Below are positions 1 through 64,000 of a stretch of DNA of 64,000 nt, piece by piece. Source of the DNA: Cerrena zonata (lineage: Eukaryota; Basidiomycota; Agaricomycetes; Polyporales; Cerrenaceae). How positions within the stretch are numbered: position 1 is the stretch's first letter; each line of letters opens with the position of its first letter. The position numbers were made by a program, and so were the translations under genes. A model generated the notes under the pieces. It was not told the DNA's origin, searched no databases, and saw only the letters and a program-made list of their open reading frames with translations. The DNA lies in contig JASBNA010000102.1 of NCBI GenBank assembly GCA_038087015.1, positions 37,817 to 101,816 of the forward strand. The letters run 5' to 3'.

Positions 1-157
1 GAACGAACAAAGGGTCATCGTAAGGTAAGAGATATACGTGAGAGAAGCGAGAAACCGAGGAGAGAGAACAGTCCCTAATGATGATGAGAGAATACAAACG
101 GAAAGTGAGAGGAAAGAAGTCGTGTCAAAAAAACCAAGTGAACGAAAGATCTATGCA

Positions 158-2375
158 TCATGACGCAGCAGCAACTGCCCTCCGTTCTCTCTCCTTCATC
201 TTGGCTCCAGGCCCAAACCTCTCCTGGAAGTCAATCAACTCCTCCATAAGCTCCTCCATCATCTTCATCGTCAGTGACCCATCCTGTGTTCGCAAAGCGT
301 CCGCCACTGGATTAGACGACGAAAGTATGGGCGTCCGTCTCTCATGATCAGGCGACTCGGCCAGGGTCGCACCGTCTAGGATCACGGGAGCGTCCGTTCT
401 CCTGGATTCTGATCCTTGATTGGCATGTTCTTCACTCGTCGACAGTTGGATTTCCTTCAACGCTATTTCCAGAGCCTCCTTCCGACGTGCCCTCTCGGCC
501 GCACTAGCCTGTTCTCGTCCTACCCACTCTACCATGGCTCGGACACGTTTATTCATGTCCCCAACGCCCATCCGTTTACTGGGCCACTTGACTTTTACTC
601 CTCGTTCGGTGCTGACTTCTACGGCCGGCTGACCACTCGAGCCAATGGTAAAACCGTGCACTTCTAACGGGCGCGGTACGTCGGTAGGTAGGATATGTGC
701 GAGATGTGCTAAGTAGTCTGGAAGACCCCAGGAAGTCAGAAGTGGCTGTTGGGACACGGCATAAGCATGGGAATGATGGTAGGCACGAGCTGCGGCAGCA
801 GACGAGACGTATGACCCGCCAGCAGCAGCATTGGTGCTTGCTTGCGATCGTCGCGAGCCATTGCTGTCGTGGGCGGCGGCTGTTTTACGAGTGGATGTGC
901 GCATGAGCAATGTGCAATTGACGGAGTATGCAACAGAACTAAACGCACCTCTCGAACGGCCGTTTGCCTGGCGTCGGTTAGAAGCAGTGCCGCCGGCTTT
1001 CAAGAAACCCGTCACGTGAGTGACGTCATTCTCACACGCGATAATTCAAGCCAACATACCTGTAGCATTTGTCTCTTCACCCTCGAGGGACATTATTTCT
1101 TGCTGCTGGGTTGCAGCTACTGCCGCCTGCGACTTGCGACCACCACCGCGTTTCGTCCTCGCCGTTGTCTTGGGGGCTGTGGTGGTAGAGGAAGGGGTCG
1201 GCCTCGTGGCTTCTTTGCTCACAGGTGTTTCGGCCCGTGGCTGAGCAACTTGGGTGCGATCGGAAACGATGGACGCTGATCTCGTCCGTTTATTAGATGC
1301 TCTGTGATACGCAGAATAAATAAACAGACATTTTGTCAAGTTTGAATATCCACTCACGCGTCGTCATCCGAACGTTTGCGTTTACGTCGACCATTCAAGC
1401 CCGAGCCCCAGTCCGCTTCGGGTTCTGCTTCACCATCGTGATTCGACTTGGTCTCTTCCTTGTGTGCAGCCACCACAGGGCTCATCGTCGCAGCACGAGC
1501 TTCCGCCGCACTAGCTTCGATGATGGCTTGTAAGCTTTCGTCGTACGCCGCATCCCGACTATTCATCGTGTTCCGACGCTTGGTTGCTTTGGGAAGATGA
1601 GAGGGAGAATGTGAGCGGGAAGAACGAGAGGGAGCCATGGTAGCAGAAGATTGTCGCGCACGTTTAGCATGCCTTCTATAGGGAGAAGAGAACAGCGTGT
1701 TTAATGAGAAAAGCCACAAGGAGAAACATGACTCTACAACGCACTTTGCAAGATCGGGGTACAACTCCGGTTTACACCTTTCACAGAAGTACTCTTCAGG
1801 GATCGTGTCGTTTGTGAATCCCATACACTGGCAGTGTTGCCATTCGTGACAGTTGTCGCACTCGACCATCGTCTCGTCATCCCCTAAACAAAGTGTAAAA
1901 TTGAGTGCCCCAAGCCTGAACGAAACTGCTTCGCACCTGCGCCATCACATATACATCTGGTGATGCCTGCTTCGTCTTCCTCCCCAGCATTAGGATCAGC
2001 ATTCCCGTCGATAGGTTCAAGGATGGAAGAGAGCTGGTCATCAGGGATATCGATAGCCAGCGGGCCCTTTTCTCTTTCTTTACCCTTGCGCTTGTTGCGA
2101 CCATTCGTCGCGCCATTCGTACTAGTCTTTATAAGCTCCTCCTGGTCCTCCACATCTTCGTGTTTCGGCTTTTTGTGACGCCCCGAGCTATGTGAGGTTG
2201 GAAGTGGAGGACGAGAGGTGTCCTTGTTCTCCTTGCTCTTTGGTGGTGGTGCAGAGTCGGACGTGGGTGAACCTGCAGGGGACTTGCTAGAGGAGGTGGA
2301 TGGAAGGGAACGTCTGCCAGACCGACGAGGCTCTTTTGGGGACGGCGGAGGCCCCATGGGGGAGACGTTGGCCAT
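158..2375 (-). CDS. PHD-finger protein, Cti6-like (histone deacetylase complex subunit)
   Basis: Five exons on the minus strand (2375-1937, 1883-1745, 1675-1358, 1301-1060, 996-158) join in frame to 658 aa; all introns are GT-AG, 53-69 bp. A single PHD finger lies at about residues 140-190: it begins RCICDGAGDDETMVECDNC and continues through HEWQHCQC to YFCERC, giving the Cys4-His-Cys3 zinc ligands that read histone H3 tails. The rest is low-complexity and charged, with basic patches (RRKRKRS) suited to a nuclear protein. The C-terminal half has a conserved helical stretch (MNKRVRAMVEWVGREQASAA). Domain type and position fit yeast Cti6, a subunit of the Rpd3L deacetylase complex; Bye1/Set3-type PHD proteins are alternatives. 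It diverges from COG2 over about 530 bp. The domain is certain, the Cti6 assignment is inference. Confidence 0.8.
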
Positions 2376-2902
2376 GACGGCTTGTCGGGGGGCGAGAGGG
2401 GGATGTAGATTGCGAGCAACAGAGTCGGGCGAGGAGAGAATGTAGACCAGGGCGTTTCTCTTTCCCCTCCTGCGAGCTGGATTCGGCCGGCACGGCTCTC
2501 TTGTCTTGCCAAATAAAATAAAATAATTACACTCCTGGGGGAGAACGTGATCCCTTTGTTAGGTAACCAAGAGGTGTGATTCGTCACACTCGGTATTGAA
2601 GCAATACTTATCATTCAAACAGAGCTTTAGTTGTGTAGGTGAGCAGTGTAGTATTAACTGGTGCTTGAAACACAACTCGCAAGCAGAAAATAAACATGCA
2701 TCGATTACTTCAAAACGCTAATCCCAACTGTCTTAATGAGGCTTGTGTTATACGTGACGCGTTGTATACCTCCTGTATTTTCCATTTTATGTAAGCTCCG
2801 CGTAAAAGGAGGCTACCTAAATTGTGTTAGCTGTGCAATAACCTCCTGACCACCATCATCGTGACGCACGGCTTCGACAGTCAACGTCCAACGTCTCATG
2901 CA
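2376..2902. promoter_or_regulatory. Divergent promoter region of the PHD gene and COG2
   Basis: These 527 bp lie between two divergent start codons and hold no ORF I would call a gene. No convincing TATA box was seen on either side. An out-of-frame ATG at 2898, just before the chosen COG2 start at 2903, opens a short upstream reading frame that stops soon after. Confidence 0.4.
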
Positions 2903-5900
2903 ATGCCATCTACGACTCAAGCAAGCTCTTCTCGGGACCCACTAGAGCTCGAACGACTTGCAGAGGAACTTGAAGAACGCGAACTACGATCACCCAATGC
3001 GCAATCACCTCAGGAATACCAAGACCATACTCTTCCAGCATGGACACCTCTAGCACACAATAACCCTTTGCTATCTTCGGAAACGTTCAATGTTGAAGAG
3101 TTTCTTCTGTCGCGTTCATACACCTCCTTGCCAGATATGAGGACTGAGCTTCGGGATTATCTTGCTGTGTTGAAGGAGGAACTGGTCAAGCTCATTAACG
3201 ATGACTACGAGGCTTTCATTAGCCTGAGTACGGATCTCAGAGGGGAAGGGACGAGGTTGGAGAAACTGAAGTTCCCGTTGGAAGGACTACGCAGTGAGGT
3301 CATAGTATGTACTCATGTCATTAAGTGCTTATAATGTGGATGAATAAATATATTGGCTTGTGCTTTCAATTGTACGTGTAGACTTCGAGGAAGGAGCTTC
3401 AACAAATACAGGATGCGGTACAACTGAAACTTCAGAAGCGATCGTTGCTTCGTGAGGAGAAAGTCGGTCAATCTCACTTGAAGGTATCCCTTGTGAAATG
3501 CTAACCTTGACAATGCATTGTAGGCTTTCTTGCACTTGTTACTGAAGATCTCGGAGTCTGTAACACGTCTAGAATCTTTGCTGCTGATTGCTGCACCGTC
3601 TGAGGATGAACAGCACAGCACAGACTTCTCTGTTGGCAATCTCAAGGGTTCCTCGCGAGGAGGGCAACACGAAGAGGACGACAGGCAAGTATACTTAATC
3701 TGTCCACTCTATCTTGTTGCTAATGTTACTTCTCTCAGATCACGTACAAACCGAGCAAAACACTTATCACGAGTCGCGGCTGAATATACCCAACTGTTAT
3801 ACCATGTCAACAAAGCGAAGAATAATAACTGCGCCTTCGTAGATGAATGTCAATGGGTTTGTGAGGTTCCCTAGGTTCTTATACTTGGATTCATTCTTAG
3901 CTTTAGGTCTCAGCGTATCGACCGGATTAGGTCTACATTATCCTCCGACTTGGATCATCTGTTTTCCGTAACTCTCAAAACCTTGACGAGAGGGAAAGAT
4001 CATAAACCAAGTAGTGAAGCCGAAAAGGCGAAACTGATGACTGATGTATCGGAGTGTCTACGAACGTATGACTCGTTGGGCTTATGGAGGGATGCAGAAG
4101 AGGTTTTGAGACGAGATGTCGTGCACGATTTCGTAAAAAAGGTATTTTAATTCTAATATCATCATTTACGCATTGTTAATTGTGTACAACCCTAGACAAT
4201 TCATCCGAGCTCTCTGACCGCCCCGCACAGTCCAATCATGCCGCATACACCTTTCCCCCCAACTCGGCATCCTAGCAACAATACTACACCTAGACCACCC
4301 GACACTTCCTCTCTTCCGCTTCGAACCCCATACACTCCATACACTGCCTTCGCATCCAAACAGAATCCTTTCGAGATGAGCTTTGAGGCTGGAGGTGTAT
4401 CTGCCGCTCATGCTCACCTCCTCGATGACTCCGACGACCCCCTAGCAGGGCTCTACAACCAAATCCTCAAGTTTACCGAAAGAGATTTGAAGAGGATTAT
4501 GGAAGTAGGAGAGAAAGTATGCGTGAAACCGGTGTTGGGGCAAAGTCATTCGAAAGGGCAACTTCTCGGGTTGGGATCATTAACCGTTGGTAAATCCCCG
4601 ATTCATGCAAGCGGGGAGAAAGAAGATAAGTTCGAGATTATGGCAAATGTGATTTGGGCAGAGTTTGGGAAGGCAATTATGGAGGAGCTGGGACATGTCG
4701 TGTTTGCTGTTGGGAAACCTGATGAATTCCGCAGGGTACGTATTTCTTCTTTTGAATTCTATATGAGAAGATACTTTGTACTGACTTGGCGTTTTAGCAT
4801 CACGAAACAACCCAAGCTTTCATACGTTCTCTGGAGTTCCTAGCCCCTTCAGTACAAGCTATCGAGGCAATGCGTTCCCATCCTATATACGGTGCTTTTG
4901 AAAGGAGGTGGCAACTACCAGTATACTTCCAATTACGATGGAAAGAAATTGTGACCAAACTGGAAGAAGCATTGGCATCGAACACGCTTGAGCGTGTGTC
5001 TGGTAAAGGTATTTTGCTTTCCCTTACCTTATTTCGAAGGATTTGATACTGAATCGATTGTAATAGCACCATTCGCCACGGCTCAAGGTGTGGCATCATG
5101 GGATGCTATCAATGCTTGTTGGAGTGCACAGGTCTTTATTCCCGACCTCGGACATCGATTCTGGAAACTTACCCTCCAAGTAAGTCTTCTATAAGTTCTC
5201 AAATTGCATCAAGGAAATGTCTAACATTCACTTATCTTATAGATACTCAGCAGATATCGATCATGGATGGAAAATAGTCTCCCAAATATCGATGCTTCTT
5301 TCCGCTCGGCGGGAACTGGAACAGGAATTGAACGACGCGGGCAGGTGTGCACAATATCCTTATTACTACATGGTCAATTACTTAACATTGGTCTATAGGC
5401 ATCTGCTGGTCCAGGTTCAGCTATTTCTCGTACGGGAACACCCACTATCCCCACGGAAGCCGCTCCCCCAGAAAGTGTAGCAGCAGATGAAGCATTAGTT
5501 GCCCAACTTGCGATCTCTATCACCGACCTCAAAGCGATGGAAGGACAGATGTGGAAGCTCTGGCGCGAAGAACTGAGCATGATGTTACCTGACACGTCTG
5601 CTGTTAGTGAGGGCGAAAGCGAAGGTCTGGAAGGTCCGCACCATTTCAATTAATGCCTATTACGAAATTGGAATTGAGTCGTTAATGCGAATTCTAGATG
5701 CCCTTCGACATACCCTATCTCGCATCCTTTCTATTATCCCACCCCTGTCAGGACAAATCATCCACATTCTGTCTCGAAGAGGTTGCGACGCCCTATTACC
5801 AATGCGTTCTATTCCATCGCAGTTCAGAGCTATGTCATCAAGCAAACGACTACCGACTGAACCTAGTCATTTCGTTTCGCTCATTTTCCGCCCACTTAAG

Positions 5901-6332
5901 GCATTCTTCGGGATTGGTTCAGTTGATGGTCCTGCTACTGTGCTCAAAGAAGAGTTGTTGATCAGTTACGCTGAAGAAGTATTTGAAGCTGTCGCACAGA
6001 GGTATGTCACTACTTTTCCGAATATTTCCTCAATCTAATAATGTTCATCTCGTCCTCGCAGGTATATATACTTCCTCAACGCGATGAAGAAAACCGAAGT
6101 TTCCCTTCGACGTCTCAAGAAAGGCAGAACCTCCACCTTCTCGCTTTTCGGCAGCGGATCAGGTAATAATGATGACGGAAAGGGGGATGAAGAGAAGATT
6201 CGGGCTCAAATGATTCTTGACGTACTTGCTTTTGGAAAGGATGCTGCATCACTCGGAGTCGCGATTGAGGACAGCGCGACCTACCGTAGTCTGAGAGACT
6301 TGGCTCATTCTAGTCTTGCCGAGGAATCATGA
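2903..6332 (+). CDS. COG2: Conserved oligomeric Golgi complex subunit 2 (COG2)
   Basis: Twelve exons (2903-3304, 3382-3483, 3524-3684, 3739-3856, 3914-4141, 4196-4735, 4798-5008, 5067-5179, 5243-5344, 5399-5633, 5698-6001, 6062-6332) splice in frame to 928 aa. The N-terminal block beginning NPLLSSETFNVEEFLLSR and running through LKEELVKLINDDYEAFISLS is the conserved COG2 N-terminal region, followed by helical bundles (RSRTNRAKHLSRVAAEY, RIDRIRSTLSSDLDHLF). COG2 belongs to lobe A of the COG tether, which captures intra-Golgi recycling vesicles at the cytosolic face of the Golgi. The third intron (3685-3738) starts with GC (AG|GCAAGT) rather than GT; only that splice keeps the conserved sequence in frame. 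The ATG at 2903 was chosen because it opens the conserved frame. The 3' end lies about 0.5 kb from a retroelement. Confidence 0.9.
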
Positions 6333-6862
6333 TCTTGTATGTTTCCGTGTCCTATATTATGCGAGATCGTTCGAACTTTATGAACGAGATATGGGAGATA
6401 TGGAGCCCACTCGGGGCATCTGCGAGATGTTGAAGGTAAGTCCATTCCACCCAAGTACTGAAGTGAAACGGACGTGAACGCGGTCTCTATGCAGAGTTTG
6501 CTCGAGACGCTTGTCTCAAAGTGGAATGGGTGGGAGCAACGGACATGATACGATAAGCGGTAAAGACAGTTTGAGATAGCTGCTGACGGGATAGAGATGA
6601 TGTACATTGTATATTAATGAGACGCGGAGTGGAGTGGGGTGGGACGAAGATACCAGCTAAACGACTAGGGGATGATGTGTGAGGGGATGAGACGGGCAAA
6701 GCCCTTCGGGGCATTCCGACGCTAGCATGGGACACCTGGGAGAGTTCAATATTAGCATGCGATACCCAGTGGGTTAGGAGGTGGAGGCGACGCATGTGTG
6801 CAGTGATGGACATACCCAGGTGTTAGTTGCCGGAGGAATGCCTGACCCCACATCATCCAGGC
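6333..6862. other. COG2 3' flank and 3' end of the DIRS-type retroelement
   Basis: No gene is supported here. The tyrosine-recombinase ORF ends at 6863, so the terminal repeats of the retroelement should lie in the right-hand part, roughly 6620-6862. I looked for a copy of this sequence beyond 34490, where the other end should be, and could not define a repeat or a junction by eye. Confidence 0.35.
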
Positions 6863-8473
6863 TTAGGCTCGAGCAGGCGGTACGGGGGGCAGTTGCCAGC
6901 GGGTGAGACGAGTGTGAGCTTCTGGGTCGTGTTGAACATATGGGGCCATGACTTCAGTGTTCTTACGCAAATACTTCCTAAAGGAGTCGCCGGCCCATCT
7001 GCCCTTGGACTTGACTACTTCGAAGGGAACACCTTTGAGCAGTCGTTCCAGGGTGCCTCCAATTCGGAATGAGTGACCGTGTATGTGGATTCCATGTGTG
7101 GCAAGAGCTGTGTTGACCGTTCGCATTAGTATTTGCTTGGTCAAGGGACGTCTTTCCTTCCCTTGTGTGTAGCTGAATAAATGTTTGCCGGGTTTTGGGT
7201 CGTTTACCTCGATGTGATTCCGTAAGGCATCGTCCGCGTCGGTTTCTGTGTGCTGTTTCCCCCAGAATATATCCTTGCCGGACGTCTTTCCCTCTCGCCG
7301 ACGAGCTTTGGTGGAAGGTAAGTGGATGACCGTGGTTATTAGACCATTTGGGTCTGTGTCATGCCGGAGGTTGTCGATCGTTGGGTGTAGGCTATGATTA
7401 AACGCTGTGAGGTTAGGGACTGTAAGTTCGCCTGATCTCGCCATTCCATAGAAGAGTGCTGTGCAGCACGACCACGCAGCGGCTTGTAGTGGTTGTGACA
7501 GGTCGATCGATTTCCTGAGGAGTACGAGGTGTTCTGTTAGACACGGTGGTCTTTGCTTCTTGCAAGATGATGGGGGGGTGGCGAGGTTGGCGGCCTTCAG
7601 AGCATTTCGATACGGTTCCGGCGTCATGTTCCAGGGTAAGTCGTGTAAAATGTGCCACGCACGAACACCTGCGACGTAGTTGTTGATGGCGTCCCTGGCA
7701 TAACCTCCTGCTAGAGCAGAGATGAATTGAATCATGACGTCGCAGCTGACCGGCGCACGGTCACTTTCTGGGATTTTCATCAAGTCGCACCAGACGTGAT
7801 ATACGAGTAGTCCCGAGCCGTATACTTCATGGGTGTTCTCATTTAGAGCACTGGCCATGAGTAGCTGAACTCTGCTGAGATTTTCCGGTGAGAAAAGTTT
7901 CGATGGCTCGACGTTGGACTTGAGTGGAAGCCAGTTTTTGACTCGGTTCCTTGCATGGCAGTGAGGGCGGAGAGGGGAAGGATGTGGTGTGAGGTTCGCC
8001 TGATATGGTCGTGGGTTTCCTACTGGCTTCGAAGGTTGCGGTAGAGGTTGGTAGAAACGTTTATGGACGGCCCTCGAAGCGCTTCGAGAGGTAGTGGTGG
8101 TCGTTGTGGCTTTGTCGCTCCTGGTCTGAGAGGAAAGTGGTACGGTTCGTGACCCTCTGTGCTCCCTTGCAGTGGGATCGAAACGAGGGCTTTGGGGAGT
8201 GGCATTGACTGAAGTCGAAGGGTTGGATCCACTCTTGGAGAGCGGCTGGGATCTCGATACAAGGGAGGAGTAGGCTGATCGGAGGAAATCTCCCTCTGGA
8301 TGGTCCGTCGGCTGGATTTGACTTACTCGGGATGTACTCGGTTTGTACTTCAAATCCTTCAGCGTCCACAAGTGCGCGAATCCGTTTGAAGACACCGTTG
8401 ACCTGTTTTGAGCGGCTGCGGCCATTTCTCCATCCCTGGACGACTCCCTGATTGTCCCCAAACACGGTGACAT
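6863..8473 (-). CDS. Tyrosine recombinase of the DIRS-type element
   Basis: An uninterrupted 536-aa frame. The N-terminal third is a low-complexity Ser/Thr/Pro linker. A SAM-like core-binding region follows at about 165-290 (NTHEVYGSGLLVYHVWCDLM). The catalytic domain shows the recombinase signature: first Arg in YGMARSGELTV, HGHSFRIGG (His-x-x-Arg), and Trp/Tyr in GRWAGDSFRKYLRKN. The enzyme would cut and rejoin DNA through a 3'-phosphotyrosine to integrate the circular cDNA. It overlaps the upstream RT-RNase H frame by 413 bp in another frame, a common DIRS arrangement, so the true start of the recombinase (or any frameshift or splice that makes it) is unknown; the ATG at 8473 is simply the first in frame. 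Confidence 0.85.
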   Translation of the reverse strand: MSPCLGTIRESSRDGEMAAAAQNRSTVSSNGFAHLWTLKDLKYKPSTSRVSQIQPTDHPEGDFLRSAYSSLVSRSQPLSKSGSNPSTSVNATPQSPRFDPTAREHRGSRTVPLSSQTRSDKATTTTTTSRSASRAVHKRFYQPLPQPSKPVGNPRPYQANLTPHPSPLRPHCHARNRVKNWLPLKSNVEPSKLFSPENLSRVQLLMASALNENTHEVYGSGLLVYHVWCDLMKIPESDRAPVSCDVMIQFISALAGGYARDAINNYVAGVRAWHILHDLPWNMTPEPYRNALKAANLATPPSSCKKQRPPCLTEHLVLLRKSIDLSQPLQAAAWSCCTALFYGMARSGELTVPNLTAFNHSLHPTIDNLRHDTDPNGLITTVIHLPSTKARRREGKTSGKDIFWGKQHTETDADDALRNHIEVNDPKPGKHLFSYTQGKERRPLTKQILMRTVNTALATHGIHIHGHSFRIGGTLERLLKGVPFEVVKSKGRWAGDSFRKYLRKNTEVMAPYVQHDPEAHTRLTRWQLPPVPPARA

Positions 8474-10178
8474 TCTGTTTTCGTTTGGAAGCAGCGTTTA
8501 TGTGTCTTACCAACATTTCGAAGCCCACAGCTTCTGCCCAAGCGATGTCTCTACCGTCTGACTTCCAGTCTCCGATGAGGCGCCAGGCGGACCACCTTTC
8601 ATTGATGCAGATTCCGAGTCCGACGCCTGAGCTCGCATCTGAGTAGGCGGCGAGGGACACGAAGGAGTCGGGATCAATTAGAGTGCGGGGGGAGGGGGGA
8701 GAGGATAGGGTTGAGCGCCACCACTCCATGTCGAGCTCGCAGCCTCGAGGCGGAGTTCGACGCATGAAAGGGTTCATGTGGAAAATGCCGAGCATTGACT
8801 CTAGGTGAGTGAGGTAAGCTCTTCCGGGTGGTATTGCCAGTGACGCATGGAGTAGTTTTCCGTATAACTTCTGGACTTCTTTTAGGTCATGTGTTCGATT
8901 CTGCTGCCAGTTTTCGATCGCGCTGAGGTATTTCACACGTTTGTGCTCAGTGATGGTGACCGATTTGCGCTCGATGTCCCAGATTAGCCCTGTGAAGGTG
9001 ATCTGTGAGTCCCAGAGTTGATCTTTTCCTTTTTGCCACGGAATGCCAAGGTCGTCAGAAATTGTGTCGATGTCTTGTAGGTTACATGAGAATAGACTGT
9101 CTTCCGTGCTCCTGATCGACTTGCACGAGAGGTCCTTGACCTGAAAAGTCATGTCTTCTCCGAACTCCTCTGTGCTTCTATCGGCACGTGTTCTACCGCC
9201 ATACCATATCCTGCTGCCCGATTGGTGTTTTCCTCCGTTTGCCTGGATCGACTGTCTCCATTGGCGCCGTTTCTCGTTGTACTGCTCGATGTACTCCTTC
9301 CGAATGCGAAAGAAATTGTGGTCGTCTGCCCAGTTGATTACCGGGCTGACACCTTGAGATCGGAATATGTCTGTACATGCGTCTGCAATGCCACCATACG
9401 TTCCTGAGCATCCTGATCCTCTGAAGAAACCCTGGGAATCGAGAGCAAAGCTGTCTTCGTCGTTTGAAAGCCTCACGACCATGCCCGGCCACTGTTCCGG
9501 TTTGACTGGGATATTCCGATATGCTTCTGCTACGTCTCGGACTGCGCCTTGTGAACCTGGGGGGAGGTGGAGTATTAATTGCGCCATGATGTTAAAGGTT
9601 CCCCAGGTGCATGGGAAGTCGTCCGAGTCGATCAAGGAGTTGATCGATGGGTATAGATTAGTTGTTGGGTGTGGGTATGAGTAATTTTGAACCAGTCTGA
9701 AGGTGTTTGGTTTGAGAGGTTTGGGAACTAGGGATATGGGCGAGGATTGAAATGGACCGATGGTTTCCTCTAATTGTCTTCTGGTGAATGGTCCCAGGTA
9801 CCGTCCAAGATGGAACTCATTATCTACAATACGCTGGAACTCATGTGCATGCTCAAGTAGAGTGTCGCTGTTGCGGGGGGTTTGAGTTCGCGATATGTGT
9901 GGCACCCCGATGTCAAAACCAAAACGAATGTTATTAATGGTGGAAGGGTATTTAAATACAAGGTCTGCGCCGTGGAGATATTTCTCCCATGCGTCGGCAA
10001 TGAAGGGTGTATGCGCCTTATTTTTTCGAGACGAGATGGCAGCTCTGAGCACCATGAGACGTCGATCCGCATCCCGAGCACTCATGGTAGTGCTTTGGGT
10101 CAGTGGAGTTGCAACCTCTACGGTTGTGTTCGATGCAGATGACATTGCCTTGTGGGTTGACGATACGTCCCCGCTCAT
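8061..10178 (-). CDS. Reverse transcriptase-RNase H polyprotein of the DIRS-type element
   Basis: 705 aa without stops. The reverse transcriptase occupies about residues 130-330: motif A is in VRDVAEAYRNIPVKPEQW, and the catalytic box reads WADD (VINWADDHNFF) where most RTs have YxDD. RNase H follows at about 500-640 with the four acidic positions visible: YSDASSGVG, AWAEAVGFE, VFGDNQGV and SNPADGPSR. Together these copy the RNA genome to DNA and remove the template. The frame overlaps the end of gag upstream (gag stops at 10018) and the recombinase downstream. Whether the WADD substitution affects activity cannot be judged from sequence; aromatic replacements at this position occur in other RTs. 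Confidence 0.85.
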   Translation of the reverse strand: MSGDVSSTHKAMSSASNTTVEVATPLTQSTTMSARDADRRLMVLRAAISSRKNKAHTPFIADAWEKYLHGADLVFKYPSTINNIRFGFDIGVPHISRTQTPRNSDTLLEHAHEFQRIVDNEFHLGRYLGPFTRRQLEETIGPFQSSPISLVPKPLKPNTFRLVQNYSYPHPTTNLYPSINSLIDSDDFPCTWGTFNIMAQLILHLPPGSQGAVRDVAEAYRNIPVKPEQWPGMVVRLSNDEDSFALDSQGFFRGSGCSGTYGGIADACTDIFRSQGVSPVINWADDHNFFRIRKEYIEQYNEKRRQWRQSIQANGGKHQSGSRIWYGGRTRADRSTEEFGEDMTFQVKDLSCKSIRSTEDSLFSCNLQDIDTISDDLGIPWQKGKDQLWDSQITFTGLIWDIERKSVTITEHKRVKYLSAIENWQQNRTHDLKEVQKLYGKLLHASLAIPPGRAYLTHLESMLGIFHMNPFMRRTPPRGCELDMEWWRSTLSSPPSPRTLIDPDSFVSLAAYSDASSGVGLGICINERWSAWRLIGDWKSDGRDIAWAEAVGFEMLVRHINAASKRKQNVTVFGDNQGVVQGWRNGRSRSKQVNGVFKRIRALVDAEGFEVQTEYIPSKSNPADGPSRGRFPPISLLLPCIEIPAALQEWIQPFDFSQCHSPKPSFRSHCKGAQRVTNRTTFLSDQERQSHNDHHYLSKRFEGRP

Positions 10179-10476
10179 CCCTGTGGCACCACGTCTTATC
10201 TCCGTTGGCCAGGGTGTAGTGGGCGCATTTGACCTTGTTGTGGGGGTCGAGCGAGAGGCAGAGTATGCAAACCCATTCCGTTTCCACGTTGTCGCGAAAA
10301 TGGCATGGGGAGTCTAGTGCGCGTTTGGATGGCGGGAACTGGATGCCTTCAGCGAAGGATGGCGATCGTGCCCGCTTCCCTTCGGAGCGAGAGGGTTCAA
10401 ACGAACGCACTGGTCGGTCTCGGAGGTTGCGAAGCTCGCGCATGCCTTCGTTTAGCTGGAGTTGCATGGCCGAGAG

Positions 10477-10677
10477 CTGTGGTTGTGGGTATGGTATGGG
10501 TTTAGTGCATGGGTGTGGGTACGGCATGTGGGTATGGGTGTTGGGTTTTGGAGTATGGGTTAATGGGTATGGGTGCGATGCATGAGTGTATGGTGTGTGT
10601 GTTCGTTGGCATATGAGAGAGAGGTTGGGTGTTATTAGTTATTGTCGAGGCTTGTGAGATAGAGTAGAGGTACGTAC
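10477..10677 (-). repeat. gag intron filled with a degenerate GGGTATGG/CCCATACC repeat
   Basis: The minus strand shows a consensus donor (GAC|GTACGTACC) and acceptor (CCACAACCACAG|CTC), and removing these 201 bp joins two gag segments in phase 0. The part from about 10484 to 10590 is a degenerate tandem of units such as gggtatgg, gggtgtggg and gggtacgg on the plus strand. It is far longer than the 40-80 bp introns of the neighbouring genes. Confidence 0.55.
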
Positions 10678-10907
10678 GTCGATGCGGAGTCGCTTGGCCT
10701 CTGCCTGCTTGACTAGTTCCACACAAGCGTCGAGGAGCTTCTCGTCGATGGTAGCGATGTCCCATAATTTCTTCTTCTTCGTTGCAACAGCGGTGAGAAG
10801 TGTATCATGCCACTGCTGGCGCGCAATGGCTTGATACCTTATGAGGGCTCTTTTACCTATCTCCGGTTTCTCGAAGCGGAGGGTATGGTTTTCGATCTTG
10901 AAGAAGA

Positions 10908-12587
10908 CACTGGACCATAGCCCAAATTTTAGGCTTCATAAAAGTAAGGTCAAATTTTATAAAAAGTCTCTTACAAAACATAATTTTAAGCACATAAAAA
11001 TTGTCAAAAAATGCAGAATTTCAGCAAAATTTGATGAATCATAAAATCCTTGGCTAATTCAGACTTTTGTATCTAATTTTTAGACTTTAGAAATATTGAA
11101 TTTTTATGTATTTTTTATTGGAGAAAAGTTTACTATGTAAAATTCAAAATTTTGATGCACTTTTGTTTCTCCAAAAGCAATATAAAATTTAAACTGCTAA
11201 TTTGGAAAGGTCAGTGATATTGCATACTTAAATATCTCTATCAGATAGTATAATTGACAGAGACTATGATTTACCAACAATAGTAGTCTATATCTTCTCT
11301 CTAGGCTCTCTATTTATAACACTTTATTTTTGTCACGGTCCGTCTCAGAGCGACACGGAGGTCGCTAGAAGAGAGAGCGCGAGGGAAGGGTAGGGATACG
11401 AGTCGGCGACTTGTCGGCGACTCGGGACCTGTAATGTAGATAGTCAAATACGAATGGGCTTGGCTTCAACTTATGTGTTGCGCCCTTCTAGGATACAGCC
11501 CTGGATTTCAGAGACAGTGCAAGTCGGAGACGTCGGGGAAGTAGGAAACCTAAGATGCAGACGGAGGTAAGTAGGAACACCGGAATAGTCACTAGGACGT
11601 TTCGCCGGATTACAGAGTGTCAACTAGGAAGTCCTAGAAGACGAGTAAAGAAAGAGAGGTTAAGATGGTGGACTAAACCGAAGTCAAGTCCTAGTCAGAG
11701 GAGTAGGGAATCACACGGAGATCGGAGGTATGAGGACGAATCAAAGTCGAGTTTCGTACTAAGGAAATACAGCGAGTGAGGCGAGTATTTATACTACGAG
11801 ACTCCTACAAGGAATAGAGGACTTAGAGAAAATACGAAGGGGAGTGATGTGCGAATGGTGTGATAGGGATAGGGTCGGAGTCATAGGACATGTGGAAAGG
11901 TACGGGAGGAAAGAATACGAGGTAATTAAACAAGAGATAAATGAGAAAGATATTACGGGGCTGATGATCAGAGGCCTATCGGCGATGTCGGGAAGGGAAG
12001 ATGCGTGGTAAGGAACTATCTAAAAGAATCAGCTACGATAAGAGGCCATGGATCAGATAAAGGCAAAAGGGTAAAAGGATATCAAAGATAAAGCGGAGGG
12101 CGAGTCGGAGGGTCGGGGGTAAATAGAATAAACGGAAGATGGGAGTGTACGAATGTGGACAGATGAGATGACTGTGGAAAGAGCATGTGGGATACGGAAG
12201 TATCGGGCCGAATCGGAAATCGACTAGTGTGGATCGGGTTTAGTAGGGATTAGGTACGTCACGTGATAGGGTTCTAGCATGGTTCTGACAATTTTGATAT
12301 ATACAATTATATTATGATTTCTAGAGAAATAAAAGTGTATCAAAATTTTGAATTTTGCCTAGTAAACTTTTCTTCAATAAAAAATAAACAAAAATTCAAT
12401 ATTTCTAAAGTCTAAAAATTAGATACAAAAGTCTGAATTAGCCAAGGATTTTATGATTCATCAAATTTTGCTGAAATTCTGCATTTTTTGACAATTTTTA
12501 GGTGCTTAAAATCATCTTTTGTAAGAGACTTTTTATAAAATTTGACCTTACTTTTATAAAGCCTAAAATTTGGGCTACGATCCAGTG
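10908..12587. mobile_element. CACTG MITE copy A (715 bp, expanded to 1680 bp by a solo LTR)
   Basis: The ends are CACTGG...CCAGTG with long AT-rich inverted repeats that continue inward past 250 bp (CCCAAATTTTAGGCTTCATA at the left, its reverse complement at the right). The 3-bp target duplication AGA flanks it at 10905-10907 and 12588-12590. CACTG termini with 3-bp duplications are typical of the CACTA/EnSpm (CMC) superfamily. There is no transposase gene, so it is non-autonomous. Subtracting the internal 960-bp LTR and its 5-bp duplication gives 715 bp, the exact length of copies B and C. It lies in the gag ORF of the DIRS-type element. Confidence 0.9.
11331..12290. mobile_element. Solo LTR (960 bp) inside MITE copy A
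   Basis: The segment starts TGTCACGGTC and ends GGTTCTGACA, the TG...CA ends expected of a long terminal repeat. It is flanked by the 5-bp duplication ATTTT (11326-11330 and 12291-12295), as left by LTR-retrotransposon integrases. No gag-pol body is present, so an LTR-LTR recombination has removed it. Base composition (purine-rich, moderate GC) is unlike the AT-rich MITE on both sides. Ty3/Gypsy is likely from the terminal sequence and duplication size but not proven. Confidence 0.8.
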
Positions 12588-12916
12588 AGAACTCCATAAA
12601 TGGATAAACGTACTTCTTCGGCCATTCGGCGATGATGTACTGCAGGAGTAGGGCCTTGGCTGAGGTCATCTGTTCCCAGTCGAGGTTACTATCAGCAATG
12701 GGTTTCTTACCGCGTGCCGCATCTTTGAGAGTGAAGACCCCGCTGGTGTGGTCCTTCTCGAAGCTGAGTGTGCGGTCATCGAGACGGGACACGATGGCAG
12801 CGTCTGCGCATGCTTCGGATGTGAAGTACCATAGATCGACGTGCTTGACATCGCGCAGGCGGGTGATACAGCTCTGTAAAGGAATCAATTCTATGCGGGA
12901 CGGGAGTACTTCAGAT

Positions 12917-13631
12917 CACTGGATCGTAGCCCAAATTTTAGGCTTCATGAAAGTAAGGTAAAGTTTTATAAAAATTCTCTTACAAAACATGATTTGTAGC
13001 ACCCAAAAATTGTCAAAAAATGCAGAATTTTAGCAGAATTTGATAAATCATAAAAATCTGTGCAAATACAGCCTTTTGTATTCAATTTTTAGAGTTCAAA
13101 AAAGGTCAATTTTAATATATTTTTTATTAGAGAAAAGTTTACTCTACAAAATTCAAAATTTTGATACATTTTTATTTCTTCAAAAATTCTAATATAATTG
13201 TATATATCAAAATAAAGTACTATGAATATAAAGGCTAAAGAGAGGATATAGATAACTGTTCTTAGTAAATCCTGGTCTTTGTCAATTCTACTATCTAATA
13301 TATATAGTTAGATATGCAATACTACTCATCTTGTCAAATTATCAGTTTACATTTTAAATCATATTTGGAAAAATAAAAATGTATCAAAATTTTGAATTTT
13401 GTAGAGTAAACTTTTCTCTAATAAAAAATATATTAAAATTGACCTTTTTTGAACTCTAAAAATTGAATACAAAAGGCTGTATTTGCACAGATTTTTATGA
13501 TTTATCAAATTCTGCTAAAATTCTGCATTTTTTGACAATTTTTGGGTGCTACAAATCATGTTTTGTAAGAGAATTTTTATAAAACTTTATCTTACTTTCA
13601 TGAAGCCTAAAATTTGGGCTATGATCCAGTG
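12917..13631. mobile_element. CACTG MITE copy B (715 bp)
   Basis: Termini are CACTGG and CCAGTG, with inverted repeats extending over most of each half, and target duplication GAT at 12914-12916 and 13632-13634. No coding capacity. It lies in the gag ORF of the DIRS-type element; removing the element plus one GAT restores the frame (DKS|EVLPSRIEL). It has the same length and end structure as copies A and C. Confidence 0.92.
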
Positions 13632-13935
13632 GATTTGTCGATCGAGGGGTACGCGCTCTCTTCGTCAGGGTCGTCGTCTTCAAGTGCGGGAGGGAGCCCT
13701 GGTTGCATAGGTTCCGGCTGTGGAGGGTCTGGCTGTGGGGGAGGTGGTTGTTGAGGATCGTCGTCGTCGGGATTAGGCAGTTGTGGGTGCTGTGTGTTCC
13801 ATTCTGCTTTACTTTCCTCGTTGTGTTGGGTCCATTTTGCCAGTAAGAAGTCAGCGGCGGTCACGTCATCGGGAGTGGTCTGGTTTGCTATTAAAGCGGT
13901 GCGAATGACTTCATAGAAGTCTCCAGCGAAGTCTG

Positions 13936-13943
13936 GCGGTGCT
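13936..13943. repeat. 8-bp target-site duplication, left copy (GCGGTGCT)
   Basis: The octamer GCGGTGCT directly precedes the left end of the giant KDZ element and is repeated exactly at 34436-34443 after its right end. Collapsing the two copies fuses the two gag segments of the host retroelement in frame, which is independent proof that this is the insertion site. Confidence 0.92.
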
Positions 13944-15068
13944 CAACCCCTTCAGTCAATATATTACTGTATTACCGTATTAGATGAAGCGCCGACGTGT
14001 CTGCGCAATCACTTCAGATGACCCAGCCGGGTATCGCCGGGAATGCGGACAGTGACTGTGAGATGGCTCACCTTTAAGTTAGGGGAGCGTAGTACATTAT
14101 AGTGCGGGATGGATCGTCTTGGGCATTTGAGATGGTGTGCCTCTGACGATGCGCCCGTTGGACCTTCAGATGGCTGGTCTCAGACACGTAGGCGGCATAA
14201 TTCAATGCGGGGATGGGCCATCTGTAAGTGTTCCTTCCTAGGTTGGGTTATCTGGGTAGCCCTGAGTGCGGTGGGACAGTTGTAAATGGGTCATCTGGGT
14301 AGCTGTGGGGTGCGGTGAGACCGTTGTAGTTGGATTATCTGAAGTAGCTGTGGGCACGGTGGGTCCATTACGGATGGGCTATTGGTGTAAAGGGACTACT
14401 GCGGATGGGTTATCTGGGGAGCGGTAGGTACGGTATGCCCACTGCGGATGGGGTGTCTGGGGTAGCTGCGGGTGTGGTGGCATCGCTGTGGATAGGACAG
14501 CTGAGGTGTCGGATGCAGTGGGCTTACAGGGGGGGATAGGACATCTCAACAGAGGGAGGGTGGTTCTGGTTTTTTGGGGGGAGGAAGAGTCGAATTATCT
14601 GAACCACTGTAGTCATAGTAGGACGACGCAAATGAGGTATAAAGGAAGGCAGTAGATAATTATAAACAGAATTCGTAAGAAAACATCTATACAGTGATGT
14701 TTTATTGCTACAGAGTTAAAACTAATCGATTTATGTCTGAGGGTGTCGGGGAGTAGGTCAGCTACTTATGGCTAGAGAGGGCTTGATGCCATAAATACTA
14801 TACCTACATGACTCATCAGCAAAATAAAACATAGGGAAAGCCATTTATAGGTCAGAGGGCACCAATTACGGTGTCCGCATTTTCCTGAAACCGCGGACTC
14901 CGCATCAACATTAACAAACCGGAACTAGCACAATCGTACCAGGCAGGGTGGCTTAACACAGGTATAGGCAGAGCCTTACGGTATAGAGGTGGGAGATATC
15001 ATCATTGAAACGTTTATGCATCAGGTGTCGAGTGGCCGCAATTTCAGGTGCTCCGTACAATGCGCTAG
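13944..15068. repeat. Left terminal inverted repeat of the KDZ element
   Basis: It matches the reverse complement of 33367-34435 over its length, with mismatches and small indels. At the tip both sides share TTCAGTCAATATATTACT, then TTAGATGAAGCGCCGACGTG. At the inner end both share GTTTATGCATCAGGTGTCGA and lose similarity after GCGCTAG. Between about 14200 and 14520 there is a run of related short units (forms of ggatgggttatctgggtagc followed by gtgggtgcggtg), candidate transposase-binding sites. Inner boundaries are by eye. Confidence 0.88.
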
Positions 15069-15188
15069 TGGTCGAACTTACGCAAAGGGCACTCGGACTA
15101 GTAAGTTGCAACAGTAGATAAGGATAATAATTGAGAAGAGAAAATTACAAAGTAGGCATACACAAAGATTTATCGCTGGCGCATGAGA

Positions 15189-16038
15189 CTAAGTCAACTT
15201 CCGCTGGAGCCGCTCGATGTCATCGCAGATACGACCTGCGCGGTGAGCTAAAGCGAGCAGCTCCTGGCTTAGCGGGAGCTCACCCGGTAGCACATCCCTG
15301 TAAGGGGTATGTGTAGCGCGAACAGGCTCAGACGCAGCACGATCAATCTGCGGGGAATGATTGATTGGAGGGTGCGCTTGGCCAGACCTGACATGTGGCG
15401 GGAGAGGGGGAGGACCCATGGTACCAAGAACTGAAGGAAGTGGCTCCGAGGAGCTTGTAGGAGTCACGTTTGCACTTGAAGTAGAGGCTTGAGCACCACG
15501 ACGTGCTCCAGGAGGGTGCGCCCGTCTCGAACTAGCAGGAGGGCCGGCACCTGTGGTGCGCGTGCGGCGAGAAGGGGCAGGACGATTGGCGGCATCGGAT
15601 GCTGGCTCTTCTGAGTCTTCCGACTCAAGTACACCAAGATGCTTCACCTTCTACAATGGGAGGCATCGGTCAACAAGTGGAATCTAAGGAGGGTAACGTC
15701 TATGCGCACCTTCGTGGGATGGTCAGAGCTACTACGAGGTGAGCGGATCGGCTTTGATAAGTCTGTAAAAGTCATCGCTGTGAATCTTTATTCCACCCTA
15801 TCGCGCGGAAAGGGAGACAAACCTGATCGAGATGGTCCAATTTCCGACTTCTCAGTGAGCGCACCTCCAGGTGCTACAAGTCGACGGATATTGCTGGTAG
15901 GTGCCTACAAATGAGTTATTAAGAGACACAGGGCGACAGAATGGTGCGCGATAGGCATACAAATGTTGTTTCTGGGGATAGGTCCTCATCGACAACATTC
16001 TTCGGCTTCTTGGTGGATTTCTTGGTAGATTTGGACAT
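15189..16038 (-). CDS. Unrecognised 229-aa protein of the KDZ element
   Basis: Four exons (16038-15961, 15904-15823, 15777-15710, 15650-15189) join in frame with consensus GT-AG introns of 45-59 bp. The protein starts MSKSTKKSTKKPKNVVDEDL, a Lys-rich head that could direct it to the nucleus. A Pro/Ser/Arg-rich disordered middle follows, and it ends in a predicted helix (LPLSQELLALAHRAGRICDD). No enzyme motif was found. It lies just inside the left inverted repeat and diverges from the Zn2Cys6-like gene across about 190 bp. Correct splicing with an open frame argues for a maintained gene; its role in the element is unknown. Confidence 0.65.
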
Positions 16039-16230
16039 GTAGGTGAGAGCGAGGAAAGAGGGGACTCAATAATGGTGCAGAATGTATTATCTGGGAGTGC
16101 GTGGGAGTGAGGATAGGACGCCGTAAATGTGACGGCAATGACCGAACAATTACATCTCGAGTAGCCACCGCGCTCGCGGCGGTGGAACTACTTCTCTCAC
16201 GATCTACTCAACACGTACTCCTCGTCGATA

Positions 16231-19200
16231 ATGTCTACATCTTCAAAAGAAGAACCTGAATGGTTACTTACCGCACAAGGAGCTACAGTCGGTGGACTTG
16301 CCGCTGTGGACAAAGTTGAGAATGCGGTGTGGACATACTGCACGCTGTTGCGGGAAGCTGTCTTTAGCTTTCCTGAGGGTGTGTCGGTTAATGAGTACGA
16401 CGAGTTCTTGGAGGGACTGGAGCAGGTATGGGTGGTAAGCAAGTTTAAAGCTTACGCAGGATCTGTAATGACTCCGCAATCAGGATGATGTTGATTGCTA
16501 CGCGGAGGAAGAGCCTCTAGAACAGAAACCGATCCTTGTCGTTCGATTCTTTGAGTTGCTTAAAAAATACAAGAAGGACCATCATCCATTCAATTTGCTA
16601 GATATCTTCTCCTACCAATATAAGGAGGACCCCGCAATCAGCTATGAAGATCTGGCGCTTCCGAAAGAGCGGGGAGCAGGTGCATCCGCCAACGGTATCA
16701 GTTGGCTAGAGGACACGAGTAATGTCATTTCATCTTGAGAATTACTTTATGACTAAATGTAAGTACACAGTTAATAACTGGGGTATCAAACGCGAACGTC
16801 GAGGGCTGCCAGATATCAAGAAGGATGAGACATTATACCTCGGTCGACTGAGTGTGGAACGCTATGCCACGATGATCGAAAAGAGTAAGTGAATGGAATT
16901 GGTAAGATACATGACAGCAATCAGGGATTAATACTGTATACTCTACTATAGATTGCGATATATGGGACTTGGGAGGAGAAGAGGCTCCACCAAAGCTTCC
17001 TGCGGGAAGTCTTACTGACTCCGCAAATCGAGATCTTCCGAAGGAGGATTCGCCAATGGAGGTAGATAGCTCTGAAGTGGTAGAGCCGAGCGAGGAGCCT
17101 ATGGAAGATCACGAGGGCGACGTACCAAGTACAAGGTACACACTTCGCGGGTCGACGTTGGAGCGACGTGCGAAGACTCAAGAGGCGGCCTTGAAAGCAG
17201 CGACATCACGGGAGTCATCTCAAGCAAAAGAGTCTGTGGGAGAGAAGGGAAAGGGGAAAGCGGGAGGAGAAAGTGTTGAGGATAACTCTAGCGATGGGAG
17301 CATCGAGACAAATGATGAAGCCTCAGATAGCGACATCTACGAGTCACCGGGGACACCGAGCGCACTAGTTTATAACGCAAAGCAAGAGTCACTGTGGATG
17401 GGGTCAATAATGCTGAGAAAGCGGTACTGGATGCACAAGAAGTGTCATGAACGACTTAAGGAGTGGCAGCTGGCGGTGAGTAGAGTTCAGCATCACATAA
17501 CTGATAGCGCACTTACACTTACATGCACTGGCATTCAGATGCTTCCTTGCAAGAACTGCGCCAAGACTGGGAAGCCGTGCGTTATCTACCTCGCTCTAAA
17601 CCCTGGGTGTATCGGATGCATGGTTGGTACAGGGAAGCGGTCATGTAGCTTCGTCCCTCACATGGGACAGGCCCACGTACCAATTCCATATAGTAACCAC
17701 GTCGGCTTGTACTTTCACACGATGCTAATCAGCCTCTACATGCAAGGTCATCCTCTCCCACTTGTTCCTCAGAATTTCGAAGAGGTCAACTTTTACCCCG
17801 GGATTACACGCGGGACAAAGTACAATATCGTCATCCCAAAGGATCAGCAAGCAACCGTTCGCGTGGAGGCCGTGCAAAAATGGAAAGAACTGTCGAAGGG
17901 CGGATGGAAGGATATGTGGTATGGATTGCCGTACCCAGTTGCAAGTCAAGCCTACAAGGACCTCAGTAGCCGGGTGAAGGGAGTACGTGCGCGGTATGCG
18001 AAAGCCGTATGGCGAGTATCCGATTTCCCGTCGGACTACGACTACGAGATGGTGAACAAGTACTACCAAACACTAGATGAAGTATCAAAGGTGGCTACTT
18101 GGGAGGCTTTCGACATCTACAAGCATATCCCATATCTACCAACCCCCAACGTCGTGGCGCCGACAGGTGAAGCACTGATGCTGTATCCGCCACCTCAGGA
18201 GCGAGGTTTCTCCCGACAAACTTGGAAAGAACATGTTTCCAAAGGAGGTGATCCACTTTATGGACAAGACAGCGACTACGAGGAAGAGGAAACGGAAGCG
18301 GATGAGCAATCAGGTGACAATGCGGGCGTTGCGGATGGGGAACAAGTACATGTGATGGAGCAAGATGAAGACGTGCCCGTTGAGAATGAGGAGGAAGAAT
18401 CACCAGAGGACGATACAGGGTCAGATTATCCCGGGAGCGATGATGTAGATGACGGTGTTGAAGATGATGCGGACACTGATCGTCAACCGGGTACGGCGGC
18501 AACAGGCGGGGGTAACAAGAGAAAGGCCAAACAGTCTCCGTCAGAGGGTGTGGATGATAAGTACGACACATCCAGTAATGCAGGGAATGATGAGGTGGAC
18601 GAACCGTCAGAGACGCCCACTGGCCCATCGATGCTAGCAAGTCAATCCTCATTGCGGGGACAAGGTCTCTTTGAGGTTCCTCCTAGTGAACAAGGTATGT
18701 AGCGTCACCCCTAGACCATAAGTGCTCACTAAAACAGGGGAACCTGTTCTCAGCAAAGCTATTAAGTGACGAAGAGCTTATGGATGTTGATGACATTCCA
18801 GGTGCGCAGTTATAGACTCTCGACGACAATCACAAGTCTGATAGTGGGATCTATTTCGAATATAGATTCACGAGACCCTTCTCCACCAATAGGCACCCCG
18901 CTTGCACCAGTGAAAGCCAGGATGAAGGCGAAACAACCAGGGACTAATCCACGACCGATCAAGAGAGCGCGATTTGAGTCGAGCGGGGATGGAACATCGG
19001 GTGATCGAAACGATGATTCTGAAGATGAAGATGATGCAAACATGGATGCAGGAGGTACTCAAGAAGGAGTGCAAGAGAAGGACAGTGCTGCAGGCGTAGT
19101 CGGCCTTGTGGGCGGAACGCAAGTTGAGCTAGCTGAGAAGAGCCAAAAGGTAGGTTGTGGGGATAGAAATGCGCTGAATCAGGCTTAATATTCTGCAACC

Positions 19201-20151
19201 GTCTAGGTATCGGTCGGTATACAAGACATCGAGGCCCGCTTCAAAGAGCTTGAGGAGGCAGTAGCAGGTCTCAAAGCGGGCTCAGCTCTCGCTGCTACAG
19301 TATATGAGATGAAGGAATGGTTAGATAACGCGGAAAAATCGCTCCCCGAGATGTGGACGCAGATCGAGGAATTGAAAGCCCAACAGGACATCTTGCGGAC
19401 CAGGCTTGAGCAAAGCGAGATTGCATTTGCTGAATATCGCACCGGTATAGAGGATCGAATCCCAATCTTGGTGCAGCAGGAGGTTCAACGTGTACTGTCC
19501 ACAAGGCAAACCAATCCGGCGGCGGCTGTCGGATTAGCAAGTACTCAGCAGGTGCCTAAGCCCGATAACAGCACTGGTCAGGAAATGTCAATTGTCACCG
19601 CTCCCATTGAGAAGGCTACGACATCGTCATCCGCAGACAGCCATCTCCTGACTCACTCTGTCCCGCCACTATCTCAACTAGGATCACCGCATGTACTTAA
19701 CCCCGCACTTTCACCATCGCGCACACCATCCGTTGCTCCATCTCACCACACAACACCATTACCAACGACAGATTCAATTAGCAGCAACATTCACAATAGT
19801 TATGGACCCCTCTCTCCTATGTCATTTGCTCGCCTACGAACTCGAGATGCCTCCTCCGCATTCGGTATTAGCGGGCTATCCGTTCTCACCACCTTGTCTG
19901 ATGACTCTCCCAGGACATCGGTTGCACCTACTCAGCAACTAGCTTCAGCTTCAGCTAGGTCCACATCAAGCGATCACACACCCACTGGCCCACAATCACC
20001 CAGACAACAAACGTCGACATCGACGCATGAGCATCAAGATGGCCAAGATTTCGATCACAGTATTTCTGCTTTGAGGATATCAGCAGCAGCCGAAGAAACG
20101 TCTGGTGTACAATCCGGAGGAGGGGTTCGATCTCATGAGGAGGAGATGTAG
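16231..20151 (+). CDS. Zn2Cys6-like acidic DNA-binding candidate, KDZ-element cargo
   Basis: Eight exons (16231-16425, 16484-16718, 16771-16884, 16952-17475, 17539-18694, 18754-18801, 18845-19149, 19207-20151) give 1173 aa in one frame. At about residue 360 the cysteines are spaced CX2CX6CX9CX2CX8C (CKNCAKTGKPC, then GCIGCMVGTGKRSCSF), within the fungal Zn(II)2Cys6 binuclear cluster pattern. Long Asp/Glu-rich tracts flank it, and a coiled coil (IEARFKELEEAVAGLKAG onward) precedes a Ser/Thr/Pro-rich tail. A nuclear regulator or accessory DNA-binding factor for transposition is a fair inference. The intron at 17476-17538 is 63 bp, stop-free and in frame, so an unspliced form would add 21 residues just before the cluster. 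The C-terminal end lies 250 bp from MITE C. Confidence 0.75.
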
Positions 20152-20263
20152 GTACTCTTCACAGCAGCACTTGTCGCGGGCGTATGTAGGTCTGAAAACA
20201 ATGACATTTTCTTGCATGTATATACGTAGTTCGAAAAATTGTTAGTTATAATGTTCGAGTTCT

Positions 20264-20399
20264 CTAGCGTTTACCACCTCGACCACGACCGCGGGTTACC
20301 TTTCCTCGGCCACCACCAACTTTGATGGGAGCATCATCCTCCGCGTCAGCAAATCTCTTCGGTGTGGTATGCTTACGAAAGCTGCGCCGTCTTCGGTCT
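20264..20399 (-). pseudogene. Severed C-terminal tail of the acidic 811-aa gene
   Basis: Directly beyond MITE C the minus strand continues the interrupted frame: after the last codons of the 811-aa gene (SEDAD) come a basic stretch (RRRRSFRKHTTPKRFAD), an acidic patch, and an RG-rich end (VGGGRGKVTRGRGRGGKR) with stop at 20264-20266. The tail is about 47 residues. Its codons stay open only if MITE C plus one TCT duplication is removed, so this was the original C-terminus. Confidence 0.8.
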
Positions 20400-21114
20400 C
20401 ACTGGACCGTAGCCCAAATTTTGGGCTCCATAAAAGTAAAGTAAAATTTTATAAAAAGTCTCTTACAAAAGATGATTTTCAGACCCAAAAAATGATCTAA
20501 AAATTCTGAATTGCAACAGAAATTAATAAATCACAAAAACCTGTGCAAATTCAGACTTTTATATCCACTTTTCAGAGTTCAAAAAAGCTCAATTGTCATA
20601 CATTTTTTGCTGGGGCAAAATTCAGTATGCAAAATTCAACATTTTGATATACTTTTATCTTATCAAAAATTATAATATAATTGTATATATTAAAATAAAA
20701 TTTCATGAATAGACAGCCTAAAGAGAAGATATAGACTACTATTCTTAGTACAGCATAGTCCCTGTCAATAAGAGTATTTGATGGAGGTATTTTGGTATAC
20801 AATACTATGCATCTTGCCAATTTAGCAGTTTAAATTTTATATCAGTTTAGGAAAAATAAATGTGTGTCAAAACTTTGAATTTTGTATTCCAAATTTTGCT
20901 CTAACAAAAAATGTATCAAAATTGAGCCTTTTTAAACTGTAAAAACTGGATACAAAAGTCAGAATTTATATAGGTTTTTGTGATTCATCAAATTCTGCTA
21001 CAATTCTGAATTTTTAGATCATTTTTTGGGTCTAAAAAGTATGTTTTGTAAGAGACTTTTTATAAAATTTTACTTTACTTTTATGGAGCTCGAAATTTGG
21101 GCTACGGTCCAGTG
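20400..21114. mobile_element. CACTG MITE copy C (715 bp) inside the KDZ element
   Basis: Ends CACTGG and CCAGTG, target duplication TCT at 20397-20399 and 21115-21117, and the same AT-rich inverted-repeat structure and length as copies A and B, though it is visibly more diverged from them in sequence. It has no coding capacity. It interrupts the 3' end of the 811-aa gene; the gene now reads a few codons into the MITE and stops at 21102. Confidence 0.92.
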
Positions 21115-23816
21115 TCTGCATCCTCTGAGCCAACTGCGGGGGCCTTCTTCTTACCGCCGCGCCTTACAGGTGTTGATGTCGTCGCCGCATTTTGACTCGA
21201 TTCCGCCGCATTTCTATCCATCTGCGCGGGTAGCGATGGTGGCACAACCGTCTCAGGCGTTGAAGCTATCCGGACCAATTTCTTCTTACAAGGAGGTGGT
21301 TTAGGGTATCTGGAGGCTAGGGATGAAATTGACTGTAAAGCTGGTGCTATAGATGATGGAGGTGGAATGATAGGGTTTGCTGCGGGAACATTTTCACCCT
21401 CGACGGGGATGCATTCTGCAAGTGCTTTGAGGGTATGGTTGAAGACATCAAAGACTCGCAAAGTGAGTAGTGAACTCAGAAAGTGAGTCGGTTTGTCAAC
21501 TGGGTCCTCCTCGGCATCGAAGTCAAACAACACCAAAGACATGTCGCGGAGAAGAAGGCCTATGAAGAGCAATCTTGCTTCCATCATAGGTAGGTCGTGA
21601 AAGGATTGGTGACATTCCTTCTTCCATTTGGTGAGAAAGCGAAGTATTGAAGCTACCGTACCCTTGTCCTGGTGACAGTCAGAAGGCAGATGCGCGGCGT
21701 CACTTTCCCAGCTAATCCAGTCAAAGGGCGTTGGTGGAAGCCGTACTTGTACCTGAAAGAAGTGGCGTTAGACATATTCCAGCGTAGTAATCAACTTTCC
21801 TACCTTCTTTCCGTTGTACCAATCCACAATTGCCAAGAAATCGGGATTGGTTGATAAAGCGCGGAGGAAGGGAACCTTCTTTTCAGCCATGTCAGAGACC
21901 CATACCGGGGGTGCAAGAGGTGGAACTATGAAGTTTTGACCGGTTTCGGATGTTTCTAGCTCGCTCAGCATTGCGAAGAGTTCGTCGTCAATCGCATCAA
22001 CCGGCATAAGAGGTTGAGCGCAATGTGGCGTGGAAGCTGTAAAGGACAACGGTGCGAGGTTTGTTCATATGGGTGAGCGATAATCAAACTGCTTGGAACC
22101 AACGACTCACCTGTGTTTTCCTCCGCATCCTCAGTCTCAACGTCAGATAGGTCGGCTTCGTCCTCTGACCCATGTTGCCTAATGGCGGATAGTACCAGAT
22201 CCTCCTCCAACTCGTCATCATCGTCATCATACATCTCGCCATAGTCGCTAGCACCTTCTGGTGGACCCGCATCCTCCCCATCGGTCTCATTCTCCGAGTC
22301 AGACTCGATCCGTTTACGAGTGGTCCTCTTCTTCTTGATCATAGGCACTGGTGGAGGTGTCTCAGATCGACTTCCCTCCTCATTTTGTACCTGCTCTGCG
22401 GACGTGGCTTCCTTGGCAACACCTGAAGCGAGACCCTTGGTATATGCGCACATCCATTTGGGGGTGTACTTGGCCTCCACAATCTCACCGTCTTGCTTTA
22501 CCCCCTTCCATCTGAATGGACGAATATCACCCTCACCGGCAAGATACATCCGCTGGCGTTCAAGTAGATGGATAAGCCAGTGATGAAGACGTTCCACACC
22601 TAGCTGACCCGGTTTCCGCAAATACAAGATCTTATCACCCTCCAATGCTTCCGGTGGGAAATACATCTTGTCAAGATAATGATCTCCATCATTAGGGAAG
22701 TCGATGTATGGAGGAGCAGTAGAGGGGTTTCCAGCCGCCATACCTACAATAATATCATTGTCAATACCCCAAAGCACAGCTGAGAGAGGCCAGAACTTAC
22801 AGTAGTGAGTAGTAAAGTACGTCTGCAATACCTTAACACGGTCCTTTGCTAAAGTGAACGTGTGTATGGTTGGTAACAAACGCTCCCCTCGAGAGTCAAA
22901 CGTGATATAGGTGGATGATGCCTCGTCGGGGTCGTTCATTTGGACAGTCCATGGTGGATAGTCTTGAACATTCCATTTGAACGGATTCTTGTAGTTTTGA
23001 AGGAAAGTGCGCTGCCATGTATGTAAGGGCATTGTCTCCTTACTATGGTACATTAGCATCGATAGTCGATGGATGAGTTGAGAACATACATTGAATTAGC
23101 ATGATCCGTTCCGAGGGCAACACTGGGACGATTGGAAATGATAATCATGTGCGCCCCAAACCAATTCTGCGCAGAGTAAAGAACGTTGTTGATGAACTCG
23201 GTGTAGACAAGATCACCATATCTAAGCGATGATTAAGATTGGTGAACATACAATGGATATGATTGGGCTTACACGGCTTTGGTCTCTTTAGACCCTGTTC
23301 CTTGGTTCATCAACTTCGCTTCTGCGGCCCAAGCCTTGCGCTCGTCGTCCTCCAGACCTGCAAACATCGCTTTCGTCACAGCATGATAGGCAGTAAGACG
23401 GTGCATCTTCTTCTTCTTTGCATAGGCATCCACATCCTCCTTAATAGAATCCCAGCAGCTACGGGCCCAGAGCTTGCGGGCGGAGACCTTCTTCAGGAAG
23501 CCATACCGTTCGGGCTTGAGATGGCTTGTGTCGCGAACGAGTCGGTCATACATGTACGAAATAACAGTCTAGAAATATAGTGGTTAGAATGAACCTATCA
23601 GAGGGAGAACAGTGGCAGTATTACCTTGCGCAGCTTTGTGCATTCATCGTGTCCGGTGATGGAGCATTCACGAGCAAGATGTATAGAGGCTTTGATAGCT
23701 ACAATACGACGAGCGCGGGACTTTTGAGCACCCAAGTATGCATCAAAATATGTACGAAGGAATTCCTGTTGCACAGGAGTGAGCCCGTCCTCGGGGGCGG
23801 TACCGATAGTTGGCAT
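21102..23816 (-). CDS. Acidic unrecognised protein of the KDZ element, C-terminus truncated by MITE C
   Basis: Six exons (23816-23625, 23568-23273, 23221-23090, 23042-22111, 22036-21804, 21752-21102) join to 811 aa. The N-terminal part is helical (TPVQQEFLRTYFDAYLGAQK, then a Lys-rich segment). The middle has a globular stretch rich in aromatic residues (WNVQDYPPWTVQMNDPDEAS), and an Asp/Glu-rich region with KKKRTTRKR follows. No catalytic motif was recognised. The stop at 21102 lies inside MITE C; the original end was at 20264. A 57-nt in-frame segment in exon 4 (about 22745-22801) begins GTAAGT and ends TTGTAG and may be a further intron. The start at 23816 was chosen over an upstream ATG at 24026 because it leaves about 200 bp of shared promoter with the divergent TET/JBP gene. 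Confidence 0.7.
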
Positions 23817-24020
23817 ATCCAGGAAGTGTAAGGATGCGGGTTGTGACGGAGAGAGGTGCTCATATTTATGCCGGATCGTTTGTCTCTTCAGTCGGTGTTT
23901 CCCCGTCTCGCTGTAATCACCGTCGCTGAGAATGCGGCGGTCACATGGGAACGGTGGGAACTCGGGAGGTATTGCTTTTATTACGTGGATCGCAATATAA
24001 TTTTGTATCCTGCTGCCACA
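23817..24020. promoter_or_regulatory. Putative bidirectional promoter between the acidic gene and TET/JBP
   Basis: Only 204 bp separate the chosen divergent start codons. Both reading frames can be extended into this space (ATG at 23868 for the + gene, at 24026 for the - gene), so the true starts could be further in. The compact layout would co-express the two cargo genes. Confidence 0.4.
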
Positions 24021-25351
24021 ATGCAATCAGAACCAGCTCTTTTTCAAGAGATGCATGTATATACTACGTATATGCATCAGCTGTTCAAGGTCAAGTTGGC
24101 GAGACAGACAGGGTTGGCGACATCTGCCGCTTCCGCGCATCCACCCAAGATGTCCGATGAATGTAAAGAAGAATACATTGAGGTGGTGCGCGTTCTGGTT
24201 CGGGCATTTCTCAACCCAGGTGCGCTTTGCAAAGATGTAGTCAGGTATTGCATCTCCGCTGAATGTATATGAAGTCAAGGTCAGCTGGGACATTCAGAAA
24301 TACCAATTGGAATGTACACGTAGATGCATATCTGGGGGAATGCAGAGAAAGGAGATCTCTCTTGCTAGAGACTTTCCAGGTGTAAGATCCGGTATCCGCG
24401 CCGTCCTCAATCCCCGCACTGTCATCGACGTTTATGGTCGGATTATTGTTTGGATACTATCCAGTATTCTTCCCAAGCGGATTCAGGTATGGAACTACGG
24501 ATTCCATTCTTTACAAATGTTGATATTGGGCAGGATATATACCAGAAATGCGCTGGTGAGATTGCGGGGGAGATGCAAAACGAGCTCGCAGTGCATAGAC
24601 AAAGCAGGTCTTGGAGGTTTTTGTCTACTCTATTCAGCCAGGTCAACGATTCTATCCCCCCTGGCTTGATCAATTTCTCAGCCGCATGGTTTATGTTAGG
24701 ACGTGAGGTATGATTGGTGACGTCCGTATTGTCAAATGCGACTCCATATTCATGACATTGGTTGCACAGGGCCGCGAGGATAGTCTCATAACATCACCGA
24801 TTCTTAGAAGCGCGCGTGGGAAGCAATGGATGCGCGATATGGCAGAAGCGGGGACCTTATTGTCGGGCGTGCTGCGCATTATGCATCCTGATCAATACCG
24901 CATGGGCTATGAAGTCATGACTGGCCTCATGCACTACGAACAAGTCAATCTGGCCCTCTCCACTTGGCCCTCCGTTTTCAATGCGGCGACCGTCATCTCT
25001 AATCGCTGTTGCCCGATGCATCGTGACAACAAAGGGTCGTTCCCTTTGTTCGACATCTTGATATCAACCGGAGACTACAGTAACGCCCCCATCTCCATTC
25101 TTCCCGTAGGTATTCAATTTCCCAACAGTCCGGGGTCAATGTGTGGTTTTAGTGGCTTTGGCTTTCGACACGGAGTTGCGGGTGCTGATGGTGCGCGCAT
25201 CTGTCATGCATTTTACATGAGGAGGGAATTGCAAATATTCACGGGGGTTGTTCCATGCAGCTGGATGACGCAGGATGTCTACCGCAGATGGATTGGGGAG
25301 TCAATAGGTAGGAGTCGCTTTCATTGGAAACTTGACATAGATAATATATAA
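24021..25351 (+). CDS. TET/JBP-type 2-oxoglutarate/Fe(II) dioxygenase carried by the KDZ element
   Basis: Four exons (24021-24244, 24324-24486, 24534-24707, 24770-25351) give about 380 aa. The double-stranded beta-helix core reads, in order: His-x-Asp iron ligands in CPMHRDNKGSFPLFDI (H271, D273), a GDYSNAPISILPVG strand turn, the distal iron ligand in SGFGFRHGV (H321), and the 2-oxoglutarate-binding Arg in GARICHAFYMRRE. This spacing and the small, nearly catalytic-only size match fungal TET/JBP proteins, which oxidise 5-methylcytosine in DNA to hydroxymethyl- and further oxidised forms (established for a Coprinopsis member). It is 37 bp upstream of the transposase gene. Inferred role: remove or rewrite cytosine methylation on the transposon. 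AlkB is excluded by the surrounding motifs. The start is uncertain (23868 possible) and the 3' end may be spliced differently. Confidence 0.85.
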
Positions 25352-25388
25352 CACGAGGATGCGGTGGAAATATAACCTTGTCCTTGCA

Positions 25389-28300
25389 ATGAAGCGACGT
25401 GCTAAGAAAGATGTCCATGATGCACTGTACACTCCGCAACAAAAGCGACCACGACATGCGACAGGTCCTTCAAAGCTACCTAAGACCCCAATCATCATTG
25501 AAGACTTAAACCTGCGCAAAAAGAAGAAACAGGTTCCCATCGGACATCTGTTTCAGGAGGATGTCGCATCCAGCTCCAATCCACGTTCTAAAAATCTGCA
25601 AGATCTCAATCATTCTTCAACAGCCTCCTCACACGATCTTACGTCGGGAATCACTAATCCACAAGATGAGAATGATGGCCCCGCACCCTTGTTTGAAGGC
25701 ATTGTCTTCGAGCAGTTGGTTACTGACGAGAGGCAGAGACATGTATGTATCTCTCCCGTAATGAATGTAACTCAGCTCACTCTGATGGACAGTCTGCCAC
25801 AACGTATCTCAATGCCTGGATGCCCAAACGGGACCTCTTTCTGGCAGAAATGGTCGAGCGCGAAGCACCGCCCACGCCCGCATTATGCATGAACTGCGAC
25901 AGCCCGATGAAGTGGAGGTGCCATGATTGCTTTGGAGAGCCCACGTACTGTAGCAACTGCTGTCACTCACTCCATTCACGTGCTCCTTTCCATCGAGTAT
26001 CTCGCTGGAACGGTACTGCGTTCTATACTTCATCACTGCGCAAGACAGGCCTGATGCTATTCATGGGCCATGGAGGTCTTCCTTGTCCCTCCGCGCTCAC
26101 AATGTACCCTTCCTCTACGGGTACAACTCCTTCTACGAGTGTGGAATCATCACCCTCCACAAGTCCCGTTCATCTTCCAACAGATCTTCCACCTAACGCG
26201 GACCGTCATCTTGCCCTGCATGCTGGCCCAAATCAGGAGCGGATGGACGAGTATATGGAGCTACTTGATGACTCTAATGATCATACGTTCGATCAATTTG
26301 ACTTGTCAATGTTTGGCTCTACTTCCGCGGCATCCCCTATCCCATCTTCACCCCCGCACTCATCGCCACCTTCTATGTGCGCATCCCCAGAGCAAAGCAG
26401 CAGCAGCAGCAGTAGCTTTCATCAGAACCCACTTAATGCTTCTCAGTTAAGCGATGAAGAGGTTTTTGATCTTCTTGACTACGATGATACAGAAGACGAG
26501 ATGATGGAATTCGAAACCGCGGGGATCAACACATCATCCTTGCGTTATCCTAAGGGCCTTGACAAGCACGGGAATCCATGGATGACCATAGTCGACATCA
26601 CCGGTGTACATCATTTGTCTGTTCATTTCTGCGACTGTCCTTCAGCATCTTCTTGTGACATACAGCTCATTCGTCAGGGATTGTATCCTGTCACCTACGA
26701 TCGTCCGCAGACTGCCTTCACATTCCGGGTTCTTGATGACTTTGATCTTGAGAACCTTGAGACGAAGGCATCTACTCAAAGATACTATGCTAAGCTGTGT
26801 AGATTGACCCGTAATGCATTTCCACAAACGGTTCCTGATCGATACCGAGAGATGCTGCGCATCATGCGTGAGTGGCGCAATCTTCAGATGAGGCGTCGCG
26901 CGGGCTTCATTGGCAAAGACTTGGGAAAGACTGTTGAGCCCGGAGGACTAGCAATGTTTTGCCCAACATGCCCTCAGCCCGGTGTCCACCTTTGGCAGTT
27001 AAATATTTGTAAACTATAAGGCAGAATGCCCTAAAGTGTTTTACAAACTTTTAGGCATTCTGCCTTGCTTTTTTGATTTGTGTTATGTAGGGCAGACTGC
27101 CTATATGCTTAGTCATCTGTATAGGGCCCAATGTATTGCCTAATAGGGTATATAGGCCCTATTTGGGCGCTTTTTTTGCGAATTGGCAGGCTCACCTCTT
27201 TCTGCTTACAAATCTGGTTCCACAGCCACATGTATACTTTCTAAATTGGGTAGGTGGCCCTGGGGTGGGTGGCTGTGGCTACTACTCACCTTCCGCTTAC
27301 TATGGGCGCTTATGTCAGCACCCCCTATTGCCTATTTGGGAAAGTGGTTTGGGATAGGGTGGGGGATGGTGCAGGGGCCTATACCAAGCATTAGAACATG
27401 TACTAGGGAGTAAAAGAACGGCATTTTTACGCTGAATCCATATCTGAAACCCCCATGTCATTTGGATAAGAACTGGGAGAGTTATGACAGAAATAGTAGG
27501 TATAAATCGATAAAAGGGGGGTTGTAATTGAAATAGGGTATGAAGGAGCAGTCAGAATATTAAGCAGAGGTAGTATGCTCCTCTACTATGTTGGGAAAGG
27601 GTGTATACAAGATCCCAGGTTGATTGGATAAGAACTGCATGTTCTGTATTTGGAATACCCCCAAAATGCGAAATTAGGGGGGTACCCTAGGCTATTGGTG
27701 GGGAACCAGCCATTCCCTTGACTATCAATGATAATAAGTTCGAGATATAGTATGGGGAAGCTCATATTCCAGTCCGCTTGGAATCAGCACAATGTATGGG
27801 TATGCTATGGTTGAAATACTTTATTTAGGTACCAGGAGGAGAACATCTATTGTATCTTCTGTTCTAATGGATAGAATATTCTGTAATACTCATATTATGC
27901 TGGAATGTACTATCTTAGGTGATACCCAACACCGCTTTGTGATAGAATCAATAATGAGTGATAGGGGGAGGAGGAGGAGGGATGGGATGGGACAGTAATA
28001 TGACGTGTCAGAGCGTGTTTCTACGCGTCAGGATTGTTGATGGACGTGTCAAATATGCAGGAAACAACATATACCAATTTTCTTAGTTATCAGACATGAA
28101 ATGGTAGAGGGGGAGTGAAGGTACCCCTGGGGAGGGGGAGGAGGTGCAGGTATTTGTATCTCACCAATCCCTACACCAATGGGGCTCTACTTCTGGATGT
28201 TGGGAGTTCTAATATATACTGGATGATATCTAGGATTACAGAGCTGCAGGTAAGGAGGTACCCCTATAAATCACCTCCCAATATTCCCCTATTACTGCAT

Positions 28301-31300
28301 GCAAACCAGCATACACCCACCCAAAGACATATAGAGCAACATTCATGGAGAAAGAAGACTGCTTGTGGAGGTTTTCAAGTATCCCTCACAGTTCTATCCA
28401 GCTGCCCTGGCCATAGGACACACTTTTTGTTAACACTAGGGTTAGTGTACCCTACATGCAAGTTTCACTCAAATTGCAATTCTCTAAGACACTCCTTCCT
28501 CTATACCATTGGTCAGGCTGGAAGTTCTATAATGGTTGCTGGGGATTCAGGAAGTAATTACTGTCCCTCATCCAGGCTATCCCCCCTCATGTTATTTGGT
28601 CTAGTAGTAAGACCTGTAGGTCCCAAAAGAGGTGCAATTTGGGGTATTTCTGAGTCAGGAGGAGAGGGGAGATGGGTAGCATTTTGGAGGGTGACCTCTA
28701 TGTCTGAGGACAAATGGAGGGGCAAAATTGGAGTAATTTCCAAGGGCTATAGGCACAACAAAACCGCTTATTAATATCATAAGTATATCCCTGGCAATTG
28801 TGGACACAAAAATAGCTTTTTCGCCCATGTTCCACAAAGTGGTTAAGCTATGTAGGTCCAACCACTGGTATGTAGGGCCTGCGGAGCTACATACCTCTAG
28901 AGGAATACTACATCTATATTTTTACCAACTGGACTATCCATAGAGCCTTCCCTTCCATAGTTATTTGAGTATATGTAGAGGTGATAGCCTATTTTCGCAT
29001 TTTTCACCCTGTTAAAGAGGTATTAGTATGAGGGATGACTCTATGAGGATGTGGGTTGGAATATGAGCTTCCCCATACTATATCTCGAACTTATTATCAT
29101 TGATAGTCAAGGGAACGGCTGGTTACCCACCAATAGCAGGGTACCCCCTTAATTTCGCATTTTGGGGGTATTCCAAATACAGAACATGCAGTTCTTATCC
29201 AATCGACCTGGGATCTTGTACACACCCTTTCCCAACATAGTAGAGGAGCATACTACCTCTGCTTAATATTCTGACTGCTCCTTCATACCCTATTTCAATT
29301 ACAACCCCCCTTTTATCGATTTATACCTACTATTTCTGTCATAACTCTCCCAGTTCTTATCCAAATGACATGGGGGTTTCAGATATGGATTCAGCGTAAA
29401 AATGCCGTTCTTTTACTCCCTAGTACATGTTCTAATGCTTGGTATAGGCCCCTGCACCATCCCCCACCCTATCCCAAACCACTTTCCCAAATAGGCAATA
29501 GGGGGTGCTGACATAAGCGCCCATAGTAAGCGGAAGGTGAGTAGTAGCCACAGCCACCCACCCCAGGGCCACCTACCCAATTTAGAAAGTATACATGTGG
29601 CTGTGGAACCAGATTTGTAAGCAGAAAGAGGTGAGCCTGCCAATTCGCAAAAAAAGCGCCCAAATAGGGCCTATATACCCTATTAGGCAATACATTGGGC
29701 CCTATACAGATGACTAAGCATATAGGCAGTCTGCCCTACATAACACAAATCAAAAAAGCAAGGCAGAATGCCTAAAAGTTTGTAAAACACTTTAGGGCAC
29801 TCTGCCTTAGGATTTCCAAAAAGTTTACAGCAAAGGCTGCGGTGTCAACCTACCTGCAAATTGGGAAACCAATCAAGAAGAGTGAGTTCGTGTGTGGATG
29901 TCTTGATCCTGCGCTGACCATTTGTAGTGCATGGAAGTATATGGGTACCGTTCTTGGCGACGGAAACTTCAAGCAGGAACACCTCAAGATGAAATATCCC
30001 GACCAAGATATTGCCTTAAGTGACGGCCATGCGTATATGGTTGGCAAGACTGGGTTTGATGAGTACATGAAGGCAGCTCCGAAACCTGGGAAGGAGGTAC
30101 GTGTTGTTTATGTCACAATATAAGTTAACATTACCAAGTCACGCAGACTCCTACCTGCCACGAGCACGATGCTGTGAAAAGCCAAAATACTACCCGCGCG
30201 CACTTAGATGCTACTGGGATAGGCGCAATGGCCTGCGGACGTCACGGTTGCTTTTATCCGCACTCAGTCATTAATTTCGACAAAGGGGAAGGGTCAGTAT
30301 GGTGTTCCTCTGTTTTTACACCTTGCTGAGGGAATGAAACAGATACCGCTACATGGACTACGCGTTTATGAATGCGCTCAACTATATATCCTTCCTCCTT
30401 ATCTTCATGATTATGTACGATATCATGTGCCAGTGGTTTCCAAACTTTCTACATCGCATTCACTTCGTCAAGCACCTTATCAAGCTTCGCGATGGCCTTG
30501 TTCTCAAGCGCGCCATAGGTCTATTTCACGTCCACAGCCATGTCAAGAAATGCTACCCGCGGTATGCTTCAACCTTTATTCGTGGTGCGGGGATTGTGGA
30601 TGGCGAAATCATTGAAACTCTTTGGCACATTCTCAACGATACCGCAAGTAGTGCGAGATCCATGTCTTGGTTTCATCGGCAAGAATATATTGACTGTCAC
30701 ATGGCCGACTTGAACTGGAAGAAACTGATTCGCATGGGTATTGACTTTTCTTTACGGTTTGAGTGCGCATGATACTAATTGACATCTTGGATTATCTTCA
30801 CATAGTACCCACACTCCTTAGAAAGTGGGCCGCTTGCACGGAGCAGGTTCAAGACAGCCAGGAGTATTTTGATCAGCTCTCGTCTCACGTTGGTCCCACA
30901 TGTGTTGCACAATGGACACAGGATGAAGAGCGCATGCAGACTCAGCGCGACGAAAAGGTCGAAGTAATGGATGAGTTCGATGTTGAAGATGACAAAGGTC
31001 ATTAATCTTTAAACACTTCGATTTTTTCCACTAATCGCACTTACATATGCATTACCCGCCAGCCCCAGGGAAGGCAACAGTTCAGCGCACTCTTGCGGAA
31101 GAGGAGGATCAGTTCAACATCCCACTTGGATCCTCCGCATGGATTGCATTGGGACTGAAACTAGAGGAGGAGCAGTAGGTCTCCCATCACTTAGGTATCC
31201 CGATGTTGCTTATGTGTACGGTAGACTTGAACTCCTCAACCAAGTGCGCAAGATGGGCACGGGCGCCACCTATGATCGGCAGATCTCCCTCTCAACAAAG

Positions 31301-32256
31301 CATCGCCGACTACAATCAAAGATAGACTCTTTCATCTCACAGTCCTCAGGCTTTATAGGAGATATGGATGAGGTTCCTCAGACGGTCATTGATTCTGACT
31401 GGTCAAACGAAGACCAAGAAGATGACGATTGCATTGGTATGGGTGTTCACTCATTCGATGACATACCCGTCTGCGAGAATGTTCTCCCAGAGCTCATATC
31501 ACTACCTCTACCATCCTCATTCACACGAAGTCAACGGCTTGATCGCTTGCGCCATCTTTCAAAGTGCGAGCTTCAACTTCGAGAAGGGCAAGCGAACGAC
31601 TCTCTCCATAATTTGAGGGTCGCAATTGCACATAAATCATTTGTCTTTCGCTCTCGTATTCGAAAAAATGCACCCACCACCGGTTATTCAATGCGACTCA
31701 GAAGCTACGGCGATGCGCACGCAGTCCAAATGACCATCGATCAAGCTGCGAAGGTCTATCGCACTGCTAGGAAGGCAATGATCCTCCTTGGAGCCGATGA
31801 AATCCTCCTGTCGAAGTATCAGGTCTTGCTCAGAGAAGACCTTGCCTCCAGCACTGCTGTGGCTGAGCCCAATGCGCGTGGGCAGAGTCGTGTGAAGTTA
31901 TCTTGGATTTGGCATATGAGATCGCAGTCAAATAACCCCGAGTTCCTGAATGAAAGTGAGTCTTAACTCACTCTTATATATATTGATCCGTATAAGCAAT
32001 ACTGATGTATGCAGTGCTTCGTGTCAACTGGCTTCGCGCAAAGTCAAGGCGCGATCGCTGGCAGGAGGAGAAAATTCTTTTGAAGTCAGAACTTATTTGG
32101 ACAAAGAATTTCTTTTCGAATAGGAAGATACTCTGGATTGACAGAGCCAAAGATACCACTGCCGGTGTTCAATGTTATGCTCTCAAACAAGCCGTCACCT
32201 GGGATCGACTCAGTTACCTTGCGCAGAAAGCGCTGACTTCGATCGGAGTACAGTAG
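25389..32256 (+). CDS. KDZ (Kyakuja-Dileera-Zisupton) transposase
   Basis: Nine exons (25389-25742, 25793-27008, 29831-30096, 30147-30292, 30343-30737, 30806-30997, 31063-31174, 31225-31955, 32015-32256) give 1217 aa in one frame. A basic head (MKRRAKKD) leads to a Cys/His cluster near residue 160 (CMNCDSPMKWRCHDC, YCSNCCHSLHSRAPFHR), the CxC2-like domain typical of KDZ transposases. The RNase H-fold catalytic region shows VLGDGNFKQEHLKMK (D567), MIMYDIMCQWF (D687) and GAGIVDGEIIETLW (E749), followed by the conserved HRQEYIDCHMADLNWKKL. A helical C-terminus (LSWIWHM, VNWLRAKSRRDRWQEE) completes the family pattern. The second intron of this model contains the 2.8-kb element 27019-29807; removing it keeps the frame, so the gene may still work. 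Two acidic Ser-rich linkers separate the domains. Confidence 0.9.
27019..29807. mobile_element. Near-palindromic 2.8-kb TA-target element nested in the transposase gene
   Basis: Left end AGGCAGAATGCCCTAAAGTG and right end (reverse complement) AGGCAGAGTGCCCTAAAGTG, flanked by TA on both sides (27017-27018, 29808-29809). The inverted repeats run about 750 bp (27019-27771 and 29057-29807) and are almost identical. Each tip also holds a small hairpin: AGGCAGAATGCC is repeated inverted (GGCATTCTGCCT) 23 bases later. TA duplications point to the Tc1/mariner/pogo group. The 1.3-kb centre has only one long open stretch (28115-28774) with no start codon and no recognisable domain, so the element is non-autonomous. 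Near-identity of the arms implies youth. Confidence 0.85.
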
Positions 32257-32353
32257 CCTCATGTCGTAGCCTTTGTTTGTACATATTTGTGTTAATATCA
32301 ATAATGCCCTAACCTACTATGTTCCCGCATCTTTTCTCTCTTCCATAAGCACT

Positions 32354-33057
32354 ATGGCCGGAACGACTGCAACATTACCCCCGCCGACCTGGCCGCAGCC
32401 AGCTGATCTCTTCACTGGAACCATCAAACTTGACCTCGCAGGTCCGGTGGTATGTAGGTACTACCGTATTGGACATGCGCTTTATCGCTTCGTACACCAT
32501 CCCGAGGCAACCTCTGATACAGTGCGGCGTCGGTGGAGAATTGGTCTGCACACTGAAGTGGTGAGCATATCCCATCGTATATATGTACTAGCTTCATTTC
32601 TCGCAGGTTGCTTTAAAACAAGCAATTTCCGCACTTATGATCTCGGGATGCACCGGCGGCCCATTCTTCGCACGGTGCACATTCCCCTGGTTGAACGAAG
32701 TGAATCCGGACCTCTTCATTATTGATTGGTCCAAGGTGACACCTCTCCCGCACTTTCCACTGCAGATGTGGATGACCCCCTACCTCGTCACCGTAAATGA
32801 TTGGTGGACCTATGACCCTCAACAAGAGGGCACGCCCCCAGTCTGGTGGAATGCTACTGAAGCTGAAGTGGCGGTACGACTCCTCGATCTCCAATTGCAT
32901 GCGCAGTCTAATTGTTTAACAGGATTTCCTTCCTCTATGTACACTCCCTGTGTCCATAGTAGATGAACAAAAACGTCTACTCCAGGAGTCCAATGATGTC
33001 TTGAGAACACTGCAACGCTTAGTGTCCCAACCATTTGCTCGCACCGTATCCAAGTGA
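32354..33057 (+). CDS. Unrecognised 202-aa protein downstream of the KDZ transposase
   Basis: Three exons (32354-32560, 32607-32873, 32923-33057) join in frame to 202 aa. The N-terminus is Pro/Trp-rich (MAGTTATLPPPTWPQPADLF), the middle is rich in aromatic residues (FPLQMWMTPYLVTVNDWWTY), and the C-terminus is an amphipathic helix (SIVDEQKRLLQESNDVLRTL) that could form a coiled coil. No known motif. It is the last gene before the right inverted repeat and starts 97 bp after the transposase stop. An unspliced second intron would end the protein at 32966 without the helix. Confidence 0.6.
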
Positions 33058-33366
33058 TCTAGCTGCTATTCTATGGACTGAGATGCGCCGATGTGTTTTT
33101 GATGTATTCTGGATAGTTGAGAGCAGTTTGTCTCTCATTTTTGACGATAATATTAATCAGAGCCAATTACTTTGTGACTCGAGAGCGACGCTCCTTTTCT
33201 TTCACTAAGATGTCTCTCTGCGCGCGCGGTCTTCCCGATGTGATGGTGACAAGATCCGGAACACGTAGAGGAGTTATCATCTCTCTCGCTTCGTTCCTAT
33301 GACTTTCTTTCTTTACGTGCTACATATTGTACCTAGTGGTTGAGCTCTTTGTTTTCCGACACCTTG
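33058..33366. other. Spacer between the last cargo gene and the right inverted repeat
   Basis: No gene or repeat seen in these 309 bp. An open stretch at 33117-33302 has no start codon and no codon pattern of a gene. Confidence 0.4.
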
Positions 33367-34435
33367 CTAGCGCGTTGTATGGAGCACTTGAAACTGCAGC
33401 CACTCGACACCTGATGCATAAACATTTGCATGATGATATTTCCCACCTCTATACTGTAAGGCTCTGCCTATACCTGTGTTAAGCCACCCTGCCTGGTACA
33501 ATTGTGCTAGTTCCGGTTTGTTAATGTTGATGCGGAGTCCGCAGTTTCAGGAAAATGCGGACACCGTAATTGGTGCCCTCTGACCTATAAATGGCTTTCC
33601 CTATGTTTTATTTTGCTGATGAGTCATGTAGGTATAGTATTTATGGCATCAAGCCCTCTCTAGCCGTAAGTAGCTGACCTACTCCCCGACACCCTCAGAC
33701 ATAAATCGATTAGTTTTAACTCTGTAGCAATAAAACATCACTGTATAGATGTTTTCTTACGAATTCTGTTTATAATTATCTACTGCCTTCCTTTATACCT
33801 CATTTGCGTCGTCCTACTATGACTACAGTGGTTCAGATAATTCGACTCTTCCTCCCCCCAAAAAACCAGAACCACCCTCCCTCTGTTGAGATGTCCTATC
33901 CCCCCCTGTAAGCCCACTGCATCCGACACCTCAGCTGTCCTATCCACAGCGATGCCACCACACCCGCAGCTACCCCAGACACCCCATCCGCAGTGGGCAT
34001 ACCGCACCTACCGCTCCCCAGATAACCCATCCGTAGTGTTCTCATCTCACTCACAGCTAACCCAGACGGCTTATCCGCAATGAACCTATCACGTACATTG
34101 GAGATGAATCATCCCCGCGGTATATGTCCCTATATGTTCGTCCCAGACCGACCGTTCTTACTAACTAGTCGTTCAACGTCGCCCGCATGAGATAGATCAT
34201 CTCAATACTCCTCTACTCCTAGAGCAAGACAGCTCATCTCATCAGTCTCCGCCCACCCCTCTGAACCTCTGGATGATCCATCCCGCACTCTGATACACTG
34301 CACCCCAGGTGAGCCATCTATCCATCTCTCTCCGCATTCTCGGTGATTCCCAGCTGGGTCATCTGAAGTGATTGCGCAGACACGTCGGCGCTTCATCTAA
34401 TATGGTATTATAGTAATATATTGACTGAAAGGTGT
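33367..34435. repeat. Right terminal inverted repeat of the KDZ element
   Basis: Reverse-complement partner of 13944-15068, slightly shorter (1069 versus 1125 bp) because some of the GGATGGGTTATCTGGGG-type units are missing or changed (about 33950-34370). The tip reads AGTAATATATTGACTGAAA before the TSD. Divergence between the two arms is clearly higher than between the arms of the nested 2.8-kb element, so the KDZ element is older. Confidence 0.88.
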
Positions 34436-34443
34436 GCGGTGCT
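34436..34443. repeat. 8-bp target-site duplication, right copy (GCGGTGCT)
   Basis: Exact match to 13936-13943, immediately outside the right end of the KDZ element. On the minus strand it lies within the 16th-19th codons of the host gag ORF. Confidence 0.92.
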
Positions 34444-34490
34444 ATGGTGTCGTATGGGTTTGCCAGCGGAAGAGGTGCGTTGTCAGGCAT

Positions 34491-35404
34491 CCCGTATTAG
34501 TTGGGCAGTATTCTAGGTTTCTAAAGAGAGTGTGCGAGGAGAGAAAGTAAAAGGAGAGAAAATGAAAGAAAAGGAGGGCGAGTGTATCAAACGAGACGAG
34601 CGATCCTCACCAGCGTGTAGTGGGCAGAAGACAAGGCGAAGCAGTCTTCAGACGCCCACTCGCTGTTTCTGACATAGACGCCACTCTGTGGCAGAGCTCG
34701 TGCCTCGCTCGGCCGCAGACTTACACTTTATGAAACCTACACGTGATCGTGTCTCGGTAATACGCGAACTCTATCAAGTTCATGCATCAACGGACACTAT
34801 GTTGTTTTCTGTCCATAACATCTGCTTTCACAACTGTCAAATTGGAAAATGCAAGAATTTTGCTCAGGCTGAGACCCCGCCCATACCCAACAGGGACCAA
34901 GACGAACATATCTCTCCTGCAGTTCCTCGAAGACAAGCTATCTACAGATCTCTACCATACCTCTAGATATGATCTATGAGGTGCAGTCTCTTTCAGAGTC
35001 GCTGATGGATATGACTGAGATCATCATTGTCGCTATGAGGTTCTCAAGTATATCTTCTGTAATAATTTCTTGAGCTCTGCACAGACCACGACGGCTGTTT
35101 ACATTGTCAAAGCATACCATTTCTGTGTCTCATATACAATGCATGTATGCCTGACAAGCACGCTGACCGAACTACGTCGACCCTCCTAGCCATACTATTC
35201 TTTAATAATTATATTCGCAGTAACTGGACTAATCGAATGTCTTTACACTTTCCTGGCGGTCGATGTTCAACGTTCAAACGTTCAAACTTCAAGTGTCCAA
35301 CCGGGAAATGCCGGTCGACTTCAGTGACTACAAATATCGCCCACCAGTGTTGGTAAGAACTCTACCAAGGCAATTTGAATCATCATCTTCACAGTATCAT
35401 AAAT
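34491..35404. other. 5' end of the DIRS-type element and unassigned spacer
   Basis: The minus-strand leader of the retroelement gag lies next to 34490 and is pyrimidine-rich on that strand (the plus strand reads as gagagaaagtaaaaggagag). The element's outer end should fall here, perhaps near 34650-34700, but I found no repeat that marks it. The remainder to 35404 has short open frames only. A possible 5' exon of the next gene ends at 35352 with a consensus donor (TG|GTAAGA) and an acceptor at about 35393, so part of this may be its leader. Confidence 0.35.
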
Positions 35405-36789
35405 ATGTCATTATCTACGGTCACCTCAGCTGCATACATACTGACAAAATACTCACGTTCCTATCCTCCAACCAATTCGCGTCCTGCCTCAACCGACAAT
35501 GACTGGCAACATTTCACAAATCCGACCATACGACTTCTGCTTGACATTCGAAACACCCGCTCCGGAGATCTCGAGTCTTACCGAATGCGTGTAGTCTGGT
35601 CCATCGATTCCGAGCCGAACATGATGGATGTCGACCATCGCGAAGTCATTTTTGTGGGTATATGCGCTTTGCCTGTCTGAAATGCTGACCAGAATCGTCT
35701 GGCAGGAAGATGTCGACCTCCTGTCGTTCTCAAACATCGACAGTATGCAACATGGGAGGGCCAACAGTATCATCGGTGATGCTGGTCTCCCCCTCAAGGC
35801 CGTGTATCGGGACTGCGTAGTGGGGTTTCGATACTTGCACCCATTACATGTCCCACAGAACCAGAACCCGGTGAGCCCGCAGGGCAAGATATCTGAAGTC
35901 AGCCCATTACATTGACTCGGAAACCTAGACCTATCGCAGGATCCAGGTCAACTTCAAATCCGCGACCGATGCGTCCGCTTTCATTGATGCTATTCGGCAG
36001 GTCTGCCCATGCAAGGAAAATCCTGGACCGACACGAGCCCGCGCCTCAACGATGGTTCAACATCAGGACTCTCAGGCGACTTTGCACCCGAAGATGCCTC
36101 CGCCACCAGCCCCGTATCTGCCTACTTCGAGAAACGAGCCTCCTCATGTATCCGATATCCCGCGGGCCCGGTCCAGCCTGCCAGCTAGAGCTTCAACTAT
36201 GGCTACGGAGCAATCCGCATATTTCTCTACTGTCCTCAACGAATCCACTGATAGATCTGATACTGCTCCCGAGCGAAGAGTCTCTATTCCAGCCGCATCG
36301 CCGTTTGATACACCACGCTCTCATGAATCTAGCGAAAGTTTCTCGTTGCCCGTCAGACGTGCTGGAGCTAGTTCTTTGAATTCAACATCTGTCCAACCTT
36401 CAGCTCAACCCTACGAGAAAACTACGACGCTTTCGATCAATACACCCAACCCCGATTTCCTGAATAGTCTTACTGAACTTCAACCCTTACCACCTACTCC
36501 TGCTATATCTCTCATCCCCTCTAGTTCTGTTAAGACGACACTCACAGCAGCAAACACAGCTGCACCCGAGAATCCCTCCGCGCTTCTGAGCTCTCTTCGC
36601 AATATCCCTACTCTGTATGATCTCCCAGCAAAGGATCTCGAAATACTAGTCGCTCAAGTTGTTCGCGAGGATGGATTTACTGAATTGGTGAGATTCGGAA
36701 CATTTCTACAAATATCTCCTATTGACCATGAATAGCTCGAAAAGATGGATACATTGTGGAGAATGAAGGGGCTCCTTGGTCTTCACTGA
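35405..36789 (+). CDS. Hypothetical protein, candidate Rec114-like meiotic factor
   Basis: Four exons (35405-35653, 35706-35870, 35929-36687, 36736-36789) give 408 aa. The first 190 residues alternate strands and end in a strand-helix pair (YRRIQVNFKSATDASAFIDA) like the last strand and helix of a PH-like fold. A long Ser/Pro-rich disordered segment follows, and the protein closes with two short helices (PTLYDLPAKDLEILVAQVV, TELLEKMDTLWRMKGLL). A PH-like head joined by disorder to a C-terminal helical motif is the layout of Rec114, a partner of Mei4 in making meiotic double-strand breaks, whose sequence is poorly conserved. I could not match a family signature, so this is only a suggestion. 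The start may lie further upstream through a 5' exon. Confidence 0.5.
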
Positions 36790-36872
36790 TTCCGAGCTTA
36801 ATCATTATTAGTATCCCATAAAGACATAACTACCCATAATCGTTTATCACGATACCATATCCTACAAAGTTC

Positions 36873-38114
36873 TCACATCATGGCCTCCTTCTCTCTCTGT
36901 TGCACCGCTTCAATTGCGAGTTTAGCCCTGGTTAACTGATACCTATTCTCCGCTCTCTGCCCTTCCAGCTCCCTGAATCTCTGCTTGCACATATCCCAAG
37001 CCTCAAGTAGTTCCCTCGACTCTGCGATATCAGGATTAGCTTGCAGTTTATTTACCAGAACCTGTATCTGTCCGTATAACTCCTTTTCCTGCCCGGACAT
37101 TCCTACAGCTTCTATATTCAAGTCGGCTTTAGCATGATATATTGCGGTTTCTTCAATCATGAGACGCCGTCGCTTGTCCAGTCTACAATTATCCCCAGCC
37201 TGGATATTATTCACCATCTGCTCGAAGACACCTCGGTACCTCTTCCACATCTCGATAATCTGTTCAGAGTGTGTGAAGCATCCTTTGGAGAAGATCGGAG
37301 ATATGCTTTCGAGAGAGGAATCACCGTCGACAACAGTAGTATTCTGTCGTGCCTCCTCAAGATCTCGAGCATCGCTTGCTGCCGGCATGAAGGCGGCTAG
37401 TATAAGCTGACCAAAGCCGTTGATCACTGGCACTCCTTTCCAGTGGCCAGCATCCTGCGCCTTCATCTTGATTTTGTACCGGCGTCCTAGCGAAAGAACA
37501 CGGCAAAGGTTGTGCGAGAACCAATAACACATATGTTCGAAGGCGATGTAATGGGGTGCGACATCGGAGAGTGTACGAGCAGCAGAGCTGAGATCGAGAA
37601 TAGTGGGATAATCGGGTCCAGAGAATGAAACGGTGTAACAAAGGTGACTGTTCCCTTTGAGCTTCAAGTCTGGTTCTGGTTTTCCGAGGTCGGCGTGAAG
37701 GATGATCCAATCATTTTTAACACCACCACGCCGAGTATCAGTGTCACCACTTTCTCGGTGTAAGCCAACTTGAACGTGTGGTGGTCTTGTCCGCCTGTGA
37801 AATGACGCCGGATTCGAGTCGCGTTCGAGACGGAAGTATTGCCGTTGGGGTTTTTCGCCGTTGTTATACTCGATATGAGCAAGGACGAGTTCGTGCTCAT
37901 GATCATGTAAGCTATTATACTTGAACACCTCGAGTTTGGTGATCAGACATTGTTGGAGGTCGTCGATGCGATAGCTGTGGTCTCGAGTTCCTTCTTCCCT
38001 GTATTGTAGTTGTTGGTGATAGTCTGAAATACAACGAACTGAGGCTGCGCCGTAGTGGCTGCTATTCTCGAAGACACCAGATATCTGTGTATCCCAACAG
38101 TGAACAAAATGCAT
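36873..38114 (-). CDS. Unrecognised 413-aa single-exon protein with C-terminal coiled coil
   Basis: One open frame without introns, unusual among its neighbours. The N-terminal 250 residues look globular and include an aromatic/Cys segment (YIAFEHMCYWFSHNLCRVL). The last 100 residues are strongly helical and charged (CKQRFRELEGQRAENRYQLT), consistent with a coiled coil. No signal peptide, transmembrane segment or catalytic motif seen. It is convergent with the preceding gene (83 bp apart). The segment around the aromatic motif resembles, from memory only, lineage-specific hypothetical proteins of mushrooms; no function is claimed. Confidence 0.65.
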   Translation of the reverse strand: MHFVHCWDTQISGVFENSSHYGAASVRCISDYHQQLQYREEGTRDHSYRIDDLQQCLITKLEVFKYNSLHDHEHELVLAHIEYNNGEKPQRQYFRLERDSNPASFHRRTRPPHVQVGLHRESGDTDTRRGGVKNDWIILHADLGKPEPDLKLKGNSHLCYTVSFSGPDYPTILDLSSAARTLSDVAPHYIAFEHMCYWFSHNLCRVLSLGRRYKIKMKAQDAGHWKGVPVINGFGQLILAAFMPAASDARDLEEARQNTTVVDGDSSLESISPIFSKGCFTHSEQIIEMWKRYRGVFEQMVNNIQAGDNCRLDKRRRLMIEETAIYHAKADLNIEAVGMSGQEKELYGQIQVLVNKLQANPDIAESRELLEAWDMCKQRFRELEGQRAENRYQLTRAKLAIEAVQQREKEAMM

Positions 38115-39012
38115 GATTGTGAGGTAGAAGATGAGCTGTGTTATGCGATATACGACATGAGTAGTAGACTACGTAATATTACATATATAGCGGCAATGCG
38201 TTATTTTAACGCCACACATAACACTCCGAGGTCCTGACTCATATTTGCGGCTCCCTATACTTATGTATATCGACATACTATAGATTACCTCACCATACAC
38301 ACTTAGAAGGAAAGAAGGTTGGGTAAGATGACAACTTCAGATAGCCCTTGGAGTTTGCAAACACTGAGTCCAATAACAGAAAAGAACGACAAGTCGGAAG
38401 GTTTTTTTGAAAACGGTCGTGACTGTCCCGCCACAAAAGGTTGGGGTAGATATACTCACCATTGTGTCCAGGCTGAGGGTTAGTTTTAGAAGTAGTGATA
38501 TAGTAGTGACAATTGTCCGTCAACGTGTGTCTCACCGCGTACGATAGCCTCACCGCTGGTGGTAGCAGCGCCAGGTCACGACGGTATCGGGCGGTTCGTG
38601 CCCCTTGGGAGGAAACATGAAATGAATGGGCGTTATGCGAAAACAGCCTCGGCAACCTATTGTGACCTAGCTTGACAAGGAATTGGTCAACTAGGTAAAC
38701 TCTGAGTTGGAGCGGTGAAAATCAAGGCGCAATTTGAGTCGCATGGGAAAGAGGATACTGTAGATAAACAGTGCGTCATGACGACCACTTCGCTAGTTCA
38801 CAGCAAATCGCTGGCCCTTATGAAAATGAGGTCGTGAGACATCGCATCAGAATGGCAGGAAGAGTTCGACTCTTTGCAGCGCTGAAGAAATCTTCATTTT
38901 ACTATGTTTTGATGCGATGGGAGTAAGTATCCAATACGTCAGTGATAGTCGTGAGACACCTAAATATTGGGGTTTGCTGTTGTAAGACATGGAATCAATT
39001 GTCGTATAGTAG
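38115..39012. other. Intergenic region with no gene seen
   Basis: About 0.9 kb between a divergent start (38114) and the 3' end of the alpha-galactosidase gene. Open frames here are short and lack splice-compatible continuations. No inverted or direct repeat stands out. Confidence 0.4.
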
Positions 39013-40925
39013 CTAGAGAGGAGAAACAAAGAACGCAGCCGTATCATGGGCAGCCAAGCTGAACGTATAATTGCCAGTGAATTTCCCAATATCTTTCCCA
39101 GTCCACATATCATGCACTTTGAACGAGCCTCTCCCACCTCGAGCCAATCCTTTGACATTAGCGAAGTTGAAAGTTTTCATTGTAGTATTTGCTGCAGTAT
39201 TGACAACGAAGACGTGAGTTCCCTTGAGTGAACGCCCGACGAAGTATTCCGGTGTGCTAGTCGTGGGGGCAGAAGGTGTGGGCGTAAATGGAGCTGCCGG
39301 AGTCCCGATGACAGGATCTTGGTGGAACTCGAGGAGCTCCTTGTTCTTGATGATAGTGAGCTGATCGTCAGAAAGCTTGCCCAACTGTCATATAGGAACA
39401 TAATAAGCTGTGGAATGACTGTGACTGAATATGAATCCTTACGTCAGTACCAAGTAAGATTGGGCTCTTGAACAATACCCATGTTGCAAAATGGGTGCGC
39501 TGCTCTTCAATAGTCAAATCACCGTTTCCGATCTCCATCATGTCCCTGTGAATATAATACTAAATGATTGCGGCAATTTGAGTGATCACGACCCCTTACA
39601 TGTCATTGTGAGACCAGAAATTGATAGAATCCAAGTGTTGCGCATTGGTATTGATGATAGAGACGATGTAACTCCAAGAGGCAGATGCATCGCCTGACAT
39701 TCTCCAAGAATGTCCCTAGGAAATCACGCTCTTATATGTCTCTGGAATGGTGTTATCTTGGTACGTACAACACGAGCACCCCAGTCCCATACGTTAGCTG
39801 TACCCCAGATGCAGAGGTTGAATTGGACCGGACGAGGTTGAGCGTCGAGTGCTACGCTGCATGCCATGATCAATAATTGTGTCGATTTATGGGATAGTGA
39901 ACGTACGTCATTCGACGATAGCGAATGGCCGAATTCGAGTTGCTATGAAATCGTTTGGTGATATCGTCAATACATAATCTTAGAAACAAGGACTTACTAC
40001 CAATCATCATCTGGGGGCATCTACGAGAGAAAGAGTATTTTAACTCAGGAAGTACATATCCAGAGGATGTACCCACAGCGGCGTCACTCCAGTTTGCGGG
40101 GACGTTGCAGTTATCTGATTGTTTGGCTTAATAGGAGATAGTATGAAGAGTATGTTTTATACCATATTTCAAATCTAGTAAACCCGTCAAACGATGTATA
40201 TATATGAGAGAATAATAGGACGTACAATCGATTCCCCATTCAGTGAAGGTTTCGGCATCGATCGCTTCATTACCCAAAGAACCAGGATATCCAGCACATG
40301 TCTTGGTTCCAGCGTCGCTGTGTGTCATTCTTCAGTCTCAGTACTACATTCTGATAAATATGCCTCCACACACCTATAGATGCCGATCTTGAGTCCAAGG
40401 GCGTGAATTTTGCTTGCTAGACCACTGATTCCATCCGGAAATTTGGTTGGGTCCGGAACAATACGACCAGTCGTATTATCACGGCCAGACATGACAGACC
40501 AACAATCCTATCAAGTATAAACATCGTGAACAACGTAGGGATGAAGAAACTGTGTGTACATCAATATTGACATATTTGTAACCCGCGTCCTTCAAGCCCA
40601 AGGATACAAACTGGTTCGCAGCCGCGAGCACCTTGGACTCATCAATACCTGTACAGAGATGTGATTGATAAGAATAAAACGATGTTGCCTAATTGACTCA
40701 CTACAAGCATAGGCGTTCCACGTATTCCATCTGCGGAATTGGGCTGGTCAGTACTATATTCATTTGAGCTTCGATGGTGAGGACATACCCTAGTGCTGGG
40801 AGCTTTCCAACCTCCTTCGTTGGACCCACGGTAGGTGCCGGCACAGTGGTACTAGTAGAGGTACTAGGAGCTGAGTTGACATACGGTAAAAGAACCGTGA
40901 CAAATATAGAAGTAAGTAGAAGCAT
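39013..40925 (-). CDS. Secreted alpha-galactosidase, GH27
   Basis: At least eleven exons on the minus strand. The protein starts at 40925 with a signal peptide ([19 protein letters not shown]), then a short Ser/Thr/Pro stretch, then the GH27 barrel: [47 protein letters not shown], the nucleophile aspartate in YLKYDNCN, and the acid/base aspartate in [13 protein letters not shown]. The Asp of [13 protein letters not shown] and the C-terminal beta-sandwich ([19 protein letters not shown]) are also present. It would release terminal alpha-1,6-galactose from galactomannan and raffinose-type sugars outside the cell. I checked each splice for frame through the two catalytic motifs. Mel-type GH27 enzymes of other fungi have the same size and order. 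Confidence 0.92.
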
Positions 40926-41651
40926 TCTTGTGTGCAGGGTTGCTTGGATTGCAACCACCTAAAGTTTGAAGGGCCGTCGTGGCTTACCTGAGTCTTTTTA
41001 TAGGCAAGAACGGCGAGGAGTTTTATTATTACTGATTTACAACGCCGAGGGGGCCGTAGATGCTGATTCGAGCGGGAGGCAGAGCAATATGAGAATCAAC
41101 ATTGTTAACGGGCCGCAACTGAGGGTTGTTGGTCACGCAGCATAGAATACTTACGACAAGAAGCAAGACTTACTGTATTAGCTCCATGTTATGGCACGAG
41201 AAGTAGTGAGTGAGATTCTCCATATATTCCTCAACGAAACGCTGAAGAGTTGAAGAGGAAAGCTCCCTTGTGGCGAGACTGATCGTGACAAGGACAATGA
41301 TGTAAGAAGGTAGGATATATATGCATAAGGTGTGGCAGATGTCTAGCAGATGACTTGAGTTGACTTCTGAGCTGCATGGACGCAACCCAGTGACCGTAAG
41401 TTGCGAAGAAAGAATGGCCCGCCGTCAGTCGAAGGTGTCAATCCAAATAAGGAAGGTATGATGTTCGACTCCTCCGCGAGTGTCATGCCGCTTAGATAAT
41501 ATAGCACATGAGATGATTTACAGGCCGGTATCAAATACAATTGTGCTTTGGGGTTCAAGTGGCCTCGTTTTAGCTATTCATACTAGCAGGGTCCTTCTCG
41601 TCGGTCCAGATCCTCTCCTCAAGTCAACCTGAGATTCGCTCTCCACCTCCT
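40926..41651. other. Intergenic region between alpha-galactosidase start and the 956-aa gene end
   Basis: About 0.7 kb holding the alpha-galactosidase promoter at its left side. No further gene is supported; the open frames at 41170-41385 and 41343-41558 overlap each other and lack recognisable content. Confidence 0.4.
40995..41002 (-). promoter_or_regulatory. TATA box of the alpha-galactosidase gene
   Basis: The minus strand reads CCTATAAAAAGAC, a consensus TATA element, 70 bp upstream of the start codon at 40925. Spacing is suitable for a short leader, as often seen in secreted fungal hydrolases with strong inducible transcription. Confidence 0.55.
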
Positions 41652-44600
41652 TCAAGTTTGAATGGCTTTCGTAGCGATCTCAGCGTTTATAACTGTCTCA
41701 TCGAGTCGCAATACATCCGAGTCTCCAAACCGGTCTCGACCGCTCGAGTCCACAGCTTGTTCATCTGCGGAAGCCTCAATTTGGCTTGTTACGTTCCACT
41801 TCGTGAGTGTGTTGAGGACATCGTCGGGAAGATCCCCCAAATTGTTCTCCCGGAGGAACTCATCCTCCTGCATCCTCAAACGTACAAGAACAGTTATGAG
41901 GTGAAACACGTCAGATTCCTTGGTGATATCAAACGTTTCGATTTCATGATCCAAGATGTATGTAGACTGCGACATAATCAGTGAGGATTATTCACACAAT
42001 AGTATAAGAACTCACGCGAGATCGTTTTCCTGTTGGGTCATTGTACGACCGAGCCATTATTAGCTGCCCTGTCCAACCTGTAACATGCAGACCAAATACG
42101 GGATAATTTTCTGTTTTCACTCCGAGGGTTTCAAGGAACTCTACTAGTGAGACAAGATATTGGCGACATCGGTCTAACGATTGGATTTGAACAGCCCCCG
42201 GTCGTTTGTGCTCTGTCACAAAGAAAGAGACAAGAATGTGATCATCGTGGACTGCCATTCGGACCCGTGCTTTTGCCTTTGCAATTTCGTCCGATGATGT
42301 CTCATCTTCAGCTGGGGTGGGGATTTCTATTGAAGAAACAACAGACTGTCGGTGTTCGTCCGAGGTCTGGATTAGACAGGATTTCCGGGCTAGCTCCTCA
42401 GCTTTTTCCCGGCCCAGTTTTCCCCCTGTGTTAAGAGCGTCCACTAACTTCTGAATAGGGTAGGCCGGCACAACGCAAATTGTATCACAAATTCCACTTC
42501 TTGGCTCTAGTTTGGTTCTCCGGATTGTGATCTCTGTGAAGTCCGATGTATTGGATGCTTTCCTAATGATACCTGATGTCGTTTTAAGAGCTGCAGACGC
42601 GTGACAGACAAGGGTTGTCACAGATTCGGGGAGGTCTACATCGTCATCGAGATAGGAATTCTGAAACACCAAGGCACTCATAATGTTAAAGTAATACCTG
42701 ATTGCTTCTAAGAAGGGCTTAGGCGATCGGTTCTTGTATTTCACTGAAGCATCTAGGGCAATGTTTCTTGAGAAGTTTATTTTATGTTCCCGTCTATCAG
42801 CCTGTTAACATTTATGATGGAGAAGATATCAAAGGACTGATAACGTACAGTATTCTTCTACGTCCCGTTCGGTCTCCATAAGCGTAGAACTGTAGGATCA
42901 GCGCATCCCATAGATTGCGAGATTCAGCTTTATATACAGCTCGATCACACATTAGGTCATCGTTTGCCATTCTAGCGATATCCTCGAAAACGGAGACAAT
43001 AGAGGAAGGATATTGTTCAATCCAAGTTAGTATTTCGCATATTTTGCCGTCCACAACTTCAATGTCATTCTGAGGCTTGACTTCGGGCCATCCTTGTCTT
43101 ACTTTCGTCATAAAATTCTTGAAGCGGTCCTCGTATCCCTGATCCTAGACGGTGACATCATTAGACTCTGATAAATATGTGTTCAAATAAAATTGGTACT
43201 ACCGGAATTGCAGCGCACCAATTATTTGGTATCGCAATTCGACCAGTGATCTTGTTGTATTGGCCGGTCATTCTTGTGACAAATCTAAGCTCTTTGTGAT
43301 CGTCTTTCAGACCCGCGGTCCTTGGGAGACTGAAAGCCAATCTGTCTATCATCCAATTTGCCTGATAGTCAGTAGATGCCGAATGAATAAGAGGGCTTGA
43401 TGAGCGATGTGAGGAGCTGGGCAGATCTTCCTCCAGCGTGCTCATCGTTGAGCGGGTGCTAGGACTACGCGTTTCTGGATCTGAATCATCGCTGGACGTG
43501 GATGCAATTGTGATGCTGGCGGTTTCTCCGGGGACATATTGACTATTTAGACTGGTTATAGAATTGTTGGTATAGTAGACTGAGGATGCTGACGATGAGC
43601 TCGGGATGTCGTCTCTCCAAGAAAAAATTCGAGCTTCAATATCTTGATAAGTAGTACCTCGGTCAGGACAACGATTGCCGTGATCGGTTCTCCAACAGAT
43701 GTCCTCGTAGAACAAGAGTTCAGAAGCCTTCTTTATCACATCGTCGAAATGATGGTTAAGACTGAGGAGGAACTGTGAGAATGCACAGATAGATCTGGCA
43801 TTTTTCAGATCATAGTAACCGCTGCATGGTTGTGACGGAAGACCAGGGTGAGACCTAGCAATATGCGGAACGAGCTGACGTTGGAAGTATTAGTGTGGGA
43901 CAGGCATTTTCTGGGAAATTTACCTCAACCACGTCCTCGTTATCCTCAAGCTTATTTTTCATATCAATCCAGCCCAGGAGGACTTCAACGTTTGTACCAG
44001 AAACCGATATCCCGACGACCGGAAGGTCCGTGACATTCCAAACACACCTCTGGAATAAGGTACTGGTGATAAGAGAAATAATGTCGTTCGCATTACCGAT
44101 CACTAGCAATGGGAGGTATGTTATAGTCTTGTCCTTGTCACTCTGGCTCGTGCCACTGAGTAGGTACGCATCTGTAGGTAAGCCGAGAGGTTGCAATAAA
44201 CTTTCATCGGAGGCATCACTCTCGCAGGGCTTGTTCTGTTCGCCAAATATCACGTAAGATAAGAGAAGATCAGATAGACCGGAGGCTGCATGAGATTGTG
44301 CGCTATTAAAACTTTGAACTCGGGGCCTATTGAAACGTTCATTCGTACTGCACGAGAGTTAGTTCCCATGAGAGCGACGCTATACAAATCACGCTTACAG
44401 AATACGTAGCTTATTATTGAACTCCATAGTCGATACAAGAACATTGATAAGTTGACGAATCAATGGAGACGTGTAAAGAGGTGTACATTCCTCAGGGGGG
44501 AGATTCGAAAAGATGTCGGAAATTGTCAAGACGGAGTCGAAAATCTGGTTTATTGGCATACAATGTGAAGAGGCGTCTCCATTGCATGTGTAAACCTCCG

Positions 44601-44784
44601 TGAAACTTGATTCGTTACTTCCAAGCTGTATCAGATTAGCTTGGATGGTAGAAGAAAATAAAGAGAACGGTGGTGTAGGCGGTAAAGGACAATAGAAGTG
44701 TTGTTCTAGCCGCTGTATATGAGGAGGTAGATCGTCGCATTGCGAGACATAGTGGACCTGTACACCATTTAGAAGTACTGACAT
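41652..44784 (-). CDS. Unrecognised 956-aa protein
   Basis: Six exons (44784-44399, 44347-43924, 43874-43203, 43144-42849, 42793-42016, 41966-41652) join in frame with GT-AG introns of 49-58 bp. It starts MSVLLNGVQVHYVSQCDD. There is a Ser/Thr-rich disordered region near residues 330-420 (SSSSASSVYYTNNS), then two alpha/beta-like stretches (WMIDRLAFSLPRTAGLKDDH; HDDHILVSFFVTEHKRPGAV) and an acidic C-terminus. No kinase, F-box, zinc or membrane motif was recognised. Its 5' end is 123 bp from a TA-flanked MITE (44908-45555), so the MITE occupies its promoter. The length of clean open frame over six exons argues for a real gene. Function unknown. Confidence 0.65.
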
Positions 44785-44907
44785 GTTGCACTGAAGACTG
44801 AAGTACTGACAGCAATACGAGAACCTGAGTCTTTAATTTGCTGCAAGGCGTTTGTATCTCCGCTCGGTCTTTTCCGAGTCTCTTCACTGAGGTGTGTATG
44901 GGCTATA

Positions 44908-45555
44908 TAGTGTCCCAAAATTATTTTCCGCGGTAAGTACCAGAGTTGAGTGATTTCGCGGTAAGTTGAGTGTTCAGGGCACTTTCCGCGCGCGAGGTGT
45001 CCAAAAATTTCCGCGCTCTGTTGGAGACAATCGTTGCGCGCGGCAATATTTCTGGTGACATTTCTGTCAAATGGGTTGATGGAGGCTATCCGAACGTTGT
45101 ATCAACCCAGTCTTTTCTAGTAAATTCTGATGTTACTGGCGGTCTTAGAAATATGAAGCAAAGGGTTTGCTTCCCTTACAAGACGTCATAATGATCCAGG
45201 GATAACATTATAATGATTATTATAACATTGGGAAGATACCAGTACTATAGTATCACAAGAGGCATGACAATCCCGGGGATCCCTTATTATTCTTACACGA
45301 ATTTGTAGTCTCTTACTAGCTCAACCCATTAGCTCTGAATGTCTTAGAAGCAATAAGAAATGAGATAGAGTCTCAAGAAGTCCAACTTAACATGTCGGAC
45401 ATGAGACATAGAGAGTTGAGTTACGGAACTCTGACCCACCGTGCAACCAGCCTCAAGTTAGTGTCGAGGCTCTGCGACTTAGCGCGGAATCACCGACCAA
45501 CTTACCGCGCGCGAGCTCAATACATACCGCGGAAGGCCATAATTTTGGGACACTA
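44908..45555. mobile_element. 648-bp MITE with TA target duplication
   Basis: The ends are TAGTGTCCCAAAATTAT and, inverted, ATAATTTTGGGACACTA, flanked by TA on each side (44906-44907 and 45556-45557). Subterminal GC-rich units follow (CCGCGGTAAGTA, CGCGGTAAGTTGAG on the left; CTTACCGCGCGCGAGCTCAA, ATACCGCGGAAG on the right), also as imperfect inverted repeats. No gene inside. TA duplication suggests the Tc1/mariner superfamily. It is unrelated in sequence to the 715-bp CACTG MITEs and to the 2.8-kb palindromic element. Confidence 0.8.
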
Positions 45556-45970
45556 TATTACCCATAGGTGTGGACAAGGTGCGGAACAGTGAACACGACG
45601 TAGATGCGTTTAGGTATCCAACGTTTCCTTGTAGCAAATAAAGCAAGACCATTGCTTATGAATGCTATTATCTTGAGACCAACGAATTACGCAGCCATTA
45701 TTACCATTATTATATCCCATTGATTAAGATTGCTTTATTTTTATCTACACCAATCCTAATAGCCTATGTCTTAGACTGGTGGTATCAGTCCAGCATACAT
45801 AGCATACATCAAGGAAAAAAGATAACGGTAACGAGGCTGAATATATAACGCGTCGCGTCCTGTCGTAATTCTCAGGGGCACACGTGACCGTGTCTCTAGT
45901 ACATTCTGTCAGTACGACACGCAGTCCTCCACAAATTTGGACTCAATCTCCTTCTCCTCACTATCTCAAT
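45556..45970. other. Intergenic region upstream of the F-box gene
   Basis: About 415 bp between the MITE and the F-box start codon, presumably the F-box promoter. No clear TATA element; no gene seen. Confidence 0.35.
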
Positions 45971-48547
45971 ATGAGTTACAATTTACGCAAACGCAAGAAT
46001 GTAGAGCACTCGATACATGAGACATTGCCTGTAGTCAAGCGGGCCAAAAAGAAAGAACAACACGAAACTCCTCCCCGTCGTCTCCGAAAGAAAGGATCTT
46101 TACAGGATCTTCCTAAGATGCCTCTGGACATCATCTATGAGGTACTTCAACCATTTAGGGAGCATATAATATATTCGTTATAGTCATATTCTGATTTTTT
46201 ATCCCCAGGTGCTTGTATATTTACTCCCTAATGATCTGCTTAATCTTGCGAGGACAACGAAAGAGTTTCGAGACCTGCTCATATCTCGAAATGCAAGTCC
46301 GTTTTGGAAGGCTGCTAGAAAGAACGTTGAGGGTCTACCTGATTGTCCTCCCTTTCTCAGTGAGCCAGCCTATGCAAACTTGTGTTTCCAAACATCTTGT
46401 CACGTACGTTTCACGCCTGTTGTCATATGAACACCCCTCACATGGACTGTGTCACATCTTAGAACTGCTTGACAGGAGGTGTGCAAACTGTGCTGTGGAG
46501 CCTTCGTGTGCGTTACTGTAAGAAATGCCAGGATATGTTAGTACTACAGCTCAAACAATTATTTGGTCCTCACTTGATTCCGGAACATGATCCATAGGTT
46601 ATTGATTAACAGTCGATATGAGTTTGCGGAGTTTCATCGTGACTATGGCGATATCTACATCGGAGCTCCTGCTGTACGGGAAGGTGAGAATACTCCATTT
46701 AGTATCACTGTGTCGACACATTGAATATATTCCGTTACAGTGTGTTTTATTAGGCGATTTGGCATGCTCTGTTCTATCTACCGTATACCTGAACTTCAAG
46801 ACACAAAGATGGCGTTCGAGAAACTTGACATCAGTCAACGGGCGACCTGGCTCGAGGAACGAAAGAACTGGTGCAAGGACGTTGATGAGGTGAGTCAATG
46901 TTCTCCTTCATTTGATTTGCTTATATTGACATATACATGGTAGTGGGCGCGCACTTGTCGAAACTGGTACGAGATTTTTCAGGCAGCACGTAAGGACCTT
47001 ATTGCTCAGACCAAAGAAGCAAGGCTTTCTGCGTATGTGATCTCAATAATGTCGATGTAGCTTGCGGGAACTAACATGCTCGTAGGATCATTGCGAAGCT
47101 GAGAGAGGAGGGGTGGAATGAGGAGCTTCAGCACATGAATCTGCAGTATTCACATCCGCTACTCACTCTGAAGCCGGTAAAGCAACCACGGAAACTCACA
47201 GAAAGAGGTAAATAGATTTGTGGTCACAACCTACCCAATTGACCAACGATATCTTTAGTCTGGTTGGGCATGAGAGATGAAGTCATCTCTTTCATGCAAA
47301 GCTATAAAGCCAAAAGATTGCTTGCTGAACGGCGTGATCTCTTGTATCCTCGTCTAATGGTTTTGAAACAAGCCGTACGAACCTTTCAGACCGACCTGGG
47401 TGGAATGTGCCCACCAGAGCGCGACATTGCTTCTTTTCCAGAATTTCGAGCCATTATCGATGCTCCTAAGGATGTCGATGTGTCACTCGCCAGTTTTCTT
47501 GCTCTTCAAAAAAACCTCGTTGACCTTGTCTCGCGATTTAGAGGAGACAAAAAATCTGTTTTACGCGCTTTCCTCCAAAAGAAGATGAGCATGAGTATTC
47601 GGGACGATATTGACATCTTCGATCTTGCAATCACGGCTGCGCTCCAGTCCACTCATGAAACGAATTTCTTTTTTTTCGACGTGTCAGGTTCGGCCAATGA
47701 TCACTTGTACAACAACTTCAATCGATATACACCGGAGAACAATGACGACGAACACAGAACCATGTACGATGATGTGGTTACCTCCATCCTGCATAGCCGC
47801 CCTTGGTCGACTTTACACCATGACATCTGTGTTGAGCTGATAACACATATTATCCATTGTTACGGAGAAGATCCTGCCGATGCCACTGCCGCTGCCATGG
47901 ACAACAAGGATACCAGATTATGTTGCAAATTACCTGAGTGTGATAGTAAAACCGCTCATGTAATTCTGACATGGAGAGCAGCAGTACGTGTCGGTTGTTT
48001 CTCTGTGGCCTCGACTAAAGAGTTTCCTTCCTCACAAAGCTTCGACATTTCATCGAGAGACATCCCAACGTTATCACATCCAAGAGAAATCTCAGAAAAT
48101 TACTTACCAAAGCGGACGATAAAGAGGCCGGACAAGTCAGACATTTGGAGATCGAAGCCAGAGCAGCGAAACGCATCAGTTGGAGGGTCCTCAAATATTG
48201 TATGCATTGCCCTGAGAATATGTGGTGTACTAGAGACGATATCTCCGTACATATGCAAGAACGGTAAGTAACTTTCAACAAAGCAAGACAATATGGCCCT
48301 AATATCAAAACACGATAGGCATGGCGTTAAACAAGCCATCGAGAATCGCGACTTCTGTGTTCACGAGTCTGCGACGTTTCCGGCTTGCGAGTTCTACTTG
48401 ATATCCGACAAAGCTTCCAAGAAACAGCGCGAAGATGCGATAAATGTAATACTGCCATTCCGAGTCACACGTAACTCTGAATCTCAAGGTGCTTTATTTC
48501 CGAAAACTAATCATGTAGTGGGAAGATTCAGTACCACGAATTTCTAA
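45971..48547 (+). CDS. F-box domain protein
   Basis: A multi-exon gene starting MSYNLRKRKNVEHS. After a basic N-terminus comes the F-box (LQDLPKMPLDIIYE|VLVYLLPNDLLNLARTTKEF, broken by an intron after residue 57), then a conserved Trp/Cys region (FWKAARKN, CHNC..., RVRYCKKCQDM) and a helical WLGMRDEVISFMQSYKAK segment. The last exons carry ERHPNVITSKRNLRKLLTK and CMHCPENMW. F-box proteins bind Skp1 and choose substrates for SCF ubiquitin ligases; this Cys-containing architecture is common in mushroom genomes, where the family is greatly expanded. The acceptor at about 48040 (CACAAAG|CTT) and the splice before RHGVKQAIENRDFCVHESA were chosen by frame. The 3' end is the least certain part. Confidence 0.75.
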
Positions 48548-48807
48548 CTGCTTCCCAACATGTTCATGTTGATAATGTCTCTTTCTTACAATAATTGGCA
48601 TAATTAATAATATTGATTTGAGTATACCTAATCGAAATAAGAGTAGGCCTATTGTGTCATCACGGGATATGTTTGCTATGTTCCAGTCTGAATTGAAATA
48701 GTCAGCCACATATCCGCGATGGTTGGCCGGAAGCACAGACGAACGCGCTGTGGTTGACTATTCCTCCGTTTTTATACCTCTTTTCTATCTTCCTTCCTCA
48801 TGCCACC

Positions 48808-51800
48808 ATGAACTCTTATGGTTCGGTACACGCCGTCCAGCCTATGACAAGAGCTAGTACAGCACAAGAGTCAGACCAAGTTCTTACACCACGCGACGCC
48901 TTCGGGTACTCTCAGGCTCCTCGGTCCCACCAGAAAGAGTCGAACTCCTACCGTCATGAAACCTACCAGAGAGAGGATGACAATGACATGTACAGGTCAG
49001 ACTCTCGTCCTCCGAGCACGAAGAGAACTGGATATGCGCAAAAAACTCTGGATTCGGAAATCGAGATAAACCCCCTCGGACCTTACTTCTCCTTGCCTAG
49101 AGACCCAACGGCAGAGCAGACTCCCTTGTCTCGTAAACGAACCACAAAGGACCTAATCACCCGCTATGAGACGATGGATTCTTCCCGTGCATCAAGTAGG
49201 CGGTCATCTCTAGCAAGCAGCAGAGCTACTCCCACTCGTCTTGAAAGCCCTGCACAGAAGCCTCGCAAAGGCAAATCACCTATTCGACAATCTTTTCGGA
49301 ACCTACTATCAGTCTTCGGAAAGAAGCCGAAAGCTCTTGTCAGAGAAGATTACTATACACATGCTAATCCTACTACATCTCGTAACCCCACAAACGTTCA
49401 ACCTGCACTATCTCGCCAGGTATCACCAATAGATACTGCTCGGGCAAATTGCTCTACTGCCAACATCATTCCAACGACTGCTGTAATATGCAATACCCCG
49501 AATTCTCTACATTCTGGCGCACTCTTGTATCTTTGTCGAGACGCAACACCAGGTTCATTTCCCGTCTGGACTAGTTGTACTGCTGTTCTTCACCCTTCCC
49601 ATATCCTTGTCACTTGGCACTCTTCTCATGGAAATCCATCTACGTCTATGGTCACTCTCGCTCACTGCACAGACGTTAAATCTCTGGCCCTAACGGATCT
49701 CGAGGATACCGAACGGAGCCTCTTGCCCTCGGATGCCAGCATAACAGAGCCCAAAACGTTTGAACTCCAGTTTGAAGGTCGAGCCAGAGAGAAGTTCGCA
49801 GCTAATTCTATCAAAGAGCGTGCAGCTTGGGTTAATGCCATCTGGTAAGTTCATCATACTCTAAGCAGGATAATTGATTGACTCACTAAAACAACGTAGG
49901 GATGCGATATTACAAGCCCAAGAACGCAAGAGTTACTTCTCGTCAGCTATAGGTGATAAACCGGCACCTATATTGACACCTGAGGAACCGAAATCCCTCC
50001 CTCCCGCTCCAGCTGAATTCAATACACCTCCCAGCAGCCAGCCTACAGTACCGACGGTCTCTGTACGGAGAGACCTTCCTGCTCTTCCGGCACTTGTTTC
50101 TCCAGTGCGGATCTCTCTGTACGATGCTCCTGTGTCCCGCACCAATTCTCCTCACTCGACGTTACAAACGCCATCTCCTGCTCGTAATCAGAGCCCGTCT
50201 ATTCGGAACCTGGACCAACGCTCAGTGGTTAAACAACGCCTTGCTCAGATAGAACGAACCTATTCAGAAGAAAGTTCTCAGACCCGCCTAACGACTCCCA
50301 AGTTTAGGGGGAGCTACATGCGAACGTCCTCGCCGTTGACACCGACATCTTCACGAGGAGGTCCTATTATGTCTCGTCAAGGGACCATTGAATCTTCTAC
50401 TAGCGAATCTATAATTGAGTCTTATGCGAATGTCGGTCGACATCAGTCTGTGTCCAAATCTTCTGCAAGAATGATGACTACACCTTGTCGTCGTGTACAA
50501 TCCGGAGACTCAGCAACATCATCTCAAGCTCCTCCGCGCGAAGATCTTTTCTCCCCAGCTTCCAAGTACTCTACCGACGAGAAAACCCAACCATTTGGAG
50601 TTTCTTCACGTCTGCATACTATTTCTGGTCTACCCATGCAAGAATCTCGGCCTCCTTTGATCTATAATCTTGGCGGTGTGCTTGCTCAGACAGTAACTTC
50701 GAGGGAATCGAAGCCTTTGCCGACACCGGACTTGGAGGATCGACTTGCCAATCTCCAACAAGATGTTGCGCTCTTAACTTCGACTCGTACTGAGGCGTCT
50801 GTCGCGAAGAATGACGGGCAAACTGAACAAACTCTGCGTAGCATCCAGACCACTGTGAAGGGTATCGAGGGCCAGGGGACCATAAACGGACAGGACTTGA
50901 CAATGATTCGCAGCCACGTTGGGACCATCCTATCCGAGCTTCGTACACATGCAGCAAATAAACACGACCAAGACCCTTCAGTCGGGTTAATGGAAATCGA
51001 GGGGGTATCGCAGAAGTTGGAAGATCTGCGAACTGCCCTCTCGAGTCAACTCCCTGAACTTATGAAGAAAGTCGAGATGCTTGGGACTATATCGGATGTG
51101 TCGACGAGTGGAAAAGGACCTGTCGTCATGCGAAATGTTACTCCCGATAGTGCTTCCAGCGACAACCCGGCAGTGGACCTTGCACCTGTGGAAGAGAAAT
51201 TGACTCAGTTACTCTCTCTATACCAGACTTTACAAACGGCTTCACCCGGTGAACAGGGACCTAATGAAGAGACAAAGAACCAGGTAAGTAAACCAGAATG
51301 ATAAATTTGCGAGACTAACAAACAATCTGATTAGATGGAGGAAATTCTCGAGTTACTCAAGACTGAGCAGGCGCAGCGTGCAACACAAGTTGAGCAACAA
51401 ACCGACAGCGTGAGATACCTCAATGAACTGAACACGGTATGTGCCTATGGCTTGTAGCTGTTACCCAAACTAACTTTCCGCTTCTTAGTGGCTCGAGGCA
51501 TTCGTGAACCACGGGACATCCCAGATTGACACCGTCGTATCTGGTGTTCACCAACTCTGCAAGGAACTGGGCCCTGTTACCGAGCTCCAAAATCTTACGC
51601 CTGAGGGAGAGGAGGGGGGAGAACCCCGAGAGCATTCGAGCAGCCTCTTGTCTGATATCCGTAGGTTCTTGATCAAGAACCAAGACAGAGAAGAAAGTAC
51701 GGCGGTGCTGCAGGCTTCCGTCAATGGTCTAGTTGCTGCTGTGCAAGAGGATCTTCGTAGGAATGCGGAGGCTCGCAATCAGTTCAGTAAGTCTAGCGGT

Positions 51801-52427
51801 GGCTTCGTTTGTTTTCCCGGGTCATGATGCTGAGTGCGTTATAGCTACCGAGTCTATCGTCGGCCTGATCGAACGCCAACGTCAAGATCAGGAACGAATG
51901 TTGAGGAGTTTACAAAGTGGTAAGAGACCCATTTTGTTACCACTCGTGTTTTGTATTGACGTTCCGAAAGAACTTGCAAATGAAATCCGTGGACAACGTT
52001 TACGCTTCGTTGATGCCATGAAGGAAGCTACGGCGATCAACGTTCAAAGTACGTCTGTTGACTTCTACACATATTGCGTCGACTAATGTGGCATTAGTTC
52101 ATGTCGAGGAATTCAAGAAAGAGCTCACCAAGGAGGTCCTATTGATGACCCAAGAAGTTGGCCGTCTCCAGAGGGAACGTCAAACGTTAGAATCACAAAT
52201 TGCAGACTTGTTTGCGTTTTATGCCAAGCAGAAGCAAAGCACTGGCGAGGTAAGTTCACCAATATCCTTTTGGATGATATGTGTTGATTAGACTTTTCTA
52301 GCCCGCTATATCGTCTGCGCCTGGAGTATCTATCCCTACCCAACGGCAGAAGGTTCCGCGCGCCCTTCCCTCGATGCGTCGCAGGCCTCTCCCGACTCCT
52401 TCACCTGGACCTTCTGGGAGGGGATGA
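48808..52427 (+). CDS. PH-domain protein with disordered regions and C-terminal coiled coil
   Basis: Starts in an ideal context (GCCACCATG). The first exon (48808-49844) encodes a Ser/Arg/Pro-rich head with basic patches (RKGKSPIRQSFRNLLSVFGK), then a PH domain at about residues 236-350 (beginning GALLYLCRDATPGSFPVW, ending in the helix AREKFAANSIKERAAWVNAI, which crosses the first intron at 49845-49899). A very long Ser/Pro/Thr-rich segment follows, then helices suited to coiled coil (LTSTRTEASVAKNDGQTEQT onward; EVGRLQRERQTLESQIADLF). The last exon gives a basic Pro-rich tail (RRRPLPTPSPGPSG) ending at 52427. A membrane-phosphoinositide-binding scaffold at the cell cortex is a reasonable inference. 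Several short introns split the 3' half. Confidence 0.75.
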
Positions 52428-52757
52428 TTTTGTATCGCATGTATCACTGGTTTTTTATTGAGTGTATCTATCTGTATATCTTGTTAGTTGGCTATATTCG
52501 TCTCGTTATTTATGCCCTGAAATTATAACGAGTGGAGATTCAGAGAATCATCAACTGCTTCTCTAGAACCGATTTCATTCACGTTCAAGTTGTGGTCGGT
52601 GTTAAGCAATTACGTAATCGGGATTATTCGCCCAAGTTACACACAAGTGACCTCACGTTGGCCGGGCTGTTTTACCTGCCCACGTCAGTATTGACTGTCG
52701 TGTGATAGCGCACGAAGAGATCTATTAGCGTCCCAAGTTTATCTAGATGTGACAGAA
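52428..52757. other. Convergent 3' flanks
   Basis: 330 bp between the PH-domain gene and the ATP synthase delta gene, which converge here. No gene or repeat seen. Confidence 0.4.
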
Positions 52758-53417
52758 CTATCGGGAACCCAAGGCATGCTGGATTGCCTCGTAGACATCG
52801 GCCTCAATGCGAGCTTCCAACTTGTCCTCTTCTGAGCCGTTGCCGGCAGCTACGCGCAGGGCCTCTTGGAGGTTGGCACGGACAGCCTGTTCAGTTATTT
52901 ATTAGGTGACATGACAGGCTATAAACTAGTATTTGCATACCTCGGGGGAGAACTCTTCAATCGGAGCAGCCTCAACAGCGTTGATGGTCAGCTTGTTGTT
53001 GGGGTGAACAGTGGCGAATCCACCAGAGACTATGGATTGTACAGATTGAGTAGAGCAATTGTATTGACATTAAATGAACACGTACCGAACCACTTCTTGG
53101 AAGTGTTTCCCGACTCGATCACTTCAACAACACCAGGGCGCAAAGGCTCGATAGAGGGAACGTGGTTGGCGAGAATACCCATGTCACCAGTAGCAGCAGC
53201 CAAGTTTACCTGGACGGCATCTGTGGACGAGAAGATGGTCTAGAATGGTTTCCATGAAGGCGCTGTCATAGGTATGATTCGACTTGAGACGTACCTGGTG
53301 AGGCAAAACCAGGGAGAGTTTGATTTTGTCCGCTACTTCAGCGTAGCCACGGCGACCCAGAGGAAGGGTTTTTGGTACTCTCCGACCAGCAGTAGAAAGG
53401 AGACGAAGGGCAGACAT
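52758..53417 (-). CDS. ATP16: Mitochondrial ATP synthase F1 subunit delta
   Basis: Four exons (53417-53295, 53239-53086, 53029-52941, 52886-52758) splice in frame to 164 aa, the normal size. The N-terminus is a mitochondrial presequence (MSALRLLSTAGRRVPKTLPL, basic, no acids, then GRRGYAE). The mature part holds the delta/epsilon beta-sandwich (TIFSSTDAVQVNLAAATGDM, then GILANHVPSIEPLRPG and VSGGFATVHPNNKLTI) and the C-terminal helical hairpin (EDKLEARIEADVYEAIQHAL). The subunit is part of the central rotor stalk of F1 and couples proton flow to ATP synthesis. It is a housekeeping gene and diverges from the AlkB-like gene over 243 bp. Confidence 0.95.
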
Positions 53418-53660
53418 GGTTGAGAGGTTCGATGGCAAACTCAGAACCACACGCAGAACCTTTCCCTACCTCATCCGGAATGTGCCGGAACGGAGATTGA
53501 GCGCCTGCACGGCCGTCCCACTTAGGAAGTGCTTCAAGATGCCAGTCTTGGGAACCAACTATCGCTCCGTGGGCTTCTTTGACTAGACCTCAAGCACTAC
53601 TCATTGTTGATGATGACCTGGCATTACTGATCCTTTGCTCTTGCCTACCTACACTCAATT
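53418..53660. promoter_or_regulatory. Bidirectional promoter of ATP16 and the AlkB-like gene
   Basis: 243 bp between divergent start codons at 53417 (-) and 53661 (+). It contains no open frame of note and no clear TATA element on either strand, as expected for a housekeeping promoter. Confidence 0.45.
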
Positions 53661-56600
53661 ATGCGACGCCCAAAACATCTACGGGACCTCCGTTTGCTCG
53701 ACGATGAACCTTTTGTCACACAATTTCCTCGTATCAGAGATGCCACGCTTCAGGAAACAAGGACTAGTCGCTCCGCGAAAAAGACATTCAAGAATGTAGC
53801 AACACCTTTTATACTCGAGAAATTAAGGTCTAATGTAAGTTCTAAGTGACATTGAGCTTTTATCATGACATTCTAAAGCTGTCTCAAAGCCGGATGCGGC
53901 GGCAGCGTGGCTTAAGCTCGCGTTTGTTGCAGCCGACTGGGATGAGGGTTGTGTTCAGCCCTCTATAGATGACGATGACGCGCTCCTTCTCTTTGCAGAG
54001 TATTATTATCATTACTTTCGTTCGGGAAAGTATGTGGCCAGACAGTTTCTATTCGAAGCACGAAAACAACGAGGGTTTGGTGGTTACATATCTGACACCT
54101 ACGATGCCTCAGATGAGGATGAAGGCGATCAAAACGATGAAGTACTTCAAGCAAAACAAATCGAGGATGATGACGCCACAGCTGCTCACGCGCTGGACTT
54201 AAATACTCTTGCAAAACGAGCGACTCTGAGTGATTCCTCGATCTTGCTCTCCGCAGAGAGTGTGCATTCTATCGATGCTGTGCCCATTACGATCGCAGAT
54301 GGTAACAAGAAGCGCAAGGCCGAGAATGAGCGTCCTTCGAGCGATTCCTCTTCGCATGTCATGAATGGACCAAGCGAAACCCGGATAACAGGACTCGCAG
54401 ACTTTGATTCTTCTCTCTCCGAACTCACCGAATCCAGTGAAGAGCTTTCTCCATTGACCTCGATTCCCAAACCGGTCGTCTCCAAGCCCAACCCGCAGCA
54501 GCAATCTGTGTCAGCCCCAATTGCTAGAGCCAAACCAAAGAAACCAAAGAAGCAGGCTCACGCATTACCGGTGGAAACTCCGTCTAGAATCCTTCCTTCA
54601 CGTCAAGCTTCCAATCGCCAGAACCTGTCGGCGATGATGGAGAAGGAGGCAAGGTACCAACAAGAGAAACCTCTCGGGCGCGAAATATCCTTGGAGCCTA
54701 CCATCCTGTCCGTGCCGTCCAGGGTCCCAGAGGTCAACCCGATATCTGAACGGAAACTATCGAAGAAGGCAAAACGTGTCAAGACCCGTAAAGAGAAGAG
54801 GCGAGCAAATAAATCTATCGCCCCAGCGCTCCACGACGAATCAGGACCTACTATACCTCCTGGTGTGATCCAGAATCCTCACCCTAACGAACTTCCTGCT
54901 CCTCCTTGCACCGGTGACACTTCTTTACCTAAACCCACGCGTTCATCACGACCGAAAGGGAAGGAGGATAAAGGGCGCCTTAAAGCGAAGTTCTTGCAGT
55001 CAAAGGAGGATCCTTTGGCTGCACCCCCTTCGAAGAAACGTCGCGGACACGATGGACCCATCATGGACCAGCCAATACTTCTAGAGCGGACAAGAGCAAC
55101 CACTCGTACCAAGACTCTTGTTTCCAAAGCTGCTGCATCTGTTCAGCTCTCGCAGCCTGCTACCCGTACTCAAGAACCCATACCGCAAGTTTCTGGTACT
55201 TCAGAAAGTATCAGTGCTCCGCTTACAACCACAAAGGGCAAGGGTCCGAAGAACTCCAAGAAACGGAGCCTCGCCACCATGGAAGATCCTACCCAAGAGA
55301 GTCACCCACCTGAACCAAGCATCGCTCTTAATACCGAGAAGACTAGGACCAAAGCGCCACTACCTAAACACAGAAGCAAGAAATCAGCCAAACCATTGCC
55401 ACTACCTCCGACTCCTAGCTCTGTCGCTGATGTGGATTCTGTACTTCGCTCAGCTGGTGCAGAAGGCTCGGCGTACCTCGCTGCTTCTAGTGGTCAAGGA
55501 AATAGAGGGTCCACAGAATGGGAGGGCGTACATACTCCTGCTGCACAGATTCCGGATGAGTCAAGTAGCGAAGAAGACGTCCCTCTACGCACCATCATTG
55601 AAAAGCGCATACCTGTGGCTGCAGAGACTTTGACTCCGGCAGTTGTTGCTGAGCCAGACGCAAACGACGAGTCTACACTCAACAACGTTCATGATATGTC
55701 AAAGGAAATAACGCAGGATATAGATCTCTCACTTTTGCAAGATATTCCTATTAAACACGACCCTATTGACTTGCCAGAGAAGCCGATGCAAGTCCCGCTT
55801 CCTCGACTACCTCCCATTTGGGCAGAGGTAAGTACTCAGCCGAAGGTATTTCTACGTGCTAACATCCCTTTAGTCTCGTCAAGAAGTTTGTGAAGCTTTC
55901 GACTACTTCAGAAGTTATCAAGGCGGGGTTTATTTCATCAAGGATATAGTGAAAGGATATCTTCTCGGTGGTTTCTCCGCAAGGTATGTTTCAGTATGGT
56001 AGCCAACTTGAATGCTGCACGTTCTAAACTGGTATTTCAAGCCGAGACGTCTTCCGACACAACGGGAAACTAATTATTTCTCATGGGTGAGCTGATAGTT
56101 CTAATACATCGTATATTTACGTTGACTCATTTACGTTTTGATCGTTCTCAGTGGTGGCAAAGCAGAAAGCATCCACAAGAACCATGGTCACTCTGAGGCA
56201 TTTGTCGACTCAGACCAAAAGGCCGACGACAAGTCAGTCAGAGCATTATTGACCACATTTGCATTGCAGCGACCTCTGGCTCTCATTATCGATGACAAGT
56301 ACGCTTGGTTCCCATACAATCTAGCCAGTCGAAACTGTACATACGCTGTGCTTGGCTTCTATCGTATTGTAAATGCATGGGGTGAGTCTCAAATTCCATT
56401 TGATGTATGTTTGGGTTATTTACAAATCTATACTCTAGCCGAGAGACAGTACTCCAATAGTGCAAATGAATATGTTGTGAGGTACAAGTTTGCATTCCAG
56501 TGGTGCGAAGAACAGGGTGAACCTTGGTGGATTCCACAAGTATCTGATCACGAAGTAGTACCTAGTACGTCATCGTACCCTTTATTCTTGAGGATACTTA

Positions 56601-58393
56601 ACGCAACGCCTTCATGTTAACAGATGCAGAACAGACGGTACCTGATCAAATTGTCTTAGTTGCCAACTCTGAAGACAAACCGTCGGACTTGAATGTGACA
56701 TGGCAATGTCCATCGTGCCATAAAAAGTCTCCTCAAGTGTATGCCGAAGGATGGATGTGTCTACAACCCTCTTGCAGACTATTCTGGAAATTGAGTGGCA
56801 AAGACCAACCGACGACTCTTCACTATTCGAACTCTTTTCTCCAATTGCAACAGCTCTCGGCTCAAGAGCTTCCGGATCTGCGGCCTCCACCTCCGACTGA
56901 CAACGTACCAGATGATGGAGTGACGACCACTTATCATTTTACTAGAGGATGGCATTGTCGAGAATGTGGTCGATTGTCGTCCAGGTCAGTTTTTGTTTCT
57001 CATTTACTCGCCAATACTATCTCTCTGACACACCCAATAGGTTCAAATGGGAGCATTGGCAGTGTAAGAATTGTGGGGTAAGATTTCTTTCGGGTCATTC
57101 TAGAGCACTCTCTCTGATTGTTTCATTAGAACATCCATGACATACAAGGAGGGAGATACAGAAGTGCCCGGGAGTTTAGGCACCAGCTGGAGGCAAAGCA
57201 GTTCTCTCGACATTCCATCTCACCTCAATCAGGTGCGTGACTCCGTTTCCTATCTCGATAGAAAAAACAACTTCAATTGCCCTACAGGAATTGTAAAACC
57301 GTTCACGCAGGGTTACAGCTACGGGACGGGACATAGCCATTATGTGACCTTTATTCTGCCGAAAGCCAGGTGTGCATCAATGCTTTATACTTGTACTTGG
57401 TAAGATGTTCAACACCGTCTTGCGGATACACAGAGGCTACATCCACCTGATTTTCTCTGCTCCCGCTGGGAATGCAAAAGCGGATAAGATTCTGGAGGAC
57501 TATCAACGCGAAGCTGCGGAGGGTAACCTGAAGTTCCGTAGATGGCCTATGAGAGCGGTACGTACTTGGTGTTCATCTTCCAGTGATGTTCTGATCTAAC
57601 ACGCCGAAATAATAGCACAAATGTAAGAACGCATTCGCAAGTTGTAGTCATCGCTCGTTTCTGATCACAAATGCTCCGTAGGTCGAGGTACACTTTTGAC
57701 GAATTATTTCTCCCAGAACAGTGAGTCGCGGCAGTCTTAAGTATTCTCTTCGAAATCTCATTAACATCTCTTTTCCTGCAGCTGGAGAGCCGTACCAGTA
57801 TGTCGGTGGAACTGACAATACCGTCTCCTGGGATCATGCACCCACTGCTGTTATCGGTGCCCGCGAGCTAATCCAAGAGCGCATGAAACAGGCATTGAAT
57901 CTAGATGGTGCATTCAATGAAGTTTTGAGTGCTGCGTATATGGAGAAACAGCGAATGGCTGTATGTATTCTACTCCTAACTTTTCATAGCTTATGTTCAA
58001 TTTCTCTCTAGTTCCACAGTGATGCTGAGAAAGGATTGGGTTCCATTCTTGCATCTTTATCTCTTGGGTCGTCTGCCTATATGCACTTCCGCTTGCACAA
58101 TCAGTATTCATCTGAACTTGCTGACCCATCTCGAAGAGACGTCCTTTCTCTCTTCCTAAGACATGTAAGTTTCCAATTTGGCCTCTAGATGCACAATGTT
58201 GTCTTAACACTACTTGCGTTTAGGGTGATGTAGTGGTGATGCAGGGAGGGGATGTGCAGACCTATTACGAGTAAGTTACGGTCCACATGGTTGAGAACAC
58301 CACTGATACGCTACTCACAGGCACACCGTGGTTCCTCTGAACTTCCGTGTCGCTGCTACTGCCCGTTTCATTAATAGTGCGAACCATCATTAG
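53661..58393 (+). CDS. Large AlkB-like 2-oxoglutarate/Fe(II) dioxygenase with zinc-ribbon modules
   Basis: Starts MRRPKHLRDLRLLDDEPF; exon 1 ends at 53833 and the second exon (53891-55829) opens with PDAAAAWLKLAFVAADWDEG and continues into about 600 residues of Lys/Ser/Pro-rich disorder with nuclear-type basic runs (KKAKRVKTRKEKRRANK). Later exons carry a conserved region (QGGVYFIKDIVKGYLLGGF, SHGGGKAESIHK), two zinc-ribbon-like pairs (WQCPSCHKK with CLQPSCRLFW; WHCRECGRLS with HWQCKNCG), and the dioxygenase core: iron ligands in FHSDAEKGLG (His-x-Asp) and in the His of YYEHTVVP, and the 2-oxoglutarate Arg in NFRVAATARF. This is the AlkB family pattern, which removes alkyl groups from nucleic acids or proteins. 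Ends at 58393. Substrate unknown; the nuclear location is inferred. Confidence 0.8.
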
Positions 58394-58523
58394 GGTTTTT
58401 CGGTCCTAAAAACTGTCTTCTGTGGCTGCCTGTTGCGATGCTACACTTCTGGAATCTGCTATACCCCTTGGTTTGACCTTACATTCTATTGTTATCTACT
58501 ATTTGTACATTGGATCTGTCGCG

Positions 58524-60385
58524 TTATGGTGCTTGCTCGTCGTCTCGCTTGAACCCCCGGAAGTACTTTTCTCGAAAGTCCTTGTGCGCAGGTACGTGAT
58601 CCTCTTGAGGAGTACCAGAATCCTCGGCATTGGCAAATGATGCGAATGATGGTCGAGGATAAGATTCCGTCGATGTTTTACGGACAGTTATCAACTGTGG
58701 TATGTTAGAAATTATGCAAATAATACGAAGGGAGAACTTACTCTTCTTCCCCATGAGCCGAAGTCTTGAAGCGAGTTGGCGATAACCTTCATTCCGTCGC
58801 AAAGCATAGATTGGACGTCCACCTCAGTGTAGTCCTCGTTGACTGTAGGTAGGAAGAATACAAGTCTTCCACCTGGTCTCAGCATATGCCGAGCCAGAAG
58901 TATCAGGTCCACCGCTAGCTCCGAAAGCTCATACGGTTTTGTTGGAGGAATATAAGGCTGTCCGTCACTATAAACGAGTCAGGTGGCGTTGATGCGAGAA
59001 TATAGTCAACTTACGGTCTAGGAGCCGCCGTCGTACGTTCCACAATCCCTTTCTTCGTGGGCTTCTTACGACCCAGTCGTTTTGCTCCAGCTCTGACTCC
59101 ATCTATGGAATAGTTGAGTCGTACGCAGGGAAACGACAATGATAGTAGGATAGCGTGATTACTTACAAGGTGGATCAGTTATTATGGCGTCGAAGAGATC
59201 GCCACATCTCCATGGATTTTGAGTGACATCGAACGTGGATAGATCGACTATGCGATCAGCGACTTCGTATTGAGCAGCGGCCCTTCGGATCCCAGGGACT
59301 TCTTCTACTCGAAACAGTTAGTCAATAGCTGCTACATTAAAATGTCCCTATGAGTACTGAACCTTTTCCGCGCATTTGTCGACCGTCTATATCTGACCCA
59401 TAAACAAATGCGCCAAAATGAGCGGAGACCTGAGTAAAAGGTTATAGTGTAGACAAACTGATATAATCCTTACTATTACTCACATAGGCGAGGCTTCCGG
59501 TTCCAATAAATGGATCATAGACCAGTTTACCAGGGGATGCCTGAAAAAGGTATCAAGAGATGATATCGATTTTGAGCGAAGTAACTGACCAAGGTTTGGT
59601 TAGCCATAAGCAATGAAACCTCTGCGTCCATCGAAGTATTACCAAAGTATGAACGCTTTTTGACGTCGAATTTGTTCACGAGCGGCCGCGCAGTACCTTC
59701 GGCAATCTGATAGGAGTTTAAGCTGGTGTTCAATTCAAGGGTCACCAAACGCACCAACCTCCCGAAGAAGACTTGTCTAAACTCGCCGTCTCCTTCCAGC
59801 TTTTCACGAGTCCTTCCATGCTTATCTATATCTAGATGTCATATTAAATATTCTGCAAACAGACTGGGGACGTTGAAACCCGACTCACACTCTTCGAAGC
59901 ACATGAAGGTGACGTCTGGGGTTTTCATGTCGATCTTCCCCAATAAGGCCATATACGAGAAGCTTTCCACGACTTGTCTCTGCCTCGATTGTGGTACGCT
60001 GTGATTATAGGCAGTGACGATGAACTTGAAAGACGTATTCTCAATGTATTGAGAATATTTATGAGATATTGGCTCGCGTTTGTTGGTGAACTTCTTCGTA
60101 TGTTCGACCTTGAGCATAAAAATCGCAAACCCATCTAAAACCAGCCCGATGAGTCATTTGAAAGATCCTGGGTCCGGAAGGTCTTACTTGATCAAGATGC
60201 ACCGGCTAGCTAAGATACGTGCTTGTTCTTCAGTGTCAAGTTCGAGAATCATGAATGGCCTCGAAACGTCAACATTTTCTGGTATGGCTAGGTCAATGTT
60301 GTGAAGTTCAGCAACCGGACTGGAGTTCAGGGATCCTGAACTCTTCATGCACTTGTGCGAAAGCGAAAAGGTATCTGTTCTTCAT
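58524..60385 (-). CDS. TRM11: tRNA (guanine-10-N2)-methyltransferase TRM11, with two apparent frameshifts
   Basis: The start MKNRYLFAFAQVHEEFRIPEL at 60385 is the conserved TRM11 N-terminus (an upstream in-frame ATG lies at 60448). Further exons read KRSYFGNTSMDAEVSLLMAN, the SAM-binding motif in LVYDPFIGTGS, GSDIDGRQMRGK, the catalytic DPPYGVRAGAKRLGRKKP, and a C-terminal Rossmann segment (LARHMLRPGGRLVFFLPTVN), ending at 58524. With Trm112 this enzyme methylates G10 of tRNAs in the cytosol. Two breaks are visible: near 60325 the frame must shift by +1 between FRIPEL and SPVAELHNI, and near 60065 again between YEEVHQQTRANIS and KYSQYIENTSFKF. No GT-AG intron resolves either without losing conserved residues. 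Sequencing indels or early decay are both possible; the rest is intact. Confidence 0.85.
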
Positions 60386-60695
60386 GGTTTTTGGCAAACC
60401 CGATTCGGGTTGTACTGAATGAGGATCACCCCGATTGGCGATGTCCATGTTAAAACTCAGCGAATCAATCGGAAGCGCCGGAAATGAGTCAATACTTAAA
60501 CCAACTGTTGGCGAACATTGAACCAGATAGAGAAAATACAAGCAGGAAGGTTGGGAGAGAAAGAAACATTTTTATTGGAGACTTTTTCTACACATTCATA
60601 TCCCCTCGCATAATATAGAACATCTTTATCAGGAAATGGTCACCATTTTCGCAGCTCTCCGTTTTGTAGATGCTGCAGGACCCAGCGGAGAAAGC

Positions 60696-62354
60696 TTAGA
60701 AGCATTGGGAGTAGTCTGATAAAAATTGTCGTCAGTCAGGTAAAATAAAATTGTAGGGCAGATGCTTACAGTCGTTAACGACGTGGCAAGTGAAAGGTGA
60801 AGCGCAAGCAGTTGCGCCGGTGTAGCCAATACCACCGCATTGACCCCATTGTGCAACAGTGCCAGCGCCGCCAGTAGGAGCGGGGGGAGCATTGGAGGTG
60901 CTAGCGGGTGGGTTAGCAGGGGGGCTTCCACCAGAACCAGTGCTGCTGAAAGTAGAGCCGATGGGACCGAATTTGATGTTAGAGTAAGTGACCTGAGCGT
61001 TGGGGCTCTTGGACTCAACGTCGGCGGGTGCACCAGAGTTGGCGGGGCAAGGACCACGGTTGACACCGGGGGCGGTGGGGTCAGCGTCGGTGGGATAGTC
61101 GGAGTCGAGCCAGAGCATCTGAGCAGCGTAGTCATCCCAAACGGAGAGGGCAAGAACCATTCCGTTGTTGAGGGAATCACCCATCTTAGCCATGCCACCG
61201 AGAGTCTTGTAGTAGTTGGAGTCATCGAAAACTTCTTTCTGCTGAGCACAGAAGTCGTCTGTGATAGAGTTGACTGGATCGATTCCAGAAATGGCAACCT
61301 TTGAGTTCTGGAAGACTTGGCCGTTCTGGACGTAGAGACGACGGATCTCAGAGAGAGGACCAGTGGTGGTATTGTCGGCGGTGAGGAATTGGGTGACAAT
61401 GCTGAACTTCTTGTTCGTGTCGACAGTGAGGCCAGGGCCGAGGAATGTCTTGTCTCCCATACGCCAGGAGTTGAAGTCACATCCATCTTTGTCGCAAAGA
61501 CCAGCGTCGCGATCGGCGCCATTGCCACACTCGGTACCCGAGCAACGGGTCTGTCCGTTAGTGTTACAGACGTGGGGAGTGAATGCAGCAGCATTGACGT
61601 TGGCCTCCCAGATATCCATCTCACTGCAGCAGGTACCGAACGAACCGGAACCGGAATTGGCGGAGGTTCCGTTCCAGCCCATAATGTTGGCCTGATGACA
61701 GTTGAATCAATAAGTTGGTTCATTTACTTATGAGAAAGTGCATACCTGGCCGTTGATGAACTTGATGTCTTGGGGGCATTGAGAATCACAGTAACCAGTG
61801 CCGTACTTGGCACCGGCCTTGTTGGTGGTAAACTTGGACATACCACCATCGGCGTCCATCTCAACCAAGTAGACTGCACCGTTCAATCCACAAGGAAGTT
61901 GGGACATATCAACATCGAAGGTGAATTCCTGGTTCTTCAACTTGAACATCTGGTACTCAGTGTCTGAGCCAGGAGCCATGAGGTAGACACGAGAGCCGAC
62001 GTTGCTGCCGGTGACGAATTTGAGAGTGAGGGCATTGCCGGTGGTGGTGATACCGTAGGTACCGCTGTAGTCTGCACCGTCGACTGCGCAGTTCTGAGCA
62101 CAGGTGGTAGGGTCGGGGCAAAGGGAAGTGTCCCAAGCGTTACCGGTGTAGCAGTTGGTGTATCCGGTAGTAGTGTGGAGCCAACGCCAGTTGGCATCGA
62201 GGGTAACAGCGGAGTTTTGGGTAGTGCAAGCACCACCAGCAGCACACTGCTGAATAGAAATCTTGGGGTGCGTCTCAGCGGTCTGAGTACCAGCCTGTTG
62301 GCCGTAAACAGTCGCGAGAAGTGCGAAAGACAAGAGAGCAGATGCGCGGAACAT
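60696..62354 (-). CDS. Cellobiohydrolase I, GH7 with C-terminal CBM1
   Basis: Three exons (62354-61746, 61691-60770, 60715-60696) give 516 aa. A signal peptide ([18 protein letters not shown]) precedes the GH7 catalytic domain, whose active site is visible as [12 protein letters not shown]227 nucleophile, D229, E232 acid/base, the classical ExDxxE. The Cys-rich pattern and [18 protein letters not shown] also match. A Ser/Pro/Ala-rich linker ([20 protein letters not shown]) joins the CBM1 ([11 protein letters not shown], ending VVNDYYSQCF), whose last seven residues come from a 20-bp final exon. It would act processively from the reducing ends of cellulose. GH7 enzymes are largely lost in brown-rot fungi, so this supports a white-rot or litter lifestyle. 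Confidence 0.95.
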
Positions 62355-62469
62355 TGTCTAGATGCATCACCGTGTTTAGTAGGGGTGAGGAGCGGAGTGG
62401 AAAAAGTTTATTCACCGATGGTTATAGATGTCCTGGTGTTGAGAGATCCGATAGACCGAAAAGGAAACC

Positions 62470-62526
62470 CTAGAAGATTCAAGAGTTGTTAGGTATCAAA
62501 GAGGTCCAAGATGCGCTGAGACTCAC
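62470..62526 (-). other. Probable 5'-UTR intron of the cellobiohydrolase gene
   Basis: On the minus strand a consensus donor (AAC|GTGAGTCTC) and acceptor (ATCTTCTAG|GG) enclose 57 bp, 115 bp upstream of the start codon and downstream of the TATA box. The size matches coding introns nearby. Confidence 0.5.
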
Positions 62527-62608
62527 GTTAAGCTCTTGTAGCTTTTTGAACGAGTACAACTGAGTAGATGCTGTTGGCTCTGACCATCTGTCGTCGAGAT
62601 GCGGTAGC

Positions 62609-62615
62609 TTATATA
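62609..62615 (-). promoter_or_regulatory. TATA box of the cellobiohydrolase gene
   Basis: The minus strand reads CACTATATAAGCTACC. It lies 255 bp upstream of the start codon, or about 200 bp in spliced distance if the 57-bp leader intron is removed. A strong TATA element fits a highly inducible secreted cellulase gene. Confidence 0.6.
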
Positions 62616-62639
62616 GTGAACGAGATATTCATTCAAAGG

Positions 62640-63359
62640 TACAGATTACTGACATCGACGTCCGGGATAGTGGCGGAAAAACCGCCTCGCAGAAGTTCTG
62701 GATATTAACCGATGATCTCGAGGACAAGATGTAGCGAAGCGGGCGTTGTGGAGCACAAGCCAAGCACAACAAGCCGTATATGCCGCAGGTTGGAAAGGTC
62801 ACGTTAGGATGGAGAAGAAGCCCGAGAGTCGAGATATCGAGGATGCTGTTGATAATAACAAGGACATGACGTGTGGGTGATCCGGGGGTGTCAAATGGAA
62901 AGCCAAGATTCCTGGTCAACTGAGACTAAGGAGGGCCTTTTTTGGCGGGTAAACATCGGTCAAGAATCAGAAGGTGTTAGGTCGTACCATGATAGTCGGC
63001 ACAAAGTCGTTAGAAGAAATACTTTGCTAGGATCTTCCGAGGTATGCCGCTGTTGCACATTGTTTTCGATTTTAAAATACAGTGATAGGTTCCGTTTGCA
63101 TGTATTGAAACATGTATATCCTCCAGAGTTATTTTCCTGTGATGACGTCAAGTGATGAGGAGGATAGCATGCGCCGCTAAAGACGCCGGAGAAGATCTTC
63201 TAGCGCCATATTGGGAAATTCAAAATCCAAATTTAGAAACATATGTCCCGAAAAGGATGCTGTCTCGTGGCTCAGTCCGAGTCCAGACCTTAGAACGTGA
63301 ACTACAGGTAAAATGTTGGAAGAAAGACACAAACAGTTAAAGAAATATTACTAAATGAA
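62640..63359. other. Intergenic region with no gene seen
   Basis: About 0.7 kb between the cellobiohydrolase promoter and the end of the P450 gene. It should contain upstream regulatory sites of the cellulase gene. The short open frames at 62629-62919, 62871-63155 and 63152-63340 are unsupported. Confidence 0.4.
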
Positions 63360-64000
63360 TTAAATGTCCTTGTGTAGCTTCACAATCAGCGGCATCTGGT
63401 TTCCTGCTTCGGGTTCACTAACAACCAATGGCCGTAGTACAAGACCTCGCTTCTTGACAATATCTTCTTTGGGAACAGCCAACTCGAAGTCGAATGTACG
63501 GATGAGTGTGAACAGAATCGCTTTCATCCTAAATCGTATAATTAATGTCATAAGAGGCAGCAATAACTTTCAAAACTTACTCAACAAGCGAGAACCGATA
63601 ACCGATACATGCACGAGGGCCTCCAATGAAAGTAAGCAGATTGCTGAAAACACCGGGGATATCTTTGACAGCGTCCGGAAGATTCTCCCATCTCTCCGGT
63701 CTACGAGGGAAGATTAGTGATAGTCTACGTAAAAGCATTCAGAACACATACTTAAACTCCCGTGCGTCTTCACCCCAGATGTGCGTTGCCTGATTGATTG
63801 CTTGGATAGGTATAAATGTGATATCGCCTTTAGCAATTCTGAATAAAGTGTTAATTATTACGCTGTACATCTGTAAACCTGTAAAAGACTAACTCACCTG
63901 ATCTCGTTCCGAATGTTGCCAAATCGGTCCTTGTATGGTTCCTTGACTGGGATCACATCATCTTGGAAAGCCGATTTCATATTGTTCGAAACAGGTGCAT
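63360..64000 (-). CDS. Cytochrome P450, C-terminal part (5' end beyond the window)
   Basis: At least four exons on the minus strand; the gene continues past position 64000. Visible parts in order: [20 protein letters not shown], then [19 protein letters not shown], then [20 protein letters not shown] (the PERF-type motif), the haem-binding loop [19 protein letters not shown] with the cysteine thiolate ligand, and the last exon [20 protein letters not shown] to the stop at 63360. This is a class II microsomal monooxygenase; membrane anchor and substrate-recognition sites are in the missing part, so no family or substrate can be named. The last coding intron is 63529-63590. Confidence 0.88.

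Follow-up and report, generated by a model that had tools for sequence, protein, structure and literature searches.

The window, a stretch of 64,000 nucleotides from Cerrena zonata, contains a giant TET-carrying (TET+) DNA transposon that, judged from its sequence, is very probably a cut-and-paste Kyakuja element of the KDZ group. The element spans 13944–34436 (+), measuring 20,493 bp when its two nested insertions are included and 16.9 kb without them, and the junctions demonstrate that it inserted as a single block, duplicating 7 bp of a target gene. The earlier note had proposed an exactly bounded giant KDZ transposon carrying a TET/JBP gene, and this is borne out by a second copy with a different target site duplication (TSD), by paralogous empty sites and by the gene order of relatives.

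The second copy (G000:C5:168237-185151, the C5 copy) is 16.9 kb long, has neither nested insertion and is 99.4–99.7% identical to the window copy. Its alignment begins exactly at 13944 and stops exactly at 34436, and the window termini, CAACCCCTTCAG and CACACCTTTCAG, are common to relatives. The window element has an exact CGGTGCT on both sides, the C5 copy is flanked by a different 7-bp duplication, and all six element end pairs that we read have a TSD of exactly 7 bp, with all 12 termini of these pairs starting with CA when read inward (5′-CA..TG-3′). The earlier note had given an 8-bp TSD and an end at 34435. GCGGTGCT is exactly repeated at both window junctions, as would be expected of a KDZ element of Zisupton type, which duplicates 8 bp; however, the eighth flanking base in the C5 copy differs (C versus G) and is not shared. 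Because the element's own last base is G, the eighth repeated base is coincidental and the element ends at 34436. A Zisupton-type element with an 8-bp TSD is refuted by the other copies and has next to no probability left, while the size of 20.5 kb stands. The inverted ends are also real, but not as matching 1.1-kb repeats: the outer terminal inverted repeats (TIRs) are about 171 bp long and match at 82%, the inner repeats are 671 bp long and match at 98%, and between them lie stretches (about 14119–14397 and 34038–34271) that do not align with each other. No inner repeat was found outside the window and C5 copies.

The element lies in a multi-copy gene whose intact paralogues hold an open frame of 318 aa. 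Restoration of the target frame by removal of the element, as claimed before, was confirmed: joining the window flanks yields a frame that starts with ATG, and two paralogues that are intact (C11:489064 and C3:2248911) align over 595 bp across the insertion point. Neither alignment has a gap at the junction, and one of the two shows a single-base gap elsewhere. No Pfam family was found above cut-off in the target peptide.

The window copy had been called complete and put forward as a reference unit, which does not hold: it carries two nested insertions, both missing from the C5 copy, and the uninterrupted copy is C5. The smaller one, of 715 bp, splits an exon of gene C. The larger one, of 2,853 bp, splits the KDZ transposase gene, whose frame terminates inside the insertion at 27019 and is continuous across the 26986/26987 site in the C5 copy. 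Because this non-autonomous element lies inside the gene, the window copy would be unable to make a normal transposase, and the uninterrupted transposase gene of an autonomous, complete element is absent from it. The 2.85-kb stretch was also considered as an intron or as cargo, and was rejected as either: the C5 copy lacks it, and it belongs to a repeated family that has 7-bp TSDs of its own.

Table 1. Coordinates of the element's features in the window
Feature	Position	Strand	Remarks
Left TSD CGGTGCT	13937–13943	.	Exact match to 34437–34443; occurs once in each paralogous empty site (L053, L054)
Left outer TIR	13944–14118	+	About 171 bp, matching the right end at 82%
Left inner inverted repeat	14398–15068	+	671 bp, 98% to 33367–34037
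Gene A, small protein	15189–16037	-	ORF; terminal exon 15192–15650; 5′ end approximate
Gene B, acidic protein with a probable terminal coiled coil	16232–20151	+	Approximate limits and splicing; may represent two genes
Gene C, protein with one exon split by nested element	20260–24026	-	ORFs; gene limits approximate
Nested 715-bp element, ends CACTG..CAGTG (CACTA-like), 3-bp duplication TCT	20400–21114	.	Missing from C5 copy
TET/JBP dioxygenase gene	24369–25351	+	Domain exon 24707–25348; 5′ part approximate
KDZ transposase gene with CxC2 cluster	25359–32256	+	Interrupted at 26986/26987; gene limits approximate
Non-autonomous nested element of 2,853 bp with long TIRs and CA..TG termini; duplicated target CGGTGTC (7 bp)	26987–29839	.	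Missing from C5 copy
Gene F, small protein	32345–33058	+	Conserved exon 32592–32963; limits approximate
Right inner inverted repeat	33367–34037	-	671 bp, 98% to 14398–15068
Right outer TIR	34272–34436	-	About 171 bp pair, 82% to left end
Right TSD CGGTGCT	34437–34443	.	Exact match to 13937–13943

Six genes lie in the element: A, B, C, TET, the KDZ transposase with CxC2, and F. The domains score above cut-off, with 95.5 bits for the KDZ transposase (PF18758), 89.5 bits for CxC2 (PF18803) and 44 bits for TET/JBP (PF12851; cut-off 34.9), and genes A, B, C and F each have relatives elsewhere in the genome, supporting the proposed content of a KDZ transposase and five further genes including TET/JBP. 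A genome-wide check for the same gene order was positive as well: tallied by eye, B, C, TET, KDZ and F occur in identical order at nine loci, including the window copy and the C5 copy with its different TSD. Gene A has three matches in its own genome (window, C5 and a C4 relative at 45%) and gene F has 29. Gene B carries an invariant six-cysteine cluster and found one relative in a big protein set; a model of its core (pLDDT 71, pTM 0.69) gave no PDB match at E 0.001. The predicted structure of gene C has a mean pLDDT of 39, and scanned pieces of A, B, C and F held no Pfam family above cut-off. Our literature searches, covering sources in part, recognised no other published account of the gene set A, B, C, TET, KDZ and F.

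The KDZ domain with a CxC-type cysteine cluster, the 7-bp TSD and the 5′-CA..TG-3′ termini are those of Kyakuja in the KDZ group; a placement among TET+ Kyakuja fits these features and draws on TSD, ends and domains. DNA transposons of this kind were described from Agaricomycotina by Kojima (2025, PMC12730594), where, in the portions available to us, Polyporales are reported with only TET+ Kyakuja. Those elements and the Cerrena element have in common a KDZ-group transposase, an AG-type TET, a 7-bp TSD and 5′-CA..TG-3′ ends. As complete TET+ Kyakuja with 7-bp TSDs already appear in that paper, the Cerrena element is a further example, not the first; the main text contains no mention of Cerrena, and the portions of it covered here, most of the main text and the figure section, give no account of accessory genes of Kyakuja. 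The two Laccaria Kyakuja families in the same source have no TIRs, whereas inverted ends of about 1.1 kb bound the Cerrena element. The mobile KDZ1–KDZ3 of Cryptococcus neoformans (PMC12810828) likewise combine a KDZ transposase with a cysteine cluster and TIRs, but they are about 9–11 kb long and have CxC1 and 4–8 bp TSDs, with no TET gene mentioned in the part of that paper at hand.

The TET gene lies between both element ends in the window and C5 copies. The window TET matches Coprinopsis cinerea CcTet (PDB 7vpn, 7w5p) with just 55 bits over about 150 residues, and in this alignment it keeps HRD, the second His with the Arg that follows, and the Gly and the Asp whose positions are numbered 331 and 337. 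Thus, the HxD..H triad, the Asp337 equivalent and the location inside a bounded element all agree with an AG-type TET. Among 36 TET pairs, six comparisons with dS <1, from four related subfamilies, gave dN/dS of 0.07–0.13, four with dS of 1.9–2.9 gave 0.20–0.29, and 26 were saturated; the estimates come from relatives, the comparisons of the window's own subfamily being saturated. These ratios indicate that TET is under strong purifying selection in the related subfamilies.

The genome holds at least 86 KDZ loci and at least 47 TET matches over cut-off. No TET match lies within 13 kb upstream of 38 of the 86 KDZ loci (L031 on C3, with a sub-cut-off match about 10 kb upstream, is counted here as TET+), and therefore TET is not required by every KDZ element. 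This would suit a TET that is a functionless hitch-hiking passenger, as would a C12 copy that has lost one metal ligand (HRN), though the near-identical C17 copy retains HRD. Such a passenger is nevertheless very improbable, given the selection test, the open TET domain frame in both the window and C5 copies, and the position of 45 of the 47 over-cut-off TET matches upstream of a same-strand KDZ match (42 at 1.5–4 kb and three more at 5.2–12.2 kb).

The earlier note saw in TET the transposon's own DNA-methylation eraser. Conserved catalytic residues and purifying selection in relatives fit such a role, but the CpG decay of the window copy speaks against lasting self-protection. The window and C5 copies differ at 81 positions (82 first counted, minus one base belonging to a nested element), and 65 of these differences are CpG transitions, the CpG having been lost from the window copy in 57 cases and from C5 in 8. 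The window copy looks as if it is decaying at CpG sites like methylated repeats, and its DNA looks formerly methylated. If TET kept its own element permanently unmethylated, copies would escape 5mC-driven decay, and the CpG observed/expected ratio of 0.84–0.87 in the element (flanks 0.92–0.93), against 0.22–0.23 in the two nested elements, is consistent with this. The 65 transitions argue the other way, and so do the relatives: CpG transitions make up 101 of 168 differences in ten other TET+ pairs and 27 of 40 in five TET− pairs, which do not differ (p 0.47). The pair L034/L035 was placed among the TET+ pairs despite a TET match in L034 alone (82/119 when this pair is excluded); the diverged pairs L076/L078 and L077/L079 (TET+) and L084/L085 (TET−) are excluded from these sums, to which the identical pairs L072/L073 and L016/L017 contribute zero differences. 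Some near-identical pairs may represent a single insertion present on both haplotypes. Nor is the CpG ratio lower at TET− KDZ loci (median 0.945, n = 24, with L031 counted as TET−, versus 0.87, n = 6). Because the window copy decays by CpG transition and TET− copies behave alike, no lasting protection by TET carriage is visible in this first comparison of TET+ with TET− (mutation patterns, 15 pairs), and we rejected the idea that TET durably shields its carrier from CpG decay. A permanently unmethylated element is therefore improbable, and its strong form is already refuted if the decay signature is methylation-driven.

A less improbable but still rather unlikely alternative is that TET would re-mark its targets instead of erasing, the oxidised bases themselves serving as a distinct mark across many repeats, in trans as well. 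The lack of a TET+ versus TET− difference in the C. zonata pairs is compatible with this. Likewise, the accessible portions of the literature report oxi-mC around Kyakuja and other repeats (Kojima, PMC12730594) and its enrichment in retro- and DNA transposons alike (PMC8889193), and oxi-mC maps in Coprinopsis and Laccaria suggest oxidised bases as a mark over repeats.

A more far-reaching reading, somewhat less likely than not, is a lineage that keeps a selected TET though its copies decay by CpG transition much like TET-less relatives, with TET acting either for a short time during mobilisation or in trans on the KDZ population and not as a lasting shield, and with the conserved accessory proteins, one of them with a six-cysteine cluster, as parts of the transposition machinery. 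On the main reading of a cut-and-paste Kyakuja element, the KDZ transposase would pair the CA..TG ends, excise the element and make a 7-bp staggered cut in the target, and gene B with its invariant cysteine cluster may be a DNA-binding helper. TET would oxidise methylated bases and so lift silencing temporarily, around the time of expression and mobilisation, and may also do this in trans for related copies. An exactly bounded, near-identical TET-carrying pair at two sites is now at hand, as are paralogues of the empty site, a gene list that recurs and, within a single genome, a large population of such elements; what the transposon gains from TET can therefore be tested by comparing TET+ with TET− copies within one mushroom.

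Alignment of the window element with its near-identical second copy on contig C5 of the Cerrena zonata genome (55.5 Mb in 171 contigs) consists of three ungapped blocks of 99.4–99.7% identity, spans exactly 13944 to 34436 and ends there. Exact 7-base flank repeats were found at six elements, namely the window and C5 copies and four relatives (on C4, C53, C94 and C10), the duplications being CGGTGCT, TCCCAAA, CCGAAAG, TGTGAGA, ATTTAAT and TCCAGTT; all 12 ends, paired by eye, read inward as CAACCCCTTCAG or CACACCTTTCAG. An earlier note had proposed an 8-bp duplication, but the G taken as its eighth base is the one on which the element ends, and it matches only by chance the G preceding the target. 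As this base belongs to the element and the flanks carry 7-bp repeats, the element therefore ends at 34436; the claim of a bounded element stands, with its proposed end of 34435 corrected. Joining the flanks restores the target frame, as had been claimed; this frame begins with ATG, and elsewhere in the genome its peptide has two uninterrupted relatives (97% and 95%). Both relatives are continuous through the junction over 595 bp of aligned DNA (98.5% and 97.6%), with one single-base gap in one of the alignments, away from the junction. The empty site they provide is paralogous, not allelic. The target gene is multi-copy, with 7 genome matches that include its two split halves in the window, and may itself be repeat-derived.

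Coordinates of the element, its relatives and associated features (window positions unless a contig is named)
Feature	Location	Detail
Window	C102, bases 37817-101816
Probable TET+ Kyakuja element	13944-34436	20,493 bp
First nested element	20400-21114	ends CACTG..CAGTG, 3-bp duplication
Second nested element	26987-29839	2.85-kb family, CA..TG ends
Repeat cluster	10905-13631	CpG ratio 0.97 at 36% GC
Repeat in cluster	12916-13631	CpG ratio 0.09
Second copy	G000:C5:168237-185151	16.9 kb
Loci with B, C, TET, KDZ, F	C102 (window), C5, C4, C53 (two), C1, C37, C40, C96
4.0-kb relatives	G000:C94:41962-45969; G000:C10:144925-148936
Locus with B and F	G000:C18:397173-404465	one good terminus
Second nested family, C32 copy	C32:164101-166955	KDZ domain match begins C32:166953
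TET copy with HRN	G000:C12:55843	L082
Intact target paralogues	L053, G000:C11:489064; L054, C3:2248911	318-aa open frame each

The TET/JBP, KDZ and CxC2 domains all exceed their cut-offs, and genes B, C, TET, KDZ transposase and F keep the same order and orientation at nine loci, tallied by eye from the genome matches of each gene, which confirms a KDZ transposase with TET/JBP cargo. Gene A was found by genome search at C102, C5 and C4 only. According to PMC7641404, CxC2 precedes intact KDZ elements in Pleurotus. Among 47 TET matches over the cut-off, 42 have a same-strand KDZ match 1.5–4 kb downstream, three have one at 5.2–12.2 kb and two have none anywhere on the contig. The 141 KDZ matches group by scripted count into 86 loci, 48 with a listed TET match, whatever its score, no more than 13 kb upstream and 38 without. 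C52 holds part of a third copy, which shows no difference from C5 (100% identity) across 2,427 compared bases; it is bounded by a contig end and by N, so that its missing KDZ match is uninformative. The C18 locus holds genes B and F with no listed TET, C or KDZ match between them, and is an apparent internal-deletion derivative. Gene B encodes a cysteine cluster, CxxCx6Cx9CxxC and then, beyond a gap of 6 or 8 residues, one more C; all nine sequences examined (the window, P0001 and seven loci) have it. Fungal Zn2Cys6 clusters are spaced in this way; because a Pfam scan gave no zinc-cluster match, we regard the product only as a likely DNA-binding helper.

The window copy had been described as complete, yet the C5 copy lacks two stretches that are present in it. 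The first interrupts a gene C exon whose frame stays open in the C5 copy, and the second splits the transposase gene, whose reading frame enters the insertion and then stops. Ends of the second have 47 genome matches, the two arms of one copy being counted singly. Because exact 7-bp repeats flank 7/7 family copies whose ends were read by eye, and 6/7 have CA at the end that reads TA in the C4 copy, it is itself a non-autonomous element with Kyakuja-like ends. It may be a parasite that KDZ transposases mobilise and that in turn would disable them. The C32 copy adjoins a KDZ domain match.

The matching 1.1-kb inverted repeats of the earlier note hold for the outer 171 bp (82% alike) and inner 671 bp (98%), but the stretch between does not align. 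A genome search detected the inner repeat in no copies but those of the window and C5. End-to-end matches within other elements reach 690 bp at 98.6% (C53), 1,188 bp at 92% (C4), and 1.79 kb at 99.3 and 99.7% in the C94 and C10 relatives, whereas similarity of window-type ends to those of other elements is confined to the outer 80–176 bp (72–84%). The two ends seem homogenised within each element. The C94 and C10 elements are nearly all inverted repeat, with the big element's outer ends and 7-bp duplications, and are fold-back-like derivatives.

The TET+ Kyakuja class is already known, since complete TET+ DNA transposons with 7-bp TSDs have been published (Kojima 2025, PMC12730594). There, Kyakuja is recorded in all five Agaricomycotina orders with TET+ elements, including Polyporales, the order of C. 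zonata, and Laccaria families have 7-bp TSDs and CA..TG ends. Our literature search, covering sources in part, found no account of TET+ Kyakuja in C. zonata, nor descriptions of long inverted ends, a recurring accessory gene set, or mutation and selection tests for such elements.

The window TET matches the C. zonata proteins QCA50_020192 and, second, QCA50_004714, and its best solved-structure relative is CcTet of Coprinopsis cinerea. The window protein retains the metal-binding HRD residues, the second His with the Arg after it, and the residues cited by Kojima as Gly331 and Asp337. TET-domain dN/dS was 0.07–0.13 in all six comparisons with dS below 1, which have sequences in common, are therefore not independent, and come from four related subfamilies of this genome, the window's own being too distant to enter; in these four subfamilies TET is retained for function during element multiplication. 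One C12 copy has the metal-ligand Asp replaced, while its near-identical C17 counterpart (L083) keeps HRD.

Comparison of the window copy with C5 shows 82 differences over 16,928 bases, or 81 when one within a nested element is set aside. Transitions make up 76 of the 81, and 65 of these are at CpG, against 16 expected from the CpG share of C+G bases (1756/8352; p about 4e-33). CpG was lost at 57 sites in the window and 8 in C5. The pattern does not resemble the TCG hypermutation cited for rusts (PMC12730594), because the preceding base makes little difference (15–18 sites each); the same text cites others for hypermutation being undetected in Agaricomycotina and for oxi-mC covering many Coprinopsis repeats, and proposes escape from silencing for TET+ transposons. 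CpG transitions account for 101/168 differences in ten other young pairs counted as TET+ versus 27/40 in five TET− pairs (p 0.47), a number of TET− pairs with which a modest difference would be missed. The target-gene paralogues, as a control, gave 20/61, a bias that is weaker but not absent. The simplest reading is that 5mC deamination affects TET+ and TET− elements alike and, because such decay occurs in both classes, that TET would give no lasting shield against it. Before the element lies a cluster of repeats, each about 0.3–0.7 kb long and some inverted relative to others, which are kin to the first nested element; the CpG ratio is low in one repeat and near one over the whole cluster.
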